In this document: in pieces, positions 1 to 64,000 of the stretch
Position numbering within the stretch: position 1 is the stretch's first letter
Layout of the letters: each line of letters starts with the position of its first letter
Source of the DNA: Caldicellulosiruptor kronotskyensis 2002
Lineage (GTDB): Bacteria > Bacillota > Thermoanaerobacteria > Caldicellulosiruptorales > Caldicellulosiruptoraceae
DNA length: 64,000 nucleotides
Reading direction: 5' to 3'
Assembly: GCF_000166775.1 (NCBI RefSeq)
Contig: NC_014720.1
Coordinates: forward strand, 831,501 to 895,500
Notes under the pieces: model-generated
The model's database searches: none
Seen by the model: the letters and a program-made list of their open reading frames with translations, nothing else
Told to the model about the DNA's origin: nothing
Program-made: the position numbers and the translations under genes

Positions 1-1
1 G

Positions 2-58
2 CTTGCAGTGGTATTTGTTGCTGTCCTGGTTGTCATTTTGTCAGTTGTCAAAAAGTAA
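2..58 (+). CDS. C-terminal end of a membrane protein (partial)
   Basis: Only the last 18 codons lie in the window. They encode a hydrophobic, valine-rich stretch followed by Lys-Lys and a TAA stop, which looks like a final membrane segment with a cytoplasmic basic end. It probably belongs to the same secretion or pilus-like operon as the next gene. The product cannot be identified from so little. Confidence 0.5.
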   Translation, partial: LAVVFVAVLVVILSVVKK

Positions 59-68
59 GGCAATAGGT

Positions 69-100
69 ACAGGGGGAAAGACTCCCCCTGTAAGTTTTTA
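69..100 (+). terminator. Intergenic GC hairpin with short U run
   Basis: ACAGGGGG (69-76) pairs with CCCCCTGT (84-91), followed by TAAGTTTTT. It lies between two same-strand genes, so it may be a partial terminator or an RNA-processing hairpin rather than the end of the operon. Confidence 0.45.
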
Positions 101-115
101 AAGGGGTGTGTTTAT

Positions 116-796
116 ATGCTGAAAGTAAAGCAGTTTTTAACACGGGCAGTGTATGTGTTCAAGGACAGAAACGGTGCAAATGAGATAATTGGGTCAGCCC
201 TGTTGATGGTATATACCGTATTAGCAGTTATACCCTCTGTTATGGGTTGTGCTAAAACAATTGATGCTGCGATACAATCACTGGATAATCAGTTGAGTTA
301 TTATCTGACAGAAGGTGTAACACAAAACACAACTCCAGGTGGCGGGGGAGGTTCAACCAGTCAGAACACTTATGTTGTAAATCTTACACTTAACCAGTCA
401 CCAATTATCATACCAAAACTACAAAATGGAGGCGGTTATATAAGTTTCAGTATTCCACCGGACGTTCCGCCTAATGCAATAAAAGTAGAGGTTGAATTTA
501 CGTTTGATTACGTATTTTATGACCCTGTAAATCAAAATATAGTTTACGAGCAGGGGACAAAAACTGTTAAGTACGGGTTTGATTTTCTTGATAACTCGTC
601 ATACTATGAAGATTCATTTGACTTTTCGCCAAATTACTTTGATGTCACAGGGAATTTTGACCCCTATATGGTTTTCTATGATACTGGGACAAACAGGTAT
701 ACTGTCACAGGTGCTCTTTCTATTAATAATTCTTTATGCGAAGATTCACTAAAAATAATACCTAAGTCTGGATGTATTACTTTCTATTATCATTAA
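116..796 (+). CDS. Membrane-anchored extracellular protein, pseudopilin/TadE-like N terminus
   Basis: A 226-residue protein with a basic N terminus and one membrane segment at about residues 24-45, followed by a Gly/Ser/Thr linker (about 72-83) and a beta-rich ectodomain with many Asn, Tyr and Asp residues. The RNGANEIIGS sequence just before the membrane segment resembles the entry into TadE-like pseudopilins, and the next gene encodes a CpaB-like SAF protein, so a Tad-pilus or conjugative surface role is plausible. I do not recognise the ectodomain. ATG at 116 follows AAAGGGG. Confidence 0.6.
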   Translation: MLKVKQFLTRAVYVFKDRNGANEIIGSALLMVYTVLAVIPSVMGCAKTIDAAIQSLDNQLSYYLTEGVTQNTTPGGGGGSTSQNTYVVNLTLNQSPIIIPKLQNGGGYISFSIPPDVPPNAIKVEVEFTFDYVFYDPVNQNIVYEQGTKTVKYGFDFLDNSSYYEDSFDFSPNYFDVTGNFDPYMVFYDTGTNRYTVTGALSINNSLCEDSLKIIPKSGCITFYYH

Positions 797-832
797 TTCA
801 AATAGTAGTGCATAAAAAAGGGGTGACGTTTG

Positions 833-1462
833 TTGAGACTAAAAAAAATAGGACTTTTCTTCGTTTTCCTTGTCTTAGCAACTGGTCTGGCCTTTGGAGA
901 GTATTACCTGCTCACAAATATAGCAAATAAACCACAATATCAGCTAATAATTGTAGCCAAACAAGATATACCAGCAGGCGCTCAAATCACACTTGACAAA
1001 TTATCAGTAGCACGAGTAGATATCCAGACGCCAATCCATGCTGCTAAAACCAGAAATCAAATATTGGGTAAGTATGCTCTATATGACATCAAGGCAGGTG
1101 AACCAATTATACCAGAGCACCTGACAAATTTGTCTGTAAATACTCTCGCAAATGGAATGAAATTGACAACTGTTAGAATAGACCCAGTTCCATACGATTT
1201 TTTAAACATCGGGGATGAAATTGAGCTGGGGTGTGTGATTCAAAATAAAACACTCTCCTGGCGTGTTAGAGTAATTCAAGTTTACGACCCAAACTTTAGA
1301 GATATACGAAGTGTCAAGGAACAACTGCAGCAGACAAATGCAGCACAGCAAGCACCCGCATTGATGATTGGCTATCTGGCTGTTGCAGGTGATGACTCAA
1401 CAATAAAAACCCTAAAACTTGCTGAACGGCAGGGAATTTTGTTTGTGATAAAAGGAAAATAA
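833..1462 (+). CDS. SAF-domain protein, CpaB-like
   Basis: About 209 residues: a membrane segment (about 7-28) and then a SAF domain (about 40-100) with the typical 'dipaGaqIt.dkL' entry and 'i.aGepI..ehL' exit. SAF/CpaB proteins act in Flp/Tad pilus assembly, where they are thought to touch cell-surface glycans. The start is placed at the second of two adjacent TTG codons because GGGGTG (820-825) then has normal spacing; TTG at 830 is the alternative. It lies 36 bp after the pseudopilin-like gene and directly before ssb, as in conjugative elements. Confidence 0.65.
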   Translation: MRLKKIGLFFVFLVLATGLAFGEYYLLTNIANKPQYQLIIVAKQDIPAGAQITLDKLSVARVDIQTPIHAAKTRNQILGKYALYDIKAGEPIIPEHLTNLSVNTLANGMKLTTVRIDPVPYDFLNIGDEIELGCVIQNKTLSWRVRVIQVYDPNFRDIRSVKEQLQQTNAAQQAPALMIGYLAVAGDDSTIKTLKLAERQGILFVIKGK

Positions 1463-1480
1463 GGAAAGGAGAGAGTTTGC

Positions 1481-1951
1481 ATGAACAAATGCTTGTTTTT
1501 TGGCAGACTCACAAAAGACCCTGAAGTCTTTACAACACAGAATGGCAACAAACTTGTCAGGATAACAATTGCCATGGACAGAACAGTCAAGGGAGAGAAA
1601 AAAACTCAATTCATTCCATGCATAGCATTCGGGAAAAACGCTGAACTGATTGAACAACACTATAACAAGGGACGTGAAATTTTAGTTGAGGCAAGAGCTG
1701 AAAATGCCAGAGGAAAAACAAAAGACGGTGTGGAATATCCTACTTTCAGGTTTGTGATTGAGCGTTTCTGGTTTGCAGGTTCTAAACTTAAACAGCAGCA
1801 TGAACAGACTGCAGTAGCAGAAACAGTAGAATCCGAAATTTCTGAGGATGAACTGGAAAAGGAACTGGAAGAGTTCTTCGAAGAAGATACAAACTTTGAA
1901 CCACCAGTAGAAAACGGTGTTATCACAGCAGAAGAAGATCTGCCATTCTAA
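1481..1951 (+). CDS. ssb: Single-stranded DNA-binding protein
   Basis: A 156-residue SSB. The OB fold spans about residues 1-105, opening with the common 'MNKCLFFGRLTKDPE' and 'RITIAMDR' strands. An acidic, disordered linker follows, and the protein ends in EEDLPF, the conserved tail that docks partner proteins. The location inside a mobile element suggests an element-encoded SSB that protects transferred or replicating single strands rather than the housekeeping copy. The ribosome site is AAGGAAAGGAG. Confidence 0.95.
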   Translation: MNKCLFFGRLTKDPEVFTTQNGNKLVRITIAMDRTVKGEKKTQFIPCIAFGKNAELIEQHYNKGREILVEARAENARGKTKDGVEYPTFRFVIERFWFAGSKLKQQHEQTAVAETVESEISEDELEKELEEFFEEDTNFEPPVENGVITAEEDLPF

Positions 1952-1978
1952 GCAGGGTTTTAAACCCTGCTTTTTTTG
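1951..1978 (+). terminator. Intrinsic terminator after ssb
   Basis: AGCAGGG and CCCTGCT form a perfect stem around a TTTTAAA loop, followed by seven T residues. The stem starts at the last base of the ssb stop codon. Confidence 0.9.
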
Positions 1979-2016
1979 TTGTTGTCAACTTTTTTGAAGG
2001 GAGTGCAAAAGATAAT

Positions 2017-2538
2017 ATGCAAACAACTTTGAGTCTTCTTTTACAGAATATGAGCGAGAAAAACGCAATCCTTCTTACCCATTCGTTAAACGTTGCAAAA
2101 CTGTGCACTATAATGGCAAAAAATCTGGGAATGGATGAGGAATTTTATTATACTGCAGGACTGTTGCATGATGTTGGAAAGTTGCTTGTTCCCAACGCAC
2201 TTCTGGATAAATCCATCACAATAGGGAAAGAAGAATTAGAAATTCTCAAGAGCCACAGCAAATGGGGTGCAGAAATCTTGAGACTGCTGGGGCTTGAACA
2301 GTTCTCAACAATAGCCCTGCTTCATCATCAGGACACTGCAGATTTGCCACTGTCTGTACAGATTGTATCGGTTGCAGATAAGTTTGAAGCTATGACTTCT
2401 TTGTGGCGGCAGTACAAAAAGCCTGTAACAGCAAAAGAAGCAATTGATGAACTGTGGAGAATGCAAATATTTCATCCAACAGTCATAGAAGCTCTTGCAA
2501 TTGCACAAATGGAACTCATAACAAAAAAGGAGAACTAA
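2017..2538 (+). CDS. HD-domain (HDIG-type) phosphohydrolase
   Basis: 173 residues covering essentially one HD domain. Metal-ligand candidates are His22, His51-Asp52 (in LLHDVGKL), His80 and His103-His104. HD-domain proteins hydrolyse phosphomonoesters or cyclic nucleotides. There is no GYP motif and no second domain, so the substrate cannot be inferred. It is preceded by GAAGGGAG and lies 16 bp before the ydjM-like gene, with which it is probably co-transcribed. Confidence 0.85.
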   Translation: MQTTLSLLLQNMSEKNAILLTHSLNVAKLCTIMAKNLGMDEEFYYTAGLLHDVGKLLVPNALLDKSITIGKEELEILKSHSKWGAEILRLLGLEQFSTIALLHHQDTADLPLSVQIVSVADKFEAMTSLWRQYKKPVTAKEAIDELWRMQIFHPTVIEALAIAQMELITKKEN

Positions 2539-2554
2539 AGCCGGAGGGGGAAAT

Positions 2555-3010
2555 ATGAGAGGCTATACCCATTTGGCTTTTGCTTTAGCAGCAGCCAGTA
2601 GTATACAAGTGCTTACTCATAAAGATGTTCTGTCACTGCCAGTAATGGTAGCAGGCATATCAGCACTCCTGCCTGATATAGACCACACGGATTCGCTACT
2701 GGGAAGAAAAATAAAGCCAATTTCATGGCTCATAAACAAACTGCTTGGGCACAGGACAATAACACATAGCCTTGACTTTGCAATTGGTCTTTGTGTGATA
2801 ATACTTTTGACTTCAAAATTCAGCTATTGGGCTTGGATGTTTGCACTGGGATATATCACTCATCTGCTGCTGGATAGCCTAACCAGGACAGGTATTAAAC
2901 TTTCTATGCTTCGACAAAATTCGACAATCGGGTTTAAACTTGTTAAAACAGGCGGAGTTGTGGATACCGCAATCTTTATCGTTTGCTTGCTCATTTTGAG
3001 TTTTTTATAA
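2555..3010 (+). CDS. YdjM-like membrane-bound metal-dependent hydrolase
   Basis: 151 residues with several hydrophobic helices and the conserved metal-ligand pattern of the YdjM/LexA-binding family: His6 in 'GYTH', Asp41-x-Asp43-His44 in 'LLPDIDH', then His66 and His71 in 'GHRTITHS'. Family members are small inner-membrane proteins, often SOS-induced, of unproven reaction. Length is slightly below the usual 160-200. The ribosome site CGGAGGGGG precedes the ATG. Confidence 0.85.
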   Translation: MRGYTHLAFALAAASSIQVLTHKDVLSLPVMVAGISALLPDIDHTDSLLGRKIKPISWLINKLLGHRTITHSLDFAIGLCVIILLTSKFSYWAWMFALGYITHLLLDSLTRTGIKLSMLRQNSTIGFKLVKTGGVVDTAIFIVCLLILSFL

Positions 3011-3052
3011 CAAAACAAGCCTGAAATACCATTTATACCGCTGTTTTTAAGC

Positions 3053-3078
3053 ACGTCCTTATTTGTGGGGCGTTTTTT
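3053..3078 (+). terminator. Probable intrinsic terminator
   Basis: ACGTCC pairs with GGGGCGT (one G-U) around an 8-base loop, followed by TTTTTT. Confidence 0.6.
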
Positions 3079-3144
3079 ATATTGTCTGTGTTGCTGGATG
3101 TTCATTGTAGGGCAAAATAAATCGTTTTCAAGGGGGTTTAAAAA

Positions 3145-5310
3145 GTGTATTATAGAACAAATACCAGAAGAAGAAAACTTGTAGACCTACTGAAAAATCC
3201 AGTTGCTATAGCCCTCCTTGGCTTTTTTCTCATAATAGTTGCCTTCCTTGCCGTAATATACTCTTTTGCTGAAGAGAAAAGTATTTCAGAAAAGCTCACA
3301 AAAGAGCAGAATGAAAGGTTGCTTCGTGAAATTACAGAAGAGATAAGAAAACTCAATGGTAATCTTCACGATTACAATGGAATTGACGAAGACTTAATTC
3401 TTACCTATCCATGGGTGATTGCATATTACAAATACCTCGTCCTTTCAAGTAACATGGGGCTACTGGAGAAAAAGGACTTGGAGGAAGTTATGAAAGAAGC
3501 TACAAAGAGAGGTATTAAAAATGTTACAGAAGATGTAGTGAGAAAGCTCCTGCCAGAAGTTTACTTTCGCAAATGCAAAAATGAACTTTTGAGTATAGCA
3601 AGAAGAATGCAGCCACGATTCTTTTATATCAAGCACAATATTACAACAGAAACTACAAAACAGGTTACAAAGCAAAAGACAAGAACGTATACGTATACGG
3701 TTGAAAATGAAGTATACGACCCTCAAACTGGTCAAACCGAAAAAGTAAGTTCTATTAAAACTCAAACTGTCAAAATAACATGGGCAGAAAAGGTAAAAGT
3801 GACAGAAACACAGCCTATTTTCCTTTTAATTTGTGCTGATACAATCAAAAACCGGTTTACTGTTTCATACAAACTTCAAAAAACCACAACCACATACCAA
3901 AACGACCTGCCAGTATCAGCAAGTGTCTATGACGCTGGCAAACTTGAACTTGATTTTGATCCAAAGAAAATAATTGAACAAAAAGAAGCAAAAAAGGCGA
4001 AGGATTTAAACATCAAAACAAAATATGAAATTGTCAGCAATCTTGATAATACAGGAAAAGTTAAAAAAACTGTAAAAACAGATGTACTTGATCCGGGCAA
4101 CCAAAATCCTTCTGTTTCACTTCCGAAAGAAGCTAAAAATGTTTCATATACTGATTCTCAAGAGGTAGTCTTAAAAGAGGAAACACTGCAAAAAGTCCAG
4201 ACTATGCCTGTGATTGACAGCACGTACAATGTTGATGCAGAGTACAAAAGACTTGATGAAATGATTCTTGAAGACAACAAAAACGATGATGTTGAATTTT
4301 CTAAAAAACTTATCATATACACAGCAATGACTTATGAAAGAGGTGACAAAGATTTTGGATGGCTGTTTGAAGATGTAAAAGAAAACATTTTTGGCAGACC
4401 AGAAGTTGTATCAGTAAGTTCGCTTATTCAATATGTACCCAGAGAATACGAAAAATATTTTGAGGAAGCTGAAAAGATACTGGGTATTCCCTCGTGGTTT
4501 TTGGCTGCAATTGCAGCAAGAGAAAGCTCATTTAACCCGAAGGCAAAAGCCAAAAACAAAGATGGTTATGCATGTGGACTTATGCAAGTGCAGCAAATCT
4601 ACTGGGACGACCACGTAAAAGACTTCAAAGCACGCTACCCCAACATCGACATTACAGGTGATATCAATAACCCACGTGACCAGATTCTGATAGGTTCATT
4701 TGTCTTTAAAAGCTATCTTGGTGGTGCACAAATTGACTGGGCGGGAAGCGGATGGCAGGAAGGTGTAATACCAGCATTGGCAAGCTACTGGCTTGGTCCT
4801 GAAGGCTGTAAATCAGATGCACCGGACTACAAAAAGACACGCACATACTATGCACCAAAACTTATTGCTCAGGCAAGACTCTTCAAGTTCAGAAGCTTTG
4901 AAAAACAACATCCAGAGTACATGCCAGTAGATAGCAAATACATGATAATAACAAGCCTCTTTGGGCTGAGAATTCATCCAATCACAGGCAGGGAGAAAAT
5001 GCATACTGGCGTTGACATTGGAGCTCCAGTGAACACTGATGTGAAAAGTATAATAGACGGTATAGTTGAGTTTACCGGAGCTATGCAGGGTTACGGAAAC
5101 ACTGTTATTGTAAAGGGCACTCTTTCAGGACAAGAAATAGAGGTATTGTATGCACACTTGAATTCAATCGTTGTTGAAAAAGGACAGGCTGTCACACAGG
5201 GACAAGTAGTTGGCGGAGTGGGTTCAACAGGGTGGAGTACTGGCCCGCATCTTCATTTTGAAATCAGAATTGCAGGACAGCCTGTTGACCCGTTTGAAAT
5301 TTTGCAGTAG
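3145..5310 (+). CDS. Bifunctional peptidoglycan hydrolase: lytic transglycosylase plus M23 peptidase
   Basis: 721 residues. One membrane anchor lies at about 16-40. It is followed by a roughly 380-residue Lys/Thr-rich region that I do not recognise, then an SLT-type transglycosylase with catalytic Glu460 in 'AARESSFNP' and 'GLMQVQ', and finally an M23 peptidase with zinc ligands His620 and Asp624 ('HTGVDIG') and His702/His704 ('HLHFE'). Conjugative elements carry comparable two-enzyme wall hydrolases (VirB1 or CwlT type) that open the wall for the transfer channel. The GTG start at 3145 follows AAGGGGG. Confidence 0.9.
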   Translation: MYYRTNTRRRKLVDLLKNPVAIALLGFFLIIVAFLAVIYSFAEEKSISEKLTKEQNERLLREITEEIRKLNGNLHDYNGIDEDLILTYPWVIAYYKYLVLSSNMGLLEKKDLEEVMKEATKRGIKNVTEDVVRKLLPEVYFRKCKNELLSIARRMQPRFFYIKHNITTETTKQVTKQKTRTYTYTVENEVYDPQTGQTEKVSSIKTQTVKITWAEKVKVTETQPIFLLICADTIKNRFTVSYKLQKTTTTYQNDLPVSASVYDAGKLELDFDPKKIIEQKEAKKAKDLNIKTKYEIVSNLDNTGKVKKTVKTDVLDPGNQNPSVSLPKEAKNVSYTDSQEVVLKEETLQKVQTMPVIDSTYNVDAEYKRLDEMILEDNKNDDVEFSKKLIIYTAMTYERGDKDFGWLFEDVKENIFGRPEVVSVSSLIQYVPREYEKYFEEAEKILGIPSWFLAAIAARESSFNPKAKAKNKDGYACGLMQVQQIYWDDHVKDFKARYPNIDITGDINNPRDQILIGSFVFKSYLGGAQIDWAGSGWQEGVIPALASYWLGPEGCKSDAPDYKKTRTYYAPKLIAQARLFKFRSFEKQHPEYMPVDSKYMIITSLFGLRIHPITGREKMHTGVDIGAPVNTDVKSIIDGIVEFTGAMQGYGNTVIVKGTLSGQEIEVLYAHLNSIVVEKGQAVTQGQVVGGVGSTGWSTGPHLHFEIRIAGQPVDPFEILQ

Positions 5311-5356
5311 CTTGTAAGATAAAAAATAAGAAACTGGTGCAAAGGAGAAAAACATC

Positions 5357-5824
5357 ATGTTGTATAAGACCAGAACTTTATTGATGGTGGCATTGATACT
5401 TTTCGCTGTGATTCTATCGAACAGGACTTTGGCAAGACCAGCACAAGTTGTACCGTTTGTTTTGCCTGTACCATCAGGTGGCAGGTCAAACACGACGGTG
5501 CCAGTAGTAGAAGACAGTCAAATAAGCGACAGGATAAAGTTAGAAGAAATAAAGTTTGTCACGAAGAAAGGAACAATTGAAAAATACATTTTTGATGATG
5601 AACAAAAATACATTGTGATATTTATGGAAGACGGCAAGGAATACAGGTATTTGTTTGCAGATGCTAAGTATTACAACAACGCCAGAGAAGTTATCATAAC
5701 TGAGAAGAAACGGGAAGATAAAATAATCAACATAGTGACATTAGTCATAGTTTTCACATTTTCAAGCTTTATAGCAGCAATTATTTTCTCACTGCTGGCA
5801 GAGAAAATCAAAGAAAGAAGATGA
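5357..5824 (+). CDS. Small protein with N- and C-terminal membrane segments
   Basis: 155 residues: an N-terminal signal-like helix (about 5-25), a short Pro/Val-rich segment, a charged mid-region, and a C-terminal membrane helix (about 121-145) ending in a basic tail. No known family is recognised. It follows the wall hydrolase by 46 bp with an AAAGGAG ribosome site, so it may be a component of the same envelope machine. Confidence 0.6.
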   Translation: MLYKTRTLLMVALILFAVILSNRTLARPAQVVPFVLPVPSGGRSNTTVPVVEDSQISDRIKLEEIKFVTKKGTIEKYIFDDEQKYIVIFMEDGKEYRYLFADAKYYNNAREVIITEKKREDKIINIVTLVIVFTFSSFIAAIIFSLLAEKIKERR

Positions 5825-5885
5825 GCAACTAAAAGAAAGGTCTATTTGCCCCAAACAAACAGTAAAGTGATTGGGAGTTGATGTC

Positions 5886-6212
5886 ATGAGTCTTTGCATT
5901 CGTAAATTTTCAGAAGACCCTGAAATAGAAGCGCTAAGAAGGCTGTTTGCAGAAGTCTTGATACTAACAAAAGAAGATATTCAAAGCCCGGTTCCTCGTG
6001 GGTGTTATGATGGCAGGAATGAGCCGTGGCGTGTTAAAATGGAGGCTCTTAATTTTATCAAAAGCGAGTATTGCCAGCTTATTTGCGACTTTCTCGGGAT
6101 TGATTATGAACGTTATAAAAAAGTAGTCTTAAAAAAGTTCAGACCAGCACTTTGCAAAGGAGAGAAGAAAAATGCTGAGCGAAAGACAGATGCACATACT
6201 CTCTTTCATTAA
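5886..6212 (+). CDS. Hypothetical protein
   Basis: 108 residues, mostly alpha-helical, with no recognised domain. ATG at 5886 is preferred over an in-frame TTG at 5871 because GGGAG (about 5873-5877) is then correctly spaced. Its last 41 bases overlap the following HTH gene in another frame, which indicates translational coupling. Confidence 0.5.
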   Translation: MSLCIRKFSEDPEIEALRRLFAEVLILTKEDIQSPVPRGCYDGRNEPWRVKMEALNFIKSEYCQLICDFLGIDYERYKKVVLKKFRPALCKGEKKNAERKTDAHTLFH

Positions 6213-6372
6213 AAGCTTTCATGAAGATAAAAAGTATGGCCCAACCATAAAGGAGATTGCAGACGGCACAGGCTATAGCACAACCACTGTCCGCAATGAA
6301 CTAATCAGCCTTGAAAAGAGAGGATTCATAACAAGGGAAAGAGGAAAATACAGAACGATTGTAATCAATTAG
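6172..6372 (+). CDS. LexA N-terminal-type winged-helix DNA-binding protein
   Basis: 66 residues matching only the DNA-binding half of LexA: 'LSERQMHILSFIKSF', 'GPTIKEIADGTGYSTTTVRNELISLEKRGFI'. The self-cleaving peptidase half is absent, so this is a stand-alone repressor-like module and cannot sense RecA by autocleavage. The AAGGAGAG ribosome site lies inside the end of the previous gene. A likely role is regulation of the mobile element (inference). Confidence 0.75.
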   Translation: MLSERQMHILSFIKSFHEDKKYGPTIKEIADGTGYSTTTVRNELISLEKRGFITRERGKYRTIVIN

Positions 6373-6387
6373 AAAGGAGAAAGTAAA

Positions 6388-7233
6388 ATGTTATGCCCAA
6401 AATGCAAAAATGGACTTGTTGTAGAAGACAAAAACTACAAATGTCCTTCTTGCCAAATCTCCCTGCCAGTAGCTTTTTATGGCTACGAGCTAAAGCAAGA
6501 GGATATAGACAAGCTTGTATTAGAAGGTGTGAGCGATGAAATTGAGTTTTTCTCAAAAACAAAAAAGAAAAAGTTCAAGGCAAAACTTGTGTATAAAAAT
6601 GGCAAAGTAGATTTTGAATTTTGTTCTAACAAAGAAAATGAGGGGAAAATAGAAGAAGAAAGAGAAAAAGAAAATGATACAATTTGCATTTTTCTAAATT
6701 CCCTCTCAAGCGGGGTTGTAAGAGTATTTAAAATGGATGGGGGTAAAAAGGAAGAGAAGATTTATGATTTTGGCACAAAGGCAACAAGATATTCTCATGC
6801 TCTTTCATTAATTGCGATTTTGCCTTTAGTTCCGAACGATAAAAAATTAAGAATAATCTCTGATGATATTGCTTTTGTAAAGTACGCTCTTGGTGAAGCA
6901 ACACCAAGAGATAGAAATATTAGAACTGGAATCTATGTGCTCTTGCAGGAGCTTAAAAACTACACATGGAGTTTGGAACTCAGTATGAAAAAACTGAGGC
7001 TAAAAGGTGGAAATAGCAAGAAGCTTTCTAAAAACCTTTTTCCGTACGTTAGTGTAAAGAAGGCAGAGGAAGAAGAAAGGATAATAGTAGAGATAGAAAA
7101 CTGCAATCTGGCAGTTGAGGAGCACTTTTTAGAGTATATGCAAAAAGCGGTAAAACTAAAGCTTGGCAAATACATTGTACCAAAAGCACTGAATGAAAAA
7201 TTGAATATGTGGCAAGAGGCTGCAAAAAACTAA
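6388..7233 (+). CDS. Zinc-ribbon protein of unknown function
   Basis: 281 residues. An N-terminal zinc ribbon is formed by CPKC (about 2-5) and CPSC (about 18-21). A Glu/Lys-rich linker is followed by a C-terminal half with the segment 'KKLRIISDDIAFVKYALGE', which faintly resembles an RNase H-like strand-helix unit; this is too weak to assign. It sits 15 bp after the HTH gene with AAAGGAGAAAG and is co-transcribed. Confidence 0.6.
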   Translation: MLCPKCKNGLVVEDKNYKCPSCQISLPVAFYGYELKQEDIDKLVLEGVSDEIEFFSKTKKKKFKAKLVYKNGKVDFEFCSNKENEGKIEEEREKENDTICIFLNSLSSGVVRVFKMDGGKKEEKIYDFGTKATRYSHALSLIAILPLVPNDKKLRIISDDIAFVKYALGEATPRDRNIRTGIYVLLQELKNYTWSLELSMKKLRLKGGNSKKLSKNLFPYVSVKKAEEEERIIVEIENCNLAVEEHFLEYMQKAVKLKLGKYIVPKALNEKLNMWQEAAKN

Positions 7234-7327
7234 ACTTTTGTTCTTCACCAGAATATGATAAAATTAAGATAAAAGTAAAAGCGGCTGCCCCCCTCTTAAG
7301 TAAAACTAACAAGAAGGGGAGTAAAAA

Positions 7328-8059
7328 ATGGAGATGAGTCAAATGGAAAATGAAAGGGAAAGAAGAAAAGACAAAGTTAGAGTTTACATCAGCCCCACCA
7401 GTATCGACCTTTTAAGGATTGAATTTACCTCTCATCTTCAAGATCTCAAGCGTGAAATCTCAGAAGTCAGGACAGAATTTGATACAAAACTCAAGACTTT
7501 GGAAGTTAACATCAAAAGTGAATTTAACCAGAAAATTGGTGAACTTTCAAATCAGGTTGCAAACCTGCAAAAAGAAACTGTTTATCAAATCACGGGTTTG
7601 AGAAGCGATACAACAACAGAACTGAGCAATACCAAACAAGAGAGCACAAAAGAGTTTTCAGGTGTCAGAAAAGAGATAGCTGACGTAAAAAACGAAATTG
7701 CAGATTTCAAGCAGGAAACAGCCAAGGAGTTTGCAAGTGTAAGAAAAGAAATAACAGATCTGAAAAATGAGTTTATTCAGTTTAGAGAAGAAACCACAAA
7801 AGAGTTTGCCAATATAAGAAATGAGTTTGCACAGTTCAAGGAAGAAACAGCAAGAGAGTTTGCCAATGTGAGAAAAGAGATAACCGACTTGAGAAATGAG
7901 CTTATACAATTCAAAGAAGAAACAGCAATAGAATTTGCAGCTATCAGGAATGAATTCGCAGACATAAAGAATACATTTAGATGGAATACAATAGGCATTA
8001 TCGCAGCACTTCTAACAGGGTTTGCAGGAATTATCACTGCAATAGTCCTAAATAAATAA
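7328..8059 (+). CDS. Coiled-coil protein with C-terminal membrane anchor
   Basis: 243 residues. Residues about 20-215 form a continuous coiled coil built of near-repeats such as 'KEFANIRNEFAQFKEET' and 'KEITDLKNELIQFKEET'. A single membrane helix (about 218-240) follows. The layout matches DUF1640-type tail-anchored coiled coils. The repeated units differ by a few substitutions, so the gene probably grew by internal duplication. GGGGAG (7316-7321) precedes ATG 7328. Confidence 0.7.
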   Translation: MEMSQMENERERRKDKVRVYISPTSIDLLRIEFTSHLQDLKREISEVRTEFDTKLKTLEVNIKSEFNQKIGELSNQVANLQKETVYQITGLRSDTTTELSNTKQESTKEFSGVRKEIADVKNEIADFKQETAKEFASVRKEITDLKNEFIQFREETTKEFANIRNEFAQFKEETAREFANVRKEITDLRNELIQFKEETAIEFAAIRNEFADIKNTFRWNTIGIIAALLTGFAGIITAIVLNK

Positions 8060-8063
8060 TCCT

Positions 8064-8093
8064 AAAAAGGTGGGCTTGAACCCACCTTTTTTG
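8064..8093 (+). terminator. Intrinsic terminator
   Basis: AAAAGGTGGG and CCCACCTTTT form a perfect stem around CTTGAA, followed by a T run. It closes the coiled-coil gene transcript. Confidence 0.9.
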
Positions 8094-8122
8094 TTCTATG
8101 AACGGCAATGTTACAAATAATT

Positions 8123-8174
8123 TATACTCATAAGTATACATTATGTTGACAAAATCACTGTTTTGTGATACAAT
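8123..8174 (+). promoter_or_regulatory. Promoter with two palindromes
   Basis: TTGACA (8146-8151), 17 bp, TACAAT (8169-8174). One palindrome, TATACT-cata-AGTATA (8123-8138), lies just upstream of the -35. A second, ATCAC-tgtttt-GTGAT (8154-8169), fills the spacer. Both are typical operator positions, and the promoter drives the 70-residue gene and the recombinase. Confidence 0.7.
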
Positions 8175-8255
8175 AACATCAGAAAAAACATAAAATAAAA
8201 CTCAAAATTTTTTCAACATAATGTTTTTTGAGAAAATAAAAAGGGGGGAATAATC

Positions 8256-8468
8256 ATGTTCAAGAGAGGAGTTAAAAATCCACCCAAGCCTGAAGTAATG
8301 CTTCAGGAGCTCAAAAAAGAGCTTCACAGACTCAGAAAACTCTATAACGAAGCTTTTACCCACTTTTACAGAACTGGTGACTATGAGTTTGTAAAAAAAG
8401 TCGATGAGAAATACTATGAAATTCTAAAGGCATATGTTATGTACAAAGATTACCTCTTTAAAAAGTGA
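8256..8468 (+). CDS. Small helical protein upstream of the recombinase
   Basis: 70 residues, very basic and predicted fully helical, with an amphipathic 'LQELKKELHRLRKLYNEAF' segment. No family is recognised. It has a strong AAAGGGGGG ribosome site and is followed after 13 bp by the tyrosine recombinase. Small basic proteins in this position often act as excisionase or accessory factors, but nothing in the sequence proves this. Confidence 0.6.
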   Translation: MFKRGVKNPPKPEVMLQELKKELHRLRKLYNEAFTHFYRTGDYEFVKKVDEKYYEILKAYVMYKDYLFKK

Positions 8469-8481
8469 GGCTGGAAATAAA

Positions 8482-9342
8482 ATGCTGAAAGAATTTGAAG
8501 ACTATCTAAAAACTCAGGACTTTACAGAAAACACAATAAAAAGTTATACCAAGGATGTTGAGCTTTTCATGCGCTGGTATGTTGATACTACTGGTCAGGA
8601 GTTTTTACCAGAGAATTTGACAGAGTTTGACCTTGTTGAGTACAAATCATACCTTCTGCGCAAAAACCACAAACCAAGTACAGTAAACCGAAGTATTATA
8701 TCTCTAAGAAAATTTGTGCATTTTCTACTGGACAGAGGATTGCTTAATAAAGACATATCAACAAGACTAAAACAGGTAAAAGACACAACAAGAAATCTCT
8801 CCCCAGTAGTTTTAGACAAAAAAGATATATACAAGTTCCGTCGCACTGTACATCAATTTGGAAAGACAAGGGATGTCGCTTTTGTAGAGCTTCTACTCAA
8901 TACAGGAATGAGAATATCAGAAGCTATAAATCTCAAACTTGAAGATGTTGAGATATCAGAGAGAAAAGGTAAAGTAAAAATCTGGGGCAAAGGCAGAAGC
9001 TATAGAGAAGTGCCTTTAAACTCCGATGCAAGAAAATACCTATCGGAATATCTGAAAAAGCGGCCTTACTCAGAAACAAACTATCTTTTTGTTACTTCAA
9101 CGGGCAAAAAACTGACGCGCAACAGTGCCTATAAAATCATACAAAAGTATGCCAAACTTGCCGGGCTTTGTTTACATCCACACATGCTCAGGCATTTCTT
9201 TGCACAAACGTTGATTGATAAGGGTTTGAATATCTACGATGTTCAACAGCTGCTGGGACACCAAAGAATAGAAACAACTTTGAGATATAAAAAACCAAAT
9301 ACAAAGCTTCAGGAAGAAATGGTGGAAAACTTGTTAGAATAG
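8482..9342 (+). CDS. Tyrosine recombinase/integrase, XerC/D-like
   Basis: 286 residues. A SAM-like N-terminal core-binding domain (about 1-85) precedes the catalytic domain with Arg144 ('TGMRISEA'), Lys170 ('GKGRSY'), His234 and Arg237 ('HPHMLRH'), His260 ('LLGHQ') and nucleophile Tyr269 ('TLRYKK'). All six active-site residues are present, so it should be active. It is the obvious candidate for integration and excision of the surrounding element, or for resolving element dimers. ATG 8482 is chosen; a longer in-frame extension to 8434 would overlap the upstream gene. Confidence 0.9.
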   Translation: MLKEFEDYLKTQDFTENTIKSYTKDVELFMRWYVDTTGQEFLPENLTEFDLVEYKSYLLRKNHKPSTVNRSIISLRKFVHFLLDRGLLNKDISTRLKQVKDTTRNLSPVVLDKKDIYKFRRTVHQFGKTRDVAFVELLLNTGMRISEAINLKLEDVEISERKGKVKIWGKGRSYREVPLNSDARKYLSEYLKKRPYSETNYLFVTSTGKKLTRNSAYKIIQKYAKLAGLCLHPHMLRHFFAQTLIDKGLNIYDVQQLLGHQRIETTLRYKKPNTKLQEEMVENLLE

Positions 9343-9489
9343 AAAGGTAATGCTTGATAATGTTAAAAATAGAACGCAAAACCTTATATTATTCAACAGG
9401 ACATAAGAAAGCTTTTATCAAAGATAAGCTTTGTTGAAAAAATCGCATTTGGAAGATGAAATTACAATAGTTTTGTAAGTTTCAACTTT

Positions 9490-9498
9490 GATTCGAAT
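9490..9498 (+). repeat. Left target-site duplication of the ISLre2-family element
   Basis: GATTCGAAT here recurs at 11109-11117 directly outside the opposite terminal inverted repeat, consistent with a 9-bp target duplication. Confidence 0.7.
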
Positions 9499-11108
9499 CT
9501 TAGTGTAAAATATTTATAGGACATTGGATGGAAAAAAGCTCCCTCCTCTTGGTAGAAGAGAAAAAATGAAGTAGAATATAATGATGAAAAATAAAAAAAA
9601 GAAAAAGGAAAAACAAACCAAAGGAGGGAGCAAAATGACTGAAAATATTGTATCAAAAATAGAAGAACTTTTAAAGACTTTTGAGGAAGGATTAGAGAAG
9701 ATAGTGAAAAGGGAGAAGGATTTAGCGGAATATTCAATTGAACTTAAGAAGCAGTTAGACCTGATAGGCAAGGAGATGATAAAGGAAGCATGTGAACTTA
9801 TAGATGAATCATTGAAAGTAAACGAAGAGAGGAAGAAGAGGTATGAGGTTGTGAGGAGAGACAAGAGGGGTTTAAAGACAATATTTGGTTATATTGAATA
9901 TGAGAGAACATATTACAAAGATAAGGAAGGAAAAGGATATGTTTATTTAGTTGATATAGTTTTAGGGATAGAGAGATATCAAAGGATAGACAATGCGGTA
10001 AAGGGAGCGATAATAGAGAGAGTAGTAGACATGTCATATGAGAAGGCAGCAAAGGAAGTATTAGGGGAGGATAGGATTAGTAGACAAAGTGTAATGAATA
10101 TTTTGAAAGGGATAGATAGTAAAGAATTAGATGAAATCCAGCATAGCAAGAGTGTAAGAGGAGAGAAGAAAGTTGTAAAAGAGCTTTATATAGAGGCGGA
10201 TGAAGACCATATTTCATTACAGAATGGAAAGAAAGAGATAGCGAAGCTTGCTTACATAAATACGGGATATAAGGAAGAGAAGGGCGTTGTTATTAGGAAG
10301 GAATTAAAGGATTTGCATTATTTTAGCAGTGTAAAAGAGGATGCAGATGATTTTTGGGCAAAAGTGGGTAAGTATATTGAAGAGAATTTTGAAGTTGAGA
10401 AGATAGAAAACATATATCTTTTAGGAGATGGAGCTAATTGGATAAAGAAGGGATTAGAGTGGATAGATGGAGCGGAATTTGTATTAGATAAGTTTCACTT
10501 AACGAAGGAGATAATGAAAATAGCAGGAGGGGATAGAAAATTATTTAATGAGATTTTGAAAGCATTAAGAGAGAAGGATAGAGAGAGATTTGAGGCATTA
10601 GTAAAAGAAAAGATGGAGGAGGTTAAAGAAGATGAGTTAGCTAAGAGGAGGATAAAGAAGGGAAAGAGATACATACTTTCGCACTGGGATAATATAGTAT
10701 TAGAAGCAGCGAATGTTAATATAAAGGGATGTAGTGCAGAAGGGCATGTAAGTCATGTATTAGCAGAGAGGATGAGTTCAAGACCAAGAGGATGGAGTGA
10801 AGATATAGCAGAGACCATGGTAAAGTTATTGAGTTTAAAATACAATGGTTTTGAACTTATGAATGTATATTTAGAGAAGATAAAAGCCAAGAAAGCAGAA
10901 AGGCAAGAAGTTAAAGAAATAGCAAAAGGAATTATAAAGAACGGGAAAAGAGTACGAAAAGGTACGGAAAAGTGGAATAATATACCAGTTATAGCAAATG
11001 GTAAAGTTAACCAGTTACGAAGAGCATTAAAGTCTTTGATTAGTTGTAGCTTCTATAATGCAGGTGTATTCTAATAAAAATTTTTTCCTACAAACTCTTG
11101 ACACTATC
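9499..11108 (+). mobile_element. ISLre2-family insertion sequence, about 1.61 kb
   Basis: Imperfect terminal inverted repeats of 23 bp (left end from 9499; right end to 11108, read inward on the other strand) share TTAGTG/ATAGTG starts and end in TATAGGA/TGTAGGA, with about 16 of 23 positions matching. They are bracketed by the 9-bp direct repeat GATTCGAAT and enclose one full-length transposase. The intact ends and open reading frame suggest a recent, possibly active insertion. Confidence 0.8.
9635..11074 (+). CDS. ISLre2-family (UPF0236) transposase
   Basis: 479 residues. A helical N-terminal region carries 'GLKTIFGYIEYERTYYKDKEGKGYVYLVD' signatures (about 65-95). The DDE-type core carries 'EADEDHI' and 'LLGDGANWI', the family's acidic motifs, and the C-terminal part includes 'RMSSRPRGW'. 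ATG 9635 is chosen because AAAGGAGG sits 7 bases upstream; an upstream in-frame ATG would add only a Lys-rich tail. No frameshift is seen. Confidence 0.92.
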   Translation: MTENIVSKIEELLKTFEEGLEKIVKREKDLAEYSIELKKQLDLIGKEMIKEACELIDESLKVNEERKKRYEVVRRDKRGLKTIFGYIEYERTYYKDKEGKGYVYLVDIVLGIERYQRIDNAVKGAIIERVVDMSYEKAAKEVLGEDRISRQSVMNILKGIDSKELDEIQHSKSVRGEKKVVKELYIEADEDHISLQNGKKEIAKLAYINTGYKEEKGVVIRKELKDLHYFSSVKEDADDFWAKVGKYIEENFEVEKIENIYLLGDGANWIKKGLEWIDGAEFVLDKFHLTKEIMKIAGGDRKLFNEILKALREKDRERFEALVKEKMEEVKEDELAKRRIKKGKRYILSHWDNIVLEAANVNIKGCSAEGHVSHVLAERMSSRPRGWSEDIAETMVKLLSLKYNGFELMNVYLEKIKAKKAERQEVKEIAKGIIKNGKRVRKGTEKWNNIPVIANGKVNQLRRALKSLISCSFYNAGVF

Positions 11109-11117
11109 GATTCGAAT
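11109..11117 (+). repeat. Right target-site duplication of the ISLre2-family element
   Basis: GATTCGAAT, identical to 9490-9498. It lies only 7 bp upstream of the -35 box of the next promoter. Confidence 0.7.
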
Positions 11118-11124
11118 GGGAGTA

Positions 11125-11153
11125 TTGAAAAAATGATAAAATAGGTGTATAAT
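11125..11153 (+). promoter_or_regulatory. Promoter of the structured RNA
   Basis: TTGAAA (11125-11130), 17 bp, TATAAT (11148-11153). It predicts a start near 11160, directly ahead of the structured RNA. Confidence 0.75.
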
Positions 11154-11159
11154 AAAAAC

Positions 11160-11243
11160 AGAAAATAAAAAGGCCCTGCCAAATCGAAGCTCCAGGTTCC
11201 TACCTGGAAGGAATTTGTAGAGGCGGTGGGGCTCTATTTTTTT
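11160..11243 (+). ncRNA. Small structured RNA next to the DUF3800 gene
   Basis: About 80 nt with its own promoter. An outer stem pairs GCCCTGCC (11173-11180) with GGTGGGGC (11225-11232), including G-U pairs. An inner hairpin pairs CCAGGT with ACCTGG around TCCT (11192-11207). The outer stem is followed by seven T residues, so it is also the terminator. It abuts the 3' end of the DUF3800 gene on the opposite strand. Published comparative work describes several 'DUF3800' RNA motifs beside such genes; membership here is inferred from location only. Read on the minus strand, the same structure followed by TTTTTATTTT could terminate the DUF3800 transcript. Confidence 0.6.
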
Positions 11244-11440
11244 GCCTTACTTGGGTCAATTACATAATTTTTTGATACAAATTTCCAATGTCTATAGGGA
11301 TGAAGCCATAAATTTTTCCAACTTCCTTTTTTCCCAGTAGTGTCTCCAATATTAAAGTTCTTAAAATCTGGTCTCAGATTACAAATAAGATTTCTAATAT
11401 GTTCATAGAGTTCTTCTTTAGCTTTTGTTTTATCAAAAAA
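11234..11440 (-). pseudogene. 3' remnant of DUF3800 gene
   Basis: The minus strand encodes 67 codons ending in TAG with no start: 'KEELYEHIRNLI', then 'FNIGDTTGKKGSW', then 'HPYRHWKFV'. This is the characteristic C terminus of DUF3800 proteins, whose N-terminal part lies at 12793-13290 on the same strand. The frame ends at an in-frame TAA where the TnpB element begins. About 45 residues expected between the two halves are missing, so simple excision of the element would not restore the gene. Confidence 0.75.
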
Positions 11441-11519
11441 TTAAGCAAGAAGACTCCATCTTCTCCAAGATGGAGATGAATTGCTAAAAATATGATATAA
11501 TATTCCTCAGGTGATTAAA

Positions 11520-12737
11520 ATGTACAAAACGCAGAAAAATCATATAAGATGTGATAAACAAACATACAAACTGCTACGTTATCTTTGCCACTTTTCTAAA
11601 AACCTGTACAACTATGCTCTGTACTATATAAGGCAACACTACTTTAAAACTCAGGAATATTTGAGATATGAAAGTGTATATCATCTTGTGAAAGACAGCG
11701 AAGACTACAGACTTTTGCCATCGCAGGTTGCCCAGCAAACACTTATTTCAGTGGATGAAGCTTTTAAATCTTTTCTAAGTCTTTTGAAAGCCAAAAAAGA
11801 AGGGAAGGTAGAAGAAAAAGTTTCAATGCCTAAATACCTGCCGAAGGATGGGATGTATCAGATAGTTTTTTCGAAGGACCAGTTCAAGACAGAAGGCAAA
11901 AAAGTGCGATTGAGTCTTGGCAGGAGTTTTGCAAAAGAGTTTGGTGTAAGGTACCTGTATTTTGACCTGCCAGCTACGGTTCTGGGTAAGAAAATTAAGG
12001 AAGTCAGGATAGTGCCAAGATTTAATGGTAGATGGTTTGAGATTGAGTATGTGTATGAAGAAGAGCAACAGCTAAGTATTTTTGATTTGAGCAGATGTTT
12101 AGCAATAGACTTAGGGCTTGACAATTTTGCAGCGGTGGTTGATACCATCGGGACTGCCTTTTTGATAGAGGGCAGGTTTTTAAAATCAGTCAACCGATGG
12201 TACAACAAAGAAAGGGCAAGACTTCAGTCGATCTACAGCAGGCAAGGGATAAAATGTGGCAGAAAACTTGCTTTAGTTTCTCGCAAAAGGCAGCATATAA
12301 TTGACAATTTTTTGAATCAGGCTGTGAGTTTGATAATCAAGCACTGTTTGAACAATCAGATAGGTGCAGTAGTTGTTGGCAGGATGAAAGGTATAAAGCA
12401 GGGGATAGAGATAGGAAGAGTAAACAATCAAAATTTTGTGGGGATACCATATGACAAGTTCAAGAGGAAGCTAAAATCGAAGTGCATGTATTATGGCATA
12501 AGGTATATGGAAGTGGATGAGGGTTATACATCACAAAGATGTAGCAGATGTGGGCATGTTAGCAAAAGTAGCAGGAAATACAGGGGATTGTATGTATGCA
12601 AAAAGTGTGGGTATGTAGTAAATGCGGATATAAATGGAGCGATAAACATAGTTGCAAAGGTAGCTGGTGAGTCTGCTGTAAAGCAGATAACCAGTAGTGG
12701 GTGTGTGAACCACCCTGTGAGAATAAGGGTAGCTTGA
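11520..12737 (+). CDS. tnpB: TnpB RNA-guided nuclease (OrfB family)
   Basis: 405 residues. An N-terminal helix-turn-helix (about 1-45) and wedge region precede the split RuvC: Asp197 in 'AIDLGLDN' and Asp370 in 'NADINGA' are present. The zinc ribbon is C341xxC344 and C360xxC363. At the RuvC-II position, where most TnpBs have Glu in 'viEdL', this protein has Gly287 ('VVVGRMKG'), so it belongs to the subgroup with an altered or relocated catalytic Glu, or is inactive. ATG 11520 is preferred (AGGTG spaced by 6) over GTG 11511. Confidence 0.9.
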   Translation: MYKTQKNHIRCDKQTYKLLRYLCHFSKNLYNYALYYIRQHYFKTQEYLRYESVYHLVKDSEDYRLLPSQVAQQTLISVDEAFKSFLSLLKAKKEGKVEEKVSMPKYLPKDGMYQIVFSKDQFKTEGKKVRLSLGRSFAKEFGVRYLYFDLPATVLGKKIKEVRIVPRFNGRWFEIEYVYEEEQQLSIFDLSRCLAIDLGLDNFAAVVDTIGTAFLIEGRFLKSVNRWYNKERARLQSIYSRQGIKCGRKLALVSRKRQHIIDNFLNQAVSLIIKHCLNNQIGAVVVGRMKGIKQGIEIGRVNNQNFVGIPYDKFKRKLKSKCMYYGIRYMEVDEGYTSQRCSRCGHVSKSSRKYRGLYVCKKCGYVVNADINGAINIVAKVAGESAVKQITSSGCVNHPVRIRVA

Positions 12738-12792
12738 GATGCTACCAAACTTCTCACGAAGCCTCCACCTCTTTAGGTGGACGGTAGTTCAC
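12640..12792 (+). ncRNA. Predicted right-end guide (omega/reRNA) of TnpB
   Basis: In this family the guide RNA comes from the 3' end of tnpB plus the right end. The terminal hairpin TCCACC/GGTGGA (about 12767-12783) and the GTAGTTCAC end fit. The guide would be the bases directly downstream of 12792, that is, DUF3800 sequence. The 5' limit is a guess. Confidence 0.5.
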
Positions 12793-13290
12793 ATTTGCCT
12801 TTTTGAATTCATCTAAAAATTGGAGATTATAAATAAACGTTTTAAATTTTTCATTCTTTTCAGTTGTATCCGGCAACTTATCAAAATATGGTATCAAGTA
12901 AATTTCTTCTTTACTGTCGTTGCAATACCTAAAACCAAATGCGTGTTTAAAAAATTGATAATAAAGAAGATAAAATTCATTTTCTTGTTGTTCTTTTGTA
13001 AGTCCTACTGTTTGAAAATACTTTTGTTTAAACATAATTCTAATCTTTATTTTATTATCCTTCACAAATGAAAAATAGTATTCTATGAAACTTTTATATT
13101 TATCTAAGTACTGCAAACTAACTTTGCTCCATTTTACCTCTCCGTATAAATTAAGCTCTCTCTTTTTTTGATTTAATTTATCATTTATTTCTTGAAAATA
13201 TTTACTTTCCACAAGTGCCCCACCATAAAAATTTGTGTAATATTTTCCCTGTTTAGTAGATTCATCACAATAAATTATGTAAGTCTTCAT
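12793..13290 (-). pseudogene. DUF3800 gene, N-terminal part, truncated by TnpB element
   Basis: The frame starts at ATG 13290 (AGGAGGA upstream) and opens with 'YIIYCDES', the conserved acidic motif of the RNase H-like DUF3800 fold, then 'FYGGALV' and 'EVKWSKVS'. Genuine sequence covers about 166 residues to 'FKKAN'; the reading frame then runs into the TnpB right end and stops at 12754, giving a 178-residue hybrid. Intact DUF3800 proteins are usually about 230-280 residues. The C-terminal remnant is at 11234-11440. The truncated product might still be made, but lacks conserved C-terminal motifs. Confidence 0.8.
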
Positions 13291-13376
13291 TCTGTTCCTC
13301 CTACTTGTTTAAGTTGTTGCTTATTGCAAAATATAATAAAATTATATCACAAAAATTCTGGGAAGGAGCTGATACA

Positions 13377-13868
13377 ATGCCTGTTTACAAACACAAGGCT
13401 GACAGAGAGGTTGAAAAATTTGTGTATGATTGGGGAGCTGCAACTTTAAAGCATCTTGCAGAACTTGTTTACCCTTTTCCAGAAGCAAAGCTTAAAAGAT
13501 TGATAAAAGGTTTGAGGGTTGAAGAAAGGGATGGAGTTTACTATGTTCCGTTCAGAAGACTAAAACCTGATGTAGAAAGAAGAAGACTTGCCTTTCTCGA
13601 CTTTATGGTAGATTTTCTCCAAGACAGAGTAACGTTTTATTATCCAGCAGATTTTCCTTTTGTCGCTCTTGTGAAAACAACAAAAGGGAAACTTGCATAT
13701 GTAACAGTAATATTCCCTGGCGAAGAAGAACTTGTGTCAGAAATAATTAACATGAATCCTCCAGAAAGCATTATTTGTGTGCTACAGAACAAAGAGCAGA
13801 AAAACAAAATAAAGCTAAAATCAAAAATAGTAAAATTTTACTTGCAAAACGGCGAGGAAGTTGTATAA
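13377..13868 (+). CDS. Hypothetical protein with winged-helix-like N terminus
   Basis: 163 residues. The N-terminal 60 residues ('REVEKFVYDWGAATLKHLAEL...AKLKRLIKGL') look like a winged helix of the replication-relaxation type, and the C-terminal half is alpha/beta ('FVALVKTTKGKLAYVTVIF'). I cannot name a family with certainty. GGAAGGAG precedes ATG 13377; an upstream in-frame start at 13305 has no ribosome site. It is transcribed divergently from DUF3800, and its stop lies 20 bp before the -35 box of the recombination operon promoter. Confidence 0.6.
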   Translation: MPVYKHKADREVEKFVYDWGAATLKHLAELVYPFPEAKLKRLIKGLRVEERDGVYYVPFRRLKPDVERRRLAFLDFMVDFLQDRVTFYYPADFPFVALVKTTKGKLAYVTVIFPGEEELVSEIINMNPPESIICVLQNKEQKNKIKLKSKIVKFYLQNGEEVV

Positions 13869-13887
13869 TATTTTCATAGAAGAAGTG

Positions 13888-13916
13888 TTTGCAAAGTTAA
13901 AAAAATTGGGTATAAT
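13888..13916 (+). promoter_or_regulatory. Promoter of the recombination/replication operon
   Basis: TTTGCA (13888-13893), 17 bp, TATAAT (13911-13916), predicting a start near 13922. Confidence 0.7.
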
Positions 13917-13936
13917 ATAATCAAGAAGAAATTTCA

Positions 13937-14013
13937 GAGTCCAACCACTCAAGAGAGTAAAGCCACAGAGAGTTTGCGACAATGCAAATCATCTCTGTGG
14001 CTTTGTTTTTTAT
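13937..14013 (+). terminator. Leader attenuator of the recombination operon
   Basis: The leader first shows GAGTCCAACC (13937-13946). A perfect 13-bp stem follows, AAAGCCACAGAGA (13959-13971) with TCTCTGTGGCTTT (13992-14004), then GTTTTTTAT. It sits between the promoter and the first gene, so it must be read through or suppressed for operon expression. GAGT-ccaacc-ACTC can itself form a small hairpin just ahead of it. Confidence 0.75.
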
Positions 14014-14043
14014 ATGAGCACTTCAACAATCCTTCTACTTTCA

Positions 14044-14090
14044 GAGTCCCACCGATTTCGGAGTCCCACCGAAAAAGGAGTGAGTACACC
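14044..14090 (+). repeat. GAGTNNNACC unit 1 (three copies)
   Basis: GAGTCCCACC at 14044 and 14061 and GAGTACACC at 14082, the last ending immediately before the TTG start and overlapping the AAAGGAG ribosome site region. Confidence 0.75.
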
Positions 14091-14312
14091 TTGAAAAAGT
14101 TAATCGGGAGTTTACTTTTAAGAGATTACCATTTAATGGAGTCTTACAAAATCATTGAGTTTGCTGACACAAATTGCGTGATAGTCAAGTACCTTTTTAA
14201 GGTTAAAGACAGCAAAAACCACAGCAAACTACTGAGCACAAGACAGCTTTTCAGAACAGGACAACAACTTCCGACCAGTAGCCAGATGTGGAAATATCTT
14301 GGCGGAAAATAA
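14091..14312 (+). CDS. Small hypothetical protein, first gene of the operon
   Basis: 73 residues beginning MKKLIGSLLLRDY from a TTG codon. TTG 14091 is chosen because AAAGGAG lies 10 bases upstream and all operon genes start directly after a GAGTNNAC copy; the open frame extends upstream through the attenuator but that part cannot be coding. There is no recognised domain, and a basic C-terminal third. It is transcribed with the Bet/primase operon. Confidence 0.6.
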   Translation: MKKLIGSLLLRDYHLMESYKIIEFADTNCVIVKYLFKVKDSKNHSKLLSTRQLFRTGQQLPTSSQMWKYLGGK

Positions 14313-14369
14313 CGGTGGGGTTCTCCCCTCCACCCTCTGGAGTTACACCAAAATGGGAGGGAGTTGAAC
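14313..14369 (+). repeat. Intergenic hairpin/GAGTT unit 2
   Basis: Hairpin GGTGGGG-ttct-CCCCTCCACC after the stop codon, then CTCTGGAGTTACACC (site 14340-14349), then GGGAGGGAGTTGAAC (site 14361-14369) touching ATG 14370. Confidence 0.8.
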
Positions 14370-14645
14370 ATGAGGAGTTCAACAATCAAACTTAAACTCG
14401 GTCAGGTATTTTTGACAAGAGAGGTTGCAAATAAAGTCTCAGAACATGAAATTCTGTGGTGCCTTGCTAAACATCAAGAAGGCGACTGGGGTGATATGCC
14501 AGAGAAAGACAAAAAAATCAACGACTGGGCAGTAGAAAGAGGAGAAAGAGTTATTTCAAAATACCGCACAGAAGCAGGCGATATATACATCATTACCGAA
14601 CCTGACCGTTCCTACACAACAGTGCTTTTCACATGGGAGTATTGA
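14370..14645 (+). CDS. Plasmid-related small protein
   Basis: 91 residues resembling a family annotated only as 'plasmid-related protein': 'GQVFLTREVANKV', 'HQEGDWGDMPEKDK' and 'IYIITEPDRSYTTVLF' are its usual landmarks. Function is unknown; it is typical of integrated plasmids and conjugative elements. ATG 14370 directly follows GAGTTGAAC and is preferred over TTG 14364, which would lie inside the ribosome-site repeat. Confidence 0.7.
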   Translation: MRSSTIKLKLGQVFLTREVANKVSEHEILWCLAKHQEGDWGDMPEKDKKINDWAVERGERVISKYRTEAGDIYIITEPDRSYTTVLFTWEY

Positions 14646-14711
14646 CAGAGCTGAGCCTCAGCTGCCAGCTCTGTCTCTGGAGTTAAACTAAACTTTTGGA
14701 GGGGAGTTAAC
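14646..14711 (+). repeat. Intergenic hairpin/GAGTT unit 3
   Basis: GACAGAGCTG and CAGCTCTGTC form the hairpin; GAGTTAAACT at 14680; GGGGAGTTAAC (site 14704-14711) touches ATG 14712. Confidence 0.8.
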
Positions 14712-15695
14712 ATGGAAAAGAGTATTGTTAAAAGGAACGATATTCCTGAGGTAGTTTACACTTCTGAAGACGGAAAAGAAATTAGACTTACATTTGACAC
14801 AGTAAAACGATATCTCGTCAGCGGTGATGCGACAAAAGTAAACGACGAAGAAGTTGTACTATTTATGAAACTCTGCGAAAGCCAGAAATTAAACCCATTT
14901 AGAAAAGATGCATACCTTATCAAGTATGGTGACGAACCGGCAACAATAGTTGTTTCAAAGGATGTATTTATCAGAAGAGCGCAAAAGAGCGGTCTTTGCA
15001 ACGGATGGAGAGCAGGCATTGTTGTAAGGCACAGCGACGGAACTGTTGAATACCGAGAAGGAGCTTTACTACTGGATGGAGAACAGTTAGTTGGTGGCTG
15101 GGCTGAAGTATATAGAAAAGACTGGCAAGTGCCACTAAAAGTAACCGTATCTATTTCGGAATACATGAAAAAGAAAAAAGATGGACAACCGACAAAGAAC
15201 TGGTTACAAATGCCTGCCACACTCATCAGAAAAGTTGCTCTCTCGCAAGCATTGAGAGAAACATTTATGGAAGAACTTCAGGGATTGTACAGCGCAGAAG
15301 AAATGGGCGCAGATGAACTGGAAGAAGCTCCGATGGTACAGCCAGCAGTGATAACTGAGCCACAGTACAAAATAGAAGAAACTGTTCCTGAAGAACAAAG
15401 CCAGCCAGAACAGGTTAAACCTTCTGAACAACAGGTCAAACCAGATAAAAGCAAAGTTGAAGAACAATTCAAAGAAGAAGAAAAACAAGAGTTTATAAAA
15501 GTTCAAATTGAAGATGTGAACATACTCAGAGCAAAAAACGGCGGAGAATTTTTAAAAGTGAAAGCGAACGACAAAATATTCTATGCGCCAGCAAACGATA
15601 GAATGGTAAATGTTCTCACAAAAGGTGCTGTAGTTGATGTAAAGGTTGAGAAAAAAGGCGGCATCGATGTAATTACTGACTTCAAAGTAGCATAA
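14712..15695 (+). CDS. bet: Phage recombination protein Bet (RecT/Bet family annealase)
   Basis: 327 residues. The Bet core spans about 20-200, with 'EVVLFMKLCESQKLNPFRKDAYLIKY', 'RAQKSGLCNGWRAGI' and 'IRKVALSQALRETF' as landmarks. A Glu/Gln/Pro-rich linker (about 210-265) and a beta-rich C-terminal tail follow. Such annealases coat ssDNA made by a partner exonuclease and anneal complementary strands. The PD-(D/E)XK nuclease encoded 1.7 kb downstream in the same operon is the likely partner. Confidence 0.92.
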   Translation: MEKSIVKRNDIPEVVYTSEDGKEIRLTFDTVKRYLVSGDATKVNDEEVVLFMKLCESQKLNPFRKDAYLIKYGDEPATIVVSKDVFIRRAQKSGLCNGWRAGIVVRHSDGTVEYREGALLLDGEQLVGGWAEVYRKDWQVPLKVTVSISEYMKKKKDGQPTKNWLQMPATLIRKVALSQALRETFMEELQGLYSAEEMGADELEEAPMVQPAVITEPQYKIEETVPEEQSQPEQVKPSEQQVKPDKSKVEEQFKEEEKQEFIKVQIEDVNILRAKNGGEFLKVKANDKIFYAPANDRMVNVLTKGAVVDVKVEKKGGIDVITDFKVA

Positions 15696-15697
15696 AA

Positions 15698-15759
15698 AAG
15701 GGAGAGGATCCCTCCTCTCCCTCTGAGTTCCACCAACCAAGGGAAAGGGGAGTTAAACT
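15698..15759 (+). repeat. Intergenic hairpin/GAGTT unit 4
   Basis: Hairpin GGGAGAGG-atcc-CTCCTCTCCC; GAGTTCCACC at 15725; GGGGAGTTAAACT (site 15750-15759) touches ATG 15760. Confidence 0.8.
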
Positions 15760-15960
15760 ATGAAATGCCAAAACTGTGGCTTAGAAAACTGCTTTGAGTT
15801 ATACTTTTGCTGGTTTGGAGTATATATTGAACCAATTGTAGGAGCATACGTAGCCGAATATGATATCTCTGAAGCACGCTGTGCTAACTGTGGTTATGAG
15901 CTTTCGTATGAAGAGGTAGAGGAATTATTTGAAGAAATTAACGTTATCAAAAACAGCTGA
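15760..15960 (+). CDS. Small zinc-ribbon protein, copy A
   Basis: 66 residues with CxxC at 3-6 and 'CANC' at about 46-49, separated by an aromatic 'ELYFCWFGVYIEP' segment. The C-terminal part is acidic and helical. It is over 65 percent identical to the gene at 16700-16897. Each copy is followed by a TTG-initiated hydrophobic peptide module, so the pair arose by tandem duplication of a gene-plus-module unit. No known family is recognised. Confidence 0.7.
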   Translation: MKCQNCGLENCFELYFCWFGVYIEPIVGAYVAEYDISEARCANCGYELSYEEVEELFEEINVIKNS

Positions 15961-16012
15961 GCAAGGGATGTTTCCCTTGCTTCTCAAGAGTTAAACCATC
16001 AACTGAGTAAAC
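15958..16012 (+). repeat. Intergenic hairpin/GAGTT unit 5
   Basis: Hairpin AGCAAGGGA-tgt-TTCCCTTGCT; GAGTTAAACC at 15988; GAGTAAAC at 16005. Here the second copy is not next to a start codon but leads into the toxin-like module. Confidence 0.75.
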
Positions 16013-16312
16013 AACGCAGGCAAGTCACCCCCTTTCTAAAAAATGGGTGTGTTGGGGAAATTAAATAGAGTAGAAAAGGGGGTGATATGTTTGGGTAGGG
16101 AATTTCTACAACTATCATTAAAAGCAGGCACAGCTATAATAATTACGTTATTAGTAATAATTGCAAAGGCTAATATCGAAATAGTGATTGGATTCGTTCC
16201 CCTGAAGGTTAAAATAAAAAAGAAAGTAGTTAGGTAATTTTATACCTAACTACTTTCAAGCCACCCAAACACCTGCGTTCCTATAAATCTTAAAACTTTC
16301 CCCAACACACCC
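16013..16312 (+). promoter_or_regulatory. RNA fold of toxin-like module A (long-range pairing, sequestered ribosome site)
   Basis: Three pairings are visible in the mRNA. AACGCAGG (16013-16020) pairs with CCTGCGTT (16272-16279). TCACCCCCTTT (16025-16035) pairs perfectly with the ribosome site AAAGGGGGTGA (16075-16085). GGGTGTGTTGGGGAAA (16045-16060) pairs perfectly with TTTCCCCAACACACCC (16297-16312). The same pairings recur in module B with compensatory changes. Confidence 0.75.
16091..16237 (+). CDS. Hydrophobic 48-residue peptide, type I toxin-like, copy A
   Basis: Read from TTG 16091 with GGGGGTGAT just upstream. The peptide has one membrane helix ('AGTAIIITLLVIIAKA', about 12-27) and a basic tail ending KVKIKKKVVR. 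The same start, same length and the tail pattern P-[LF]-[KR]-V-x-I-K-K-x-V-V-[KR] occur in copy B at 17031. An in-frame ATG at 16043 would translate through the ribosome-site hairpin and is rejected. A short hydrophobic peptide, sequestered ribosome site and convergent antisense RNA fit a type I toxin. The sequence matches no family I know, such as TxpA, Fst or Hok. Confidence 0.65.
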   Translation: MGREFLQLSLKAGTAIIITLLVIIAKANIEIVIGFVPLKVKIKKKVVR

Positions 16313-16313
16313 T
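16211..16313 (-). ncRNA. Antisense RNA of module A
   Basis: On the minus strand an extended -10 box TGGTATAAT (TATAAT at 16325-16320) predicts a start near 16313. About 100 nt downstream, the 15-bp stem GAAAGTAGTTAGGTA/TACCTAACTACTTTC (16222-16257) is followed by TTTTTTATTTT, an intrinsic terminator. The RNA overlaps the 3' end of the peptide gene and covers the 3' arms of both long-range pairings. No good -35 box is seen. Confidence 0.65.
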
Positions 16314-16360
16314 ACCCTTATTATACCACATTTTAAAAGTTTGAGACATAACAAATTTTA

Positions 16361-16406
16361 GGGCAACTGCCTCGGAGTTATACCAATAAGAAAGGGGAGT
16401 TAAACC
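16361..16406 (+). repeat. Intergenic GAGTT unit 6
   Basis: Short hairpin GGCA-ac-TGCC; CTCGGAGTTATACC (site 16375-16384); GGGGAGTTAAACC (site 16397-16406) touches ATG 16407. Confidence 0.8.
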
Positions 16407-16637
16407 ATGATAAGAGTTGTAAACAATGGAGAAGTTGTACTTATAACCTTTGTTAATGGCAAAATTAGACTCACTGTAAAGAAAAAGGGAACTGTAATTA
16501 AAGTAGTCGACGATGAGCTGGTAAAAGATGCACTAAAACAAGTACGAGAATTTGTCGATGAGGGTACTTTTGTTATGGTAACAGATGTGTTAAGAACAGT
16601 CCTGAGAGAAAAGAAAAAAGAAAATGTACCAGCGTAG
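16407..16637 (+). CDS. Hypothetical small protein
   Basis: 76 residues: three or four predicted beta strands ('IRVVNNGEVVLITFVNGKIRLTV') and then two helices, with a basic C terminus. No family is recognised. It lies between the two zinc-ribbon/peptide units and has the standard GAGTTAAACC-ATG start context of this operon. Confidence 0.55.
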   Translation: MIRVVNNGEVVLITFVNGKIRLTVKKKGTVIKVVDDELVKDALKQVREFVDEGTFVMVTDVLRTVLREKKKENVPA

Positions 16638-16638
16638 C

Positions 16639-16699
16639 TTCTTGGCAGGGACTTGTCCCCTGCCTCAGAGTTAAACAATTAAGAAAGGGGAGTTGACCT
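16639..16699 (+). repeat. Intergenic hairpin/GAGTT unit 7
   Basis: Hairpin GGCAGGGAC-ttg-TCCCCTGCC; GAGTTAAAC at 16668; GGGGAGTTGACCT (site 16690-16699) touches ATG 16700. Confidence 0.8.
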
Positions 16700-16897
16700 A
16701 TGAAATGCCAAAATTGTAGCGGAAAAAATTTTGAGTTATACTTTCGTTGGTTTGGAGTATATATTGAACAAGGTATTGGAGCCTATGTAACAGAGCATGA
16801 TATTTCAGAAGCACGATGTGCTGACTGCGGTTATGAGCTTTCAGATGAAGAGGTAGACAAATTATTTAAAGAAATTAACTTTATCCGAAACGACTGA
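16700..16897 (+). CDS. Small zinc-ribbon protein, copy B
   Basis: 65 residues, paralogous to the gene at 15760. Both CxxC pairs (3-6 and 45-48) and the 'FGVYIE' and 'SEARCADCGYELS' blocks are conserved, while loops and the C-terminal helix have diverged. Conservation of both cysteine pairs after divergence suggests both copies are functional. It is followed by peptide module B. Confidence 0.7.
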   Translation: MKCQNCSGKNFELYFRWFGVYIEQGIGAYVTEHDISEARCADCGYELSDEEVDKLFKEINFIRND

Positions 16898-16949
16898 GCA
16901 AGGGAAACATCCCTTGCTTCTCAGGAGTCAAACTATAAACTGAGTCGAC
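16897..16949 (+). repeat. Intergenic hairpin/GAGTC unit 8
   Basis: Hairpin AGCAAGGGA-aac-ATCCCTTGCT; GAGTCAAAC at 16925; GAGTCGAC at 16942, leading into module B. Confidence 0.7.
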
Positions 16950-17233
16950 AGCGCAGGCAAGTCACCCCCTTTTTTAGATATGGGGATGTTGGGGAGAAAT
17001 AAACATGCAAAAACAAAGGGGGTGACATCGTTGAGTATTGAGGTAATAAAAATTGTTTCAGCCAGTGTAGTGGTTGCAGTAAGTGTACTTGCAATTTGTC
17101 TGACTAAAGCGAATTATAGAATCAGTCTAAGTATAAAACCCTTCAGGGTTCAAATAAAAAAAGAAGTGGTAAAGTAAAACTTTACCACTTCCTGTTCAAC
17201 GCCTGCGCTTTAAAATAAATCCCCAACATCCCC
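16950..17233 (+). promoter_or_regulatory. RNA fold of toxin-like module B
   Basis: AGCGCAGGC (16950-16958) pairs with GCCTGCGCT (17201-17209). TCACCCCCTTT (16962-16972) pairs with the ribosome site AAAGGGGGTGA (17015-17025). GGGGATGTTGGGGA (16982-16995) pairs with TCCCCAACATCCCC (17220-17233). Where the sequence differs from module A, both strands of the helix changed together. Confidence 0.75.
17031..17177 (+). CDS. Hydrophobic 48-residue peptide, type I toxin-like, copy B
   Basis: TTG 17031 follows GGGGGTGACATCG, the same arrangement as copy A. One membrane helix spans about 5-24 ('IVSASVVVAVSVLAICLT') and the basic tail ends FRVQIKKEVVK. The length equals copy A exactly although the membrane segment has almost no identity, which argues for selection on peptide properties. 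An upstream in-frame ATG at 16980 lies inside the pairing element and is rejected. Confidence 0.65.
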   Translation: MSIEVIKIVSASVVVAVSVLAICLTKANYRISLSIKPFRVQIKKEVVK

Positions 17234-17234
17234 C
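17152..17234 (-). ncRNA. Antisense RNA of module B
   Basis: The minus-strand promoter is TTGTAG, 17 bp, TATAAT (17246-17241), with an extended TGG. It predicts a start near 17234. The stem GAAGTGGTAAAGT/ACTTTACCACTTC (17163-17191) followed by TTTTTTTATTT ends it after about 83 nt. Position relative to the peptide gene is the same as in module A. Confidence 0.7.
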
Positions 17235-17335
17235 AAAATTATTATACCACTTTCAAGATATTTCTACAACCAATTTTCAGGCAAATATCTCAATAGACAA
17301 CGTTACAGCATTCTTCAGCCCAGTAGAAGTCTTAC

Positions 17336-17391
17336 GGCGGGAATTTTTCCCTGCCTCTAAAGTAGAACAATATAAGAAAGGGGAGTTGAAC
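17336..17391 (+). repeat. Intergenic hairpin/GAGTT unit 9
   Basis: Hairpin GGCGGG-aattttt-CCCTGCC; degenerate AAGTAGAAC at 17360; GGGGAGTTGAAC (site 17383-17391) touches ATG 17392. Confidence 0.7.
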
Positions 17392-18369
17392 ATGATAGAG
17401 TTAATTGATGTTATGAAAGGAAGTTACTCAAGACTTCAGCTTTTTGAGAAGTGCCAGAAAGCCTTTTATTACAAATACGTAAAAGGAATTGAGTACAGCA
17501 CACCTGCAATGGAGTTTGGCAGAATCATCCACGAAGAACTTGCAAAATTTTTAACTACTGGCGTCGAAGGTGAGAACGTTAAACAATTCCTTACCCAAAA
17601 AGTCAGACATTATGCTGGTGTTCATCCTGAATACGTCGAGTTTGAACTCAAATTCACATCGCCATCTGGTACGGAATACACAGCTGTGATTGACCTTTTT
17701 GATAACAGAACATCAAAAGTGCTGGACTGGAAAACAAGTTGGCAGAAGAGCTCAGATGTAAAACAGTTATACCTTTATGCGAATGCACTTAAACAGAATG
17801 GTTATGAACCACGCTACCTGTCGTTCTTCTATTTGAGGTACAACGAAGAGATTGAGACAGAGTTGGATCAAAATAAACTTGTTGAAACACTTGATTGGAT
17901 ATCAATAATTGAAGATATAATGAACGAGAAAGTATTCTTGTATTCGATGAGTGGCGATGAAGAAGAATTTGAAAAGAACTACTCATCATGTAAAGGCTGT
18001 CCATACTCAGCAATATGCCTTGGCGAAAATATTACTGACAAACAGAAAGCGTTGGAACTTGCAAAGTACATTGAAGAACTTGAAGCAAAATTAAATGCTG
18101 CAAAAGATGCATTAAAAACATATTTAGAAGAAACGGGAGAAGAACTTGTAACAGATTCAGGAGTATGGCGCTTGACTCCGGTAAATAGTTTTAGCTTTGA
18201 CACTCGTAAAGTTTGGGAATATATTAAAAGTGTTGGCAAAGATCCAATTGAATTTGCAAACTTCACAGCAACAAATCTTAAGAAATTAAAGCTAACAGAT
18301 GATGTATTAGAGCAATTAGGTGAGAGAAAAATCACATATCAATTGAAAAAAGTAAAGAAACAGGGTTGA
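17392..18369 (+). CDS. PD-(D/E)XK nuclease of the RecB/Cas4/AddB type with iron-sulfur cysteines
   Basis: 325 residues. The nuclease core includes 'SYSRLQLFEKC', 'GRIIHEEL', Asp101 ('AVIDLF') and Asp112-x-Lys114 ('LDWKTSW') followed by 'QLYLYANAL'. Cys21, Cys200, Cys203 and Cys209 ('CKGCPYSAIC') have the 4Fe-4S spacing of AddB and Cas4 nucleases. No helicase domain is fused. With Bet in the same operon it probably forms an exonuclease-annealase pair for homologous recombination (inference). ATG 17392 directly follows GAGTTGAAC; TTG 17386 would lie inside it. Confidence 0.88.
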   Translation: MIELIDVMKGSYSRLQLFEKCQKAFYYKYVKGIEYSTPAMEFGRIIHEELAKFLTTGVEGENVKQFLTQKVRHYAGVHPEYVEFELKFTSPSGTEYTAVIDLFDNRTSKVLDWKTSWQKSSDVKQLYLYANALKQNGYEPRYLSFFYLRYNEEIETELDQNKLVETLDWISIIEDIMNEKVFLYSMSGDEEEFEKNYSSCKGCPYSAICLGENITDKQKALELAKYIEELEAKLNAAKDALKTYLEETGEELVTDSGVWRLTPVNSFSFDTRKVWEYIKSVGKDPIEFANFTATNLKKLKLTDDVLEQLGERKITYQLKKVKKQG

Positions 18370-18427
18370 GAAGGATATCCTTCTCTTCCCTCTCCTTTCG
18401 GAGTAAAACCGAAAGGGGGAGTTGAAC
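18370..18427 (+). repeat. Intergenic hairpin/GAGT unit 10
   Basis: Hairpin GAGAAGGA-TATCCTTCTC; CTTTCGGAGTAAAACC (site 18401-18410) with GGTTTTACTCC-type symmetry to CGAAAGG; GGGGGAGTTGAAC (site 18419-18427) touches GTG 18428. Confidence 0.75.
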
Positions 18428-18919
18428 GTGAAAAACCAGCTTAGTTTTTTTGATAGAAAGGTATATGCACCTGAGCCAAGATGTATTGCACAAAAATACC
18501 GAATTTCACTAATAAAAGAGGAGTCTTTTGCATATAACTTTCAACTTGCGAATGTTAGTCTTGCAGTTGACTTTCTAAAAAAACATCTAAAATTACATTT
18601 AGAACCTGAAGAAGTTTTAGTTGTACTTTGTCTCGATGTCCAGTTAAACCTGAATGCTATTTTTGAAGTAAGCAGAGGGACGCTCAACTTTGCTCCTGCT
18701 AATACACGTGAAATTTTTAAGAGGGTACTACTAACAAACTGTCACAGTATAATCATTGCGCATAACCATCCCGGTGGTTCTGCAAAACCATCGATGGATG
18801 ACATCGACACGACAAAGAAAATAAAAGAAGCTGCACAACTGCTGGACATAAGGCTCAACGACCACATTATTATAGCAGAAGATTCCTATTATTCGTTCTC
18901 ACAAGCAGGAATACTATAG
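18428..18919 (+). CDS. RadC-like JAB/MPN-domain protein
   Basis: 163 residues, essentially the RadC C-terminal JAB1/MPN+ domain. The metal motif is His112-x-His114-Pro-Gly-Gly ('IAHNHPGGSAKPSMDD'), preceded by 'VSRGTLNFAPANTREIFKRVL'. Chromosomal RadC is about 225 residues with an N-terminal helix-hairpin-helix; this mobile-element form lacks it. The biochemical role of RadC is unresolved. The GTG start is set by the adjacent GAGTTGAAC repeat. Confidence 0.88.
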   Translation: MKNQLSFFDRKVYAPEPRCIAQKYRISLIKEESFAYNFQLANVSLAVDFLKKHLKLHLEPEEVLVVLCLDVQLNLNAIFEVSRGTLNFAPANTREIFKRVLLTNCHSIIIAHNHPGGSAKPSMDDIDTTKKIKEAAQLLDIRLNDHIIIAEDSYYSFSQAGIL

Positions 18920-19009
18920 GAGAGGTGCTCCCTCTCCCTCTTGTCGGAGTTTTACTCAAAAGCGAGTAAAACAAAACTGAGTAAAAAATAAGAAGGGAGA
19001 GGGAGTGCC
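18917..19009 (+). repeat. Intergenic hairpin/GAGT unit 11
   Basis: Hairpin GGAGAGG-tgct-CCCTCTCC; GAGTTTTACTC (18947-18957); GAGTAAAAC at 18964; GAGTAAAAA at 18979; GGGAGTGCC ending at 19009 next to ATG 19010. Confidence 0.7.
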
Positions 19010-20125
19010 ATGATGAAACATGAACTTGTTGACATTAGGATGGATTTTGTGTTGAATTTATTAAGACTTCATGTTGTAAAACAACATGGTAACGAGTTGA
19101 ACACTTATTGTCCGAAGTGTGATAACAAGATAAAAGGAGAAGGACACCTTTATATCAATGTTTACAAGAACACATTTTACTGCCACAAGTGTGGCGTGGG
19201 CGGAAATGCGCTTCAGCTCTATGCATGGTTGAACAATTTGGATACAAAAGAAGCTTACAGGGAAATTGTACAAGAACTAAAAGGCGCAAAAAGAGCACGT
19301 AAAGCTGTTGCAGAACCTACTGCCACATATAACGTCAATGTTGTCAAGACTGAAAATCTTGCACCAGTAGAGCAAAGAGATTTGGTTTACAGGGAATTCC
19401 TGAACTTGTTAGACCTCGACGATGAGCACAGAGAACACCTGCTGGGAAGAGGTTTAACTGACACATTTACAAAATTCAAAATGTATAAAAGTCTAAACAT
19501 CAAAGACGAAAAAAGTAGAAAAGAAATTTGCAAAAAGCTCATTGAAAAAGGTTTAACCTTAGAGGGAGTACCTGGCTTCTTCAGACACTCTAACGGCGAT
19601 TGGGACTTTATCCCATACAACGGCTTCTGTATACCTGTCCGTGATTTAGAGGGCAGGATACAGGGATTGCAGGTTAGAATTGTCGGAGATACTAATGGTG
19701 GCAAATACAGGTGGTTTTCATCGGGTAACATTCCTACTGGAACAGGAGCTAAAAACTTTGTACATGTTGTAGGTACATTTAATGAAGAGAGATACAAAAG
19801 AGTATTTATAATCGAAGGCGCTCTCAAAGCTGATATATGTTCATATCTTATGGATGGCGAAATGTTCATAGGAATCCCTGGTATTGCAAATAGCCACGAT
19901 CAAGTAGTTGAAGTTGTAAAAAAGCTCGGACTGAAATATGAAGGAGAGGTATATGTAGTAGTTGACAATGACTATTATGATAAAAAAGAAGTAAAAAATT
20001 CATTTGAAAGGATAAAAAAGAAATTTAATGATAATGGAATTAGCATTTTAAGACTTGGATTTAACTTGAATTACAAAGGCTTTGATGATTATCTGCTTGC
20101 AAAGGTTCGAGGAGAGTGTGTTTAA
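19010..20125 (+). CDS. DnaG-type primase (CHC2 zinc finger plus Toprim)
   Basis: 371 residues. The N-terminal zinc finger is C34xxC37 and C58xxC61 ('YCHKCGVGGNALQL'). The mid-region has the primase core 'GFCIPVRDLEGRIQGLQVRI'. The Toprim domain has 'FIIEGALKADI' and 'VYVVVDNDYYDKKE'. The helicase-binding C terminus of chromosomal DnaG is missing, as in phage and plasmid primases. It is the last gene of the recombination operon and probably primes lagging-strand or post-transfer synthesis of the element. Confidence 0.9.
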   Translation: MMKHELVDIRMDFVLNLLRLHVVKQHGNELNTYCPKCDNKIKGEGHLYINVYKNTFYCHKCGVGGNALQLYAWLNNLDTKEAYREIVQELKGAKRARKAVAEPTATYNVNVVKTENLAPVEQRDLVYREFLNLLDLDDEHREHLLGRGLTDTFTKFKMYKSLNIKDEKSRKEICKKLIEKGLTLEGVPGFFRHSNGDWDFIPYNGFCIPVRDLEGRIQGLQVRIVGDTNGGKYRWFSSGNIPTGTGAKNFVHVVGTFNEERYKRVFIIEGALKADICSYLMDGEMFIGIPGIANSHDQVVEVVKKLGLKYEGEVYVVVDNDYYDKKEVKNSFERIKKKFNDNGISILRLGFNLNYKGFDDYLLAKVRGECV

Positions 20126-20151
20126 AAGCTGCACTCTCCTCTTATTTTTTC
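20109..20151 (+). terminator. Intrinsic terminator of the recombination operon
   Basis: GAGGAGAGTG (20109-20118) pairs with CACTCTCCTC (20132-20141), followed by TTATTTTTTC. The 5' arm is inside the last codons of the primase gene. Confidence 0.85.
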
Positions 20152-20238
20152 TTGCAATTAAAAAAGGCGTAAGGTAAAATTATTACATTAATAAAATTCT
20201 TCAAAATAGTTTTTGTGTAAACGAGAGGAGAAAGCAAA

Positions 20239-20643
20239 ATGAACATTAATTTCCTTTCGAGAGACGAAAATGCAATTTTCACATTTATCTTATCAGACCC
20301 TAAAGAAATACTCTTCTTCCTGAGAAATATAGCAAAATTCAACTGGGCTGATAAAATGCAAGAAGATTCCATTGAAGTTATTCCTGTAGACTACGATAGC
20401 GAAAATATTCTTGTGTGTAAACCAGATATAATAGCTAAAGTGACAATAGAAAACAATACAGTATATATTTTTATCTTTTTTGTAAGTAAAGTTCCAGAAT
20501 GCGGTATGAAAAGTATAATATTGAGTAATATGTTGCTTTTCTGGGAGAAAAAGATAAAAGAAGGAACAGATAAAGTTCCGCGAGTAATACCTATTGTAGT
20601 GTACAATGGCAAAGAAACGTGGACTGAACCGATTGAAAGATAG
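20239..20643 (+). CDS. Rpn/YhgA-like nuclease-family protein, truncated
   Basis: 134 residues matching the N-terminal half of RpnA/YhgA-type PD-(D/E)XK proteins: 'FFLRNIAKF', 'VCKPDIIAKVTI', 'LLFWEKKIKEG' and 'RVIPIVVYNGKETWTEP'. Family members are usually about 250-320 residues, but a TAG follows 'PIER' and the reading frame continues for a few plausible residues after it. It is therefore probably a truncated remnant. The ribosome site is GAGGAGAAAG. Confidence 0.65.
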   Translation: MNINFLSRDENAIFTFILSDPKEILFFLRNIAKFNWADKMQEDSIEVIPVDYDSENILVCKPDIIAKVTIENNTVYIFIFFVSKVPECGMKSIILSNMLLFWEKKIKEGTDKVPRVIPIVVYNGKETWTEPIER

Positions 20644-20683
20644 ATAAAAGAACTAACAAAGAACTTCAAAGTTAAGAACTTTA

Positions 20684-20727
20684 CAGCCATAAGTAGTACG
20701 AAAACTGCTTATGGCTTTGTTTTTTAG
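20684..20727 (+). terminator. Intrinsic terminator
   Basis: AGCCATAAG...AGT and ACTGCTTATGGCT form a stem followed by TTGTTTTTTAG. Confidence 0.8.
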
Positions 20728-20737
20728 TGAAACACTA

Positions 20738-20829
20738 TTGAAATAAAGTTATCAATACGATATAATATACTTAAATTCATTGCCAGAAATACAACTTTTA
20801 GGTGTTTATATAGAATGTCAAATTTTTTG
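20738..20829 (+). promoter_or_regulatory. Repeated promoter-leader, copy 1
   Basis: TTGAAA (20738-20743), 17 bp, TATAAT (20761-20766). A conserved 51-nt leader from ATTGCC (20779) to the T run at 20829 follows, containing CTTTTAGGTGTT and AATGTCAAATTTTTTG. Confidence 0.75.
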
Positions 20830-20832
20830 TTG

Positions 20833-20925
20833 TTGCAATTTTAAACAACAGTGGTATAATATATTCAGAATCAATTGCCATAAATGTATCTTTTAGGTGT
20901 TAATACAAAGTGTCAAATTTTTTGA
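20833..20925 (+). promoter_or_regulatory. Repeated promoter-leader, copy 2
   Basis: TTGCAA (20833-20838), 16 bp, TATAAT (20855-20860), with the leader from 20874 (ATTGCC) ending in GTGTCAAATTTTTTG. It is followed by an attenuator-like terminator and then a 34-codon gene. Confidence 0.75.
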
Positions 20926-20934
20926 ATAGGGAAA

Positions 20935-20961
20935 AGGCAGGTTGCTACCTGCCTTTTTTTG
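20935..20961 (+). terminator. Terminator/attenuator before the 34-codon gene
   Basis: AGGCAGGT-tgct-ACCTGCCT then TTTTTT, between leader copy 2 and the ribosome site of the small gene. Confidence 0.8.
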
Positions 20962-20986
20962 TAAACTGCAAAAGGAGTAAGAAAAC

Positions 20987-21091
20987 ATGTTAACGCATCC
21001 ACTGATTATTGTGTTTCTCATATGGTTTGTTCCTTTGGCACTGTTCAAAATCACGGCAATTTTAAAGGATGAAGATGATTCAGAATTTTAG
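20987..21091 (+). CDS. Hydrophobic 34-residue peptide
   Basis: ATG with AAAGGAG 12 bases upstream encodes a peptide with one membrane helix ('PLIIVFLIWFVPLALF', about 5-20) and an acidic tail DEDDSEF. No family is recognised. It lies between promoter-leader copies 2 and 3 and behind an intrinsic terminator, suggesting tight control, as for small membrane toxins or regulators. A clear antisense unit was not found here. Confidence 0.5.
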   Translation: MLTHPLIIVFLIWFVPLALFKITAILKDEDDSEF

Positions 21092-21101
21092 TAATTCCCT
21101 G

Positions 21102-21194
21102 TTGAAACATCCATTTGGTTGTGATAAAATATAATCAAATCTATTGCCAGAAATATACTTTTTAGATGTTTATAAAGAATGTCAAATTTTTTTG
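21102..21194 (+). promoter_or_regulatory. Repeated promoter-leader, copy 3
   Basis: TTGAAA (21102-21107), 17 bp, TAAAAT (21125-21130), with the leader from 21143 (ATTGCCAGAAATA) to GTCAAATTTTTTT. Transcription would enter the structured region 21205-21417. Confidence 0.75.
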
Positions 21195-21204
21195 AAGGGG
21201 GTAT

Positions 21205-21417
21205 GTCAAGAAGCTGTGAGTTTGGCAAAAACACGTTCGTGGTTTGGGGTATTTAAAAGGGAGAAAGGTTTTCCCCTTTCTCCCACCCCACTAATCACCG
21301 CCAGACTCACAGAAGGTGGTATAACTCAAGGTGTAACTCCAGACTATATAGTGATTATATCACAAGTCCATTGCAAATACAATGGACTGCCCTCCAAAGG
21401 GGCACCCCTTTCGGGGT
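21205..21417 (+). ncRNA. Highly structured region, possible plus-strand RNA
   Basis: A 13-bp stem CTGTGAGTTTGGC/GCCAGACTCACAG (21214-21226 with 21300-21312) encloses TGGGGT/ACCCCA and GGGAGAAAGG/CCTTTCTCCC (21245-21290). After a linker come GTGAT/ATCAC, GTCCATTG/CAATGGAC (21366-21387) and ACCCC-tttc-GGGGT (21404-21417). The linker holds GGTATAACTC (21318-21327) and GGTGTAACTCCAGA (21330-21343), reverse complements of the operon's GAGTTNNACC sites. An open frame across it (21144-21464) is judged non-coding. Confidence 0.5.
21252..21347 (-). ncRNA. Minus-strand small RNA with two GAGTTNNACC copies
   Basis: The minus-strand promoter is TTGTAT (21382-21377), 17 bp, TATAAT (21359-21354) with an extended TGA. 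The transcript would begin near 21347, carry GAGTTACACC and GAGTTATACC in tandem within its first 30 nt, and end after the GGGAGAAAGG/CCTTTCTCCC stem with a short TTTT. The layout (promoter, GAGTNNNACC, terminator) repeats that of the operon leader at 13888-14013. Confidence 0.55.
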
Positions 21418-21487
21418 TAATTATAAAACAAAACTTGAAAGAGGCAAAAGACAATGAAAATTAAGAAAGTAGGCAAAAGAGAACTTA

Positions 21488-21563
21488 TGGCAGGGGCGGA
21501 GGGACTCGAACCCCCAGCCAACGGTTTTGGAGACCGCTACTCTACCAATTGAGCTACGCCCCT
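21488..21563 (-). tRNA. tRNA-Trp (CCA)
   Basis: Cloverleaf on the minus strand: acceptor AGGGGCG/CGCCCCT, anticodon loop CTCCAAA with anticodon CCA, T-loop GGTTCGAGTCC, and an encoded 3' CCA. It lies at the junction between the mobile element and ordinary chromosomal genes, so it may be the integration target; the other attachment site would be outside the window. Confidence 0.95.
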
Positions 21564-21710
21564 ACACTTATTTTATTATAAGGGAAGAGATGTAGAATTG
21601 TCAATATCTTTTTAGGATGCACTTTTGAAAAGTCAAAGAAAAAACCAGATATAATAGGAATAAATAAAAGTTAAAGATAATAATGGTTTGGTTTTAAGTG
21701 AGATTTGTGA

Positions 21711-21716
21711 TATAAT
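21711..21716 (+). promoter_or_regulatory. Extended -10 box of the GH4 gene
   Basis: TGATATAAT, about 38 bp upstream of the TTG start; no convincing -35. Confidence 0.5.
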
Positions 21717-21754
21717 TTATTTGAAATTCACAATTATTATAGGAGGGAGTAATA

Positions 21755-23146
21755 TTGAATACCACATCAGAACAACAGAAACAAATCAATATAGCATACA
21801 TTGGTGGGGGCTCACGCGGCTGGGCTTGGAGGTTGATGACTGATTTAGCTTTAGAGAAGGATTTGAGTGGTACGGTGAGACTTTACGACATTGATTTTGA
21901 AGCTGCTAAGACAAATGAAGTGATAGGCAATAAGCTTTCAAACAAGCCTGAGGCAGTAGGGAAATGGCAACATGTTGCTGTAAAAAGTTTGGATGAAGCG
22001 TTATATGGTGCAGATTTTGTTATCATTTCAATTTTGCCTGGAACATTTGAAGAGATGTATTCGGATGTCCATGCTCCTGAGAAATATGGGATATACCAGT
22101 CTGTAGGTGACACAACAGGACCAGGTGGTCTTATCAGAGGACTTAGGACTGTTCCTATGTATGTTGAATTTGCAGAAGCTATAAAGAGAAATTGTCCAGA
22201 TGCTTGGGTTATCAATTACACAAATCCAATGGCTATATGCTTAAAAGCTCTATATGAGGTATTTCCTAAAATAAAAGCTTTTGGCTGCTGTCATGAAGTT
22301 TTTGGTACACAGAAGCTTTTGACAGAGGTTGTAAAAGAATTTTTGGGAGAAGAAAGAGAAATCTCAAGAAGAGAAATCAAGGTGAATGTTCTTGGTATAA
22401 ATCATTTTACGTGGTTTGACAAAGCATCATACAAAACTCATGATTTATTCTCTCTTTACAAAGAATTCGTGAATAAGTACTATGAAGAAGGTTTTGAAAA
22501 AACAAAAGGATTGTGGGAAAAAGATTATTTTGCTTCTGCAAATAGAGTAAAGTTTGACTTATTTAAACGCTTTGGACTTATCGCTGCAGCAGGTGATAGA
22601 CATTTGGCTGAATTTGTTCCTTACATTTATCTTACAGATAAAGAGACAGTTTATAAATGGAAATTTAACTTGACGCCTGTGGAATGGAGAATTAAGCACA
22701 GAGAAGAGTTGATTAAACTTAGCAAAGAATACGCATCAGACCAAAAAGAAGTTCCATTGAATCCTTCAGGTGAGGAAGGAGTTATGCAAATGAAAGCTAT
22801 TTTAGGTTTAGATACGCTGGTGACAAACGTGAATTTGCCAAATATGGGTCAAATACCAAACCTTCCAATAGGAGCTATAGTTGAGACGAATGCAGTATTT
22901 ACTCATGATGATGTCAGACCTGTTTATGCAGGAAAGCTGCCTTCAGATTTGGCAAGTATAATGATTAGACACATCAGCAATCAGGAACTTATAGTTAAAG
23001 CAGCTTTAGAAAAGGATTTGAACCTTGCAAAAAGAGCATTCTTAAATGACCCTGCAGTTGAAAGACTACCGCAGAGCAAAGCTGAGCAGCTTTTTGATGA
23101 GATGATAAATAACACTAAAAAGTATTTGGCATATTTAGGCTTATAA
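21755..23146 (+). CDS. lplD: GH4 family alpha-galacturonidase
   Basis: 463 residues. The N-terminal Rossmann motif 'IAYIGGGSRGWAW' binds NAD+. 'GDTTGPGGLIRGLRT' and 'INYTNPMAI' are family-4 hydrolase signatures. The metal-binding motif is Cys-His-Glu-Val ('CCHEVFGTQ'), which published work on this family links to alpha-galacturonidase specificity rather than the CHS or CDMP of glucosidases. These enzymes act by an NAD+/Mn2+-dependent redox-elimination mechanism, here probably in cytosolic breakdown of pectin fragments. The TTG start follows AGGAGGGAG. Confidence 0.88.
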   Translation: MNTTSEQQKQINIAYIGGGSRGWAWRLMTDLALEKDLSGTVRLYDIDFEAAKTNEVIGNKLSNKPEAVGKWQHVAVKSLDEALYGADFVIISILPGTFEEMYSDVHAPEKYGIYQSVGDTTGPGGLIRGLRTVPMYVEFAEAIKRNCPDAWVINYTNPMAICLKALYEVFPKIKAFGCCHEVFGTQKLLTEVVKEFLGEEREISRREIKVNVLGINHFTWFDKASYKTHDLFSLYKEFVNKYYEEGFEKTKGLWEKDYFASANRVKFDLFKRFGLIAAAGDRHLAEFVPYIYLTDKETVYKWKFNLTPVEWRIKHREELIKLSKEYASDQKEVPLNPSGEEGVMQMKAILGLDTLVTNVNLPNMGQIPNLPIGAIVETNAVFTHDDVRPVYAGKLPSDLASIMIRHISNQELIVKAALEKDLNLAKRAFLNDPAVERLPQSKAEQLFDEMINNTKKYLAYLGL

Positions 23147-23176
23147 AGATTACATCAATTTCAGAAATAACCATCA

Positions 23177-23213
23177 GGGGCTTGTAAGATGTCTCATAAC
23201 AAGCCCCTTTATT
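23177..23213 (+). terminator. Intrinsic terminator
   Basis: GGGGCTTGT (23177-23185) pairs with ACAAGCCCC (23199-23207), then TTTATTG. Confidence 0.75.
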
Positions 23214-23406
23214 GTCATATTTAAAGTTTGAGTTTCTAAACTAATAACTCTTCAAATCTGACAAAATCAAAAAAGAGTTTTGCTTATATTTATTTAATGG
23301 TATAATATGCAAAAAGAAAGCGTTATCAATATTAACTGGAATTCATTTATGGCTTATCAAGTTTATTACATAACACTTACATAATACAACAAAGAAGGTG
23401 ATTCAG

Positions 23407-23988
23407 ATGGAAGCAAGGATACCTAAGGTTTACACATATGCAGATTACCTTGAACTACCACAAGACGCAAGAGTAGAGCTTATTGATGGTGTTATCTATG
23501 ATATGAGCCCTGCACCTTCAAGAGTGCACCAAGAAATTGTAATAGAGCTTGCAACATTGATGAAGAATTATCTCAAATCTTCTAATAAGTCCTGCAAGTT
23601 ATACACAGCTCCATTTGATGTAGTTCTAATAGAGGAAGGGCAGGACGAAAAGCAAGCAACAAACGTTGTTCAGCCTGATATCTCAGTCATATGCGATAAG
23701 AAAAAACTTACCGAAAGAGGCTGTGTTGGAGCTCCTGAGATGATAATTGAGGTTGTGTCAGAATATAATCCATCTCACGACTATATAAGAAAGCTAAACC
23801 TGTATAATAAGTTTAAAGTTAAAGAATATTGGATTGTGAACCCTAATAATCAAACAATACTTGTATACAGGCTTAAAGACAATGAAGATTACCTGCCACC
23901 AGAAGCTTACACCTTCAATGACAAGGTCAAGGTTGGTATTTTTGAAGACCTTATAATAGACTTTTCACAAATCAAAGAGGTGTTGTAA
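23407..23988 (+). CDS. Uma2-family (DUF820) restriction-like endonuclease
   Basis: 193 residues. It opens with 'YTYADYLELPQDARVELIDGVIYDMSPAPSRVHQEI' (only partly quoted here), then has 'VVQPDISVI' and 'MIIEVVSEYN' and 'KLNLYNKFKVKEYWIVNP', the family's PD-(D/E)XK core. Uma2 proteins are abundant in cyanobacteria and thermophilic Firmicutes, often orphan, with unproven function. ATG 23407 follows GAAGGTGAT; GTG 23398 would lie within it. Confidence 0.85.
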   Translation: MEARIPKVYTYADYLELPQDARVELIDGVIYDMSPAPSRVHQEIVIELATLMKNYLKSSNKSCKLYTAPFDVVLIEEGQDEKQATNVVQPDISVICDKKKLTERGCVGAPEMIIEVVSEYNPSHDYIRKLNLYNKFKVKEYWIVNPNNQTILVYRLKDNEDYLPPEAYTFNDKVKVGIFEDLIIDFSQIKEVL

Positions 23989-24046
23989 GTAAAGGAAGCT
24001 GCAGCAATGAAATTGAACAATTTGTTTGAGAATATAAAAACAAAGG

Positions 24047-24091
24047 GTAACCACTCCTGAGTAGATGGAGGAGTTACCCTAAATTTTTAGA
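24047..24091 (+). terminator. Intrinsic terminator
   Basis: GGGTAACCACTCCT pairs with AGGAGTTACCC, followed by TAAATTTTT. Confidence 0.7.
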
Positions 24092-24170
24092 GTTTCTTGT
24101 TTAGCTGTGAAGTAGCTGTAGAAAATGAGTTTGTAATATTGTTACAAAGCCCAAAACTATTTAAAACAAC

Positions 24171-24247
24171 TGGCGCGCCCAGGAGGACTCGAACCCCCAA
24201 CCCTCAGATCCGTAGTCTGATGCTCTATCCAATTGAGCTATGGGCGC
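24171..24247 (-). tRNA. tRNA-Arg (ACG)
   Basis: Minus-strand cloverleaf: acceptor GCGCCCA/TGGGCGC, D stem GCTC, anticodon loop CTACGGA with anticodon ACG, T-loop GGTTCGAGTCC, 3' CCA encoded. Confidence 0.95.
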
Positions 24248-24315
24248 GCATCTGCTTTTCAATTGTTAAATAAAAAATAAAGCCCTTTTTTACAGGGCCT
24301 TATTTGCTTTTTAAC

Positions 24316-24403
24316 TGGTGCCGAGAGCGAGACTCGAACTCGCACGGGCATGACGCCCACTACCCCCTCAAAGTAGCGTGTCTGCCAATTCCACCATCTC
24401 GGC
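24316..24403 (-). tRNA. tRNA-Leu (GAG)
   Basis: Minus-strand class II tRNA of 88 nt: acceptor GCCGAGA/TCTCGGC, anticodon GAG in loop TTTGAGG, long variable arm, T-loop AGTTCGAGTCT, 3' CCA encoded. It lies 69 bp upstream of tRNA-Arg and is probably co-transcribed with it. Confidence 0.95.
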
Positions 24404-24516
24404 ACCTCATTGACTTTGCAATATATATTATAAAGAGCTCTTTTGAGTTTGTCAATAACATTTTTCAAATTTGCTCTGTACTTTACTCAGCCGCTTTGCA
24501 GAGTTGGGATGTATCT

Positions 24517-24738
24517 TTAACTTCCACAACAACCTCTTGAGCCTGAACAGGTGCTACAACTGCTACTTTTTGCACCGCTTCCTGCAGATAGCCCAATGTT
24601 TATTTTTGAATAATCTCTTGTGACATTATTTGACGCACATTTTGGACAACTGATTTTAAGACCATTAGAGATTTCTGAAATGGACGCTCTTATTTCAAAA
24701 ACTTCTTGGCAGCTGTTGCAAACGAATGTGTAAAACAT
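24517..24738 (-). CDS. FmdB-type zinc-ribbon protein
   Basis: 73 residues. Two CxxC pairs ('CNSC' near residue 7 and 'CPKC' near 32) form the FmdB/CxxC regulatory-type ribbon, and a Ser/Gly/Cys-rich tail with five more cysteines ends the protein. Function is unknown. The start at the 'MFYTF' methionine matches the family's usual beginning and has AAGGTG upstream; the longer frame to 24792 adds an unusual extension. Confidence 0.7.
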   Translation of the reverse strand: MFYTFVCNSCQEVFEIRASISEISNGLKISCPKCASNNVTRDYSKINIGLSAGSGAKSSSCSTCSGSRGCCGS

Positions 24739-24832
24739 CTCTTTGGTCACCTTCATCCAAAAATTTTTATCATCTAATATAGTATAGTGCAAAAGTGCTC
24801 TAAAATCAATAGGACTAAAAACTTGATGTATT

Positions 24833-25351
24833 TTAATTTTCCTGCATAATAGATGGCGGTGTATACACTCTAGTTGAAAGTTCTTTGTCCAAAAACAGAA
24901 GTCCGCTTGGGTCTTCTTTTATGAATTTTAGCTTTCTCAAAATCTTGTCCATTGTTTCTTCCTCCTCAGCTTGTTCGTTTATAAACCATTGCAAAAAGTT
25001 GTGGGTGGTAAGGTCTTTTTCATCCAAAGCTGCCTTTGCAATCTCATGAATGGAAGAGGTTATAAACCGTTCATGTGAAAGTGCAAGTTCAAAAACTTCT
25101 GTAGGTGATGAATAGTCTATCTTTGGTTGCTTGAGTTCTTTTAAAATTACTCTTCCACCTATTTTGTTTATATAGTTAAATATCAATCTTGCATGGTCAA
25201 GCTCTTCTTTTGTTTGGACCATGAAAAAGTGAGCAAAACCGTCTAAATTTTGTGAAGCAAAATACGCTTCCATTGCTGTATAAAAGTATGCCGAAAATAA
25301 TTCTCTGTTTAACTGTTCATTTAACATCTCAAGAATTTTTTCACTTCTCAT
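24833..25351 (-). CDS. ftnA: Ferritin
   Basis: 172 residues of the non-heme bacterial ferritin family. Ferroxidase ligands are visible in order: Glu17 ('NRELFSAYFY'), Glu49-Glu50 and His53 ('TKEELDHARL'), Glu93-region 'ALSHERF', and 'FINEQAEEEE' in helix D. It stores iron as a ferric mineral in a 24-mer cage. It starts at ATG 25351 and appears to be a single-gene unit. Confidence 0.93.
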   Translation of the reverse strand: MRSEKILEMLNEQLNRELFSAYFYTAMEAYFASQNLDGFAHFFMVQTKEELDHARLIFNYINKIGGRVILKELKQPKIDYSSPTEVFELALSHERFITSSIHEIAKAALDEKDLTTHNFLQWFINEQAEEEETMDKILRKLKFIKEDPSGLLFLDKELSTRVYTPPSIMQEN

Positions 25352-25448
25352 TTAGACTACACCTCTCATATTTTAAATTTTAATTTTCAATCATATTGAT
25401 ACCCTTTCAAATATAAAAAATAACACTATATTTTTTGCTAAGTTGTGG

Positions 25449-25640
25449 TATAATTGATTATAAGAAAGATGGCATCGACAAGATTGTCGAGCCATACTTT
25501 TAAGATTCTTAATATTTAAAACTTTAAAACTAAAAAAATTAAAAAGCTGCCCTGATTTTTAAAGAACAGGGACTGCATATGAATTTGAAGACAAAATTTT
25601 TTCAAGCAAAGAAAAGGCAGACTCTGTTCTGCCTTTTTTA
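25449..25640 (+). promoter_or_regulatory. Attenuated leader of the pantothenate operon
   Basis: Extended -10 TGGTATAAT (25446-25454), then hairpin ATGGC-aTCGACAA-ga-TTGTCGA-GCCAT, then CCCTG/CAGGG, and finally a terminator AAAAGGCAGA/TCTGCCTTTT with T run (25612-25637). The terminator ends 13 bp before the ribosome site of the first gene. A 'pan' RNA motif is known upstream of panBCD genes in Firmicutes; I cannot confirm that this is one. The rest of 25352-25645 holds no gene. Confidence 0.55.
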
Positions 25641-25663
25641 GTTTTATGTGGAGGTATTTTGAA

Positions 25664-26515
25664 GTGAAAATAGGTTTTTATGGGGCATCTAAAGCTGGAA
25701 TTTCTCTTGCGCTTTATTTCAAAGAGCATGGGCTTGAGATTACAGGGTTTTATAACAGAACATATGAAAAAGCCTCAAAAGCTTCTTCCATGACAAAAAC
25801 GCAGGTATTTGAAACCCCTGAAGATCTTATAGAGGCTTCTGATGTTATTTTCATAGCTATTTCTGATACATTTATAGAAGAAGTTTCCAAAAACCTTTAT
25901 TCACTGCATTTGTCACAAAAAGTGATTGGACACTTATCAGGTGCACTGACCTCTGATGCTATTAAAGCCAAGTGCAAAGGGAAATTTTCTCTTCATCCTA
26001 TTCAGACTCTAAGAGGGCAGCCTGAAGATGTTCAGCTCTTAAAAAAAGCAGTATTTTCTTTAGAAGGGGATGATGAAGGCGAAAAGATTGCCAAGATAAT
26101 TTTGCAGAAAATAGGGAATAAATATATAGAGCTCAAAAAAGAGGATAAAGTAGTTTATCATCTTGCAGCAACAGTTGCTTCAAATTACCTTGTGGCTCTT
26201 TTGAACTTTTCGTATCTGCTTTATAAAAAAATTGGACTTGAAGATGAGGTCATTTTTTCTATAATAAAGTCTCTTTCTTCTGCATCACTTGAAAATTTTT
26301 TAAAGGATAGACTTAACTGTTTGACAGGACCTGCCGCAAGAGGCGATATTTTGACACTTCAAAAACACTACAATGCTTTGCCAGATGAAAAGAAAACTAC
26401 TTTTTTAGAACTTTTAAAGCTTGCGGCAGATCTGATATTTGAAAAGGGAGATAAAAGTGTCTGTGAAAAACTTCAACAATTTATAAATGTAAAAGGTGGT
26501 GAAAAAAATGAATAA
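25664..26515 (+). CDS. Rossmann-fold DUF2520 protein, probable ketopantoate reductase
   Basis: 283 residues. The N-terminal NADP-binding motif is 'IGFYGASKAGISLALYF'. The C-terminal helical DUF2520 domain begins around 125 ('FSLHPIQTL') and includes 'VYHLAATVASNYLVALLN'. It is the first gene of an operon with panB, panC and panD, the position normally filled by ketopantoate reductase, so it likely supplies pantoate. GTG 25664 is chosen because GGAGG lies 9 bases upstream; ATG 25646 overlaps that site. Confidence 0.75.
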   Translation: MKIGFYGASKAGISLALYFKEHGLEITGFYNRTYEKASKASSMTKTQVFETPEDLIEASDVIFIAISDTFIEEVSKNLYSLHLSQKVIGHLSGALTSDAIKAKCKGKFSLHPIQTLRGQPEDVQLLKKAVFSLEGDDEGEKIAKIILQKIGNKYIELKKEDKVVYHLAATVASNYLVALLNFSYLLYKKIGLEDEVIFSIIKSLSSASLENFLKDRLNCLTGPAARGDILTLQKHYNALPDEKKTTFLELLKLAADLIFEKGDKSVCEKLQQFINVKGGEKNE

Positions 26516-27302
26516 GGTGACAACCAAGACGCTATTTGAAAAAAAGCAAAAGGGCGAAAAGATCACCATGATTACTGCTTATGACTACACATTTGCAAAG
26601 ATATTTGACAGCTGCATGGTAGATATCCTGCTTGTTGGTGACTCTCTTGGCATGGTGATCCTTGGCTATGACTCTACAATTCCTGTCACAATGGATGATA
26701 TGGAGCACCATGTTAGGGCAGTTAGCAGAGGGGCAAAATATTCTATGGTTGTTGCTGATATGCCGTTCTTGTCATACCACACAACAGTTGAGGAAGCTGT
26801 GAAAAATGCAGGAAGGTTAATTCGTGCAGGGGCGTATGCAGTCAAGATGGAAGGCTGCGACGATGTATATGATAAGATAGAAGCTGTCATAAAGGCCCAG
26901 ATACCTGTTATGGGACATTTGGGGCTGACACCCCAGTCTGTCAACATCTTTGGTGGCTATGACCTTCGCGCAAAGGAAGAAGCTGAAGCCAAAAAACTTG
27001 TGGAAGATGCTAAAAAGCTTGAGAAAGCGGGAGTATTTGCAATTGTGCTTGAAAAGGTACCAGCTCATGTTGCAAAAGAAGTTCAAAGAAGCGTAAACGT
27101 GCCTGTAATTGGGATAGGGGCAGGACCATACTGTGATGGTCAGGTGCTTGTGTGCTATGATATGCTTGGTATGTATGAAGATTTCAAGCCTAAGTTTGTA
27201 AAAAGATATGCTGAAGTTGGGAACATAATTAAAGATGCTGTGAAAAGGTACATTGAAGAAGTCAAAAAAGGAGAATTTCCAGGAAAGGAGCATAGTTACT
27301 GA
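26508..27302 (+). CDS. panB: 3-methyl-2-oxobutanoate hydroxymethyltransferase
   Basis: 264 residues. It makes ketopantoate from alpha-ketoisovalerate and methylene-THF. Signatures include 'MITAYDYTFAKIFD', 'LVGDSLGMVILGYDST', 'VVADMPFLSY', 'GHLGLTPQS' and 'VIGIGAGPYCDGQVLV'. ATG 26508 follows AGGTGGTG and overlaps the previous gene by 8 bases. The TGATG junction at 27300-27304 couples it to panC. Confidence 0.96.
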   Translation: MNKVTTKTLFEKKQKGEKITMITAYDYTFAKIFDSCMVDILLVGDSLGMVILGYDSTIPVTMDDMEHHVRAVSRGAKYSMVVADMPFLSYHTTVEEAVKNAGRLIRAGAYAVKMEGCDDVYDKIEAVIKAQIPVMGHLGLTPQSVNIFGGYDLRAKEEAEAKKLVEDAKKLEKAGVFAIVLEKVPAHVAKEVQRSVNVPVIGIGAGPYCDGQVLVCYDMLGMYEDFKPKFVKRYAEVGNIIKDAVKRYIEEVKKGEFPGKEHSY

Positions 27303-28150
27303 TGTTTGTTGTAAAAAAAATTCAGGAAATGAAAGATATTATAAAGAAACTTAAAAAAGAAGGCAAATCAATAGGTTTTGTTCCAACAATGGGTTATCTG
27401 CACGAAGGACATTTGAGCTTGGTAAGGCTTTCTAAACAGCAAAACGATATTACCATTATGAGCATATTTGTAAATCCCATTCAATTTGGACCTAATGAGG
27501 ATTATGACAGATACCCACGCGACTTTGAAAGAGATAAAAGCCTTGCCGAAAAAGAAGGTGTTGATTATATATTTTATCCGTCGGTAGAAGAGATGTATCC
27601 AGAAGATTTTAAGACAGTTGTGTCAGTGAAAAAAATAACAGAAATAATGTGCGGCAAGTCGAGACCGGGTCATTTTGATGGTGTTGCAACAGTCGTATTA
27701 AAGCTGTTTAACATTGTAAATCCGGACAGAGCATACTTTGGACAAAAGGATGCTCAGCAGCTTGCTGTTATAAAGCAGATGGTAAAAGACCTAAATCTTG
27801 ACGTTGAGATAGTTCCATGTCCGATTGTGCGTGAACAAGATGGTCTTGCAATGAGCTCAAGAAATGTATATCTTTCTGAAGAGGAGAGAAAATCTGCAAC
27901 CGTTTTGTATAGAGCTTTGAATTTGGCAAAAGAGATGATTGAAAAAGGCCAAAAGGATGTATCAAGCATAAAAAGGGCTATGGAAGAGATGATTTTAAAG
28001 GAGAAATACACAAAGATTGATTACATTGAGTTTGTGAACAATGATACGTTTGAGATAATCTCAAAAGTTGAGGGAAAGGTTTTGATAGCTCTTGCCGTCT
28101 TTGTTGGAAAGGCAAGACTTATAGACAACATTGTGGTGGAGGCGAAATAG
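27302..28150 (+). CDS. panC: Pantothenate synthetase
   Basis: 282 residues. It condenses pantoate and beta-alanine with ATP. '[17 protein letters not shown]' holds the HIGH-like motif; '[20 protein letters not shown]', '[15 protein letters not shown]', '[12 protein letters not shown]' and 'MSSRNVYLS' follow in the usual order. Full family length. Its ATG overlaps the panB stop. Confidence 0.97.
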
Positions 28151-28155
28151 AAAAG

Positions 28156-28542
28156 ATGTTCATTGAAGTTTTAAAGTCTAAGATTCACAGAGCAACCGTC
28201 ACTGAAGCAAATCTAAACTATGTGGGTAGCATCACAATTGATGAGGAATTGATGAAAGCAGCTGGAATATATGAAAATGAAAAGGTGCAGGTTGTGAATA
28301 TAAACAATGGTGAGAGATTTGAAACTTATGTGATAAAAGGGGAAAAAGGCAGCGGAGCCATTTGTCTAAATGGAGCAGCAGCTCGCCTTGTTCAAGTAGG
28401 CGATAAAATAATTATAATGGCGTACTGCCTTCTTACCATGGAAGAGTATTATAACCATAAGCCGAAGATTGTATTTGTGGATGATAAAAATAAAATTATA
28501 AGATTATCGGATAAAGAAAATCAATCAGAATGTATCTGTTAA
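28156..28542 (+). CDS. panD: Aspartate 1-decarboxylase
   Basis: 128 residues. It makes beta-alanine from aspartate. The proenzyme cleavage site is the Gly-Ser in 'YVGSITID' (about 24-25), giving a pyruvoyl active site. '[17 protein letters not shown]' and '[19 protein letters not shown]' are conserved. It begins 5 bases after panC and completes the pathway to pantothenate in a single operon. Confidence 0.97.
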
Positions 28543-28560
28543 GTTAATTTTTGTTTGTTA

Positions 28561-28604
28561 GAGGTGGGGAAAAACTAATCTTCAATCCCCGCCTTTAATT
28601 TTTA
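28561..28604 (+). terminator. Terminator of the pan operon
   Basis: AGGTGGGGA...TCCCCGCCT stem followed by TTAATTTTT. Confidence 0.7.
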
Positions 28605-28666
28605 ATAAAGTTTCTATCTTTTGCATAAACTATATCTATTGAAGTGCGAATATATAAATTGCAAAA

Positions 28667-29338
28667 ATGAGAAGTAAAAGTTTTCTCAAGTTTATAATCT
28701 CTATTTTTATTATTTTTACATCTTTGGTAACTATTTCAAGCATATCAAACTATAATAAGAACCCATATCTTATTTATGTTTCAATAGATGACAGTAAATT
28801 ATATGTATTTAAAGAAGGAATTTTATACAAGTCATATCCAATTTCACCTGGGAAAACTTCGACTCCTACTCCAGTTGGCACATTTAAGATTATATCAAAA
28901 GACTACTGGGGTGAAGGGTTTGGAGGAAGGTGGATGGGGCTAAATGTTCCCTATGGCAAATATGGAATTCATGGAACAATATATGAAAGTTACATAGGAG
29001 CTCATGTAAGCAAAGGCTGTATCAGAATGCTGAACAAGGACGTAAAGGAACTCTTTTTATATATTCCTATTGGAACAACAGTAGTAATTTCAGAAGGTAT
29101 ATATGGAGAGTTTAGAAACGGTTTTAGAACAATTTACCCTGGTGATACTGGCGTGGATGTTATGGCAGTTCAAAGAAGGCTTAAAGAACTTGGATTTTAT
29201 TCAGGGAGCATCGATGGCAAGTATGGATCAGCACTTGAATATGCAGTAAATATATACCAAAAGAAAAATAAACTTCCTGTAACCAACAAAATTACGCCTT
29301 ATTTGCTAAGGAAAATGGGTTTTTATTTATTTGAATAA
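28667..29338 (+). CDS. L,D-transpeptidase (YkuD) with peptidoglycan-binding domain
   Basis: 223 residues. A membrane or signal helix (about 6-25) precedes the YkuD catalytic domain (about 36-148) with 'YGIHGTIYES' and the active-site 'SKGCIRM' cysteine. A C-terminal PG_binding_1 repeat (about 160-220) carries 'GVDVMAVQRRLKELGFYSGSIDG'. Such enzymes make 3-3 peptidoglycan cross-links or attach proteins to the wall, and spore formers use them in the cortex or coat. It appears monocistronic, with only a weak ribosome site. Confidence 0.9.
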   Translation: MRSKSFLKFIISIFIIFTSLVTISSISNYNKNPYLIYVSIDDSKLYVFKEGILYKSYPISPGKTSTPTPVGTFKIISKDYWGEGFGGRWMGLNVPYGKYGIHGTIYESYIGAHVSKGCIRMLNKDVKELFLYIPIGTTVVISEGIYGEFRNGFRTIYPGDTGVDVMAVQRRLKELGFYSGSIDGKYGSALEYAVNIYQKKNKLPVTNKITPYLLRKMGFYLFE

Positions 29339-29419
29339 AAGCGGCTTAAAAATAAAAAAATAATCTGTGTAGATTTTAAAACACAGATGTAAAACTTAAA
29401 AAAAGGAGGTTTAAAGAAA

Positions 29420-29620
29420 ATGGCTAATATTACCTCAAAAGAGCTCATGTTTTTAGAAGACAATATTAAGATGATGCAAAATTCTATCAACTTTATTGCA
29501 GGTGTATCTGATCAGATTACAGATGTATCTTTAAAGAATCTGTGCCAGCAATGTGTAAACCACTACAAAAGTGACATAAACATATTGTCAAGATTTATTG
29601 AAAATCCAAACATTCAATAA
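29420..29620 (+). CDS. Small spore-coat-like protein
   Basis: 66 residues, all helical, with 'NSINFIAGVSDQITDVSLKNLCQQCVNHYKSDI'-type content resembling the first half of coat F proteins. It lies 20 bp before a coat F gene with a perfect AAAGGAGG ribosome site. Probable partner or paralogue of the next protein. Confidence 0.6.
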   Translation: MANITSKELMFLEDNIKMMQNSINFIAGVSDQITDVSLKNLCQQCVNHYKSDINILSRFIENPNIQ

Positions 29621-29640
29621 CAAAAAAGGGAGTGATAGTC

Positions 29641-29922
29641 ATGAAGACACTTTCAGACAGAGATATTGCTTTTTCGCTTTTGAACTCTTTAAAGCTTCAG
29701 GCAACAGCTTTGACAAACTTAGTTTTAGAGAGCACAAACAATGCTCTCAGAAGAGAAGCTATGTCAGTTTTGACCAGGGTATTTGACCATCAAAAACAAG
29801 TTTTTGACTTTCTCTCGCAAAAGGGCTGGTATCCTGTTGAGATGGCAAAGCAAGAGGACATTACAAAGGCTCAAAGGGATGTTCAAACAATTCAGAACAA
29901 TATCCAAATGGTTTCGATGTAA
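29641..29922 (+). CDS. Spore coat protein F-like (CotF domain)
   Basis: 93 residues with the CotF helical pair: 'LSDRDIAFSLLNSLKLQATALTNL' and 'HQKQVFDFLSQKGWYPVEMAKQEDI', the latter containing the GWY-P signature. It is expected in the spore coat or other sporulation structures; genes of this family are common in clostridia even in poor sporulators. ATG 29641 follows GGGAGTGAT. Confidence 0.8.
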   Translation: MKTLSDRDIAFSLLNSLKLQATALTNLVLESTNNALRREAMSVLTRVFDHQKQVFDFLSQKGWYPVEMAKQEDITKAQRDVQTIQNNIQMVSM

Positions 29923-29935
29923 AAACCTTTGTTTA

Positions 29936-29975
29936 AAGGGCAGACCTGCAAGTTTATTCTAAAGTCTGCCCTTTT
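29936..29975. terminator. Bidirectional terminator
   Basis: AAAGGGCAGAC and GTCTGCCCTTT form the stem between convergent genes; T-rich on the plus side and A-rich upstream. Confidence 0.7.
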
Positions 29976-29982
29976 TGAATTT

Positions 29983-30600
29983 TTAAAAACTTTTTTTCAT
30001 GACAATCCACTTGCCTTGAGGGTCTTGCGACATTCCAATTTGATAGAATCCAAATTTTTTATAAAGTTTTATCGCAGGTAGATTATCTGGTCTGACTTCT
30101 AATTTTACTTCTTTTACTCCTTTTGATTTTAAAAATTCAAGTCCTGCCTCAACAAGTTTTGTTCCAATGCTTTTTCCTCTGTAGCTTTTTAGTGTACCAA
30201 TAGAGAGAATTTGTGCAGATATTTCTCTTGCATATTTTGTCTGAAACTTAAAAAAGTCAATCTTGTTGGTAAGTATTTTCCATACAGGTCTTATGCCAAA
30301 ACCATATAGTCCCAAAAGCCATTTGATGGTCCATTTTAAAAACGAAAGGGTCAAGATTGCAGCTATCCACACCCTTTTGATGTCTCTGACAACACATATA
30401 TACCCTGCGATCTTTTTATTTTCTTCATCTTCATAGACCAAAAAACCATGAGGCTCTGCAATGAGCACCACTTTGAATATGTCTTCTATAGCAGAGTTTT
30501 TGATTTTGTTCTCAAAATAGAATTCAATGCTGTCAGAAAAAGCTTCTCTGAAAATTTGTGCGATTTGAGGAAGGTCAGAAAACTTTGCACATCTTATCAT
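29983..30600 (-). CDS. GNAT-family N-acetyltransferase
   Basis: 205 residues. Acetyl-CoA motif A is 'LSIGTLKSYRGKSIGTKLVEAGLEFLKSKGV', and motif B is 'LEVRPDNLPAIKLYKKFGFYQIG'. The arrangement resembles RimI-like enzymes with an N-terminal insert containing hydrophobic residues (about 85-110). The start is at the methionine of 'MIRCAKFSDL' (30600) with AAGGTGAG upstream; the open frame extends further to 30726 without a ribosome site. The substrate is unknown. Confidence 0.82.
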   Translation of the reverse strand: MIRCAKFSDLPQIAQIFREAFSDSIEFYFENKIKNSAIEDIFKVVLIAEPHGFLVYEDEENKKIAGYICVVRDIKRVWIAAILTLSFLKWTIKWLLGLYGFGIRPVWKILTNKIDFFKFQTKYAREISAQILSIGTLKSYRGKSIGTKLVEAGLEFLKSKGVKEVKLEVRPDNLPAIKLYKKFGFYQIGMSQDPQGKWIVMKKSF

Positions 30601-30757
30601 ATGACTCACCTTGCTGAAAATAATAAATCTTTTTAATAATGCTTTGATAGTGTTGTTATTTAAATTATAGCCGTTTTTAAAGAAGAAAGAAAGAAAAATA
30701 AGAGTTTTGTAGAGGTTGCTTACCAAAATATTACAGAAAAATTTTTTAAAAAGGATA

Positions 30758-30785
30758 TTGACAAAAAATCTTTTATAAGTATAAT
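30758..30785 (+). promoter_or_regulatory. tRNA promoter
   Basis: TTGACA (30758-30763), 16 bp, TATAAT (30780-30785), about 55 bp upstream of tRNA-Asn. Confidence 0.8.
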
Positions 30786-30840
30786 AAATAATGTCGACGG
30801 CGGGAGACAGAAGACGCCGAAGACAAAAAGAAAGAGAGGT

Positions 30841-30915
30841 TCCTCGGTAGCTCAGCGGTGGAGCATCCGGCTGTTAACCGGAGGGTCGTAGGTTCGAATC
30901 CTACCCGGGGAGCCA
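30841..30915 (+). tRNA. tRNA-Asn (GTT)
   Basis: Acceptor TCCTCGG/CCGGGGA, D stem GCTC, anticodon GTT in loop CTGTTAA, T-loop GGTTCGAATCC, 3' CCA encoded. Confidence 0.96.
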
Positions 30916-30925
30916 ATTTTATTAA

Positions 30926-31001
30926 GGGCCTTTAGCTCAGCTGGTAGAGCGGCCGGCTCATAACCGGTTGGTCTGGGGTTCGAATCCCTAAGGGCCCACC
31001 A
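30926..31001 (+). tRNA. tRNA-Met (CAT), elongator type
   Basis: Acceptor GGGCCTT/AGGGCCC with one G-U pair, anticodon CAT in loop CTCATAA, T-loop GGTTCGAATCC, 3' CCA encoded. The first base pair is G-C, unlike bacterial initiators. Confidence 0.93.
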
Positions 31002-31013
31002 ATTTCAAAAATA

Positions 31014-31046
31014 AAAAGCAAGTCTTTTAAAGACTTGCTTTTTTTG
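31014..31046 (+). terminator. Terminator of the tRNA operon
   Basis: AAGCAAGTCTTT and AAAGACTTGCTT form a perfect stem followed by TTTTT. Confidence 0.9.
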
Positions 31047-31048
31047 TT

Positions 31049-31612
31049 TTATTCTTGATTTTTTTCATGCTCTTCATGATTTCGTGCTAAATTTTCAAAA
31101 AGTAGTCTGTATACCGTCTCAGCATTTTTACTCCAATTTTTACAAATCCTTTTTGCAATCTCAACGTGCGGTACATTTACTTTTATTTCAAACAAGACAC
31201 TATTTCCTTCACGCAGAGAGCATATAACTATGTATTCGGTAGGGCTGAGTATTTTGTAATCAGAATAGATTTCTGTATTAAGTTTAATCTTTCTATAGTT
31301 CTTCTTTATGTATTCTTCTACTTCCTCGACTGTAGCTTTTGGAAGCAAATCCAAAAGGATGTTTAAAACATCTCTACCAGTTTGTGATATCTCAATGTAT
31401 GTTCTAATCTCATCATCATATTTGTGGATTAGCTTTTGAGCCTCGAGTTCTTTGAGATACTGCTGGTATTCAAAAAAGTTCATGTACTTTGTTGAGAGGA
31501 CAAACTCGTCAAGCTGCTGGATAGGAATGGGGATGTTTATCTTACTCAAAAAAAGTAAAAGTATAAGCTTGTTTTGGGCAAGGGTATGTATTTCGTTGAA
31601 TTCATCAGACAT
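31049..31612 (-). CDS. DUF4364 family protein
   Basis: 187 residues. The N-terminal 'LAQNKLILLLFLSKINIPIPIQQL' and 'YLKELEAQKLIHKYDD...YIEISQTGRDVLNIL' form a winged-helix-like unit, followed by a beta-rich domain. This matches the DUF4364 family common in clostridia, probably transcription-related. The start is at 'MSDEFNEIH' (31612) with AAGGAG upstream; an upstream in-frame Met adds 12 Lys-rich residues. Confidence 0.78.
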   Translation of the reverse strand: MSDEFNEIHTLAQNKLILLLFLSKINIPIPIQQLDEFVLSTKYMNFFEYQQYLKELEAQKLIHKYDDEIRTYIEISQTGRDVLNILLDLLPKATVEEVEEYIKKNYRKIKLNTEIYSDYKILSPTEYIVICSLREGNSVLFEIKVNVPHVEIAKRICKNWSKNAETVYRLLFENLARNHEEHEKNQE

Positions 31613-31648
31613 CTTTTTCCACTCCTTTTTTACTTTTAAAGCCGCCAT

Positions 31649-31683
31649 ATCGTGTTTGTAAATATGGCGGCTTGTATATTTTT
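31649..31683 (-). terminator. Hairpin between DUF4364 and the next minus-strand gene
   Basis: GCCGCCATAT/ATATGGCGGC stem; short T run on each side, so it could act in either direction. Confidence 0.5.
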
Positions 31684-31705
31684 GTCCTTTTTAAAAACTG
31701 GCATC

Positions 31706-32104
31706 TTATCTGAGGTTAAATTCTCCCAGTGTTTTCATTCTCTCAATTTCTTTGATTATGATATCATACAAGTTCAAATCTAAAGTGTTGCAGATTGAAG
31801 CTAAATAAAATAATGTGCTTCCAATCTCTTTTTCAATCAGATCTCTGCAATTTTCACAAAGCTGTCCTTCAACATGTGTTTTGAGGTACTTTTTTGCTTC
31901 TTTCAAGCTCACATCTATAGGAATCTCCTGTTTTTTAGCATTTATTCTTATGCATCCACAGTTTGTGACCGATTTTATTATGCTTCTGTTGACACGTGCT
32001 GCTGATTCGGAAAACTTTGTGAGGCTGTCAAGTATACTTTTGTTTCGTATCAAAAGTTCATCAACGACATATTGGAAATCGTCTATAAAGATATCCTTCA
32101 ACAT
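31706..32104 (-). CDS. Conserved clostridial protein of unknown function, MazG-like
   Basis: 132 residues, all helical. Conserved features seen are 'SAARVNRSIIKSVTNCGCI' and 'GQLCENCRDLIEKEIG', the latter with a CxxC pair. I recall near-identical proteins across clostridia with no assigned function; some annotations place them near MazG-like nucleotide pyrophosphohydrolases, but the metal-binding EExxE motifs are not evident. Confidence 0.6.
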   Translation of the reverse strand: MLKDIFIDDFQYVVDELLIRNKSILDSLTKFSESAARVNRSIIKSVTNCGCIRINAKKQEIPIDVSLKEAKKYLKTHVEGQLCENCRDLIEKEIGSTLFYLASICNTLDLNLYDIIIKEIERMKTLGEFNLR

Positions 32105-32251
32105 CTTTCACTCCTAAAAAACAACTTTAGTTTAATTATAAATTTCTTCAAAATCAAATGTCAATAGAATTTTAAAGATGGCTTTTCATAACAAAAACAA
32201 AGTAGTAAAATATTAAAAACAGCATTTTTGCGAAGGAGGAAATACATTTTA

Positions 32252-33058
32252 ATGAAGATTAGCTTTTCAACAGTAGGATGTCCCAACTTTACCTGGGATG
32301 AGATCTTAGCTGCTGCAAAAGATTTTGGATATGACGGTATTGAACTGAGAGGACTTGGAGATGAACTTGAAGTATATAGAGCAGAACCTTTTTCTCCTGA
32401 GAACTTGCCATCGACAAAAAAGAGATTAAAAGAACTGAATTTAGAGATTTCATGTTTGGCAACCTCATGTTATATATTTGATAAATCTTACCAGGAAAAT
32501 ACATTAGAGTCTGCAAAAGCGCACATTGAACTTGCAAAGGATCTTTCTTGCAAATACATAAGAGTTTTGGGAGACAGATGGATAACACCTGGGGAGGATG
32601 TCGATAGAGAATTTGTAAAAGACATGCTTTGCAATTTGTGCGACATGGCAAAGGAGTATGGTGTTGACGTTTTAATTGAGACAAATGGTGTGTGGGCAGA
32701 ATCAAAAAGGCTTGCTGATTTGCTTGAAAAGGTGCCGTATAAAAATGTTGGTGTTGTGTGGGACATTCACCATCCTTTCAGGTTTTTTGAGGAGGATGTT
32801 GAGAAAACCTTTAGCAATTTGAAAGAGTATATAAAACATGTTCATGTAAAAGACTCAAAAATTGAAAATGGCAAGCTTGTGTTTAAAATGATAGGCGAGG
32901 GTGATGTGCCTATTGAAAAGGTGATAAATCTTCTTTTGCGGCAAGGTTACAGCGGTTATATTTCTTTTGAATGGGTAAAAAGATGGTTTTCTGACCTTGA
33001 AGAGCCGGGGATTGTGTTTTTGGAGTTTATAGATAAGATTAAGAAAATAGTAAAATAA
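32252..33058 (+). CDS. Sugar phosphate isomerase/epimerase (xylose isomerase-like TIM barrel)
   Basis: 268 residues of the AP-endonuclease-2 superfamily. 'FGYDGIELRG', 'YIRVLGDRW', 'LIETNGVWA' (metal Glu), 'VVWDIHHPFR' (Asp and His) and 'YISFEWVKRW' (Glu) are the metal-site strands of a sugar or inositol epimerase. The exact substrate cannot be told. ATG 32252 follows AAGGAGGAA. Confidence 0.85.
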   Translation: MKISFSTVGCPNFTWDEILAAAKDFGYDGIELRGLGDELEVYRAEPFSPENLPSTKKRLKELNLEISCLATSCYIFDKSYQENTLESAKAHIELAKDLSCKYIRVLGDRWITPGEDVDREFVKDMLCNLCDMAKEYGVDVLIETNGVWAESKRLADLLEKVPYKNVGVVWDIHHPFRFFEEDVEKTFSNLKEYIKHVHVKDSKIENGKLVFKMIGEGDVPIEKVINLLLRQGYSGYISFEWVKRWFSDLEEPGIVFLEFIDKIKKIVK

Positions 33059-33062
33059 AAAA

Positions 33063-33120
33063 TAAAAGCCTCCTTACAAAAGCCCAAAAATAAAGGCTTT
33101 AAAAAGGAGGTTTTTGTTTT
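33063..33120 (+). terminator. Intrinsic terminator
   Basis: AAGCCTCCTT pairs with AAGGAGGTTT, with an inner AAAGCC/GGCTTT hairpin, followed by TTGTTTT. Confidence 0.8.
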
Positions 33121-33962
33121 AGGTTAATTTCTGAAGTGTATTTTACTTTTAAAAAAGCAAACAGGTTTTAAATAAAAGTGTTAAAAGATTTAATAAAACA
33201 AAATTGAAAAAATTACCCAAATTTTAGTAAATTATCAGGAAGATTGTGCTTACATCTTTTTGCTTAGAAAGTTACTTTAAAAATTTAAGAAAATTAAAGA
33301 AAGATTAAGATATTAAGAGAAAAAACAAGTTTATCTTAAAAAATCAGCAATTATTGAGTAAAAAAAAAAAAACGACTTTGACACGAGAATAAAAAAAAAA
33401 TAGAATAAAGCTAAACTGAATTGAAGAAATGGAAATTTACATATTTACAGTATTGAATTATAATAAATAGAACTTCGCTACGCTTGTAGGCGATAAAATG
33501 TAAATTAATGAAAAAAAGCTTCTATTATTTAGAATAGCACAGTGGGGAAGATTTGACAAGAGCTTTATATTTCTTTTCGTAACGAAAATAATAAAATTGA
33601 AAAATTCAATGATTGAGTGTTATCGCAAATTACCTCATTTTTATTTTCAATTTTTAATTCTTCTATTTCCATATAAGCATTCATTGATTGCGGTAAAGCA
33701 ATCACCCAAATAGTTTTTTTAGTCAGTGATAAAAATCTTAACAACAATTCTTGACACCATGTGGAGAAAATATATTTTTTATCGACAATCCATTTTACTT
33801 TTGCTTTCTTCTCATATGATTCTTTTACTGATAGTTGAATAAATGTGTACAAATAAAGATTAATGGTCAGCAGGAAGATTTGCAATTTTAGCAGTATTTA
33901 TAATTCTAAGTACTTTAGGTTTGTCAACAAATAATTATTTGGTGAGGAAAGGAGAGATTTTT
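33121..33962. other. Gene-poor AT-rich stretch upstream of the RiPP cluster
   Basis: About 840 bp with very high A content and homopolymer runs. The only clear signal is a promoter, TTGACA (33378-33383), 17 bp, TAGAAT (33401-33406), giving a leader of roughly 550 nt. A 106-codon minus-strand frame at 33565-33885 has no good ribosome site or recognisable motif and may be a relic. Confidence 0.6.
33378..33406 (+). promoter_or_regulatory. Putative promoter of the RiPP cluster
   Basis: TTGACA, 17 bp, TAGAAT; the only consensus-like promoter in the 900 bp before the first biosynthetic gene. Confidence 0.55.
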
Positions 33963-35003
33963 GTGAATTGTAATGTACCTAAACCGTTAATAATGTCAAT
34001 TGATGTTACCTACAAGTGTACTATGAGGTGTTTACATTGTTTCAACGGAAGTAATGAAAATGAATTAGAATCAGAATTAACAGATGAAGAATTACTTTAT
34101 TTAGCAGATCAGATTATAGATATAATGCCCAATGTGATTTGTTTTTGTGGTGGTGAACCACTTATTAGAAGAGAAATTCTCTATTTGTGTTGTGAAAAGA
34201 TAGTCAAGGGAACTAATGGATATACAAAAGTGAATATAGTTACAAATGGTGAATTAGTAAATAATGAGGTAGCAAGAAATTTACGGAAAGCCGGATTTAA
34301 TCTTATTCAGGTTAGCCTTGATGGTGCAAAACCCGAAACACATGATTGGCTCCGAAATAAGATAGGAAGTTTTAACAAGGCTGTCAATGCTATAAAATGT
34401 CTTGTGGAAGCTGGGTTATACGTGGGTGTTGCTTTTACACCAACTTTAAGAAATATTCCAGAAATCGATGAAGCGATAAAATTATGCGAGCAATTAGGTG
34501 TTTGTGAATTTCGCGTTCAGCCTCTAATGGTAATGGGAAGAGCGAAGAGAAATTTAAATGGGTATATTCCAACCTATAGAGATTATCAAATTCTTGCAAC
34601 AAAGCTAAAATGGTTACAATTGCAACAAATAGCAAAGAAAGGAATGAATGTAGAATGGGGAGATCCGGTAGATCACCTTATAAGATCGAACTATAGAGAA
34701 AGTGGTTATAATCCATTTATAGGGATAGATGCATATGGATATTTGAGAATATCTCCTTATTTACCATTGACTTTTGGAAATATAAGAAGACATAGAATTT
34801 TAGAGTATTGGAATAGTGGTTTGTCAAATGTTTGGAATTTACCAATCGTTAAGTGGATTTCAAAGCAAATTAGAGCTACAGAAGATTTGGATCTTTCTTC
34901 TAAAGGATTTAAAGAGGTTTATTGGGAAAAGAGTGTAGATATTGACCTTATTGAAGATGATATTTCAGAAGTTAAGCCAGAACAATTTTTTGCAAAAAAT
35001 TAA
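33963..35003 (+). CDS. Radical SAM maturase 1 of the RiPP cluster
   Basis: 346 residues. Cys19, Cys23 and Cys26 ('KCTMRCLHC') bind the radical SAM iron-sulfur cluster; 'CFCGGEPLIRREI' is the SAM-binding GGEP motif; 'VSLDGAKPETHDWLRN' is also typical. The C-terminal part resembles a SPASM/twitch region ('YGYLRISPYLPLTFGNIRRH') but has lost the usual cysteines. It probably installs cross-links or epimerisations on the precursor at 37768. GTG 33963 with AAAGGAGAG is chosen over the upstream TTG. Confidence 0.85.
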   Translation: MNCNVPKPLIMSIDVTYKCTMRCLHCFNGSNENELESELTDEELLYLADQIIDIMPNVICFCGGEPLIRREILYLCCEKIVKGTNGYTKVNIVTNGELVNNEVARNLRKAGFNLIQVSLDGAKPETHDWLRNKIGSFNKAVNAIKCLVEAGLYVGVAFTPTLRNIPEIDEAIKLCEQLGVCEFRVQPLMVMGRAKRNLNGYIPTYRDYQILATKLKWLQLQQIAKKGMNVEWGDPVDHLIRSNYRESGYNPFIGIDAYGYLRISPYLPLTFGNIRRHRILEYWNSGLSNVWNLPIVKWISKQIRATEDLDLSSKGFKEVYWEKSVDIDLIEDDISEVKPEQFFAKN

Positions 35004-35028
35004 TAATTTTTGGAGGGACAAAATAAAG

Positions 35029-35526
35029 ATGAAAATTCTAGAAAGAATTCTTACTGATTCTGATATCAATGAAATAATTGAGATTCTCAGGAGAGTAAAC
35101 TTTGAAGAGAATTTTAATTATTTGAATCCTTTCATAAGCAAACACACATTTAATGAACTCATATTAAGAGAAAGTTTTTTCAATTATACAATTTTTGTAT
35201 ATGGTGAGTTTATTGACGAAAAACTGAGTAAAATTGCATATTATCAATTACCTGATGTAGCAACTTTGTCAAAGAGTGCGACATTGTATTTGTTAGGATG
35301 TGAGAATACAAGCACACCAATAAATATGTTTTTATATAATTCAATCTTGAACTTGACAAAGGTATTTCCTGATATAAGTAAAATTAAAATCAATATAAAA
35401 AGTAATATGCCAAATTTAAAATCGTTGTTAAAATTGATGAATGATATTGGATTTAAGAAAGAAATTGAATTAAAAGAAGAATTCGACGATGCGGACTTAT
35501 TAATATATTCGTATTTTATAAATTGA
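35029..35526 (+). CDS. RiPP cluster protein, possibly GNAT-like
   Basis: 165 residues. The C-terminal half ('ISKIKINIKSNMPNLKSLLKLMNDIGFKKEIELKEEF') has the pattern of an acetyltransferase motif-B strand-helix unit, but motif A is not clear, so the assignment is tentative. GGAGGG precedes ATG 35029, and the gene ends just before the start of the second radical SAM gene. It may modify or bind the precursor peptide. Confidence 0.6.
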   Translation: MKILERILTDSDINEIIEILRRVNFEENFNYLNPFISKHTFNELILRESFFNYTIFVYGEFIDEKLSKIAYYQLPDVATLSKSATLYLLGCENTSTPINMFLYNSILNLTKVFPDISKIKINIKSNMPNLKSLLKLMNDIGFKKEIELKEEFDDADLLIYSYFIN

Positions 35527-35537
35527 AGGTGACAAGT

Positions 35538-36914
35538 ATGGATGGAAAAATACAAATTACAAATATCAGATGGGAAATAGAACCAAAATGTAATCTAAAT
35601 TGTCGTCATTGTTTTGTAGGATCAAAGTTAGATAAATATAAGGAAATGGATTTTGAGACAGCTAAAGTTGTTGTTGATATATTAAGTGATTGCGGAATAA
35701 AAAAAATAATTTTTTCATCGAAAGAACCTTTAATGTATAAAGATATTGATAAGCTTATTTCTTATTGTAATGTGAAAGGAATACATACGGAATTGGTCAC
35801 TAATGGAACATTATTACAAAATACTTTGTTTGCTGAAAAAATTATATCTAGTGGTGTTGGGACTATCAGTATTAGCGTAGAAGGTATTACGAAAGATTCA
35901 AACGATTACATTAGGGGAGAAGGAAACTTAGATCAGGTATTGAGAGCATTAGGTAATCTAAAAAATATAATGGAATATAAAAGGCAAATTATCATTGGAA
36001 TTCAAATGTCACTAAATAGAAAGAATAAAAATGAAGCTGCTCACGTACCTGAATTTTTTAATCATCTGCCAATTGATATTCTTGTGATTGGTGGACTTTC
36101 TTTAGATGGGAATGCAAAAAACAATAGTGATTTATTACTATCTCCAGAGGAATTCATACAAATATGGGATGTAATATTAGTAAATTATTTAAAGTTAAAA
36201 GATAAAAAATATTATCTTACATCTAAATCTTTATTTCCAATTGAGGCAGTGTATTATAATTGTATGTTTGGCTCTGACTTTTGCCCAGTAATACCAAAAT
36301 GTGGTATATTAGAAGAACACTACTCTCTTTTGCCCAATGGCGATATAGTCCCCTGTGTAGCTCTTTTAGACAAGATAAATGATGTTGGAGAATTTCCACG
36401 TATAAATATTCTTGATAAAATGTTGAATGAAGAGAAAATCAACAAGTTGGAAAACTTTAAAATTCAGTTAGAAAATTTGATAAAAGAAAATAGGCCTCAT
36501 GTTTGTCGTGAATGTTATTACAAAGAGGATTGTAGGCCTTGTCCAGTAAACATTATACAACAGCAATTTAAGGAAGAAATCTCAATAAGGTGTTCAAGAG
36601 CTAAGGAAAAAATAAAAGAAATATTTAATTTGATTAGAAGACATTTTGATGAGTATTATCTTTCAATTAGAGATAATACATTGTTGACGGTTCAAAATCA
36701 AAAAGTATCTTTAACAAGGTATTATGAACAAGGTGGAGTATACAGAAAAGAATATGAACTTGAGCCATTGCAGATTAATGCTTTGCAGAAAATTTTTAAT
36801 TTTAAAGAGATAAGCTTAAAGGAATTGTTATATGATTTTAAAAATTACGAGATGTTACTAAATTTTATTGAGCCGTTAGTGTTTGATAATTTTATTATGG
36901 TAAGGAGGAGCTAA
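35538..36914 (+). CDS. Radical SAM/SPASM maturase 2 of the RiPP cluster
   Basis: 458 residues. Cys18, Cys22 and Cys25 ('KCNLNCRHC') form the radical SAM site. The GGEP motif is replaced by 'SSKEPLMYKDI'. The SPASM domain has cysteines in 'PKCGILEEHYSLLPNGDIVPCVALL' and 'HVCRECYYKEDCRPCPVN' for auxiliary clusters. A C-terminal extension of about 90 residues resembles no family I know. ATG 35538 with AAGGTG is preferred over TTG 35523. SPASM enzymes act on ribosomal peptides, for example in thioether or C-C cross-linking. Confidence 0.87.
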   Translation: MDGKIQITNIRWEIEPKCNLNCRHCFVGSKLDKYKEMDFETAKVVVDILSDCGIKKIIFSSKEPLMYKDIDKLISYCNVKGIHTELVTNGTLLQNTLFAEKIISSGVGTISISVEGITKDSNDYIRGEGNLDQVLRALGNLKNIMEYKRQIIIGIQMSLNRKNKNEAAHVPEFFNHLPIDILVIGGLSLDGNAKNNSDLLLSPEEFIQIWDVILVNYLKLKDKKYYLTSKSLFPIEAVYYNCMFGSDFCPVIPKCGILEEHYSLLPNGDIVPCVALLDKINDVGEFPRINILDKMLNEEKINKLENFKIQLENLIKENRPHVCRECYYKEDCRPCPVNIIQQQFKEEISIRCSRAKEKIKEIFNLIRRHFDEYYLSIRDNTLLTVQNQKVSLTRYYEQGGVYRKEYELEPLQINALQKIFNFKEISLKELLYDFKNYEMLLNFIEPLVFDNFIMVRRS

Positions 36915-36916
36915 AG

Positions 36917-37762
36917 ATGATAGATATTATGAAAAGTATTCCGAAGTTTGATGAGCAGAATCTTCTTTATAAAAGGTTAGAACAAGATGGTAGTCTTACA
37001 TTTTTGAGCAAAAAGCATCCTGAAACTCAGCAAATGAAGCTAAATGAAACAGCAAGATTTATTTTAGACAAATGTGATGGTTATCATACTATAGGTGAAA
37101 TTGTGAACGAAATATTAAAAGAATATAAAGGTGCGACCACAGAAAGAGTGTTAGAAGATGTTATTAACATATTGCACAGTTTATGGAGATTTGGTCTAAT
37201 AAGATGGCTCAATGAAAATCCTTTACTTGATTTTTTTTATCAAGAAAGATATGAAAATTATGTTTTTAAAATGTTATATGAAGATGAAGTAATAGATGTA
37301 TTGCAAATATTAAAAGAGTTACCACACTTTGTTAATCCTTATATTGACGAAAATATATCTTATGCTGAAATGTTACTGCGGCAAAAAGTGTTTATGTTTA
37401 TTGAAATGTTTTTTTCGTTAACTGCTGAAGGAAAAAATGTTTTGACTCTTTCACTTTCTCCTCTTTTGAGAATTAAAGTTAATTCTGCTGAAGTTGGATA
37501 TCTTTATTGTGAAGATTATACGATTGAAGGTGAAATAATTAGGAAATTTCTCCAATGGTGTGTTAAAAAAATGGGTGAAATTAATTATCTCCTGCGTGAT
37601 ATTAGAAGATTATTCTTTTATTTAAAAGATGATAATGAAATACTATTTGAAAAACTTCAAGATTGGAGTTTTAAATATGCTGGTACCTTAAAGGAAGAGC
37701 TTGGCCGACATTCTCCTTATATTAGAATCTTTTACTTTGATATAAAAAAGGAAAGGGGGTGA
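36917..37762 (+). CDS. PqqD-domain (RiPP recognition element) fusion protein
   Basis: 281 residues. Residues about 10-95 form a PqqD-like winged helix: 'MKLNETARFILDKCDGYHTIGEIVNEIL' and 'VINILHSLWRFGLIRW'. This domain binds the leader peptide and hands it to the radical SAM enzymes. The remaining 185 residues are of unknown type and may be an acyltransferase-like or scaffold domain. It overlaps the precursor gene region by a few bases and is preceded by AGGAGGAG. Confidence 0.8.
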   Translation: MIDIMKSIPKFDEQNLLYKRLEQDGSLTFLSKKHPETQQMKLNETARFILDKCDGYHTIGEIVNEILKEYKGATTERVLEDVINILHSLWRFGLIRWLNENPLLDFFYQERYENYVFKMLYEDEVIDVLQILKELPHFVNPYIDENISYAEMLLRQKVFMFIEMFFSLTAEGKNVLTLSLSPLLRIKVNSAEVGYLYCEDYTIEGEIIRKFLQWCVKKMGEINYLLRDIRRLFFYLKDDNEILFEKLQDWSFKYAGTLKEELGRHSPYIRIFYFDIKKERG

Positions 37763-37767
37763 AAATC

Positions 37768-37977
37768 ATGAATAAAATATATGAACCACCTACAATTTCG
37801 CCAGTTTCAGATGTTCAGCATACAATGACTTGTGTAGTATCTGTGCCAGTTTTAGCAGTATATGCTGGCTTTGTGGCAGTTTGGTTTACTGTTGTTGGGC
37901 TACACAATAATATAGGAGCAGTTGTACATGTAGCGGGTGTTGCACTTAATTATGTTACTGCAGGATACGATTGTTAA
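37768..37977 (+). CDS. RiPP precursor peptide
   Basis: 69 residues. The leader 'NKIYEPPTISPVSD' has the lysine-tyrosine-glutamate-proline style seen in radical SAM RiPP leaders. The core is strikingly hydrophobic and Val/Ala/Gly-rich with Cys22, Thr, His and aromatic residues, and ends with Tyr-Asp-Cys69. It has the strongest ribosome site of the cluster (GGGGGTG) right after the PqqD gene. Cys-rich sactipeptide features are absent, so the modification is probably not a multi-thioether; C-C or ether cross-links, or a single Cys22-Cys69 link, are possible. No known precursor family is recognised. Confidence 0.75.
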   Translation: MNKIYEPPTISPVSDVQHTMTCVVSVPVLAVYAGFVAVWFTVVGLHNNIGAVVHVAGVALNYVTAGYDC

Positions 37978-38137
37978 TAGTACAAAGGAAACAAAAGGAG
38001 AATGTCGGCATTAAGTTTTTTGTATTACCTAATGTCTTCGTTTGAGAAGTATTTTTAGGATTTTTATTTTAAAAATACTAAGTAAAGTTTCTGTAATTAA
38101 TTGTTAGAAATCAAGACTATAGGAGGAACAAGTTAGA

Positions 38138-38680
38138 ATGAATTATATAAAAATAAAACCTTCATTTTCATGGGGATGGTTATTCCCTTTCCATGTTTTC
38201 TTGTTGTCATTTTTTGTGTTTCTATCATGCGTATACCTACCTATAGTAAAGGGATTACCTCAAAAGACTTATATTTTTATCTCAATATTAATAGCGTCTA
38301 TATTAAATTGTTTAATTGCAACTTTAGGAATACTATATACTATTTTTTTCTTCACCATGAATTATAAATTAACTCCAGAGCAGTTAATATTAAAATGTGG
38401 ATGGCATAAAAAAACAATTTATTATAACCAAATAGAAAAAGTAACTATTGAAAATTTAAAAGCCAATTTTCTTGCAGATACTCAAAGTGTTTTTAAAGTG
38501 CCAGGCTATGCAATAGGTAAAGTGTATTATTTTGGTAAGGGTTATATATACATGTGTGCAACAAGAGTAAACAAGAATATTTTGGTAATCTATTTAAAAA
38601 ACGGTGAAAAGGTGGGTATTACTCCAAAGAATTTAGAAGAATTTAAAAATATTTTAATTGAAAAGGCAGGTTTAAAATAG
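38138..38680 (+). CDS. Membrane protein with PH-like domain
   Basis: 180 residues. Two membrane helices (about 11-32 and 40-68) precede a C-terminal beta-rich part ('YKLTPEQLILKCGWHKKTIYYNQIEKVTIE', 'VYYFGKGYIYMCATRVNKNILVIYLKNGEKVGITPKN') that resembles bacterial PH-like (bPH) domains. In bacteriocin clusters such two-helix bPH proteins often have a self-protection role; this is inferred. It begins 161 bp after the precursor. Confidence 0.7.
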   Translation: MNYIKIKPSFSWGWLFPFHVFLLSFFVFLSCVYLPIVKGLPQKTYIFISILIASILNCLIATLGILYTIFFFTMNYKLTPEQLILKCGWHKKTIYYNQIEKVTIENLKANFLADTQSVFKVPGYAIGKVYYFGKGYIYMCATRVNKNILVIYLKNGEKVGITPKNLEEFKNILIEKAGLK

Positions 38681-38690
38681 GGAGGAATAA

Positions 38691-39427
38691 GGGTGTATTC
38701 CATTTATATTGCAGCTTTTATCTCTACATTAATGGCTTTTGTATTTTGGGGTGGGTTTATTTACTATTACTTTTTTGAAAAGCTTGATAAATATATTTTT
38801 TTAGGTATAATAAGTGCTTTGAGTTGTCCAATTGTAAATTTATTAGTAAAAGCTCCATTACTTAAAATTTTAAAAGAGGTTTTTAATATTCATGGAAATA
38901 CAACTTTAAAAGCTCCAATTGGATATCTAATAATTTTCATATTTCTTCCAAGTATAACAGAAGAAACAATAAAAATTCTACCTTCTTTTTTTCTAAAACT
39001 TTATAATGTTGATTCAAAAACTTTACTAAGGATTGCCTATATTTTGGGTTTTGGATTTGGTATTGGCGAGATATGGTATATTGCCCATGGTATTACAAAA
39101 AATCCTTCTATGGCAGGATATCCGTTTTTTTTATTTGGTGGTTTTGCAACTGAGAGGTTTTTTGGTGTTATAATTCATGCTGGACTTACAGTTGTAGCAC
39201 TAACTGGCTTGAAGAAAGATATAAAAAGTTTTTCTTTTTTAAATTTAGTTTTTGCTATTTTGTTACATACAGCAGTAAACATAAGTGCTTTTACGTATCA
39301 GCTGAAGATTCGCATAATAAATGAGAAAATGGATGAATTTTTATTAATGTTTTGGCCTGCAATATTTGTAATTATATTTGTAAATATTATACTTAATAAA
39401 ATACGAACTTTGGAGGGATACTTTTGA
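38691..39427 (+). CDS. PrsW-like intramembrane metalloprotease
   Basis: About 244 residues with 7-8 membrane helices. The catalytic pattern is visible: 'ITEETIKILP' (EExxK-like, about 94-103), an Ile-Gly-Glu motif 'GIGEIWY' around 121-127, His in 'GVIIHAGLT' and His in 'LLHTAVN'. In RiPP clusters, membrane proteases of this or the CPBP type can remove leader peptides or confer immunity. Start: GTG within 'GGGTGTATTCC', following GGGAGGAATAAG. Confidence 0.72.
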
Positions 39428-39990
39428 GAAATGTAAGTTACAATTATATAATCTATAATCAAGGACATAAAATTGGTGAACAATTTATTAACCTCAAGTT
39501 TCAAAATGATCAACGTATATTTTTTGACTCAAAGATTGAAACTCTTTTAGGTATCGAAGAAACAAGGTTAATTATAAATGGGAATAATTATTTGCCTCTT
39601 TCAGCTCATACTAAAAAAGAATATGGACAGGATAAAAAAATAATTAATATTACTTATACGACGCCAGGCAAGATTTTAGTAGAAGAGAATTATTATAAAG
39701 AAAAGTGTTTGTGGTTTACAGGTAAGGTATATGATAAGCTTCAGATCTTATTTTTATTAAAGAATTTATACGAAAATTTAACTTCATATAATATGAAAAG
39801 ATTGTATATATTTATTCCAGAAATGTTTGCTATTGGTCAAATTATAGTCAAAACATCGAGTGCAAATAATTGCAAATTATTAAAATATTATCTCTGGCAA
39901 CCTTATTACACAATTTGCGAATATAGTAAGGATGATTACTCTTTAATTTACTATACTGATGGGAAAACAGTTATGGAAAGAGTGAGTTGA
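39424..39990 (+). CDS. Hypothetical RiPP-cluster protein
   Basis: 188 residues, beta-rich with no signal peptide and no recognised motif. The succession 'FDSKIETLLGIEETRLIINGNNYLPLSAHTKK' and 'NITYTTPGKILVEENY' resembles a beta-barrel of the DUF3108 or lipoprotein-carrier type, but weakly. It overlaps both neighbours by a few bases, so it is tightly coupled to the protease and the exporter. Confidence 0.55.
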   Translation: MRNVSYNYIIYNQGHKIGEQFINLKFQNDQRIFFDSKIETLLGIEETRLIINGNNYLPLSAHTKKEYGQDKKIINITYTTPGKILVEENYYKEKCLWFTGKVYDKLQILFLLKNLYENLTSYNMKRLYIFIPEMFAIGQIIVKTSSANNCKLLKYYLWQPYYTICEYSKDDYSLIYYTDGKTVMERVS

Positions 39991-39992
39991 AT

Positions 39993-41684
39993 ATGAGATG
40001 TATTGGAGAAAAATTGGCTAAAAAAGTTTTTGTTGAATATTTAAAAACTATGTTTCCTTATGTTAAGGGATATAGTTTTCAGATCTTTTTAGTATTGTTG
40101 CTTTCATCTTTATTAGCAATATCGAATTTAATATCCCCAACAATAAGTAAAATGCTTGTTGATAGAATATTTGCTGCTCACGACAAGAATTTATTAATAA
40201 AATTGTTAATTTTAATGAGCTTAGCATTTGTTATAATTGCAACTATAAACCTTTTAAATAGCTATTTAATGGCAAGATTAACTGCTTTTTTAAATTACAG
40301 AATCAAAATGGATTTTTTTAATAAACTTCAACACACATCATTGGTATTTCATATGTCTAAAAAAAGTGGTGAAATCCAGTACAGGATGTTTTATGATACC
40401 GAATTTATGGTAGATTATTTTTTGAAATTGATTATTAATATGCCAATGTATACAATTTGGGTAGTATTGATTTTGTATTTAATGTATAAGTGGTCACCTA
40501 TTTTAATGTCATTAGTAGTAATAGTATTTATGTTCCAGGTCATACTTATAGTGAGGTTTAGAGAACCAGTAAAGAAAGCAGTATTTAATAAAAAAAATAT
40601 AGAACAAAATACTGTTTCAGAAATTAACGAGCATTTCAATGCAATAGAGTTAATTAAAACTTTAAGTTTAGAAAAAATAGCTTTTGAAAGGGTAAGCCAC
40701 AATATGAAGAATCTTATTGATGCTATCGTTAAATTAGTATTTATTCAATCAATGTATCAAACAGGAACCAGTTTGTTGAACCAATTGTGGTCATTTGGTA
40801 CTTTATGGTTTGGGGCAAATCTTGTATTTTCAGGTAAGATAACTGTTGGAACCTTTATGGGATTTTATATACTTGCAGGACTTTTATATCAACCAATCGT
40901 GTCAATGACCGGTATTGTGTTAAGCTGCCAAGAATTAAAAGTTGCTTATCTAAGATTTGAAGAGTATTATAAAAGTCCGTTTGTTTTAATAGAAAAAGGT
41001 GGTAATAAGCCATTTAGATTTGAGGAAATTTTAGAAATGCGAAATGTTTTTTTTGCTTATGAAAACAATTATCCAGTTCTTAATAATGTGAATCTAATTC
41101 TTAAACCAGGATGTATTGTTGCATTAACAGGAAAGAGTGGTTCAGGTAAAAGCACATTTGCAAGAATTGTTTCGAGATTACTCAAACCTCAAGTGGGGGA
41201 AATTTTGATAGACGGAGTTAATATCGAAGAAATCAACATAGAAGACTTCAGAAAAAATGTTGGATTTTTACTACAAAATGCATTTATAATTAATGGTACA
41301 TTATATGAAAATGTAACCCTTGGAAATCACAATTACTCATTAGATGATGTAAAAAAAGTTATTGCTGAAGCTGGACTTACTGATTTAATTGCTAGAGATC
41401 CAAAGGGGCTAAATATGGATATTGGTATTCGCGGAGCACAAATATCCTTAGGTGAGGCTCAACGTATAGCACTTGCAAGAATATTACTAAGAAAACCTAA
41501 AATTGTAATATTAGATGAGCCGACATCTTTCCTTGATCCTGAAACAGAAGAAATAATTCTGAACTCAATCGTTAAATTAAAACAGAAAAACTCATTAATT
41601 CTTGTAATAACTCATAAAGCTTCTACGTTATCAATAGCAGATAAGATTTTAAGGTTTCAGAATGGAAGTATTGTAGAAATTTGA
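39993..41684 (+). CDS. ABC transporter, fused permease and ATPase (peptide exporter type)
   Basis: 563 residues. Six membrane helices (about 25-305) precede the ATPase: Walker A 'GKSGSGKST', Q-loop 'FLLQNAF', signature 'ISLGEAQ' (L-S-G-G-Q variant), Walker B 'IVILDEPTS' and H-loop 'ITHKAST'. There is no N-terminal C39 peptidase domain, so leader removal must be done by another protein, possibly the PrsW-like protease. It most likely exports the mature RiPP and gives immunity. ATG 39993 is preferred over TTG 39987. Confidence 0.9.
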   Translation: MRCIGEKLAKKVFVEYLKTMFPYVKGYSFQIFLVLLLSSLLAISNLISPTISKMLVDRIFAAHDKNLLIKLLILMSLAFVIIATINLLNSYLMARLTAFLNYRIKMDFFNKLQHTSLVFHMSKKSGEIQYRMFYDTEFMVDYFLKLIINMPMYTIWVVLILYLMYKWSPILMSLVVIVFMFQVILIVRFREPVKKAVFNKKNIEQNTVSEINEHFNAIELIKTLSLEKIAFERVSHNMKNLIDAIVKLVFIQSMYQTGTSLLNQLWSFGTLWFGANLVFSGKITVGTFMGFYILAGLLYQPIVSMTGIVLSCQELKVAYLRFEEYYKSPFVLIEKGGNKPFRFEEILEMRNVFFAYENNYPVLNNVNLILKPGCIVALTGKSGSGKSTFARIVSRLLKPQVGEILIDGVNIEEINIEDFRKNVGFLLQNAFIINGTLYENVTLGNHNYSLDDVKKVIAEAGLTDLIARDPKGLNMDIGIRGAQISLGEAQRIALARILLRKPKIVILDEPTSFLDPETEEIILNSIVKLKQKNSLILVITHKASTLSIADKILRFQNGSIVEI

Positions 41685-41696
41685 AGATGTAACTAA

Positions 41697-41737
41697 TCAA
41701 GGGGCTATCCATAACTTTTTTGGACAGCCCCTCTTGC
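41697..41737. terminator. Bidirectional terminator between RiPP cluster and lysC
   Basis: GGGGCTaTCC and GGAcAGCCCC form the stem; convergent genes end on both sides. Confidence 0.8.
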
Positions 41738-41742
41738 TTATT

Positions 41743-42972
41743 TTATTTCCCATTGCTGTTCAAAAGGTGAAGTTTGAACTTATCATGTATAGCTCTTACT
41801 GCTTTTTCAGCGTCCTTTTCGTCAATCAAGACTGATATCTTTATCTCGGATGTCGAAATCATCTCGATGTTGATACCTGCATCATAAAGAGCTTCAAACA
41901 TCATTGCAGCAACGCCTGGATTGTTGACCATTCCAGCACCAACTATAGAGACCTTTGCAACATTGTCAGCATATGTTATATCCTTTGCGCCAATTATGTG
42001 CAGATTCTTTGTCAAAACATCAAGTGTCTGCTTTAAGTTGCTCTTTGATACTGTAAACGATATATCCTTTGTTTTTTCTCTTCCAATTGACTGCAAAATT
42101 ATATCAACATTTATATTTTCTTTTGCCAAAAGTGAAAATATCTGAAATGCCTTGCCCGGAACATTTTCAACTCCAATCACTGCAACCCTTGCAATGTCCT
42201 TGTCACACGCAACACCGGATACTAAAAGCTTTTCCACCGAATTTACCTCCTTTACAATTGTTCCTTCATTGTCGTTGAAAGATGACCTAACAACAAGGGG
42301 AATATTGTATTTTTTTGCAAGCTCAACAGACCTGTTATGAAGTACCTTTGCTCCAAGTGTGGCAAGCTCTAACATCTCATCGTAGGAAATCTCTTTGAGC
42401 TTTGATGCGTTTGGAACAATTCTTGGGTCTGCTGTATAAACACCGTCAACATCTGTATATATTTCACATTTGTCAGCTTTCAAAGCTGCAGCCAGAGCTA
42501 CGGCTGTTGTATCAGAACCTCCACGCCCCAGCGTGGTTATATCGTCATACTTATTTATTCCCTGAAAACCTGCAACAACAACTATGTTCCTCTTATCAAG
42601 CTCTCTTTGGAGCCTTTCTGAGTCAATTTCAATGATTCTTGCATTTGAATAGTGGCTGTCTGTCTTTATTCCTGCCTGCCACCCGGTCAGCGAAATGACA
42701 GGATACCCAAGCTTTTCAATTGCCATTGCCATGAGTGCAATTGAAATCTGCTCACCTGTGGAAAGAAGCATATCCATCTCTCTTTTTGAAGGGTTTTCGT
42801 TTATCTCTTTTGCCTTTTCAATAAGCTCGTCTGTTGTGTCGCCTTGAGCTGAGACAACAACCACAACCTTGTTTCCTTTCTCATACTCGCTAATTGCCCG
42901 CCTTGCTGCCCGAAATATTCTTTCTTTGTCTGCAACAGATGTTCCACCATACTTTTGGACAACTATTCCCAA
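41743..42972 (-). CDS. lysC: Aspartate kinase
   Basis: 409 residues. It catalyses the first step of the aspartate pathway. 'VVQKYGGTSVADKERI' is the substrate-binding start; 'GRGGSDTTAVALAAAL' and 'EIYTDVDGVYTADPRIVP' complete the kinase site. Two ACT domains (about 265-400) provide feedback control. It starts at TTG 42972 with GGGAGG upstream; the longer frame adds 17 residues unlike the family. Last gene of the threonine operon. Confidence 0.93.
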   Translation of the reverse strand: MGIVVQKYGGTSVADKERIFRAARRAISEYEKGNKVVVVVSAQGDTTDELIEKAKEINENPSKREMDMLLSTGEQISIALMAMAIEKLGYPVISLTGWQAGIKTDSHYSNARIIEIDSERLQRELDKRNIVVVAGFQGINKYDDITTLGRGGSDTTAVALAAALKADKCEIYTDVDGVYTADPRIVPNASKLKEISYDEMLELATLGAKVLHNRSVELAKKYNIPLVVRSSFNDNEGTIVKEVNSVEKLLVSGVACDKDIARVAVIGVENVPGKAFQIFSLLAKENINVDIILQSIGREKTKDISFTVSKSNLKQTLDVLTKNLHIIGAKDITYADNVAKVSIVGAGMVNNPGVAAMMFEALYDAGINIEMISTSEIKISVLIDEKDAEKAVRAIHDKFKLHLLNSNGK

Positions 42973-43068
42973 GATATTTCCCTCCCATGTAAGTAATGTC
43001 AATGGTCTAAAATAAAATTTCACAAGACCATTTTGATACTATTATATTACACTTTTGAGTAGTTTGCT

Positions 43069-43992
43069 TTATCTTTTTAAACTTGTGCTCTGAACAGAAA
43101 AAACTGTTGCACCGCTATTGTCAGCTTCCAAAATCATAAAGTCCCAGTTAGCCGCAAGCTCCATGTTGGCAAGTGCGTTTTTGACGTTCTGTTCAAAGAT
43201 CTCATAATTCTCATCAACAAGAGCTATTATAGAAGGTCCTGCACCAGACAAAAACGCTCCTTTTGCGCCAAACTCTAAAGATAGGTTAACAATTTTATCA
43301 AAGTCAGGAATGAGCTTTTTTCTGTACGGCTGGTGAAGCCTATCCTGTGTTGCAGCCGGCAAAAGCTCATAGTTTCCAGTTGTGATTGCACTTGCAAAAA
43401 GCGTTGCTCTGCCAATGTTAAACACGGCATCTTTGAACTCAATGTATTTTGGCAGAATATTTCTTGCATATTCTGTTGACAGCTGAAAATCAGGGATGAA
43501 CACTGCAAACTTGAGTCTTGCTGGTACAACAAACTTGATATAATTTACCTTTTTATCTTCCAGCACTGCAAACACAAGTCCACCAATCATTGCTGGTGTT
43601 GAGTTATCCGGATGCCCCTCCATCTTTGCAGCCAAGTAAATCATCTCTTCTTCAGAAAGTTTTCCGCCACTGAGTAAATTTGCAGCATAGATTCCGCCTG
43701 AGATACATGCGGCAGAAGAACCAAGCCCGCGCGTCAGAGGAATTTCGTTTATAAGGTTTATCCTAAGCCCTCTTGGATACCAGCCAACCTCATCAAACAC
43801 CGTCTTCATAGCTTTGAACACAAGGTTATTTTCATCCTTTGCAATTGATGGGTCATCCGGGGATGAAGTAATTATAAGTCCTTTTTCAATTTCTTCAACT
43901 TCAATGATGTTGTAAAGCTTTAGAGCAACACCCATACAGTCAAATCCGGCACCAAGGTTTGCCGACGATGCCGGAACCTTTACAGAAATCAT
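43069..43992 (-). CDS. thrB: Homoserine kinase
   Basis: 307 residues of the GHMP kinase superfamily. The ATP loop is 'PLTRGLGSSAACISGGI' (about 85-101); 'SANLGAGFDCMGVAL' at the N terminus and 'GAFLSGAGPSIIAL' near residue 250 are the other family motifs. It phosphorylates homoserine on the path to threonine. It lies between hom and lysC. Confidence 0.95.
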   Translation of the reverse strand: MISVKVPASSANLGAGFDCMGVALKLYNIIEVEEIEKGLIITSSPDDPSIAKDENNLVFKAMKTVFDEVGWYPRGLRINLINEIPLTRGLGSSAACISGGIYAANLLSGGKLSEEEMIYLAAKMEGHPDNSTPAMIGGLVFAVLEDKKVNYIKFVVPARLKFAVFIPDFQLSTEYARNILPKYIEFKDAVFNIGRATLFASAITTGNYELLPAATQDRLHQPYRKKLIPDFDKIVNLSLEFGAKGAFLSGAGPSIIALVDENYEIFEQNVKNALANMELAANWDFMILEADNSGATVFSVQSTSLKR

Positions 43993-44021
43993 TTTTTCAA
44001 CTTACCTCCAGACATTTTAGC

Positions 44022-45278
44022 TTATATATTTTCATCGTATCTAACAATAGATAAGACCTTTTCTACAACAGAAATCTTTTCAAGCTGAGAAATCTTTTCT
44101 CTGAACTCACTTTCTTTCAACTCATGTGTCACAAACGCAAATTCGTTTGTGCCTATTGGTCTATGTGTGTTTACTATCATGCAGTCATTGAATATGAGAG
44201 AAACAGCATCTTTTGCCTTGGTGTAGTCTTTGTATTTGACTCTTACAAAGAATCTGCAGGATGTATTTTCAATGTCCACAACTTCAATGTCCCCTGAGAT
44301 TGCCCATGTGTAGACATAAGACTTGTCAATGTGTTTAACAATGTCTATGATGTCGCCAACAACAGCGCTTGCTGTTGGAAGCTTTCCAGCACCTTGGCCA
44401 TAGAACATCACATCACCAATTGCATCGCCTTTTACCAGAATTGCATTGAACACGTCATCCACGTTTGCAAACGGGCTTTTGTAAGATATCATAAGGGGCG
44501 AAACTCTTGCAAACACTCTTTTGTCATCAATCTTTTTGCTCATTGCAATGAGCTTTATTGTGCAGCCAAGCTCTTCAGCATACTCCATATCTTCTTTTGT
44601 TATCTTTGATATCCCTTCTGTGTAAATGCTTTCATAGTTTACATAATGAGAGTATGCAATAGATGAGAGGATTGCAATCTTTCTGCACGCGTCATGACCC
44701 TCTATATCATTGCTTGGGTTTCTTTCTGCGTATCCTTTTTCCTGAGCTTCTTTTAGAGCATCTTCAAACGAAAGTGAATACTTTTTCATCTGAGTGAGAA
44801 TATAGTTTGTTGTACCATTTAAAATTCCTGCAATCTCTGTAATTTGATTTCCTGCCAAGCAGTTTTGAAGAGGTCTTATAATGGGTATTCCGCCACCAAC
44901 ACTTGCTTCAAAAAAGTAGTTTATATTGTTTTCCTTTGCAATCTTTAAAAGTTCAGGACCGTGCCTTGCAACAAGTTCCTTGTTGGATGTTACAACGTGT
45001 TTCCCGTTTAAAAGAAGCTTTTTTGTATAAGTGTATGCAGGTTCAAGCCCGCCTATTGTCTCAACAACAATTGAAACTTCGGGGTCGTTCAATATAATAT
45101 CAAAATCTTTTATCATCAAATCTTTTGCGGGATGGTCAGGAAAATCGCGAATGTCAAGAATGTATTTTACTGATATTTCTTCCCCTGCTCTTTTTGCAAT
45201 TGATGATGCATTTTTCGTCAAAACTTCCCAAACGCCTGATCCAACAACACCAAATCCCATTATTGCAACCTTTGCCAC
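44022..45278 (-). CDS. hom: Homoserine dehydrogenase
   Basis: 418 residues. NAD(P) motif 'IMGFGVVGSGVWEVL'; catalytic region 'VTSNKELVARHGPELL', 'ASVGGGIPIIRPLQNCLAGNQI', 'GILNGTTNYILTQM' and 'YAERNPSNDIEGHDACRK'. A C-terminal ACT-like regulatory domain lies at about 345-410. It makes homoserine from aspartate semialdehyde. It is 29 bp upstream of thrB on the same strand. Confidence 0.96.
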   Translation of the reverse strand: MAKVAIMGFGVVGSGVWEVLTKNASSIAKRAGEEISVKYILDIRDFPDHPAKDLMIKDFDIILNDPEVSIVVETIGGLEPAYTYTKKLLLNGKHVVTSNKELVARHGPELLKIAKENNINYFFEASVGGGIPIIRPLQNCLAGNQITEIAGILNGTTNYILTQMKKYSLSFEDALKEAQEKGYAERNPSNDIEGHDACRKIAILSSIAYSHYVNYESIYTEGISKITKEDMEYAEELGCTIKLIAMSKKIDDKRVFARVSPLMISYKSPFANVDDVFNAILVKGDAIGDVMFYGQGAGKLPTASAVVGDIIDIVKHIDKSYVYTWAISGDIEVVDIENTSCRFFVRVKYKDYTKAKDAVSLIFNDCMIVNTHRPIGTNEFAFVTHELKESEFREKISQLEKISVVEKVLSIVRYDENI

Positions 45279-45307
45279 TTTAGCTTCCCTCCTTTTTCAA
45301 AACCTTT

Positions 45308-45760
45308 TTAGTACTCTTCTCTTCCCAAAATCTCAATCTTTTTAACACCATCAACCTTTTCAATCTCAAGGATCAAATCTTTAACAGACTTTGTCATCCC
45401 TGATGTTCTGATAGAAATTGAGACAGTTGCAATCCCGCCAAGAGGGATGTTTTGATTGATTGTAAGAATGTTTGCATTTGTCTCAGAAATAATGTTTAAT
45501 ATCTTTGACAAAATCCCAGGAATGTCTTTTAAAACAAGAGCAAGAGTTATAATCTTGCCACGGGAGCTTTCAAAAAAGGGGAATATACAGTCTTTGTATT
45601 TGTAAAAAGCACTTCTTGAAATACCCACCATCTTTACAGCTTCGTTTACAGCTTTCACTTCACCCTTTTCTAATAGCTCTTTTGCCTTGACAACTTTCAA
45701 AAAGACTTCTGGCAGAACACTTTCTTCAACTATATAGTACGTGGCATCTTTCTTTAACAT
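45308..45760 (-). CDS. UPF0735 ACT domain protein (PheB-like)
   Basis: 150 residues. The N-terminal helix-turn-helix-like part 'VNEAVKMVGISRSAFYKYKDCIFPF' is followed by an ACT domain (about 70-147, 'LVLKDIPGILSKILNIISETNANILTINQ'). This is the classic UPF0735/PheB layout. ACT domains bind amino acids, and its place as first gene of the hom-thrB-lysC operon suggests a regulatory role in threonine synthesis. Confidence 0.88.
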   Translation of the reverse strand: MLKKDATYYIVEESVLPEVFLKVVKAKELLEKGEVKAVNEAVKMVGISRSAFYKYKDCIFPFFESSRGKIITLALVLKDIPGILSKILNIISETNANILTINQNIPLGGIATVSISIRTSGMTKSVKDLILEIEKVDGVKKIEILGREEY

Positions 45761-45880
45761 AATTGTTGTTCACCTATAAAAGACAAATGTTTTTATGGAA
45801 TGGATTTTAACATATGCTTTTAAAAAATTCAAGTATAAAAATAAAATTTATTTTGCATATTAACTTTTAGAAAGGAGAAT

Positions 45881-46084
45881 ATGGATAAGATGATAAAGCT
45901 TTCAGATATAATAACGAAATATAGCATTTTGATGTTTGTGCTCAGTGGTATCTTAATACTTGTACTTGACTTAAAAGAGTTAAAATCAAAAAATTTACAA
46001 AGAGAAGTCAAGCTTGCTAAAACAACAGCAGTAATTTTGATAGCTATAGGAGTTTTGATGTTTATAATAAGAGTTTTTATCTGA
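45881..46084 (+). CDS. Small two-helix membrane protein of gerA operons
   Basis: 67 residues with two membrane helices (about 14-28 and 47-65) and a charged loop. It resembles short membrane proteins (CLC_0170 type) that precede or accompany germinant-receptor genes in clostridia. It starts 9 bases before an alternative in-frame ATG at 45890 and ends 15 bp before the gerA-type gene. Confidence 0.6.
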   Translation: MDKMIKLSDIITKYSILMFVLSGILILVLDLKELKSKNLQREVKLAKTTAVILIAIGVLMFIIRVFI

Positions 46085-46098
46085 AAGTGGTGAGAGTA

Positions 46099-47694
46099 AT
46101 GGGGTTTATTGAGATAATAAAGCGAAGAAAGGAAAGGGTTAGAAATAGCCAAAAGAAAGAGACAAAGGAATATATTTGCGCGCAGGAAAAAATTTATATA
46201 TCTATTGATGATAATCTAAATTATTTAAGAGAGGTACTCAATGATAATGATGATATTGTTATAAGAGAATTTTTTGCAGCTGATATAAAATGTGCAACTG
46301 TGTTTATCGATGGGCTTGTTAATAGAGAAATTATAGACAGAGATGTGATAAAGCATCTTATGGTAGAGGTACAATTATTTGATAAAAATATTTCTCAGAA
46401 TGAAGCCTACAGTAAGATACTAAATACCCTTCTTGCTACATCTGATATTAAAGAGGTAACAAGTTTTAAAGATGCTATTTTAGACCTTTTATGTGGAGAG
46501 ACGCTTCTATTTATTGACAAATCTGACAAAATAATTAGAATTTCAACACGTAATTTTCCAAATAGAGGAATTCAACAACCAATATCTGAAAATGCAGTAA
46601 GAGGACCTCGAGATAGTTTTAATGAGGTTGTGAGATTTTCGACAGCTCTTATCCGAAGAAGAGTAAGGGATACAAGGCTTAGGGTAAAGAATTTAAAACT
46701 GGGAAGAAGGTCGAAAACTGATGTGTATCTTATATATGTAGATGACATTGTGGACAGGGACATTTTAAATGAGGTAAACCAAAGACTTTCAAAAATTGAT
46801 ATTGATGCAATAATGGAGTCTGGCATGATAGAACAACTTATAGAAGATGACATATTTTGCTTATTCCCAACAATTCAACACACAGAAAGAGTTGATACAG
46901 CAGTTGCTGCTCTTTATGAAGGAAGGATTGTAATTTTAACTGACAATACAAACTTAGCACTTATTGTTCCCGCGACATTTGCTACATTTATACAACATTC
47001 TGAGGATTACTATGAAAGATGGCATATTGCAACAGTTATACGAATTTTAAGGGTTTTTGCAGCAGTATTAGCCATGACATTACAAGGGTTTTATATATCG
47101 ATATCCTCATTTACCCCAAGTATGATACCACCTGACTTAGGTCTGTTTATTGCAGCCACAAGAGAAGGTGTGCCAATACCAGTATTTTTAGAAGCACTTT
47201 TTTTGGAGTTTATGCTTGAACTTCTAAGAGAAGCAGGCTTGAGACTTCCAGGACCAATAGGACAGACAATAGGCATTGTAGGTGGGCTTATAATAGGTCA
47301 AGCTGCTGTGCAAGCAGGAATTATTTCGCCTATAATGGTCATACTTGTTGCAACAACTGCAATTGCATCGTTTGCTATCCCGGCATATAATTTTTCTATT
47401 TCCCTAAGGCTTTTTAAATTTGTTTATATTCTTGTCTGCGCCGCTTTGGGACTTTATGGATTCATACTATTGAGCTTAATAATTATTGGTAATTTAGTAA
47501 AAACAAAAAGTTTTGGAATTCCATATTTATCACCTTTTGTCTCATTTGAGATTTTGGATTACAAGGACGCTATTGTAAGACTTCCAACAAGATATCTTTG
47601 GTCAAGACCAATATTTGCCTCAACTCAGCAAAAAATAAGGATGCTTTATGAAAGAACCCCAGATTATGCATCGGCAGGTGAAGATAAAAGATGA
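46099..47694 (+). CDS. GerA-family spore germination protein, A subunit
   Basis: 531 residues. A soluble N-terminal domain (about 40-280) has 'FIDGLVNREIIDRDV' and 'VDDIVDRDILNEVNQRL'. It precedes a membrane domain with five helices and the conserved 'RITRVFAA'-like 'RILRVFAAVLA', 'PSMIPPDLGLFIAATREGVPIP' and 'LREAGLRLPGPIGQTIGIVGGLIIG'. It forms the germinant receptor with the B and C subunits encoded next. ATG 46099 has GGTGAG upstream. Confidence 0.93.
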   Translation: MGFIEIIKRRKERVRNSQKKETKEYICAQEKIYISIDDNLNYLREVLNDNDDIVIREFFAADIKCATVFIDGLVNREIIDRDVIKHLMVEVQLFDKNISQNEAYSKILNTLLATSDIKEVTSFKDAILDLLCGETLLFIDKSDKIIRISTRNFPNRGIQQPISENAVRGPRDSFNEVVRFSTALIRRRVRDTRLRVKNLKLGRRSKTDVYLIYVDDIVDRDILNEVNQRLSKIDIDAIMESGMIEQLIEDDIFCLFPTIQHTERVDTAVAALYEGRIVILTDNTNLALIVPATFATFIQHSEDYYERWHIATVIRILRVFAAVLAMTLQGFYISISSFTPSMIPPDLGLFIAATREGVPIPVFLEALFLEFMLELLREAGLRLPGPIGQTIGIVGGLIIGQAAVQAGIISPIMVILVATTAIASFAIPAYNFSISLRLFKFVYILVCAALGLYGFILLSLIIIGNLVKTKSFGIPYLSPFVSFEILDYKDAIVRLPTRYLWSRPIFASTQQKIRMLYERTPDYASAGEDKR

Positions 47695-48797
47695 TAATAA
47701 ACGACAATGACAAAATTTCCAGTTTCCAGTGTTTTGTGTTGTTGGTATCTGTCATGATAGGAATTGGTATAATGTTTATGCCTGCGTCTGTTGCAAAAGC
47801 ATCAGAACAAAATGGATGGTTTGTTGTGGTGCTTGGTGGAATATTATCTTTTTTAGTTTTTCTTCTAATATTTAGAGTTACTATGATAAACCCTGATTTG
47901 ACTATTATTGAACTTTTAAATAAAGCGTTTGGGAAGATTTTAGGAACTGTACTTTCATTTATATATGTAGTTTACTTTGTAATATTTTCTGCTTTTGAAA
48001 CAAGGCTTATTGCAGAGACAGCCAAGGAATTTTTATTTACACTCACACCGAATGAAGTTTTGATTATTTCATTTCTTTTTACTTGTGCTTATATTTCAAG
48101 ATATGGAATAGAAGTAATTGCACGCATGTGTGAAGTTTTAATGCCGGGGATTGTGCTTATAATTATTGTTTTGAGCTTTTTTGTATACCAAAGACTTGAC
48201 TTTTCAAATCTTCTTCCTGTTTTAAACATTCCTTTTACAAAACTTATTAAGGGTATTGGTACAACAATTTTTAGCTTTCTTGGTTTTGAAGTATTTTTAT
48301 TTTTTATGCCATATGTGAGGCGAAAGGACAAGCTAATCAAGAGTGCTTTTTTTGGATTTCTTGTTACGATTTTGCTCTACGAGGTTATAGTAATCTTTGC
48401 GACAGCTGATTTTGGTTCAAAAGTAGTACAAACCATGGTATGGCCGACACTAAATCTTTTTAGAGATGTGACAGTTTTGGAAATAGTTATTGAAAGACCT
48501 GAAAGTATTGTTGTTTCCTTATGGATGATTACAACCTACACCACAGAGATTATATTTTTAATGACAACAGGGTTGATTTTGGCAAGAATTTTTAACACGA
48601 AAGAACATAATTTCTTTGTATTCATTCAGCTGCCATTTATTTATATATTATCATTGATACCACAAAATATAGCAGAGACACAAAAATTTATGGATTATTT
48701 TAGCTACTTTTTTGCATTTTTTGTTGTATTGTTATTACCTTTAATAACTCTCATTACTCTCTTAATCAAAAAGAAGGTGAAAAAATATGAAACATAG
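47691..48797 (+). CDS. GerB-family germination permease
   Basis: 368 residues with 10 membrane helices of the APC-superfamily GRKB type: 'MIGIGIMFMPASVAKASEQNGWFVV', 'YRYGIEVIARMCEVLMP'-like 'SRYGIEVIARMCEVLMPG' and 'LLPVLNIPFTKLIKGIGTTIFSFLGFEVFLFFMPY'. It is the probable ligand-binding subunit of the germinant receptor. It overlaps the A subunit by 4 bases and the C subunit by 11. Confidence 0.92.
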   Translation: MIINDNDKISSFQCFVLLVSVMIGIGIMFMPASVAKASEQNGWFVVVLGGILSFLVFLLIFRVTMINPDLTIIELLNKAFGKILGTVLSFIYVVYFVIFSAFETRLIAETAKEFLFTLTPNEVLIISFLFTCAYISRYGIEVIARMCEVLMPGIVLIIIVLSFFVYQRLDFSNLLPVLNIPFTKLIKGIGTTIFSFLGFEVFLFFMPYVRRKDKLIKSAFFGFLVTILLYEVIVIFATADFGSKVVQTMVWPTLNLFRDVTVLEIVIERPESIVVSLWMITTYTTEIIFLMTTGLILARIFNTKEHNFFVFIQLPFIYILSLIPQNIAETQKFMDYFSYFFAFFVVLLLPLITLITLLIKKKVKKYET

Positions 48798-50082
48798 CAA
48801 AAAAGTAGTATTAGGTACTTTAATTATTTTTTCAATACTTTTTTTGTCAGGTTGCTGGGATAGGGTTGAGATAGAAGACAGAGGTTACATTCTTGCACTT
48901 GGTGTTGACAAATATGACCCAAGTGATTTGAACAAGTACGAAACAAGTGAATATATTAATCTTGACAGAAACACTCAAAAATTTTCTCCAGAACAAAAAA
49001 AGCCAGATATAAAGACTAACCAGAAGGGTATTGACCCGCAAACAAAAAGAAAGGTAAAACCCCCTCTTCCAAGTAGTAAAAATCAATACAAGTTTGCAGT
49101 GACAGTACTTTTCCCAAACCTCAGAACTATAGGAAAGGATTCAAAGCCAGATGAACAAATGAGATTTTTATTTGTAAGACCTACAAATAATGTTGTTGGA
49201 ATTAGAAACTATCTTGAGAGAGAGATAAACAAAAGGCTATATTATGGATATTTAAAAGTGGTTGTTTTTGGGAAAGACCTTGCTAAAGACCCTGCACTTG
49301 TAAGAGAGGCTTTAGATGGACTTAATAGAGAAAGTGATATTCCACAGAACACATTTTTACTTGTTTCTGAAACAACAGCAAGGGATATCCTTAATACCAT
49401 GCCACTTGTCCAACCTGTAACTGGTATTCATCTTTTTGAGATATCAAAAAGCGCTTCAATTTATGGTAGGGTTATTGATACCCCATTGAGTCAAGTTGTA
49501 AATAGTTTTATAAATTCAAACTGTGCAGTTATCTCAAGAGTAGAGCCTGGAATTGAAACATTGAAAATAGCTGGTGCCGCTGTATTTAAAAACTTTAAAT
49601 TTGTAGGGTGGATGGATGAAAAGCAGCTTCAAGTCTATAAGCTTCTGATGGGAAAAGCTAAGCATACATTTATTGACGATTTAAAATACAAATCTTCCTA
49701 TATTCCGTTTGTGACAACAGAGATACAGGTAAAGAAAAAAATAAAGAAAAATAAAGGTAAATTATGGATTATATATAACTTAAGGATAGAAGGAGAAGTT
49801 ACTGAATTTGTTTTCAAAAGTGATTATAAAGTTTTGGATGATCCTATGAGAAGGTATATACAAACTGAACTGAATAGAATAATAAAACAAAGGTCACAAC
49901 AACTATGTTATATGTTAAATGTAAAATACAATGCAGATGTATTGGCAATAGGTGATTTCATATCTAAACACAGACCAAAAGAATGGGAAAAGCTAAAGAA
50001 AAACTGGGATACTGAGCTAAAGAAAATTAAAATAGAAGTCATACCGGATGTGAGACTTCGAAGAAGTGGAACAGTATTTTAA
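48787..50082 (+). CDS. GerC-family germination lipoprotein
   Basis: 431 residues. The lipobox 'FLSGC' (Cys about 23) is followed by 'WDRVEIEDRGYILALGVDKY', the Ger(x)C N-terminal signature. 'AGAAVFKNFKFVGWMDEKQL' lies mid-protein and the C-terminal domain is helical. An Asn/Lys-rich insert (about 45-95) is longer than usual. It completes the A-B-C receptor operon and sits on the outer face of the inner membrane. Confidence 0.92.
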   Translation: MKHSKKVVLGTLIIFSILFLSGCWDRVEIEDRGYILALGVDKYDPSDLNKYETSEYINLDRNTQKFSPEQKKPDIKTNQKGIDPQTKRKVKPPLPSSKNQYKFAVTVLFPNLRTIGKDSKPDEQMRFLFVRPTNNVVGIRNYLEREINKRLYYGYLKVVVFGKDLAKDPALVREALDGLNRESDIPQNTFLLVSETTARDILNTMPLVQPVTGIHLFEISKSASIYGRVIDTPLSQVVNSFINSNCAVISRVEPGIETLKIAGAAVFKNFKFVGWMDEKQLQVYKLLMGKAKHTFIDDLKYKSSYIPFVTTEIQVKKKIKKNKGKLWIIYNLRIEGEVTEFVFKSDYKVLDDPMRRYIQTELNRIIKQRSQQLCYMLNVKYNADVLAIGDFISKHRPKEWEKLKKNWDTELKKIKIEVIPDVRLRRSGTVF

Positions 50083-50153
50083 TTTTTGTGTATAAAAAGT
50101 GTTTTTAGAGTAAATGCTAAAAATAGAAATAAAACTGAGAGAGGTAAAAATAT

Positions 50154-50846
50154 ATGTCAAAAAGATTTTTCTTTTCTAAACATTATATTTTGCCTACAAT
50201 TTTTTCGATAATAATATTTACAATAATTTATGGATATTTGAGCTTTGAACAAATTGATGGTTTACAAAGAAATCTATCAAAATCAGTTTTAAGACTTCAT
50301 ATCTTAGCAAACAGTAACTCAAAAGAAGACCAGAAACTAAAAATTTATGTGCGGGATAAACTTATAGAATTTTTATCAAGAAATATTGATTTTTCAAAGA
50401 GTAAATATGAGGTTATAAAAGAAATCAGTAATAAAAAGTTGCAGATTGAAGATTACATTGAGAAAGCTATAAAGGAAAGAGGAAAAAATTATGATGTGAA
50501 GGTAAGTATTCAAAGAGATCTGTTTCCAAATAGGGTTTATAGCAATTTTCTTTTTCCCTCTGGCATATATGACTGTGTTAGAGTTTTTATAGGCGATGGT
50601 AAAGGAAAGAACTGGTGGTGTGTTATATTTCCGCCTCTTTGCATAGTAGACGAGGCAAAGTTAGAGCTTCCAACTGAGGCTAAAAAAGAGCTCAAAAGTT
50701 CACTTTCCAGAAAAGAGTATTTGATTGCAACAAGTTATGGAAGCATAGATAAGATGCCTGTAAAGCTGAGACTCAAAATATATGAGATTTTAAAAACAAA
50801 ATTTTACAAAGAGGCATGGTTTAAACGAATCTTTAGAAGTATATAG
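50154..50846 (+). CDS. spoIIR: Stage II sporulation protein R
   Basis: 230 residues. N-terminal signal helix (about 12-30), then 'SVLRLHILANSNSKEDQKLKIYVRDKLIEF' and 'GIYDCVRVFIGDGKGKNWWCVIFPPLCIVD', both diagnostic. SpoIIR is secreted from the forespore and triggers SpoIIGA-dependent processing of pro-sigma-E in the mother cell. It indicates an endospore lineage. It has its own short upstream region after the gerC gene. Confidence 0.93.
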   Translation: MSKRFFFSKHYILPTIFSIIIFTIIYGYLSFEQIDGLQRNLSKSVLRLHILANSNSKEDQKLKIYVRDKLIEFLSRNIDFSKSKYEVIKEISNKKLQIEDYIEKAIKERGKNYDVKVSIQRDLFPNRVYSNFLFPSGIYDCVRVFIGDGKGKNWWCVIFPPLCIVDEAKLELPTEAKKELKSSLSRKEYLIATSYGSIDKMPVKLRLKIYEILKTKFYKEAWFKRIFRSI

Positions 50847-50878
50847 AATTCAGATTACAGTATTATATAGTATTTCGG

Positions 50879-50937
50879 AAAGCTCTTTTGGCAAAGCTTT
50901 TTGTAAGCTTGCTGAAGGAGCTTTTTATTTTTTGACA
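50879..50937 (+). terminator. Intrinsic terminator
   Basis: AAAGCTC...GCAAAGCTT pairs with AAGC...GAGCTTT, followed by TTATTTTTTG. Confidence 0.75.
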
Positions 50938-51023
50938 TTTAGAGTATTTAAAAAATATAGTATTTTTTGATATACTTAATAACGTAATAATCAAAAATCT
51001 CAAAGTAATAGGAGGAAGATTTA

Positions 51024-51551
51024 ATGAACTTGAAAGAGAAATTCAGACATGTTTTGAACTTTCCCAAAGAGGGTATAGATTTTATTGACATAACAACAGT
51101 TTTGCAGGACAAGGACGCGTTCAAATACGCTATAGACTCTTTAGTAAATTTGGTTAAAGACCTTGACTTTGAACTTATTGTTGGACCAGAATCGAGAGGT
51201 TTTATATTTGGAGCACCTGTTGCGTATGTGCTGAACAAAGGGCTTGTTCTTGTTAGAAAAAAAGGTAAACTTCCTTACAAAACAGTCTCTGTTGAATATG
51301 AGCTTGAATATGGAAAAGATGTACTTGAGATGCACATTGATGCTATAAAACCTGGTCAGAAGGTTGTGATAATTGACGACCTTTTGGCAACAGGAGGCAC
51401 AACACTTTCAAATATAAAGCTTGTTGAGAAACTTGGTGGTGAGGTTGTGGGTATTGCATACCTTGTTGAACTCACATACTTGGGTGGAAGAGAGAATTTA
51501 AAAGGATACGACGTCAGGTCTGTTGTACAGTTTGAATCTTCTTTGATATAA
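51024..51551 (+). CDS. apt: Adenine phosphoribosyltransferase
   Basis: 175 residues. 'FRHVLNFPKEGIDFIDITTVLQD' at the N terminus and the PRPP loop 'KVVIIDDLLATGGTTLSNI' (about 115-133) are diagnostic. It salvages adenine to AMP. The order apt-relA-dtd is common in Firmicutes. AGGAGGAAG precedes ATG 51024. Confidence 0.96.
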   Translation: MNLKEKFRHVLNFPKEGIDFIDITTVLQDKDAFKYAIDSLVNLVKDLDFELIVGPESRGFIFGAPVAYVLNKGLVLVRKKGKLPYKTVSVEYELEYGKDVLEMHIDAIKPGQKVVIIDDLLATGGTTLSNIKLVEKLGGEVVGIAYLVELTYLGGRENLKGYDVRSVVQFESSLI

Positions 51552-51594
51552 AACAAGTGGACCTAAATAGAGGTCCATCGAGGTGAATTTAGAT

Positions 51595-53763
51595 TTGAGC
51601 GACAAGTTAAATGAGCTTATAGAAAGGGTAAAAAAGTATGCATCAGAAGAAGATATAAATCTTATTAAAAAAGCATTTGAATTTGCACAAAAGCATCATG
51701 ATGGACAGTCAAGAAACTCTGGCGAACCATATATATTGCATCCTCTTGAGGTTGCATTAATTTTAGCAGATTTAGAACTTGATATTCCATCAATTGTTGC
51801 AGGACTGTTGCATGATGTTGTGGAGGATACTTCTGCGTCTTTAGAAGATGTAGAGAGAGAGTTTGGAAAGGAAATAGCTGAGCTTGTGGATGGTGTCACA
51901 AAACTTGGCAAACTTGAATTTACCAGTAAACTTGAGAGACAGGTAGAAAACTATCGAAAAATGCTCATTGCGATGGCGAAGGATATAAGGGTGATTTTGA
52001 TAAAACTTGCAGATAGGCTCCACAATATGCGAACCTTAAAGTATCTTCCACCTGAAAAACAGAGACAAAAAGCTCAGGAAACAATTGACATATATGCTCC
52101 GCTTGCTCATAGGCTTGGAATTTCAAAAATAAAGTGGGAGCTTGAAGATTTGTCACTGCGCTATCTTGACCCTGAGGGATATTATGACCTTGTTGAAAAG
52201 ATTGCAAAAAAGAGGGTAGAAAGAGAAGAGTATATAAAGAGGATTATTTCGCTTATCTCAGAAAAACTTAAAGAGGCAAATATTGAGGTTGGTCAGATAG
52301 ACGGACGACCGAAGCATTTTTACAGCATCTATCGTAAAATGAAAGAGCAAGGTAAAACTTTAGAGGAGATTTATGACCTTTTTGCTATTAGAATCATTGT
52401 AAATTCAGTAAAAGATTGTTATGGAGTTCTGGGAATAATTCATACATTGTTCAAACCCATGCCTGGCAGGTTTAAAGACTACATTGCAATGCCAAAACCG
52501 AACATGTACCAGTCACTTCACACAACCGTGATAGGACCTGAAGGTGAGCCTTTTGAAGTACAGATAAGAACATTTGATATGCATAGGACAGCCGAGTATG
52601 GTATTGCTGCTCACTGGAAGTACAAAGAAGGAAGAATTAAATCAACTGATGAAGATGAGAAGTTTGCTTGGCTTAGAGAACTTCTGGAGTGGCAGAAAGA
52701 GCTCAAAGATGCAAAAGAGTTTATGGAGTCGTTAAAAATAAACCTGTTTTCTGATGAGGTTTTTGTATTTACTCCGAAAGGCGATGTTATAAGTCTACCA
52801 CAGGGTTCAACGCCGATAGACTTTGCATATGCAATTCACAGTGAGATAGGCAACAAGATGGCAGGTGCAAAAGTAAACGGCAAACTTGTTCCCATTGATT
52901 ATGAGCTTAAAAATGGTGATATTGTTGAGATTATTACATCACCCAATGTCCATGGTCCAAGCCAGGACTGGCTCAAGATTGTCAAAAGTCCTCAGGCAAA
53001 GAGCAAAATAAACGCATGGTTTAAAAAAGAGAGAAAAGAAGAGAATATTCAAAAAGGCAAAGATATATTGGAAAAGGAACTCAAAAAACTCAACCTTCCT
53101 TTACAATTTGCTCTAAAAGAGGATGTGCTGCAGACGGTTTCGCAAAGATATGGCTATAGAACCCCTGAGGACATGTTTGCTGCACTTGGGTATGGTGGTA
53201 TTACAGCTACTAAAATAGCACTGAGGATAAAAGAAGAGATAAAAAAATACATTAAAGAAGATGAGCAAAAAGAATTTCAGATTGAAAAGCCAAAACCTGC
53301 GAAAACTTCTTCAAATAACGGAATACTTGTAAAAGGTGTTGAAAATGTTCTTGTGAGGTTTGCAAAATGTTGTAACCCGGTACCTGGCGATAAAGTTATA
53401 GGATACATCACAAGGGGAAGAGGCGTTTCAATCCACAGGCGTGACTGTCCAAATGTTGAACAGTATTTAAAAGAGCCAGAGAGGATTGTTGAGGCTGAGT
53501 GGAACGTTACGAAAGATGCAAAGTTTGACGCTACAATCAACGTTCTTGCAAATGATAGGACAGGAATACTTATGGATATCACAAACTTGCTTGGTGAGAA
53601 CAAGATTTCGGTTAAGGCTATCCAGGGAAGGACCACACGAGATAGGATTGCCAATATCAATCTTACTGTTGAAATAAGTTCAACAGAGCAGCTTGAGAAG
53701 ATTATAAGAAAGCTGAGGAAGATTGACAGTGTATTTGAGGTCCAGCGTGTAAAAGGAGGCTAA
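51595..53763 (+). CDS. relA: Bifunctional (p)ppGpp synthetase/hydrolase
   Basis: 722 residues. The HD hydrolase domain (about 40-190) has 'HHDGQSRNSGEPYILHPLEV' and 'GLLHDVVEDT'. The synthetase domain follows (about 230-350, 'GRPKHFYSIYRKM', 'QSLHTTVIGPEG'), then TGS ('VFTPKGDVISLPQGSTPIDFAYAIHSEIG'), a helical/CC region ('VRFAKCCNPVPGD') and ACT. Both catalytic sites look intact. TTG 51595 is preferred because GAGGTGA lies at the right distance. Confidence 0.95.
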   Translation: MSDKLNELIERVKKYASEEDINLIKKAFEFAQKHHDGQSRNSGEPYILHPLEVALILADLELDIPSIVAGLLHDVVEDTSASLEDVEREFGKEIAELVDGVTKLGKLEFTSKLERQVENYRKMLIAMAKDIRVILIKLADRLHNMRTLKYLPPEKQRQKAQETIDIYAPLAHRLGISKIKWELEDLSLRYLDPEGYYDLVEKIAKKRVEREEYIKRIISLISEKLKEANIEVGQIDGRPKHFYSIYRKMKEQGKTLEEIYDLFAIRIIVNSVKDCYGVLGIIHTLFKPMPGRFKDYIAMPKPNMYQSLHTTVIGPEGEPFEVQIRTFDMHRTAEYGIAAHWKYKEGRIKSTDEDEKFAWLRELLEWQKELKDAKEFMESLKINLFSDEVFVFTPKGDVISLPQGSTPIDFAYAIHSEIGNKMAGAKVNGKLVPIDYELKNGDIVEIITSPNVHGPSQDWLKIVKSPQAKSKINAWFKKERKEENIQKGKDILEKELKKLNLPLQFALKEDVLQTVSQRYGYRTPEDMFAALGYGGITATKIALRIKEEIKKYIKEDEQKEFQIEKPKPAKTSSNNGILVKGVENVLVRFAKCCNPVPGDKVIGYITRGRGVSIHRRDCPNVEQYLKEPERIVEAEWNVTKDAKFDATINVLANDRTGILMDITNLLGENKISVKAIQGRTTRDRIANINLTVEISSTEQLEKIIRKLRKIDSVFEVQRVKGG

Positions 53764-53769
53764 AAGACA

Positions 53770-54219
53770 TTGAGAGCTGTCGTTCAAAGAGTAAAGGAAG
53801 CTTTTGTAATAGTTGACGGCAAAGAGGTTGGAAGAATTCAAAGAGGTCTTTGTTTGCTTGTTGGGGTTGCACAGGATGACACAGAAGAGGATGCTGATTA
53901 TCTTTGTGAAAAGGTTGCAAACCTTAGAATATTTGAGGATGAAACCTCGAAGTTTAACCTTTCTTTGATGGATATAGGTGGTGAAGTTTTAGTTATCTCA
54001 AACTTTACAGTAATGGGCGATGCAAGAAAGGGAAGAAGACCAAATTTCATGTTTGCAGCAGAAAAAGAAAAGGCAGAGAGGTTGTATAACTATTTTGTTG
54101 AAAAGCTCAAACAGAAAGTACGAAAGGTTGAATGTGGAGTTTTTCAAGCACACATGGAGGTAAGTATATTAAATGACGGGCCTGTGACAGTTTTACTCGA
54201 CAGTAAGAAGATTTTCTGA
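53770..54219 (+). CDS. dtd: D-aminoacyl-tRNA deacylase
   Basis: 149 residues. It hydrolyses D-aminoacyl-tRNAs. 'MRAVVQRVKEAFVIVDGKEVGRI', 'NLRIFEDETSKFNLSLMDIGGEVLVISNFTV' and C-terminal 'FQAHMEVSILNDGPVTVLLD' (the family has Gly-cisPro here; read as 'DGPVT') are present. The TTG start follows relA by 6 bases with AAGGAGG inside the relA end. Confidence 0.94.
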   Translation: MRAVVQRVKEAFVIVDGKEVGRIQRGLCLLVGVAQDDTEEDADYLCEKVANLRIFEDETSKFNLSLMDIGGEVLVISNFTVMGDARKGRRPNFMFAAEKEKAERLYNYFVEKLKQKVRKVECGVFQAHMEVSILNDGPVTVLLDSKKIF

Positions 54220-54256
54220 TCAGATTTTTTGAAAAAGTAGAGGGGGTAAAAATTTG

Positions 54257-54853
54257 ATGTTTTTTAAATGCATTGAGGTTGGGGATGTGGTGACAAACTG
54301 TTATGTATTTGGAAAAAAAGAGGTTGTCATTATTGACCCGGGAGATGATGCAACAAAAATTGAAAACATTATTGTTGAAAATGACCTTATTCCACGAGCT
54401 ATACTTTTGACGCATGGACATTTTGACCATTTTTTGGGCTGCTGCTATCTGAAGCAGAGGTTTAAGCTTCCAGTTTACGCGCACCGAGAAGAAAAAGAAG
54501 TATTGTTAAATCCAGTATATAACCTTTCGTACCTTATTGGTTCGGAGATAAAGATGATATGTGATGGATATTTTGAAGACGGAGATGTGTTTGAATTTAC
54601 TGATTTTTCATTGAAAGTATTACATACACCTGGACACACACCTGGTTCGAGCTGTTTTTTGTCTGATAATATTTTGTTTTCAGGGGACACGTTATTTAAA
54701 GACTCATATGGCAGGGCTGATCTTCCGCTTGGGAATCAAGATATGATATATAAGTCAATAAAAGAAAAGCTATTGACTCTTCCAAGGAATACAAAAGTTT
54801 ATCCAGGTCACGGTGTGCCAACAACCATTAGTGATGAGCTGAAAAACTTTTAA
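54257..54853 (+). CDS. Metallo-beta-lactamase-fold hydrolase, glyoxalase II-like
   Basis: About 198 residues. The metal motif 'LTHGHFDHFLG' (HxHxDH), His in 'LHTPGHTPGSSCF', Asp in 'FSGDTLFKDSYGRADLPLG' and 'VYPGHGVPTTI' are all present. It has the glyoxalase-II/YcbL form, shorter than true GloB, and probably acts as a thioesterase or general hydrolase. An adjacent TTG at 54254 is an alternative start. Confidence 0.88.
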   Translation: MFFKCIEVGDVVTNCYVFGKKEVVIIDPGDDATKIENIIVENDLIPRAILLTHGHFDHFLGCCYLKQRFKLPVYAHREEKEVLLNPVYNLSYLIGSEIKMICDGYFEDGDVFEFTDFSLKVLHTPGHTPGSSCFLSDNILFSGDTLFKDSYGRADLPLGNQDMIYKSIKEKLLTLPRNTKVYPGHGVPTTISDELKNF

Positions 54854-54867
54854 TAAATACATTTTTA

Positions 54868-54907
54868 ACTTATAGCACAAAATAATGCTATAAGTTTTTT
54901 ATTTTTA
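54868..54907 (+). terminator. Intrinsic terminator
   Basis: ACTTATAGCA/TGCTATAAGT perfect stem followed by TTTTTATTTTT. Confidence 0.85.
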
Positions 54908-54960
54908 TTGTGCGAATATTGTGCGAAAAATCATTTTTTACAAAAGGGGTAGAGCACAAT

Positions 54961-56376
54961 TTGAAAATAACATATTTTTCTAACAGTCAAAAGTTTTTAT
55001 ATGATTTTCAGCATATAATAAGGGCATTTTACCCTGGTGCGGAGGTAAAATTTGGTCATGGCGGAGACATTCATCTTGAGGCGTATTTTGAAGAAATGAG
55101 AGTATTTTTAAAACTCCAAACACGGGATAAAACAATTCAAAAAGATTTTATTCTTGTGTATGATGAACACGAGTCAAAGAGGATATTTGGAAGAAACCTT
55201 TATGACCTTTTAAGACAGGAGACAAAAAAAGATCTTCCATGGGGGATCTTAACAGGAATAAGACCCACAAAGATTGTCTACCCCTTGTTGGAACAGGGAT
55301 TGAAAGAGGAAGAGATATACAAGTTCCTGCAAGAAGGATATTATATTTCTGATAAAAAATCAAAGCTTCTTTTAAGGGTTGCAAGGAATGAAATTAACAT
55401 TTTGAATAAACTTGAGCCTTCTTCAGCTTGTTTGTACATAGGTATTCCAATATGCCCGACTAAGTGTCTTTACTGTTCTTTTTCATGCCACGAGATGACA
55501 AGGCAGATAAAAAGTTTATTAGGAATGTATACAGATAGCATTATCTGTGAACTTGAAAAGACATATCAGAAAATAGATGAAAATAAAAATAGAATTGTTG
55601 CAATCTATTTTGGCGGTGGAAGTCCTGCAGTGTTAGGGATAGAAAATATAAAAAAGATTTTCACAAATCTGTTTGATAACCTTGAAAAAAACTGTATTCA
55701 AGAGATTACATTTGAAGCAGGAAGACCCGATACAATTAGCGAAGATTTATTGGAGTATTTAGCTGAGCTTAATCGATATTTAAATATCAGGCTTTGTATA
55801 AACCCTCAAACTTCGAATGACAACACTTTGAAAATAATAGGCAGGAATCACACATTTGAGGACATAAAAAAGGCATTTGCATTGACGCAGGAATATGGTT
55901 TTAATAATATAAACAGTGATGTGATTTTAGGGCTTCCTGGTGAGAATGAAAATGATTATAAAAAGACAATTGATGATGTTTTAAAACTTTCACCTGCTTC
56001 AATTACCGTTCACACACTTTCAATAAAAAGGGCAAGCCTTTTGAGATTCAAATGGAATGAATATAAATTTATGGATGAAGAGACTGTAAACAACCTTCTT
56101 GACTGGACACAATATGTTTTAGAAGAACACGGTTATATCCCATATTACATGTATAGGCAGAAAAATATGATAGGAAATTTTGAGAATGTTGGATACTGCA
56201 AAAGGGGATTTGAAGGGCTTTACAATGTGATGATAATGCAGGAAAAACATAATATCTATGCATGTGGCGCAAAAGCTGTGTCAAAGTTTGTGTATGAAGG
56301 AGACAGGATAGAAAGAGTTTTTAATCCTGCTGACATAAAGCTTTACATTTCAAGGATTCTGAATGTTGATATTTGA
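54961..56376 (+). CDS. hemZ: Oxygen-independent coproporphyrinogen III oxidase-like, HemZ type
   Basis: 471 residues. The radical SAM site is 'IGIPICPTKCLYCSFSCHE' (CxxxCxxC). 'AIYFGGGSPAVL' is the GGGTP-like motif, and 'SDVILGLPGENENDYKKTIDDVL' is the HemN/HemZ block. An N-terminal extension of about 150 residues distinguishes HemZ from HemN. Its real substrate in clostridia is uncertain. TTG 54961 follows AAAGGGG; the longer frame is rejected. Confidence 0.88.
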   Translation: MKITYFSNSQKFLYDFQHIIRAFYPGAEVKFGHGGDIHLEAYFEEMRVFLKLQTRDKTIQKDFILVYDEHESKRIFGRNLYDLLRQETKKDLPWGILTGIRPTKIVYPLLEQGLKEEEIYKFLQEGYYISDKKSKLLLRVARNEINILNKLEPSSACLYIGIPICPTKCLYCSFSCHEMTRQIKSLLGMYTDSIICELEKTYQKIDENKNRIVAIYFGGGSPAVLGIENIKKIFTNLFDNLEKNCIQEITFEAGRPDTISEDLLEYLAELNRYLNIRLCINPQTSNDNTLKIIGRNHTFEDIKKAFALTQEYGFNNINSDVILGLPGENENDYKKTIDDVLKLSPASITVHTLSIKRASLLRFKWNEYKFMDEETVNNLLDWTQYVLEEHGYIPYYMYRQKNMIGNFENVGYCKRGFEGLYNVMIMQEKHNIYACGAKAVSKFVYEGDRIERVFNPADIKLYISRILNVDI

Positions 56377-56394
56377 AAAAAGGGGAGTGACTTT

Positions 56395-57297
56395 TTGCTT
56401 TCCCAACAGCTTTTAAAAAGCTGCAGAATATGTCCGCGCGAATGTGGTGTAAATCGTATTGAAGGTGAGAGTGGTTTTTGTAAAATTGCAGGTGGTATAA
56501 AGGTTGCCAAAGCTTTTTTGCATTTTTGGGAAGAACCATGTATCTCGGGCAAAAACGGGTCTGGCACAGTATTTTTTTCTGGGTGCAATATGGGCTGTGT
56601 ATTTTGCCAAAATTACGAGATAAGCCAGATGAGGTTTGGAGCATTCATAGATGTAAATAAACTTGCTACTATCTTTTTAAACCTTCAGGCAAAAAGTGCT
56701 CATAATATTAACCTTGTGACGCCAACCATTTATGTTCCATATATAATTGAGGCAATTGATATTGCAAGGAAAAATGGTCTTAGAGTTCCCATTGTGTACA
56801 ACACATCTTCGTATGAAAAACCAGAGACCATAGAGCTCTTGAAAGGATATGTGGATATATTCTTGCCAGACCTTAAATATTTTGATGATGAAATTGCCCA
56901 AAAATACTCCAATGCTCCTCAGTATTTTGAATTTGCCTCAAAGTCAATATTAAAAATGTTTGAACTTGTTGGAGATGTTGTAATAGAAAATGGTATAATG
57001 AAAAGAGGTGTTATAATTCGCCATTTGGTACTTCCAATGCACGCAAATGATTCTATAAAGGTTTTGAGCTGGATTAAGGATAACTTGAAAGGCAAAGTTA
57101 TGCTGAGCCTTATGAGCCAGTATTATCCAATGTACAAAGCAAAGGAATTCAAAGAAATTTCAAGAAGGATTACAACAAGAGAATATCAGAAGGTTGTCAA
57201 CTTTGCGCTCGAAAATGGTCTTGACTATGGATACATTCAGGACAAAGAAGTGGCAACAGACAAATACATCTCCGAATTTGACTTAGAAGACATATGA
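56395..57297 (+). CDS. PflA-family radical SAM protein
   Basis: 300 residues. 'CRICPRECGVNRIEGESGFCKI' is a cysteine-rich N-terminal segment; the radical SAM site is 'SGCNMGCVFCQNYEIS'. 'HNINLVTPTIYVPYIIEAI' and 'VDIFLPDLKYFDDEIAQKYSNAP' fit the PflA-like/AmmeMemoRadiSam-related branch, whose members activate glycyl radical enzymes or act in membrane lipid chemistry. The TTG start follows AAAGGGGAG. Confidence 0.85.
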   Translation: MLSQQLLKSCRICPRECGVNRIEGESGFCKIAGGIKVAKAFLHFWEEPCISGKNGSGTVFFSGCNMGCVFCQNYEISQMRFGAFIDVNKLATIFLNLQAKSAHNINLVTPTIYVPYIIEAIDIARKNGLRVPIVYNTSSYEKPETIELLKGYVDIFLPDLKYFDDEIAQKYSNAPQYFEFASKSILKMFELVGDVVIENGIMKRGVIIRHLVLPMHANDSIKVLSWIKDNLKGKVMLSLMSQYYPMYKAKEFKEISRRITTREYQKVVNFALENGLDYGYIQDKEVATDKYISEFDLEDI

Positions 57298-57326
57298 AAA
57301 TTACAAGAGAGGAAGGGCACTTAAAA

Positions 57327-58484
57327 ATGATAAAGACACTTATTGTGTTTGGGACAAGACCTGAGGCAATAAAAATGGCACCGCTTGTAAAAGAATTACA
57401 GGAAGATTCTAATTTTGATGTTAAAGTATGTGTCACAGCACAGCACAGACAGATGCTTGACCAGGTACTTGAGATTTTTGATATAAAGCCTGATTATGAC
57501 CTTGACATAATGAAATACAACCAAAGCTTATTTTCTATAACTTCTGATGTGCTTTTGAGATTTGAAAAGGTTTTGGAGAAAGAAAGACCAGACATTGTGC
57601 TTGTCCATGGCGACACAACAACCACATTTGCATCAGCACTTGCAAGTTTTTATTTTAAAACAAAGGTAGGACATGTTGAGGCGGGTTTGAGAACATATAA
57701 CAAATATTCACCTTTTCCAGAAGAGATGAACAGAAAGCTCACGGCAGCGCTGTGCGACCTTCATTTTGCCCCCACAAAAAAGGCGAAGTTAAATTTGATG
57801 GCAGAAGGTGTAAAAGAAGAAACCATCTTTGTAACAGGTAACACAGTGATTGATGCACTCAAAATTACTGTTAAGTCAGATTATGTTTTCAAGGAAGAAA
57901 GCCTAAACAATATAGAGTTTTCAAAAAGGATAATTCTACTCACTGCCCACAGAAGAGAAAACTTTGGGAAACCGCTTGAGAATATTTTTGAGGCTGTCCT
58001 GACAATTGCAAATGAGTTTGACGATGTAGTTTTTGTATATCCTGTACATCTAAATCCTAATGTCAAAAATGTTGCTCACAAGATTTTAAAAGATAATCCA
58101 AGGATAAAATTGATTAATCCGATTGATGTTGATGATATGCACAATCTCATTGCAAGAAGTTATTTGGTTTTAACAGACTCTGGTGGGCTTCAGGAAGAAG
58201 CACCGTCTTTGGGGAAACCCGTAGTTGTTCTGCGCGACACAACAGAAAGACCAGAAGCTGTTTTAGCAAACACAGTTGTAGTTGCAGGGACACAGAAAGA
58301 AAGGATAATTCAGATTGTTACAAAACTCTTAACAGATGAAGAAGAGTATCTTAAGATGGCAAAAGCTATAAACCCTTATGGTGATGGAAATGCCTCAAAA
58401 AGAATAAAAGAAGCACTTTTATTTTATTTTGGGAAAAGCAGTAAAAAACCTGAGGAATTTTGTGGAAGCGATAAGTTTGTGTAA
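57327..58484 (+). CDS. wecB: UDP-N-acetylglucosamine 2-epimerase
   Basis: 385 residues. It converts UDP-GlcNAc to UDP-ManNAc for surface polysaccharides. 'TLIVFGTRPEAIKMAPLVKEL', 'VLVHGDTTTTFASALASFY', 'VGHVEAGLRTYNKYSPFPEEMNRKL', 'LTAHRRENFG' and 'SYLVLTDSGGLQEEAPSLGKPVVVLRDTTERPE' cover both domains. ATG 57327 is chosen; the frame upstream overlaps the previous gene. Confidence 0.95.
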   Translation: MIKTLIVFGTRPEAIKMAPLVKELQEDSNFDVKVCVTAQHRQMLDQVLEIFDIKPDYDLDIMKYNQSLFSITSDVLLRFEKVLEKERPDIVLVHGDTTTTFASALASFYFKTKVGHVEAGLRTYNKYSPFPEEMNRKLTAALCDLHFAPTKKAKLNLMAEGVKEETIFVTGNTVIDALKITVKSDYVFKEESLNNIEFSKRIILLTAHRRENFGKPLENIFEAVLTIANEFDDVVFVYPVHLNPNVKNVAHKILKDNPRIKLINPIDVDDMHNLIARSYLVLTDSGGLQEEAPSLGKPVVVLRDTTERPEAVLANTVVVAGTQKERIIQIVTKLLTDEEEYLKMAKAINPYGDGNASKRIKEALLFYFGKSSKKPEEFCGSDKFV

Positions 58485-58570
58485 GAAATGTGCTTTAAAA
58501 ATGGCAATTTGTTGCCGATTATATCTTTGAAAAACACAAATTCTAAGTGTGTTTTAAGGTGGGATAAAAA

Positions 58571-61500
58571 ATGTTTAAAAACATAAAAAGAGTGGTTTCT
58601 ATTTTAATTTTGATTTCATTTTTATTTTCCAACTTTAACATTCAATCATTTTCACAAACCCTTTCAACATCTTTGAATATAACTGTGCAAAGAGATAATA
58701 GTGGAGTTTATAAAATAACAAGAAATTCTATTTCTATAATATGGAATCCCATTGAAGATGCAGTATTATATGAAGTTTACGCTGCATTTTCAAATTCCCA
58801 GGTAGATTTTCAAACGGTAACCCAGAATACATACTGCGATATAACAGGGCTCAAAAGCGCCACAGTGTATAAAATAACTGTAGTTGCCAAAAATGAAGAT
58901 GAACAGATTATAACTTCGCAATCAATTTATGTTATAACAGAGTTTAAACTTTATGCTCAGCCAGAACCAGACCCAGAAAAAGAAGAGGATGTACCTCTTG
59001 GCTCAGGCGGTGAACATCCAAAACTTTTAATAACCTTTAACAAAATCAATGTATCGGATGATTTTCAACCAGACATTGGATTTAGGGGTTACAACATTTT
59101 TGTAGGAAAAAGCCAAACAGCATCAGATGCTAATCAGTATTATGTTGATAATAATACAAATGAAATTTACAAGTATCAAAAGGAAAACAATATTACAATT
59201 CCTATAAAGCTTTATAAAGAAGGTGTTCAGCAATTTGCGCAGGAAATCAACCAAACAGTAAATATGACTGTTTATGACAAGTATGACGGAATTGACACAT
59301 ATGAACTTGTGCCAGGTACGATGTATTACATTCTTATGAATCCGAAAATGGATAGTACAAAAGTGATTTACAAGCCTCTTACAAACATTGCATGTCCTAC
59401 GCTTATGCAGGTCAGTGCTGCAAAGATAGGTGAGATAGAAAAAGATGGGAAGACTTTAGCTTTAGTAAGAGTTCAGTGGCGAGGTGTTGACCCTGGAAAC
59501 TACAAACAAGATGAGATAAGATATCGTGCATATTATGCGACAAGCGCGAATGAGCTTCCGAGGGACAACCTTCCACCACAAAACATATTTGCAACAACCT
59601 CATATAACCAGAACGAAGCATACATTCCTGGTCTTTCTATGACCACAAAATACTATTACATAAGAGTAGAAGCCATTTTTGCAGATGGTACACGAATTCC
59701 TTCTGCTCTCATAAAAGTTTCTGTTACAGAGCTTGGTGATATTCCACCAACACCTAAAAACTGCAGAGCTGAAACTATTTCACAGACAGAGATTGAGGTT
59801 TCGTTTGATAAACCAGTTTCAGACGACTCAAGTTATGTATATCAGATTTGGATTTCAACAGAATATAAAGATGTTCTTGATGCAAGTGGAAATCCTACTG
59901 TGTACAAGCTTGTGTACACTACTTCTTCATATGACCCAAACACAGATGGTTTTTTGCCAAGTGATTTAATTTTAGATGGCACAAGGTATAGATATAAAAT
60001 ATCAAATCTTCTACCAAATACAGTTTACTATTTCAAGATTAGAATAATAAATACTACTAACCAGAAAAAGTCTGATTTTTCACTTATATTTGTTGGGACA
60101 ACAAAACCTGTTGCCATTTTAAACGTGCCACCTGTTGATGACAATTTTGTAAGACAAATTGTGACTTCTGAGACAGGTATAAGAATTTATGTGTATCAGG
60201 ACGACCTGTTATCAAGAGTTCATCAAGCTGTAGTGGATTATGTGTCGCAATCAGCTTATTTTTCTGGGAATCTTACAGTCTCCGAAAAGGTATACTATCA
60301 GGTATATGTTTGTGAGTCATCTTGGGACGAAAAGAATGTGAAGATTTATTTTGAGCTGCCATCAGAGAATATTTCAAATTACATTGATATATCAAACCTC
60401 AAAAGTAATACTCCTTATTATATCAGATTTAAAGTAAGAGTTTATCTTGACAAAGACTATCTTTCAGAATTTAGTAAGGCATATGTTGCTTTAACAAAAC
60501 CTCAACAGGTGCCACCTACTATTTCACAGCCAGAGATTCCTAAAAATTTCATGATTGCACCTGAGGATGATGCTGTAACACAAACCTCTGTTAAACTCAG
60601 ATGGGATACAAAACCGGGTCAGTCATATGTCATTTTGCAAACTTCAAAACCTTTAGATAGCAATAACCTCAGTATAGACGAGGTCAAGGATTACTTTGTT
60701 AAAATACTCAGGCAAAAGGTTGAAATCTACAGGCAGGTATCTGATTCAGCTTTTGTGGTTGAACAGGTTGTGTATGACGTATATTCGCAAAACTCGCCTG
60801 TTGGTGCAAAGATATATATTGATGTCACAACTCCGGTGACATTTAAAAACCTTGCTCCAAACACACTATACTATTTTTCTATAAAAGCTATAGAAAATGG
60901 CAGAGAGTCGCTTTGGGGAAGCATTGCCGTGACAACATCATCAATTGAAAAGCCTGAAAATTTGATGATAATATCAAGAGATTCGAGTGGACATGGACTA
61001 ACAATTCAATGGAATGGCAATCCAAATTATGGTTATCAGATTTTTATAAGACAAGAAAATACCACTGTGTATAGTTTGGTATATTCTGGTTCGATTTCGC
61101 CAGTTTCTATAGTGTCGTCAAAAGTTGCTGTATATAAATATTACATTGGTAATTTAAGCTCCAATACATTGTATTATATCAGAGTAAGAAGCATTCATAT
61201 TCCAAGTGGAAAGGTTTCAATTTTTGCAGAGGTTTTAGCGAGAACAGTTTTTAACCAGAGCGACTTTGAAAATCAGCAGCAAAAGCTCAAAGAAGAAGAA
61301 CAAAACAGAATAAGGGATATTCAAAATCAGAAACAGGTTACTATTGTACTTGAAAATAGTTCTGATAAGTACTATCTTTATATCAATGACCAAAACGCAT
61401 TGGATGAAATTCAGCGAATCAATTCGAACGAGTTTGTTATAGACTTTACAAAAGCTCTTTATTCTTCTGCTAAAGGGCAGGTTTTGTTTTCATACAAGGT

Positions 61501-62368
61501 AGCAGATGCGCTTGAGAAGTTGCAGAAGAATTTTGTTTTGAGATACAAAAGTAGTATGTTAAAACTTCCACCGGGTGCTTTGAATGTTTCTGAAATTGAA
61601 AATATTTCAAAAAGATATGGAATTGACAAAGGATTGGTGATGATTTTAATAGAACTTTCTTCAGTTTCTGTTTTGCCACCTTCATATGGGTATGACATTG
61701 ACTCTGATGTGATGACATTTAAGGTAACTGCCAGATATTACCAAAATGATGAACAAGTTGTATCAAGCTTTGCAAAACCTGTGAATATTACATTGAAGCT
61801 TGCAAGTTTGTCTGGTCAAGCAAACCAAACAAGGGCTGTATATGATTTTTCGAATAGCAGCTTTGTAACCAGTTTTTCAACTGACAGTCTTTCAAACAGT
61901 ATAACTTTTAATGTTGAAAAGCCTGGCACATTTGGAGTGCTGAAAACTCAGACTGTGTCAAGTTACACTCTCAGCAAGTACAAAGATGATATAGCATATG
62001 TTGTTCAAAAATACAACTTAAATGAACTTTACAATGACTTTAATAAGAACCTTTCACAGGATTATGCAACCAAACTTATAACAAGAGTATTTGGTATTGA
62101 TGTTGATAAAGTCAGAAACGGGAATCTGACAAGGCAAGAAGCGATATATATCCTGGCGAGGGTGTATGAACAGAAGACATCATCTTCGATTGACAACGTT
62201 GTTATTACAAAGTCAACAAGCTTTGTGCCCGATGGGAGGTACAAAAAGTTTATCCTTGCTATGATGTCGCTTGGGATTGTAGATAACGATTTTGACCCTT
62301 ATGAGACAATAAAGCTTGATGAGTTTGTTCACTATATAGTTAATCTTGAAAAGATTTTGAAATATTAA
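58571..62368 (+). CDS. Large secreted protein with multiple fibronectin type III domains
   Basis: 1265 residues. Signal peptide at about 8-30, then at least six FN3-type repeats, recognisable by 'ISIIWNPIEDAVLYEVYA', 'TVYKITVVAKNE', 'YYFKIRI', 'LYYFSIKA' and 'LYYIRVRS' strands. A helical linker (about 895-925) follows, and a C-terminal region with an SLH-like segment ('LTRQEAIYILARVYE'). It is probably wall-anchored or secreted. The following gene encodes a second FN3 protein, so both may form a surface layer or a polysaccharide-binding system. Confidence 0.8.
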   Translation: MFKNIKRVVSILILISFLFSNFNIQSFSQTLSTSLNITVQRDNSGVYKITRNSISIIWNPIEDAVLYEVYAAFSNSQVDFQTVTQNTYCDITGLKSATVYKITVVAKNEDEQIITSQSIYVITEFKLYAQPEPDPEKEEDVPLGSGGEHPKLLITFNKINVSDDFQPDIGFRGYNIFVGKSQTASDANQYYVDNNTNEIYKYQKENNITIPIKLYKEGVQQFAQEINQTVNMTVYDKYDGIDTYELVPGTMYYILMNPKMDSTKVIYKPLTNIACPTLMQVSAAKIGEIEKDGKTLALVRVQWRGVDPGNYKQDEIRYRAYYATSANELPRDNLPPQNIFATTSYNQNEAYIPGLSMTTKYYYIRVEAIFADGTRIPSALIKVSVTELGDIPPTPKNCRAETISQTEIEVSFDKPVSDDSSYVYQIWISTEYKDVLDASGNPTVYKLVYTTSSYDPNTDGFLPSDLILDGTRYRYKISNLLPNTVYYFKIRIINTTNQKKSDFSLIFVGTTKPVAILNVPPVDDNFVRQIVTSETGIRIYVYQDDLLSRVHQAVVDYVSQSAYFSGNLTVSEKVYYQVYVCESSWDEKNVKIYFELPSENISNYIDISNLKSNTPYYIRFKVRVYLDKDYLSEFSKAYVALTKPQQVPPTISQPEIPKNFMIAPEDDAVTQTSVKLRWDTKPGQSYVILQTSKPLDSNNLSIDEVKDYFVKILRQKVEIYRQVSDSAFVVEQVVYDVYSQNSPVGAKIYIDVTTPVTFKNLAPNTLYYFSIKAIENGRESLWGSIAVTTSSIEKPENLMIISRDSSGHGLTIQWNGNPNYGYQIFIRQENTTVYSLVYSGSISPVSIVSSKVAVYKYYIGNLSSNTLYYIRVRSIHIPSGKVSIFAEVLARTVFNQSDFENQQQKLKEEEQNRIRDIQNQKQVTIVLENSSDKYYLYINDQNALDEIQRINSNEFVIDFTKALYSSAKGQVLFSYKVADALEKLQKNFVLRYKSSMLKLPPGALNVSEIENISKRYGIDKGLVMILIELSSVSVLPPSYGYDIDSDVMTFKVTARYYQNDEQVVSSFAKPVNITLKLASLSGQANQTRAVYDFSNSSFVTSFSTDSLSNSITFNVEKPGTFGVLKTQTVSSYTLSKYKDDIAYVVQKYNLNELYNDFNKNLSQDYATKLITRVFGIDVDKVRNGNLTRQEAIYILARVYEQKTSSSIDNVVITKSTSFVPDGRYKKFILAMMSLGIVDNDFDPYETIKLDEFVHYIVNLEKILKY

Positions 62369-62387
62369 AAAATGGGTGAGTGACAAG

Positions 62388-64000
62388 ATGAAATCCATCG
62401 CAATTAAAGTAGTTTCGATTTTCCTTTTAATATCTTTTTTGATTGCTTTGGTTCCCCAAAATCTAATAGCACAGCCTGCAATTGTTCTTCCTGCACCTCA
62501 GGGTTTGAATATAGCAGTTGTAAATAATCTTCCGAGGATGGAAGTAGCTCAGGATGGAACTATAACACTTTATTTTTCTTGGCAATACAGTTATTCTGAC
62601 TTTGATTACTTTGAGCTGTATCTTGGTGATGACCCTACAAGATTTCCTTATGGATATACCATATACAAAAACGACCCAAACCTCACAGGCTCAAACGGGA
62701 GCTATACCTATAAGGTTCAAAGTCTTCCAAACGGGCAAAAGATTCCAAGCGGGACAATTTTTTATGCCAAGATAAGAAGTGTGAGGGTTTTGCAGGAGCA
62801 GACGGGAAGTGTTGTTTATTACTCTTCATATTCAAACACTATTATGTTTTTGACACCTATCTTTGTTGAATGTTATACAAATGCTGAAGATGCCATTGAC
62901 ATAGTCTGGGACGATGTTTACTATTCTGGCAAGAGAATAGATTATGACATATATTTATCAAAGGACATAAGTTTTACAACACCAACAAAGTATCAGATTG
63001 ATGGTGACAGGATAACCCTTCTTCAAAGCCAAAAACCGGGTGGAAGAGTTGAAATTCTGCCGGGCAGGAAACTCAAATATACAGCAGCAGGACTTTCGCC
63101 AAGCAGCCTTTACTATGTAAAAGTTTTACCGAGAAATTTGCCTCAAGAGGTAATCTGGCGTGACCCACAGACATACACACCACCAAATATTAGGGTAATT
63201 GGTGAGGCGGCAACATACATTCAGGCAGAGGCTCAGAGGATTGCTGACAATGTTGTGTGGCTCAGATGGGCAAAAGTGTCAATAGCTGAGAATGACTATG
63301 AGATTTACAAAGGTAGCAAAGACCAGATACCTACTTTGATTGGTACGGTTTCGGCAAACGAGTTTTTTGCTGTTGTGAGCTTAACAGACGATGTATTTTT
63401 CAGGATACAGGTTGATGTCTTTGATAGTTTCGGCAGAAAGGTGTCTATCAGGTCAAAAGACCTGTATGTTCATCCATATACACTGCCTTTTGCACCACCT
63501 GCAGCAGAAAATTTAACAGCTTTCCCAAAATCTCAAGATACAATCTCTTTGCGGTTCAAAATACCAACCGACAAAGAGGTTGTGTATGATTTTTATTACA
63601 AAAAGTATTCGGATAGCAATGCTGATTTTTCTCTCTATGTATCCAATTATCAGATGAAAAGTTCTGATGAGGAAAAGGATGAGAACAATCTTCCCACAGG
63701 ATATTATAGGTTTGACATCACAGGTCTTGAAAAAAACACTGTTTATGTTTTGAAGGTTGTGGTGAAGAAGAGGTTTTATGATTATGAACAGGGGACATAC
63801 ATTTACAAGGAATCAACCCCTGCTTTGACAATTTCATATACACTGTCAGGCGACATAACTCCGCCAACCACTCCAACCCTTTTGTCTGTTGTGTATACAA
63901 CTTACGACTCTGTAATTTTGTCATGGCAGCCTATAAATATTGCAGGTGTCCAGCCACCGACTGTGGACAGGAGCATCTTTTATGAGGTCAACTATGCAGT
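62388..64000 (+). CDS. Large secreted fibronectin type III protein (3' truncated by window edge)
   Basis: ATG 62388 with GGGTGAGTG upstream opens a frame that continues beyond base 64000 (at least 537 residues). A signal peptide spans about 6-28, ending in Ala-Gln. FN3-like strands recur ('TLYFSWQYSYSDFDYFELYLG', 'LYYVKVLP', 'VVWLRWAKVSIAENDYEIYKG', 'TVYVLKVVV', 'VILSWQPI'). It lies 19 bp after the first FN3 protein, so the pair is an operon and probably a tandem duplicate that has diverged. Confidence 0.8.
   Translation, partial: MKSIAIKVVSIFLLISFLIALVPQNLIAQPAIVLPAPQGLNIAVVNNLPRMEVAQDGTITLYFSWQYSYSDFDYFELYLGDDPTRFPYGYTIYKNDPNLTGSNGSYTYKVQSLPNGQKIPSGTIFYAKIRSVRVLQEQTGSVVYYSSYSNTIMFLTPIFVECYTNAEDAIDIVWDDVYYSGKRIDYDIYLSKDISFTTPTKYQIDGDRITLLQSQKPGGRVEILPGRKLKYTAAGLSPSSLYYVKVLPRNLPQEVIWRDPQTYTPPNIRVIGEAATYIQAEAQRIADNVVWLRWAKVSIAENDYEIYKGSKDQIPTLIGTVSANEFFAVVSLTDDVFFRIQVDVFDSFGRKVSIRSKDLYVHPYTLPFAPPAAENLTAFPKSQDTISLRFKIPTDKEVVYDFYYKKYSDSNADFSLYVSNYQMKSSDEEKDENNLPTGYYRFDITGLEKNTVYVLKVVVKKRFYDYEQGTYIYKESTPALTISYTLSGDITPPTTPTLLSVVYTTYDSVILSWQPINIAGVQPPTVDRSIFYEVNYA

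What the first reader, a model, noticed from the sequence alone, without database searches (positions are those of the whole stretch)
11125..13290. DUF3800 gene plus structured RNA split by a TnpB element
The two halves of a DUF3800 gene flank a TnpB element, and at its 3' end lies a promoter-driven, terminator-ended structured RNA on the opposite strand. DUF3800 proteins have an RNase H-like acidic signature, and RNA motifs have repeatedly been reported beside them, so this may be a nuclease-RNA defence or toxin-like module inactivated by insertion. The gene also lacks about 45 residues at the break.
Basis: partly seen in the sequence, partly recalled or inferred. Interest (0 to 1): 0.6.

Follow-up and report, generated by a model that had tools for sequence, protein, structure and literature searches.

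The report
Broken nuclease gene beside intact RNA
A bacterial nuclease gene and the small folded RNA that nearly always accompanies it have been broken apart by jumping genes, and relatives show that many phages carry the RNA alone, which suggests that the RNA controls the nuclease and makes that idea testable in ordinary Bacillus.

Summary
Window 11170-11235 (+) is an Rfam DUF3800-VIII RNA (RF03075, 51.4 bits, cut-off 40.2), with a TTGAAA-17-TATAAT promoter and a U-run. It lies tail-to-tail with a DUF3800 gene (- strand) that a TnpB element (11434-12792) and a 145-bp loss have destroyed. A congener keeps the intact 280-aa gene and an identical RNA. So this is a known RNA family, correctly suspected.

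The survey adds three things. (1) In 93 of 98 loci from many phyla the RNA sits on the opposite strand, within -33 to +52 nt of the gene's 3' end. (2) The protein is predicted to have an RNase HII-like fold; D8, E9, D136 and D188 are invariant in 77 of 77 proteins, and all 77 match PADLOC's defence candidate PDC-M04A. (3) In viral contigs the RNA is mostly alone: 37 of 40 RNA-bearing records lack any DUF3800, as do SPbeta, phi3T, Goe14 and Jimmer2. Solo RNAs keep the structure but mostly lack their own promoter and terminator, and many lie near terminase or portal genes.

My best mechanism, unproven, is an RNA-restrained nuclease (defence or toxin-like), with phage solo RNAs acting as antidotes. 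The RNA has no variable unpaired stretch, so a guide role is unlikely.

The parts
11125..11153 (+). promoter of the RNA: TTGAAA (11125-11130), 17-nt spacer, TATAAT (11148-11153)
   Evidence: sequence; both hexamers and spacer length kept in the congener, the 3 differences in this stretch lie in the spacer
11170..11235 (+). DUF3800-VIII RNA (RF03075), long hairpin with a conserved GAA / UGUAG internal loop
   Evidence: structure supported by covariation in relatives
11237..11243 (+). U-run ending the RNA; on the other strand the same bases encode the last lysine codons of DUF3800, next to its TAG stop (11234-11236)
   Evidence: sequence
11234..11433 (-). 3' part of the broken DUF3800 gene, including its stop codon
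   Evidence: aligned to intact gene in L008
11429..11433 (+). TTTAT insertion target at the left end of the TnpB element
   Evidence: shared left flank of the two identical copies; same TTTAT in the empty congener site
11434..12792 (+). TnpB insertion element (IS200/IS605 type, no TnpA gene); 145 bp of the gene are lost at its right end
11511..12737 (+). TnpB, 408 aa
   Evidence: PF07282 and PF01385
12793..13290 (-). 5' part of the broken DUF3800 gene, residues 1-166 of the 280-aa intact protein (ORF as it stands 12754-13290)
   Evidence: PF12686; 488 of 498 bases identical to the congener
9499..11108 (+). ISLre2-type element (UPF0236 transposase 9581-11074) flanked by the 9-bp repeat GATTCGAAT (9490-9498 and 11109-11117); ends 16 nt before the -35 box

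Best explanation
What it is (shown): a DUF3800-VIII locus, a DUF3800 gene and a convergent, independently transcribed structured RNA of about 70 nt. Here the gene is dead (TnpB insertion plus a 145-bp loss that removes the predicted catalytic residue D189) and the RNA unit is intact. How it works (inferred): DUF3800 is an RNase HII-like nuclease. The short RNA folds completely and binds it through its conserved core (GAA / UAG internal loop and GUUCCAC-type tip), keeping it harmless or holding it ready. When infection stops RNA supply, the nuclease is freed and damages RNA or RNA-DNA hybrids. Phages that carry the RNA alone, embedded in their own transcripts, resupply it and blunt the system. 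Under this reading loss of the gene with an intact RNA is tolerated, and solo RNAs in phages are selected.
For: Identity. Tight pairing: the RNA lies tail-to-tail at the gene's 3' end in 93 of 98 loci, in Firmicutes, Bacteroidota, Proteobacteria, Planctomycetes and Chloroflexi records. Fold: AF2 model of the L019 protein, pLDDT 95, pTM 0.91; best PDB matches RNase HII, Foldseek E 6.2e-5, VIA Z 10.1, rmsd 5.8, 185 aligned. D8, E9, E50, D136, H181 and D188 invariant in 77 of 77. All 77 match PADLOC PDC-M04A. RNA: 23 of 24 pairs change on both sides in 91 distinct sequences; unpaired core positions GAA and UAG 98-100% conserved, so no guide-like segment. Gene broken while RNA intact: window, L020, L036, L061 (in-frame stops), L113 (frameshift), L018 (C-terminal remnant). 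Solo RNAs: 37 of 40 RNA-bearing viral records have no PF12686; none in SPBc2, phi3T, Goe14 or Jimmer2. The Bacillus subtilis control rings for the RNA and not for PF12686. Precedent: phage pseudo-ToxI RNA neutralises ToxIN (PMC3475682, abstract read).
Against: No activity, binding, expression or infection data. Solo phage RNAs often sit near terminase or portal genes, which fits a phage-specific job as well. Solo RNAs are 67-86% identical to their nearest gene-linked RNA, so no close host match was seen. Tail-to-tail gene order and single-copy RNA are unlike type III toxin-antitoxin operons. Gene neighbours include R-M and MADS genes but also many housekeeping genes, and no control rate was measured. 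Early stops could be sequencing errors in drafts.
Confidence: 0.45

Rival explanations
1. RNA as activating cofactor: DUF3800 is an RNase HII-like nuclease that works only as a ribonucleoprotein, the RNA shaping the active site or recognising an invader; phage solo RNAs are decoys or inactive competitors.
For: The gene is almost never without its RNA (93 of 98 tail-to-tail, 3 more with an RNA elsewhere). PIWI/Argonaute domains, RNA-loaded nucleases, are the next structural matches (Z 7.0). A TPR-DUF3800 protein is encoded with some Cas12 systems (PMC10910872, passages).
Against: No variable unpaired segment that could guide. Broken genes next to intact RNAs and abundant solo RNAs fit an antidote better.
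Confidence: 0.25
2. Solo phage RNAs have their own job in phage late gene expression or DNA packaging, and DUF3800 systems took over such an RNA or watch for it.
For: 13 of 27 solo-RNA clusters have a terminase or portal gene (one an HNH/terminase-like gene) within about 3 kb among the neighbours scanned; chromosomal solo RNA L016 precedes a terminase small subunit. Most solo RNAs lack a U-run: 8 of 37 have at least 8 U in 14 nt, against 73 of 91 linked RNAs.
Against: The rest lie beside integrase, tail or lysis, replication, antirepressor or unknown genes; in SPbeta the RNA lies between yonN and yonK. The same core is kept as in gene-linked RNAs. No expected rate for terminase neighbourhood was computed.
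Confidence: 0.15
3. The RNA is only a convergent terminator or cis-antisense regulator of the DUF3800 mRNA.
For: Overlap with the gene's 3' end is the rule, and the U-run is encoded by the gene's C-terminal lysine codons.
Against: Three viral loci carry the RNA on the same strand or away from the 3' end (L101, L112, L113). Solo RNAs exist in genomes and phages without the gene. Loop positions, not only stems, are invariant.
Confidence: 0.05
4. DUF3800 is a processing enzyme and the RNA is its substrate, with another downstream role.
For: Nuclease fold and strict linkage.
Against: The linked RNA already has its own promoter and terminator in most loci, so little is left to process.
Confidence: 0.1

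Closest known systems
DUF3800-VIII RNA, Rfam RF03075
   Same: Sequence, structure and neighbouring DUF3800 gene; the window copy matches over the full model.
   Different: Nothing essential; here the partner gene is broken. The Rfam family itself has no known function (recalled).
PADLOC phage-defence candidate PDC-M04A
   Same: Protein profile matched by the intact congener protein (E 1.7e-21) and by 77 of 77 relatives.
   Different: PADLOC lists proteins only and names M04A as a candidate; the RNA partner is not part of the model and no assay is known to me.
RNase HII / RNase H2
   Same: Fold (Z 10.1) and a D-E pair in the first strand, then D and D, as in RNase HII (residue pattern recalled).
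   Different: About 10% identity, no Pfam RNase HII match at E <= 1; nearly always paired with an RNA.
Type III toxin-antitoxin (ToxIN) and phage pseudo-ToxI
   Same: Nuclease plus RNA two-part unit; phages carrying the RNA part alone (PMC3475682, abstract).
   Different: Convergent gene order, one RNA copy with its own promoter instead of repeats upstream of the toxin; RNase H-type fold; inhibition not tested.
AbiF and its RNA in Clostridioides difficile (PMC12373285, search listing only)
   Same: Phage-borne protein with a small RNA partner that regulates it.
   Different: Different protein family and RNA.

Membership tests
Rfam DUF3800-VIII (RF03075) | Covariance-model score at or above 40.2 bits | tested here: met
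   51.4 bits, model 1-64
Rfam DUF3800-VIII (RF03075) | Encoded beside a DUF3800 gene | tested here: met
   window and congener; 93 of 98 relatives
Pfam DUF3800 (PF12686) | Profile score at or above 21 bits | tested here: met
   24.6 bits for the window fragment, 33.5 for the intact congener protein
PADLOC PDC-M04A | Profile match | tested here: met
   (intact relatives; the window fragment itself was not scanned)
PADLOC PDC-M04A | Proven anti-phage activity | not testable with these tools
   needs plaque assays
RNase HII | Sequence profile match | tested here: inconclusive
   no RNase HII family among Pfam matches at E <= 1 for 4 proteins, but fold match Z 10.1
RNase HII | DE..D..D active-site residues | tested here: inconclusive
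   D8 E9 D136 D188 invariant in 77 of 77; equivalence by superposition not checked
Type III toxin-antitoxin | RNA repeats upstream of the toxin in one operon | tested here: not met
   convergent order and one RNA copy as a rule (two copies in L082)
Type III toxin-antitoxin | RNA directly inhibits a toxic endoribonuclease | not testable with these tools
   needs expression and binding assays
Guide-RNA systems (OMEGA, CRISPR) | Variable unpaired guide segment | tested here: not met
   variable positions are mostly paired, unpaired core conserved
IS200/IS605 TnpB element | TnpB domains and precise element copies in the genome | tested here: met
   PF07282, PF01385; second identical copy

The most novel reading that the evidence does not exclude
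DUF3800-VIII is a widespread anti-phage unit made of an RNase HII-like nuclease and a stoichiometric RNA partner, and phages including SPbeta of Bacillus subtilis 168 carry the RNA alone as an RNA-only counter-defence, expressed from phage transcripts without its own promoter or terminator.
Probability: 0.35. Interest if true: 0.85.

Novelty: new member of a known kind. Interest (0 to 1): 0.6.

Why it matters
DUF3800 RNAs have been known for years without a function (recalled; no functional paper among those listed). The strict gene-RNA geometry, the RNase HII-like fold and the finding that phages, including classical laboratory phages, carry the RNA without the gene turn an open question into a simple deletion experiment. 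If the antidote reading holds, it adds a broad RNA-controlled nuclease defence and an RNA-only escape route.

Tried and rejected
Guide-RNA reading: rejected, because variable RNA positions are mostly paired and unpaired core positions are conserved.

Close host-phage RNA mimicry: solo RNAs were compared with all linked RNAs; best identities were 0.67-0.86, so no near-identical host copy was seen. This neither supports nor excludes the antidote idea.

tRNA-cluster reading of solo RNAs: only L140 and L156 have a tRNA-Met downstream, and L017 follows a tRNA-Asn; not general.

First protein-only scan of genome contigs with the 178-aa fragment found no relative; the alignment A1 then worked. First viral pattern had a miscounted spacer and found nothing; corrected. 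Six solo RNAs were blasted against named phages: L016, L139, L124 and L153 gave no match; L126 and L155 found SPbeta-like and Brevibacillus phages. Three Rhizobium phage rows rest on 20 bases and were dropped as chance.

Rows dropped before counts: A5 holds 77 of 92 full-length proteins (15 near-duplicates or contig-edge genes left out). A6 holds 98 of 118 neighbour ORFs, taken from 62 of 80 loci. L121 and L132 matched the pattern but not the model. Of 40 neighbour proteins given to PHROGs (10 each) several had no match. In the Fisher test (p 3e-7 by records, 4e-6 by clusters) the centre genome G420 was left out and the window kept; the two RNA sets were found by different methods, so that test is only a guide.

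Literature: a search for DUF3800 listed 11 papers; searches for PDC-M04 and for DUF3800 RNA, DUF3800 motif, DUF3800-VIII or RF03075 found none. The 2017 paper that described these motifs is not held and is recalled. RNA anti-CRISPRs were thought of from memory, from no call, and are not used.

Full report
Observation. The Rfam scan of the window gives a DUF3800-VIII RNA (RF03075) at 11170-11235 + with 51.4 bits, above its cut-off of 40.2. It is preceded by TTGAAA-17-TATAAT (11125-11153) and followed by a U-run (11237-11243). On the other strand ORF 12754-13290 matches Pfam DUF3800, and the C-terminal part of the same gene is read below 11433, ending with TAG at 11234-11236. Between them lies a TnpB element whose 1364-bp match has a second identical copy elsewhere in the genome, so the insertion looks recent.

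Empty site. A congener (G011) has the intact locus: a 280-aa DUF3800 gene, the identical RNA (66 of 66 bases), and both promoter hexamers unchanged. At the TnpB insertion 145 bp of the gene are missing. In the intact protein P0001 this is residues 167-214 and part of 215, including E176, S179, H182, Q186 and D189, which are invariant in the first alignment of 7 proteins. Upstream, an ISLre2-type element (9499-11108) sits in the remains of a gene that is whole in the congener (a radical-SAM-like protein, name recalled); it has a 9-bp duplication and ends 16 nt before the RNA's -35 box. So two transposons have hit the locus, the gene is dead, and the RNA unit is whole.

How general is the pairing? 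RF03075 was found in 11 of 398 genomes of the phylum sample, window included. Eight of these 11 (window, L009, L010, L011 at a contig edge, L012-L015) have the gene converging on the RNA, one (L018) keeps only a C-terminal remnant, and two (L016, L017) have none. A protein-led search gave 80 genome loci (best 80 of 112) and 18 viral loci. A covariance model built from 11 RNAs, plus a second model for the misses, finds the RNA tail-to-tail, -33 to +52 nt from the gene's end, in 93 of 98 loci. Three have it in another place or strand (L101, L112, L113), one has none (L079) and one gene runs off its contig (L114). The last 12 residues hold 3.3 K+R on average, against 1.9 expected from the rest of the protein: lysine codons of the protein's tail double as the U-run of the RNA.

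RNA anatomy. Two stacked helices enclose an asymmetric internal loop, GAA on one side and UGUAG on the other; a further small hairpin fills the loop in many proteobacterial copies. In 91 distinct sequences 23 of 24 pairs change on both sides, 89.0% of cells pair, and sliding the partner by one column drops this to 44-47%. The alignment was fitted to this structure, which leans the counts towards it; the first, independent MAFFT alignment of 11 RNAs gave 88.8% paired and 14 of 25 pairs with double changes. The GAA/GUA arrangement resembles a bulged-G (sarcin-ricin-like) motif; this is my inference. A single-sequence fold of the window copy is only modestly stable (z -1.53); the family covariation is the real support.

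Protein. The AF2 model of the L019 protein from a 77-sequence alignment has pLDDT 95 and pTM 0.91. Best solved matches are RNases HII/H2 (Foldseek E 6.2e-5, VIA Z 10.1, rmsd 5.8, 185 aligned), then Argonaute PIWI domains at Z 7.0. D8, E9, S10, E50, K52, W53, D136, S178, H181, Q185 and D188 are invariant in 77 of 77. An RNase H fold for DUF3800 and its link to putative ncRNAs is already stated for a Cas12-associated member (PMC10910872, passages), and a 2025 CRISPR classification calls DUF3800 an RNase H fold nuclease (PMC12669027, passage). All 77 proteins match PADLOC's candidate PDC-M04A. Neighbouring genes include type I R-M and MADS components and transposases but also housekeeping genes; no control rate was measured.

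Solo RNAs. A degenerate pattern for the RNA core found 42 viral loci. Forty score as the RNA (34 to 71 bits), and the 5' half of the outer helix, which the pattern does not specify, pairs with the 3' half (88.7% of cells paired, 161 double-change cells). Only 3 of 40 have a DUF3800 relative nearby, and the full records of the other 37 have no PF12686 at all (many are fragments). The 37 fall in 27 clusters at 90% identity. Among named phages, 20 Bacillus and 7 Brevibacillus records match a solo RNA by blast. Goe14, Jimmer2, SPBc2 and phi3T were confirmed with the model, and none of these four has PF12686. The Goe14 record itself annotates a DUF3800-VIII ncRNA, so the RNA in such phages has been noticed by annotators. 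By contrast 14 phage records (13 Riemerella, 1 labelled Shigella) carry the gene, and the two fetched have the RNA beside it.

Differences between linked and solo RNAs. At least 8 U in the 14 nt at the 3' end: 73 of 91 linked, 8 of 37 solo. A promoter-like site with 9 or more of 12 consensus matches: 56 of 91 linked, 7 of 37 solo; shuffled flanks give a mean of 7.8 against 8.9 observed for linked, and 6.2 against 6.4 for the viral set of 40. So solo RNAs mostly ride in longer transcripts. Thirteen of 27 solo clusters have a terminase or portal gene (one an HNH/terminase-like gene) within about 3 kb among the neighbours scanned; the others lie beside integrase, tail or lysis, replication, antirepressor or unknown genes. 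In SPBc2 the RNA lies between yonN and yonK.

Broken genes. Besides the window, L020, L036 and L061 have in-frame stops and L113 a frameshift while their RNAs score well; L018 keeps only the gene's end. Draft errors cannot be excluded.

Mechanism. Shown: the pairing, the RNA structure, the predicted fold, the solo RNAs and their context. Inferred: the RNA binds the nuclease; it restrains it; phages use solo copies as antidotes, like the pseudo-ToxI RNA of phage PhiTE (PMC3475682, abstract). The main rivals are an activating cofactor role and a phage packaging or late-expression role of the solo RNAs. The finding as given is a disrupted member of a described RNA family; the solo phage RNAs are what makes it worth following.

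Noticed in passing
window 9499-11108: ISLre2-type element with a 9-bp target duplication, present in several full and partial copies in the genome.
   Followed up: partly
window 25466-25579: Rfam pan motif (RF01749) on the + strand, 49 bits.
   Followed up: no
L006 (own genome, C1:2771243-2771596): A second DUF3800 gene of another subfamily, about 34% identical to the window's, with no RNA match by model R2.
   Followed up: partly
L082:4817-5018: Two DUF3800-VIII RNAs in tandem beside one DUF3800 gene in a Bacteroidales contig.
   Followed up: no
L101, L112, L113: Viral DUF3800 genes whose RNA is on the same strand or away from the gene's 3' end, against the rule.
   Followed up: no
L199:2689-2798: In SPbeta-like phage Goe14 a skipping-rope RNA is annotated about 1.2 kb from the DUF3800-VIII RNA, downstream of the HU gene.
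   Followed up: no
record OQ791282.1 (Shigella phage Henu10): Carries the same DUF3800 gene as the Riemerella phages with equal identity; the host label may be wrong.
   Followed up: no
L017:1425-1566: Solo RNA directly behind a tRNA-Asn gene in a genome without DUF3800.
   Followed up: partly

Follow-up and report, generated by a model that had tools for sequence, protein, structure and literature searches.

The window analysed here is a stretch of 64,000 nucleotides of Caldicellulosiruptor kronotskyensis 2002 (NC_014720.1; G000:831501-895500) and contains the right end of a mobile element. A 46-bp direct repeat links the tRNA-Trp gene (21488-21563, minus strand), which is the integration target, to G000:782059-782104 outside the window, the two copies being attR (21487-21532) and attL, respectively; between them lie a tyrosine integrase adjoining attL, VirB4, VirD4 and ParM. 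The att repeat at tRNA-Trp, the integrase, VirB4 and VirD4 are the defining features of an integrative conjugative element (ICE), and the region is therefore described as an ICE of 70.9 kb. A literature search on ICEs in Caldicellulosiruptor found no relevant paper. Next to the tRNA, at 21405-21487, the integrase/HTH promoter region and the first HTH codons are duplicated and interrupted at the tRNA, a duplication present only in G000 and in the tRNA-Trp element of G008. A CRISPR spacer of another genome (G001:2764348-2764377) matches this promoter region (21405-21437), so that ICEs of this kind are CRISPR targets. On the G008 chromosome the ICE ends at tRNA-Trp and tRNA-Arg are mispaired, as if the elements had rearranged with each other. 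Elsewhere in the window an Rfam DUF3800-VIII RNA (11170-11235) is found amid two transposase genes, with a DUF3800-like gene nearby on the opposite strand.

The ICE carries a plus-strand operon encoding RecT (14712-15695), a PD-(D/E)XK (Cas4-like) nuclease (17392-18369), a RadC-like protein (18428-18919) and a DnaG-like primase (19010-20125), for which no relative was found in the other genomes and viral contigs searched. The operon is marked by short boxes of consensus GAGTNNNACC, mostly paired, whose middle bases (NNN) vary freely. In the promoter and leader region (13889-14010) GAGTCCAACC at 13937 is followed by GAGTAAAGCC at 13955, which overlaps the 5' arm of an intrinsic terminator. Two boxes GAGTCCCACC (14044-14070) precede a 73-aa ORF (14091), and further pairs precede a 91-aa ORF (14340-14369, the second copy forming the Shine-Dalgarno region), recT (14680-14711), a Zn-ribbon ORF (15725-15758), a 76-aa ORF (16375-16406), a second Zn-ribbon ORF (16668-16698) and radC (18401-18427); one intergenic pair has a 17-nt spacing (15988-16012). 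In the usual order the first box comes after the end hairpin of the upstream gene and the second copy is the Shine-Dalgarno (SD) region. Degenerate boxes lie within a strong anti-SD:SD hairpin before the primase (18947-18999, z = -6.0), and pairing between an upstream C-rich stretch and the SD exceeded that of shuffles (p<=0.05) at 5 of 22 SD sites of this ICE family. The orthologous operons in G006 and G008 have boxes at equivalent positions. For GAGTTNNACC the window has 8 occurrences where 1.31 are expected, and none of 100 shuffles reached 8. The operon copies are all on the plus strand and the only minus-strand copies are two at the right end of the ICE.

These two copies belong to a putative small RNA gene just inside attR. 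On the minus strand a promoter (21354-21382) is composed of a -35 TTGTAT (21382-21377), a 17-bp spacer and an extended TGTGATATAAT with the -10 at 21359-21354, which predicts a start near 21347. Downstream follow box 1, GAGTTACACC (21339-21330), box 2, GAGTTATACC, in tandem (21327-21318), a degenerate box GAGTCTGGC (21308-21300) 19 nt after box 2, and a stem (21284-21259) followed by TTTTAAATA; this hairpin with its short U-run (21252-21284) would be a weak terminator. From the predicted start and the stem with TTTTAAATA, an RNA of about 95 nt (21252-21347) is deduced, the putative decoy discussed below. A preliminary description of the window, which had proposed this promoter, the two boxes and a GC hairpin and had matched both boxes exactly to the operon sites at 14340 and 16375, is confirmed on all these points, including the span. 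In an Rfam search neither this RNA nor its counterpart in sister ICEs had a match at gathering score, the only matches being tRNA, pan and DUF3800-VIII, all away from the small RNAs. A plus-strand peptide over the hairpin was dropped, since the reading frame differs between ICE copies.

The right ends of five elements of the same family could be aligned (G000, G008-Trp, G008-Arg, G006 and G009). All retain, with few changes, the order CAAGTCCATTG-N6-CAATGGACTTG-TGATATAATC-CTATAT-GTC-GGAGTTACACC, while the next 100 bases diverge with the exception of the hairpin core. The -10 region, the promoter spacing and GGAGTTACACC of box 1 are invariant in the five copies. The inner stem is also kept in all five, but the U-run is lost in G006. 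The preliminary description had proposed to look for the same RNA next to related operons, and had taken loss of the tandem motif where the operon motif is kept as evidence against a sponge. The promoter and GGAGTTACACC are present in 5/5, whereas the tandem second box is found only in G000 and G008-Trp; G006 and G008-Arg keep their operon boxes with one good box in the RNA, which in part counts against the sponge by that standard. A degenerate GAGTY box (including GAGTT) stands at the 19-nt spacing in all five. With promoter and GGAGTTACACC kept and the tandem mostly not, the conserved unit is a promoter with one strong box. The right-end boxes resemble the operon motif well but not overwhelmingly, with motif scores of 15.0 and 12.6 when chance hits in coding sequence reach up to 14.3, with one outlier of 20.5.

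It is very improbable that there is no functional RNA here and that the locus consists of a tRNA terminator hairpin, a promoter-like sequence and a chance box. The inverted repeat CAAGTCCATTG-N6-CAATGGACT over the -35 (21363-21388), single copy in each element and adjoining the tRNA, is followed by a T-run in a G006 relic, where it behaves like a tRNA terminator, and the U-run of the small RNA is weak; against this, the TATAAT region and GGAGTTACACC remain unchanged amid diverging sequence. A dif-like recombination core was also considered for this 11-6-11 inverted repeat and rejected, its use as tRNA terminator in a G006 relic being simpler.

The main rival to a decoy is a DNA site. GGAGTTACACC occurs, inward-facing, also just inside attL in G000, G008a, G006 and G009, with GAAGTTACACC in G008b, and may therefore be the site of a recombination protein at the element ends, an integrase arm or excisionase site whose likeness to the operon box is due to chance. 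In G000 the left copy (G000:782115-782125) is 16 bp past the integrase stop and inward-facing like the right-end copy; a decoy leaves this copy, which has no obvious transcript, unexplained, while a DNA site explains it. A 17-bp match between the left and right ends of G000, the presence of the same variant (TCTGG or TCGGG) left and right in most elements, and, in the sister ICEs, arm-like tandem repeats TGTTAGAAA at the two ends point in the same direction. However, in the integrase, of 329 aa, the SAM-like domain is preceded by only about 33 residues, fewer than a usual arm-binding domain would need, the left site is very near the core at a variable distance, and the right site stands behind an invariant promoter. 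Taken together we consider a recombination site unlikely.

On the evidence of its own family alone the idea of a decoy, or sponge, RNA would be weak. Five sister ICEs (G001, G005, G007, G010 and G012) carry a homologous operon with 45-48% protein identity. The sister operons do not have GAGTNNNACC; at the corresponding places, before nearly every gene, they carry tandem AGTTWGC(C) boxes, mostly 14-16 nt apart, the second copy overlapping leader terminators or adjoining the SD sequence, so that the layout is shared and the box differs. A genome scan found 19-26 AGTTWGC pairs per sister genome, concentrated in the ICE and with few exceptions sharing one strand, against 1-3 in genomes without a sister element and none in reversed-pattern controls. 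Many first boxes have a C-rich stretch on one side and the SD on the other; of 60 SD sites in the sister family, 23 show stronger pairing of the upstream C-rich stretch with the SD than shuffles do (p<=0.05). Outside the ICE, at G000:332024, a AGTTTGCC box pair of the sister type, equipped with a promoter of its own, precedes a chromosomal HTH (antitoxin-like) gene standing behind a toxin-like ORF; this pair is also present in other genomes.

All five sister ICEs have one putative RNA gene, on the opposite strand and free of ORFs, with AGTTWGC-type boxes. An extended -10 promoter leads into three boxes separated by 7-9 nt, which are followed by a GC hairpin and a strong intrinsic terminator; the folding z-scores lie around -4 to -5, and the boxes are retained and the spacers divergent. 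In G010 (G010:373.1-373.3 kb), G005, G007 and G001 it adjoins parM, flanked on both sides by genes of the other strand; the neighbours are different in G012, and no gene follows on its own strand. Upstream of the extended -10, the sister RNA promoters that were read carry TGTTCG repeats 12 bp apart, a possible operator. Since the locus is near parM in one ICE family and at the right end in the other, no homology between the two RNAs is claimed. The sister RNAs carry the box type of their own family, and the box sequence thus changes together in mRNAs and small RNA; as both families pair boxed mRNAs with a boxed small RNA, the arrangement is recurrent and co-varying. Judged by its boxes, the sister RNA is the independent arrangement that a sponge would predict. 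The sponge proposed in the preliminary description is thus partly supported, by five elements with a three-box RNA of their own type, but the GGAGTTACACC inside attL is still not accounted for by it.

The sister RNAs bear also on two further readings. It is quite unlikely that the right-end sequence is a cis-acting leader, in which factor-dependent read-through of the terminator would give antisense transcription into plus-strand promoters and a 34-aa ORF. The order promoter-box-hairpin is the same as in the operon leader (13889-14010), three plus-strand promoters face the minus-strand RNA, and in G000 the third box is within the outer stem; but the boxes of the sister RNAs are well upstream of the terminator, without overlap, and neither family has a minus-strand gene downstream. 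The three plus-strand promoters (20759-20828, 20854-20923 and 21123-21192) share one leader sequence, about 50 nt long and with a T-run at its end; four further copies are present elsewhere in the ICE. The 34-aa ORF (20987-21091, plus strand; MLTHPLIIVFLIWFVPLALFKITAILKDEDDSEF), conserved next to the minus-strand RNA, contains a likely membrane helix and could encode a small membrane peptide. The least probable of the readings weighed here is that the functional RNA is the plus strand (promoter 21102-21130), acting by antisense pairing with the operon boxes. The plus strand folds strongly (z = -6.8), its promoter and leader are conserved, and the boxes find their complement in GGTGTAACTCC. Fixed base pairing is nevertheless incompatible with the freely variable middle bases of the operon boxes, and the sister small RNA bears the sense box, not its complement.

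The best explanation, to which we assign a probability of about 0.5, is that the minus-strand RNA is an ICE-encoded decoy for an ICE-encoded factor reading the boxes. We infer from the arrangement of the sequences that such a factor would bind the box pairs of the mRNA, whether nascent or mature, and that its binding at the operon would set whether leader terminators form and whether SD sequences are masked. The small RNA, if transcribed, would display the same box near its 5' end with no gene behind and compete for the factor, which would so be titrated. Two proteins common to both ICE families are candidates for this factor, an S1-domain protein and DUF5697. The DUF5697 gene (13377-13868, plus strand) is upstream of a boxed leader in both families, and no inspected copy of the gene carries boxes itself. 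AGTTWGC-like sequences are not enriched at DUF5697 loci that lie outside the ICEs described here, and the boxes therefore do not come with DUF5697 alone. The structure of the protein was modelled with confidence (pLDDT 90) but gave no convincing match in the PDB. Literature searches found no paper on DUF5697 and none joining ICEs, small RNAs, RNA-binding proteins and antitermination.

A wider proposal, to which we give slightly less than even odds, is that both ICE families have an element-wide post-transcriptional regulon. It would be composed of a tandem RNA box private to the family, located on leader terminators and next to most operon SDs, an element-encoded reader and a cognate decoy RNA, with specificity diverged between families, so that the elements may not cross-talk. 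Were this true, the genes by which an ICE recombines and replicates would be under an RNA-level regulon that has a decoy of its own, with a code that differs between related ICEs, and the system would illustrate how mobile elements may keep post-transcriptional codes to themselves. Comparing the two families offers a readily available way of searching for the RNA-binding protein.

The arrangement can be compared to three known types of regulation. In BglG/LicT systems the RAT, like the ICE site, overlaps the 5' arm of a terminator, but it is one imperfect hairpin and the ICE sites are tandem short boxes; no CAT-RBD protein was seen among the ICE proteins scanned, and we know of no BglG/LicT-type RAT system of which a decoy RNA is part. 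The analogy with CsrB and CsrA drawn in the preliminary description holds for the logic of titration and for a small RNA, as with CsrB/CsrC, repeating an mRNA motif found also at SD regions, and fails as a family assignment: the ICE small RNAs have 1-3 boxes and no array of many GGA loops, the ICE boxes are also on terminators, and there was no CsrA among the ICE proteins scanned. In the EutV/EutX (Rli55) system paired RNA sites, one of them overlapping the leader terminator, are bound by a regulator which is sequestered by a small RNA with the same sites, and ANTAR sites are defined as hexaloop hairpins with A1 and G4 (PMC8934654). The second ICE box likewise overlaps the leader terminator, e.g. 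at 13937/13955 and in the sister leaders, and at the sequence level the putative ICE small RNA carries the same sites as the mRNAs. In distinction to ANTAR sites, the sister box hairpin (TTTGGC-AGTTT-GCCAAA) has a 5-nt loop and the box of the window's own family (GG-AGTNNNA-CC) a 7-nt loop, neither being an A1/G4 hexaloop, and the ICE sites also precede most operon genes beside the SD. No riboswitch was seen, a difference from EutX, and no ANTAR-domain regulator among about 30 ICE proteins scanned. As the ICE boxes lack the A1/G4 hexaloops of the EutV/EutX sites and the ICE small RNAs the GGA-loop array of Csr, the ICE system is not assigned to either family, and on this comparison the decoy is best read as one that would work like EutX/Rli55 or CsrB while being a member of neither.

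Follow-up and report, generated by a model that had tools for sequence, protein, structure and literature searches.

A nine-gene radical SAM and PqqD cluster with a hydrophobic two-cysteine precursor and no clear fit to the characterised RiPP classes tested

What product is made by a cluster that encodes two different radical SAM (rSAM) enzymes beside a short hydrophobic peptide, and does it belong to a RiPP class that has already been characterised? The window analysed here, a 64,000-nucleotide stretch of the Caldicellulosiruptor kronotskyensis 2002 genome, carries such a cluster of nine genes at 33963-41684. Reading of the window's ORFs recovered all nine in the order that an earlier note on this DNA had given. 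The features are as follows.

33069..41718, no strand: extent of the inserted block, relative to the empty site in genome G001 (boundaries +/- a few tens of bases)
33963..35003, + strand: rSAM1, radical SAM enzyme (Pfam and motifs; probable GTG start)
35029..35526, + strand: stand-alone GNAT-like protein, homologue of the PqqD-fusion C-domain
35532..36914, + strand: rSAM2, radical SAM enzyme with a SPASM-type Cys pattern and an extra C-terminal stretch (start at 35523 or 35532)
36917..37762, + strand: PqqD (RiPP recognition element, RRE) fused to a GNAT-like domain
37768..37977, + strand: precursor peptide, 69 aa
38048..38079, + strand: A/T-rich 14-bp hairpin between the precursor and bPH genes (ViennaRNA)
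38138..38680, + strand: bPH_5 membrane protein, candidate immunity protein (Pfam)
38693..39427, + strand: YhfC-type intramembrane protease, candidate for leader removal or for a second immunity function (Pfam)
39424..39990, + strand: 188-aa protein with no informative family match
39987..41684, + strand: ABC exporter (permease-ATPase) without a peptidase domain (Pfam)

The precursor and its setting

The precursor gene starts at an ATG at 37768, with AAAGGGGG a short way upstream, and its stop codon ends at 37977. A YxxP leader (residues 1-21) is followed by a hydrophobic core (residues 22-69), and both the ORF and its composition confirm the description of this core as Val/Ala/Gly-rich with two cysteines only, Cys22 and Cys69. 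Because its V+A+G content after residue 20 (0.53) exceeds that of every other one of the window's 60 ORFs that start with ATG and encode 50-90 aa (the next being 0.31), and because a homologue in genome G002 occupies the same location with cysteines at the same two positions, we conclude that it is not a chance ORF. It has no Pfam or NCBIfam match. Judged from the genes alone, the general definition of a RiPP pathway applies, with a short leader-bearing precursor, dedicated enzymes and a recognition element in one cluster. That the class is an unrecognised one, as had been proposed, agrees with the enzymes reaching no NCBIfam cut-off among the matches listed and with the existence of nine related loci. 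No published description of the cluster was found in open-licence PubMed Central, a search that could miss an account in a subscription journal.

The hairpin comes from a single ViennaRNA fold, without a shuffle control, and is possibly an attenuator or RNA stabiliser. No terminator-like site was found in 33000-41800, where promoters occurred at chance level, and a search of the gap upstream of the cluster found no decayed regulator.

Compared with other genomes of the genus, the nine genes form a block of ~8.65 kb inserted between two genes that adjoin each other in 6 of the 11 other genomes, one of which (G001) carries a clean empty site at the insertion point. The cluster's distribution is patchy (2 of 12 genus genomes, taking precursor plus full-length rSAM2 as the criterion), and in G012 it is split or decayed. 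The best reading of the window cluster is as an accessory island.

Relatives of rSAM1 and the PqqD fusion occur in nine further loci, one of them in Collinsella. The two are found together, homologous by BLAST, in 10/10 loci examined, the G012 locus being incomplete at a contig end. All nine precursors identified, from eight loci, have a YxxP leader (after the start codon was re-set for two of them) and a hydrophobic core; no precursor was found in L055. The nine related loci are thus a recurrent gene set with YxxP leaders, and the relevant passages of two papers describe YxxP as a known RRE target (PMC13381572, PMC12710340). A candidate locus in G489 (L056) was rejected as a member on account of its SGGEP motif and a PqqD that lacks the extra domain. 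Among plasmids, tblastn with rSAM1 returned the Collinsella locus and 12 weaker rSAMs, while rSAM2 and the L029 precursor as queries gave no match; viral sequence scans gave nothing or weak unrelated rSAMs, and two scans of genome contigs gave no rSAM2 relatives.

Two radical SAM enzymes with possibly separate roles

rSAM1 (Pfam PF04055, E=1.4e-24) carries the motifs CxxxCxxC, CFCGGEP, EWGDPxDH and SPYLPxxxGNIRxH. It has two invariant extra cysteines and no SPASM cysteines. CxCGGE is invariant in the seven aligned rSAM1 proteins and is also present in L055; the Cys before GGE is absent from all six GGE contexts in nine other radical SAM loci. By the matches listed, rSAM1 falls in no known epimerase family: the best NCBIfam matches are rSAMs of heme-pathway type, far under cut-off, and the epipeptide family is absent among the best 25 of 72 matches. 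When the rSAM1 profile was compared with solved proteins, the nearest relative was the sactisynthase SkfB (E=4.5e-29), and YydG chains matched over residues 12-198 only (E=8.7e-7).

Proteusin epimerases, in the portion of PMC8326336 that treats them, have a SAM cluster only and need a conserved Cys. Given that rSAM1 has no auxiliary-cluster cysteines, two invariant extra cysteines and Val/Ala/Asn-rich substrates, we suggest as a first guess, at clearly less than even odds, that it epimerises alpha-carbons of the hydrophobic core from L to D. The hydrophobic Val/Ala/Asn-rich core and an rSAM of this cysteine make-up are shared with proteusins and epipeptides, but the cluster combines a 21-aa YxxP leader with a PqqD fusion in place of a nitrile-hydratase-like leader, and neither a nitrile-hydratase-like nor a Nif11 match was found in Pfam or NCBIfam. 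The YxxP leader and PqqD-type RRE are likewise shared with lasso peptides and LPP RiPPs; by Pfam, however, the nine genes include no asparagine-synthetase-like cyclase, B2 protease or LPP kinase. Nor do they include the DUF95/SpoIIM protein of circular bacteriocins (Pfam).

rSAM2 (PF04055, 8.4e-22; SPASM 4e-4, just short of cut-off) has a SPASM-type CX2CX5CX2C pattern. It is present in 3/3 loci with a two-Cys core and in 0/5 without one (p=0.018, or p=0.048 when two close relatives count once). We put the chance that it acts on Cys22 and Cys69, most simply by a thioether crosslink, at about even. Some loci have both rSAM2 and the Cys pair and others have neither, which offers a natural experiment for allotting each enzyme's reaction.

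Another way to view the cluster is as an atypical sactipeptide or ranthipeptide system in which the rSAMs, working as a pair like TrnC/TrnD in thuricin CD, install nothing but thioethers, from Cys22 and Cys69, with rSAM1 serving as a helper. The co-occurrence of rSAM2 with the core Cys pair is consistent with this, as are the proximity of rSAM1 to SkfB and a two-rSAM precedent (PMC12093266). Sactipeptides (SkfB, thuricin CD, StsB) further resemble the cluster in pairing an rSAM with an RRE and in the SPASM cysteines of rSAM2, but here there are just two cysteines, at the ends of a long hydrophobic core. Moreover, five loci with an identified precursor (L029, L030, L031, L033 and L039) have rSAM1 but no rSAM2 and no core Cys, so rSAM1 must do something else there; no NCBIfam sactisynthase cut-off was reached by the cluster rSAMs among the matches listed. 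We consider this alternative improbable. The earlier characterisation of the peptide as unlike sactipeptides is thus upheld for rSAM1 and the core-Cys-free relatives, and is open to qualification for rSAM2, which may yet form a thioether via Cys22/Cys69.

Recognition, candidate immunity and a proposed route to the product

The PqqD fusion (PF05402, 1.7e-13) has a C-domain homologous to the stand-alone GNAT-like protein, which itself has no Pfam match. The GNAT likeness proposed for this second gene proved weak: it rests on MccE at E=0.019 and on Acetyltransf_1, matched by 2/9 members (best E=0.034). An acetyl-CoA loop was not recognisable in the domain, although the pattern used likewise failed on a genuine GNAT encoded in the window, and AlphaFold models (pLDDT 43.6 for the GNAT-like protein, 34.2 for the fusion) were too poor for use. 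Between the two closest clusters, those of the window and G002, divergence falls mainly in the core (22 of 48 aligned codons changed), the PqqD C-domain (residue 105 onwards holds 37 of the fusion's 39 changes) and the membrane part of the bPH protein (14 of 16 changes in residues 1-81), the remaining genes being 96-99% identical in DNA. Among recognition elements, a PqqD fusion in which one domain tracks changes in the core would be unusual.

The exporter has ABC_membrane and ABC_tran domains and, as previously stated, no C39 domain (no Peptidase_C39 match in the Pfam scan). The protease, earlier taken for PrsW-like, is instead YhfC by Pfam (1.8e-8) and has an EExxK stretch that fits an intramembrane protease of this type; the 188-aa protein has no informative match, Pfam and NCBIfam included. 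SdpI/DUF1648 proteins are the immunity type of the Bacillus subtilis SDP toxin. Genes of this type are present in 6 of the 10 loci (L028, L029, L030, L031, L033 and L039), with a DUF3784-like gene in one further locus; three genomes checked have 1, 3 and 2 SdpI matches, one of them the cluster copy each time. The window and G002 clusters have no SdpI, which makes the immunity link an indirect one here, and the window's membrane protein is bPH_5 by Pfam (1.9e-20), a candidate for immunity in the place that SdpI/DUF1648 holds in relatives. The cluster ties rSAM RiPPs to SdpI-guarded hydrophobic toxins, a link not found in open-licence PubMed Central literature.

Might the core then descend from the SdpC toxin family, its carrier having changed from a secreted pro-protein into a RiPP leader? 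Besides SdpI-type immunity in relatives, the SDP/YIT cannibalism toxins (SdpABC/SdpI) share a short hydrophobic peptide, with a hydrophobic core that is variable between relatives: SDP, which runs from Cys141 to Ser182 according to the part of PMC6818787 concerned, likewise starts with Cys. The L028 precursor also matches the SdpC profile TIGR04032 over the toxin part (E=0.033), but this is one of seven precursors scanned and far below cut-off; the window precursor has no match, and G000 has no SdpC match. Measured against shuffled residues, the window core shows no resemblance to SDP (z=-1.1). Of 35 pairs, the two highest-scoring have z 4.9 (p 0.0015) and z 3.7 (p 0.004), uncorrected for 35 tests, and the window is in neither. 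SDP is made from a secreted pro-protein with SdpA/SdpB, neither of which was seen in the clusters examined, whereas the peptide here would arise from a leader-bearing precursor through rSAM and PqqD; its immunity protein is SdpI, in place of which the window cluster has bPH_5. Sequence descent from SDP is thus unsupported by shuffles and HMM, and we regard it as very unlikely. Equally remote is a signal or redox cofactor precursor, since although rSAM plus PqqD is also the logic of PQQ and mycofactocin, and such families are among the weak NCBIfam matches, the cluster has a dedicated ABC exporter and immunity-type membrane genes, a fast-changing core inside nearly constant surroundings, and a patchy presence in the genus.

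We consider it reasonably probable that the cluster is an accessory bacteriocin island making a membrane-active RiPP, as follows. The PqqD domain, by analogy with lasso and LPP systems, would bind the YxxP leader and bring the precursor to the enzymes; rSAM1, the enzyme common to all related clusters, would modify the hydrophobic core, and rSAM2 would use Cys22/Cys69, while the GNAT-like C-domain of the fusion would contact or tailor the core. YhfC or a host protease would remove the leader, probably before Cys22, the ABC protein would export the mature peptide and the bPH_5 protein would give immunity. Comparative evidence lies behind the PqqD-leader, rSAM2-Cys, C-domain and bPH steps; the chemistry of rSAM1, rSAM2 and leader removal is what we infer.

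A broader proposal, which we hold to be possible though doubtful, is an rSAM counterpart of SDP: epimerised (D/L), hydrophobic peptides of the membrane that would form a family not yet described. In it a one-cluster rSAM with CxCGGE as its active-site motif would epimerise residues throughout a Val/Ala-rich core that a PqqD-GNAT fusion delivers, an optional SPASM enzyme would tie the ends through Cys, and SdpI-group immunity proteins would recognise the class. The range of such epimerised peptides would take in at least the window's phylum and Collinsella.

The cluster and its site of insertion

All nine genes listed in the earlier note are present in the order it gave and with the expected domains: a first radical SAM enzyme (rSAM1), a GNAT-like protein, a second radical SAM enzyme (rSAM2), a PqqD fusion, the precursor, a bPH membrane protein, YhfC, a 188-residue protein and an ABC exporter. 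We regard this as a genuine RiPP cluster of the radical SAM kind. The SPASM assignment of rSAM2 agrees with a SPASM-like CX2CX5CX2C pattern, rSAM1 has no cysteines of that type, the domain search gave no C39 match in the exporter, as had been claimed, and YhfC is the sole protease recognised in the cluster. The precursor, whose ATG at 37768 is preceded by AAAGGGGG, is an ORF of 69 residues with both of the cysteines reported, and its valine, alanine and glycine content, already remarked on, is the highest among the 60 ATG ORFs of 50-90 residues in the window. None of the libraries searched names the cluster's family, in keeping with the earlier failure to recognise a known class.

Features of the cluster and its flanks
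32228-33058, sugar-isomerase-like gene (named by eye), upstream flank of the inserted block
about 33069-41718, inserted block, delimited by aligning it to G001, where the site is empty
37768-37977, precursor, ATG to end of stop, 69 residues with Cys 22 and Cys 69
41743-43023, aspartokinase gene, downstream flank of the inserted block

Of the 11 other genomes in the genus, six (G001, G004, G005, G006, G009 and G010) have the isomerase-like and aspartokinase genes directly adjoining, G002 carries the cluster, and for the other four no isomerase gene was found in the roughly 1.5 kb examined beside the aspartokinase gene. The precursor has two clear matches in a set of 12 genomes, with one more, at E=0.25, disregarded, and full-length rSAM2 occurs, among 13, in the host genome (G000), G002 and G012 of the sister genus; both distributions are limited in accord with the presence of the island. 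In G012 the cluster genes are split over two contigs, and the bPH gene has next to it a truncated YhfC and an ORF resembling a transposase.

About 830 bases at the block's upstream edge (33070-33900) hold no convincing gene and are 93% identical to G002. The genome as a whole has 35 radical SAM matches; a side-by-side pair in the window at 54910-57297, HemZ-type and PflA-type by eye, is probably unrelated.

Related loci, leader motif and core cysteines

With an rSAM1 profile, relatives turned up in 7 of the 37 genomes searched from the class (E up to 1e-40) and in 3 of 398 from the phylum (E up to 1e-50), and with a broader profile in 4 of the 398 (E up to 1e-65) and in 2 of 97 genomes from the class of G333 (E up to 1e-50), one of which, G489, was rejected as a family member. 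A Collinsella aerofaciens locus (L039) was added by a search of a plasmid collection. Ten loci were read: the window, L019 (G002), L020/L058 (G012), L028, L029, L030, L031, L033, L039 and L055 (G126). In all ten, a PqqD protein that carries an additional domain at its C-terminus lies beside rSAM1 or close to it, truncated at a contig end in G012. This domain shares homology with the stand-alone protein encoded by the second gene (E=1.1e-8 for L031 against the window, 5.5e-8 for L030). Because MccE (E=0.019) and spermidine acetyltransferases (0.21 and 0.34) are the best solved matches to its profile and make up three of the five listed chains, it is likely, though not proven, to be GNAT-like.

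Nine precursors were identified in eight loci; none was found in L055, and the G012 locus is cut. YxxP, which PqqD-type recognition elements are known to target (PMC13381572, PMC12710340), falls within residues 2-8 in all nine, two of them with re-set starts (L029, moved by two codons before the count, and Collinsella, where the RefSeq start of the small ORF at L039 9042-9224 seems too far downstream and an upstream ATG adds the YxxP leader). The cores are hydrophobic, with GRAVY values of 0.47 to 1.57 for the eight precursors computed in frame. Of the precursor-bearing loci, only the window, G002 and L028 have rSAM2, and the same three have cysteine pairs spanning the core; L029, L030, L031, L033 and L039 have neither (exact probability 0.018, or 0.048 with the window and G002 counted once). 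It is suggestive, in this small sample, that rSAM2 and the core pair go together.

Several neighbouring genes deserve mention. In L033 (reverse complement), a radical SAM gene at 7198-8550, its N-terminal stretch B12-binding-like by eye, sits immediately ahead of the precursor and is possibly an additional tailoring enzyme where rSAM2 is absent. Remnants of a second, decayed PqqD/rSAM1 pair (L028 6144-6966) lie immediately 5' of the intact cluster, transposase-like ORFs are among the downstream genes of that locus, and a gene judged by eye to be methyltransferase-like follows the PqqD fusion in L055 (3683-5059). A GAF-like/LuxR-type regulator, not found in the window or G002, is upstream in L020 (248-1057), L028 (5084-5869; 52% identity to L020) and L030 (reverse complement, 5558-6343).

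Immunity genes and proposed chemistry

SdpI (PF13630) is present in L028, L029 and L033 and DUF1648, counted as the same immunity type, in L030 and, by annotation, L039; with an L031 protein that shares 61% identity with the L030 one, the total is six of ten loci. SdpI is rare in the three genomes checked (1, 3 and 2 matches, each including one cluster copy). An L055 protein is similar (E=5.9e-5) to one that belongs to an SDP operon and is annotated as DUF3784. SdpI is described as protecting against SDP, a hydrophobic toxin of 42 residues, the first being Cys141, that dissipates the proton motive force (PMC6818787). In the window and G002, a bPH_5 membrane protein is present in place of SdpI. 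A test of whether the window core descends from SDP gave no support (z=-1.1); a weak SdpC match (E=0.033) was given by the L028 precursor only.

As to the chemistry, the PqqD domain would bind the leader, and the rSAM1 reaction must be independent of core cysteines. The rSAM1 profile aligns best, among solved proteins, with SkfB, but rSAM1 lacks SPASM cysteines and has two invariant extra cysteines in CxCGGE, a motif seen in all seven aligned rSAM1 proteins and also L055, and in none of six contexts in other radical SAM loci. Proteusin epimerases are described as having the SAM cluster only, requiring a conserved cysteine and acting on Val and Ile (PMC8326336). Because rSAM1 resembles them in lacking auxiliary-cluster cysteines and in having invariant extra ones, epimerisation would be our first guess for its reaction, albeit one that we would sooner expect to be wrong than right. 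As the simplest reaction, rSAM2 would make a thioether.

Divergence between the window and G002

Across most of the cluster the two copies are 96-99% identical in DNA, except in the region between about 37250 and 38400. In the PqqD fusion, 37 of the 39 changes are at residue 105 or beyond; in bPH, 14 of 16 are within residues 1-81. Codons with amino-acid changes make up 22 of the 48 aligned in the core and 4 of 21 in the leader. Our reading of this pattern is that the core, the GNAT-like domain and the membrane part of the candidate immunity protein co-vary. Replacement of the whole divergent stretch by recombination accounts for it equally well and, if true, these three parts would still travel together.
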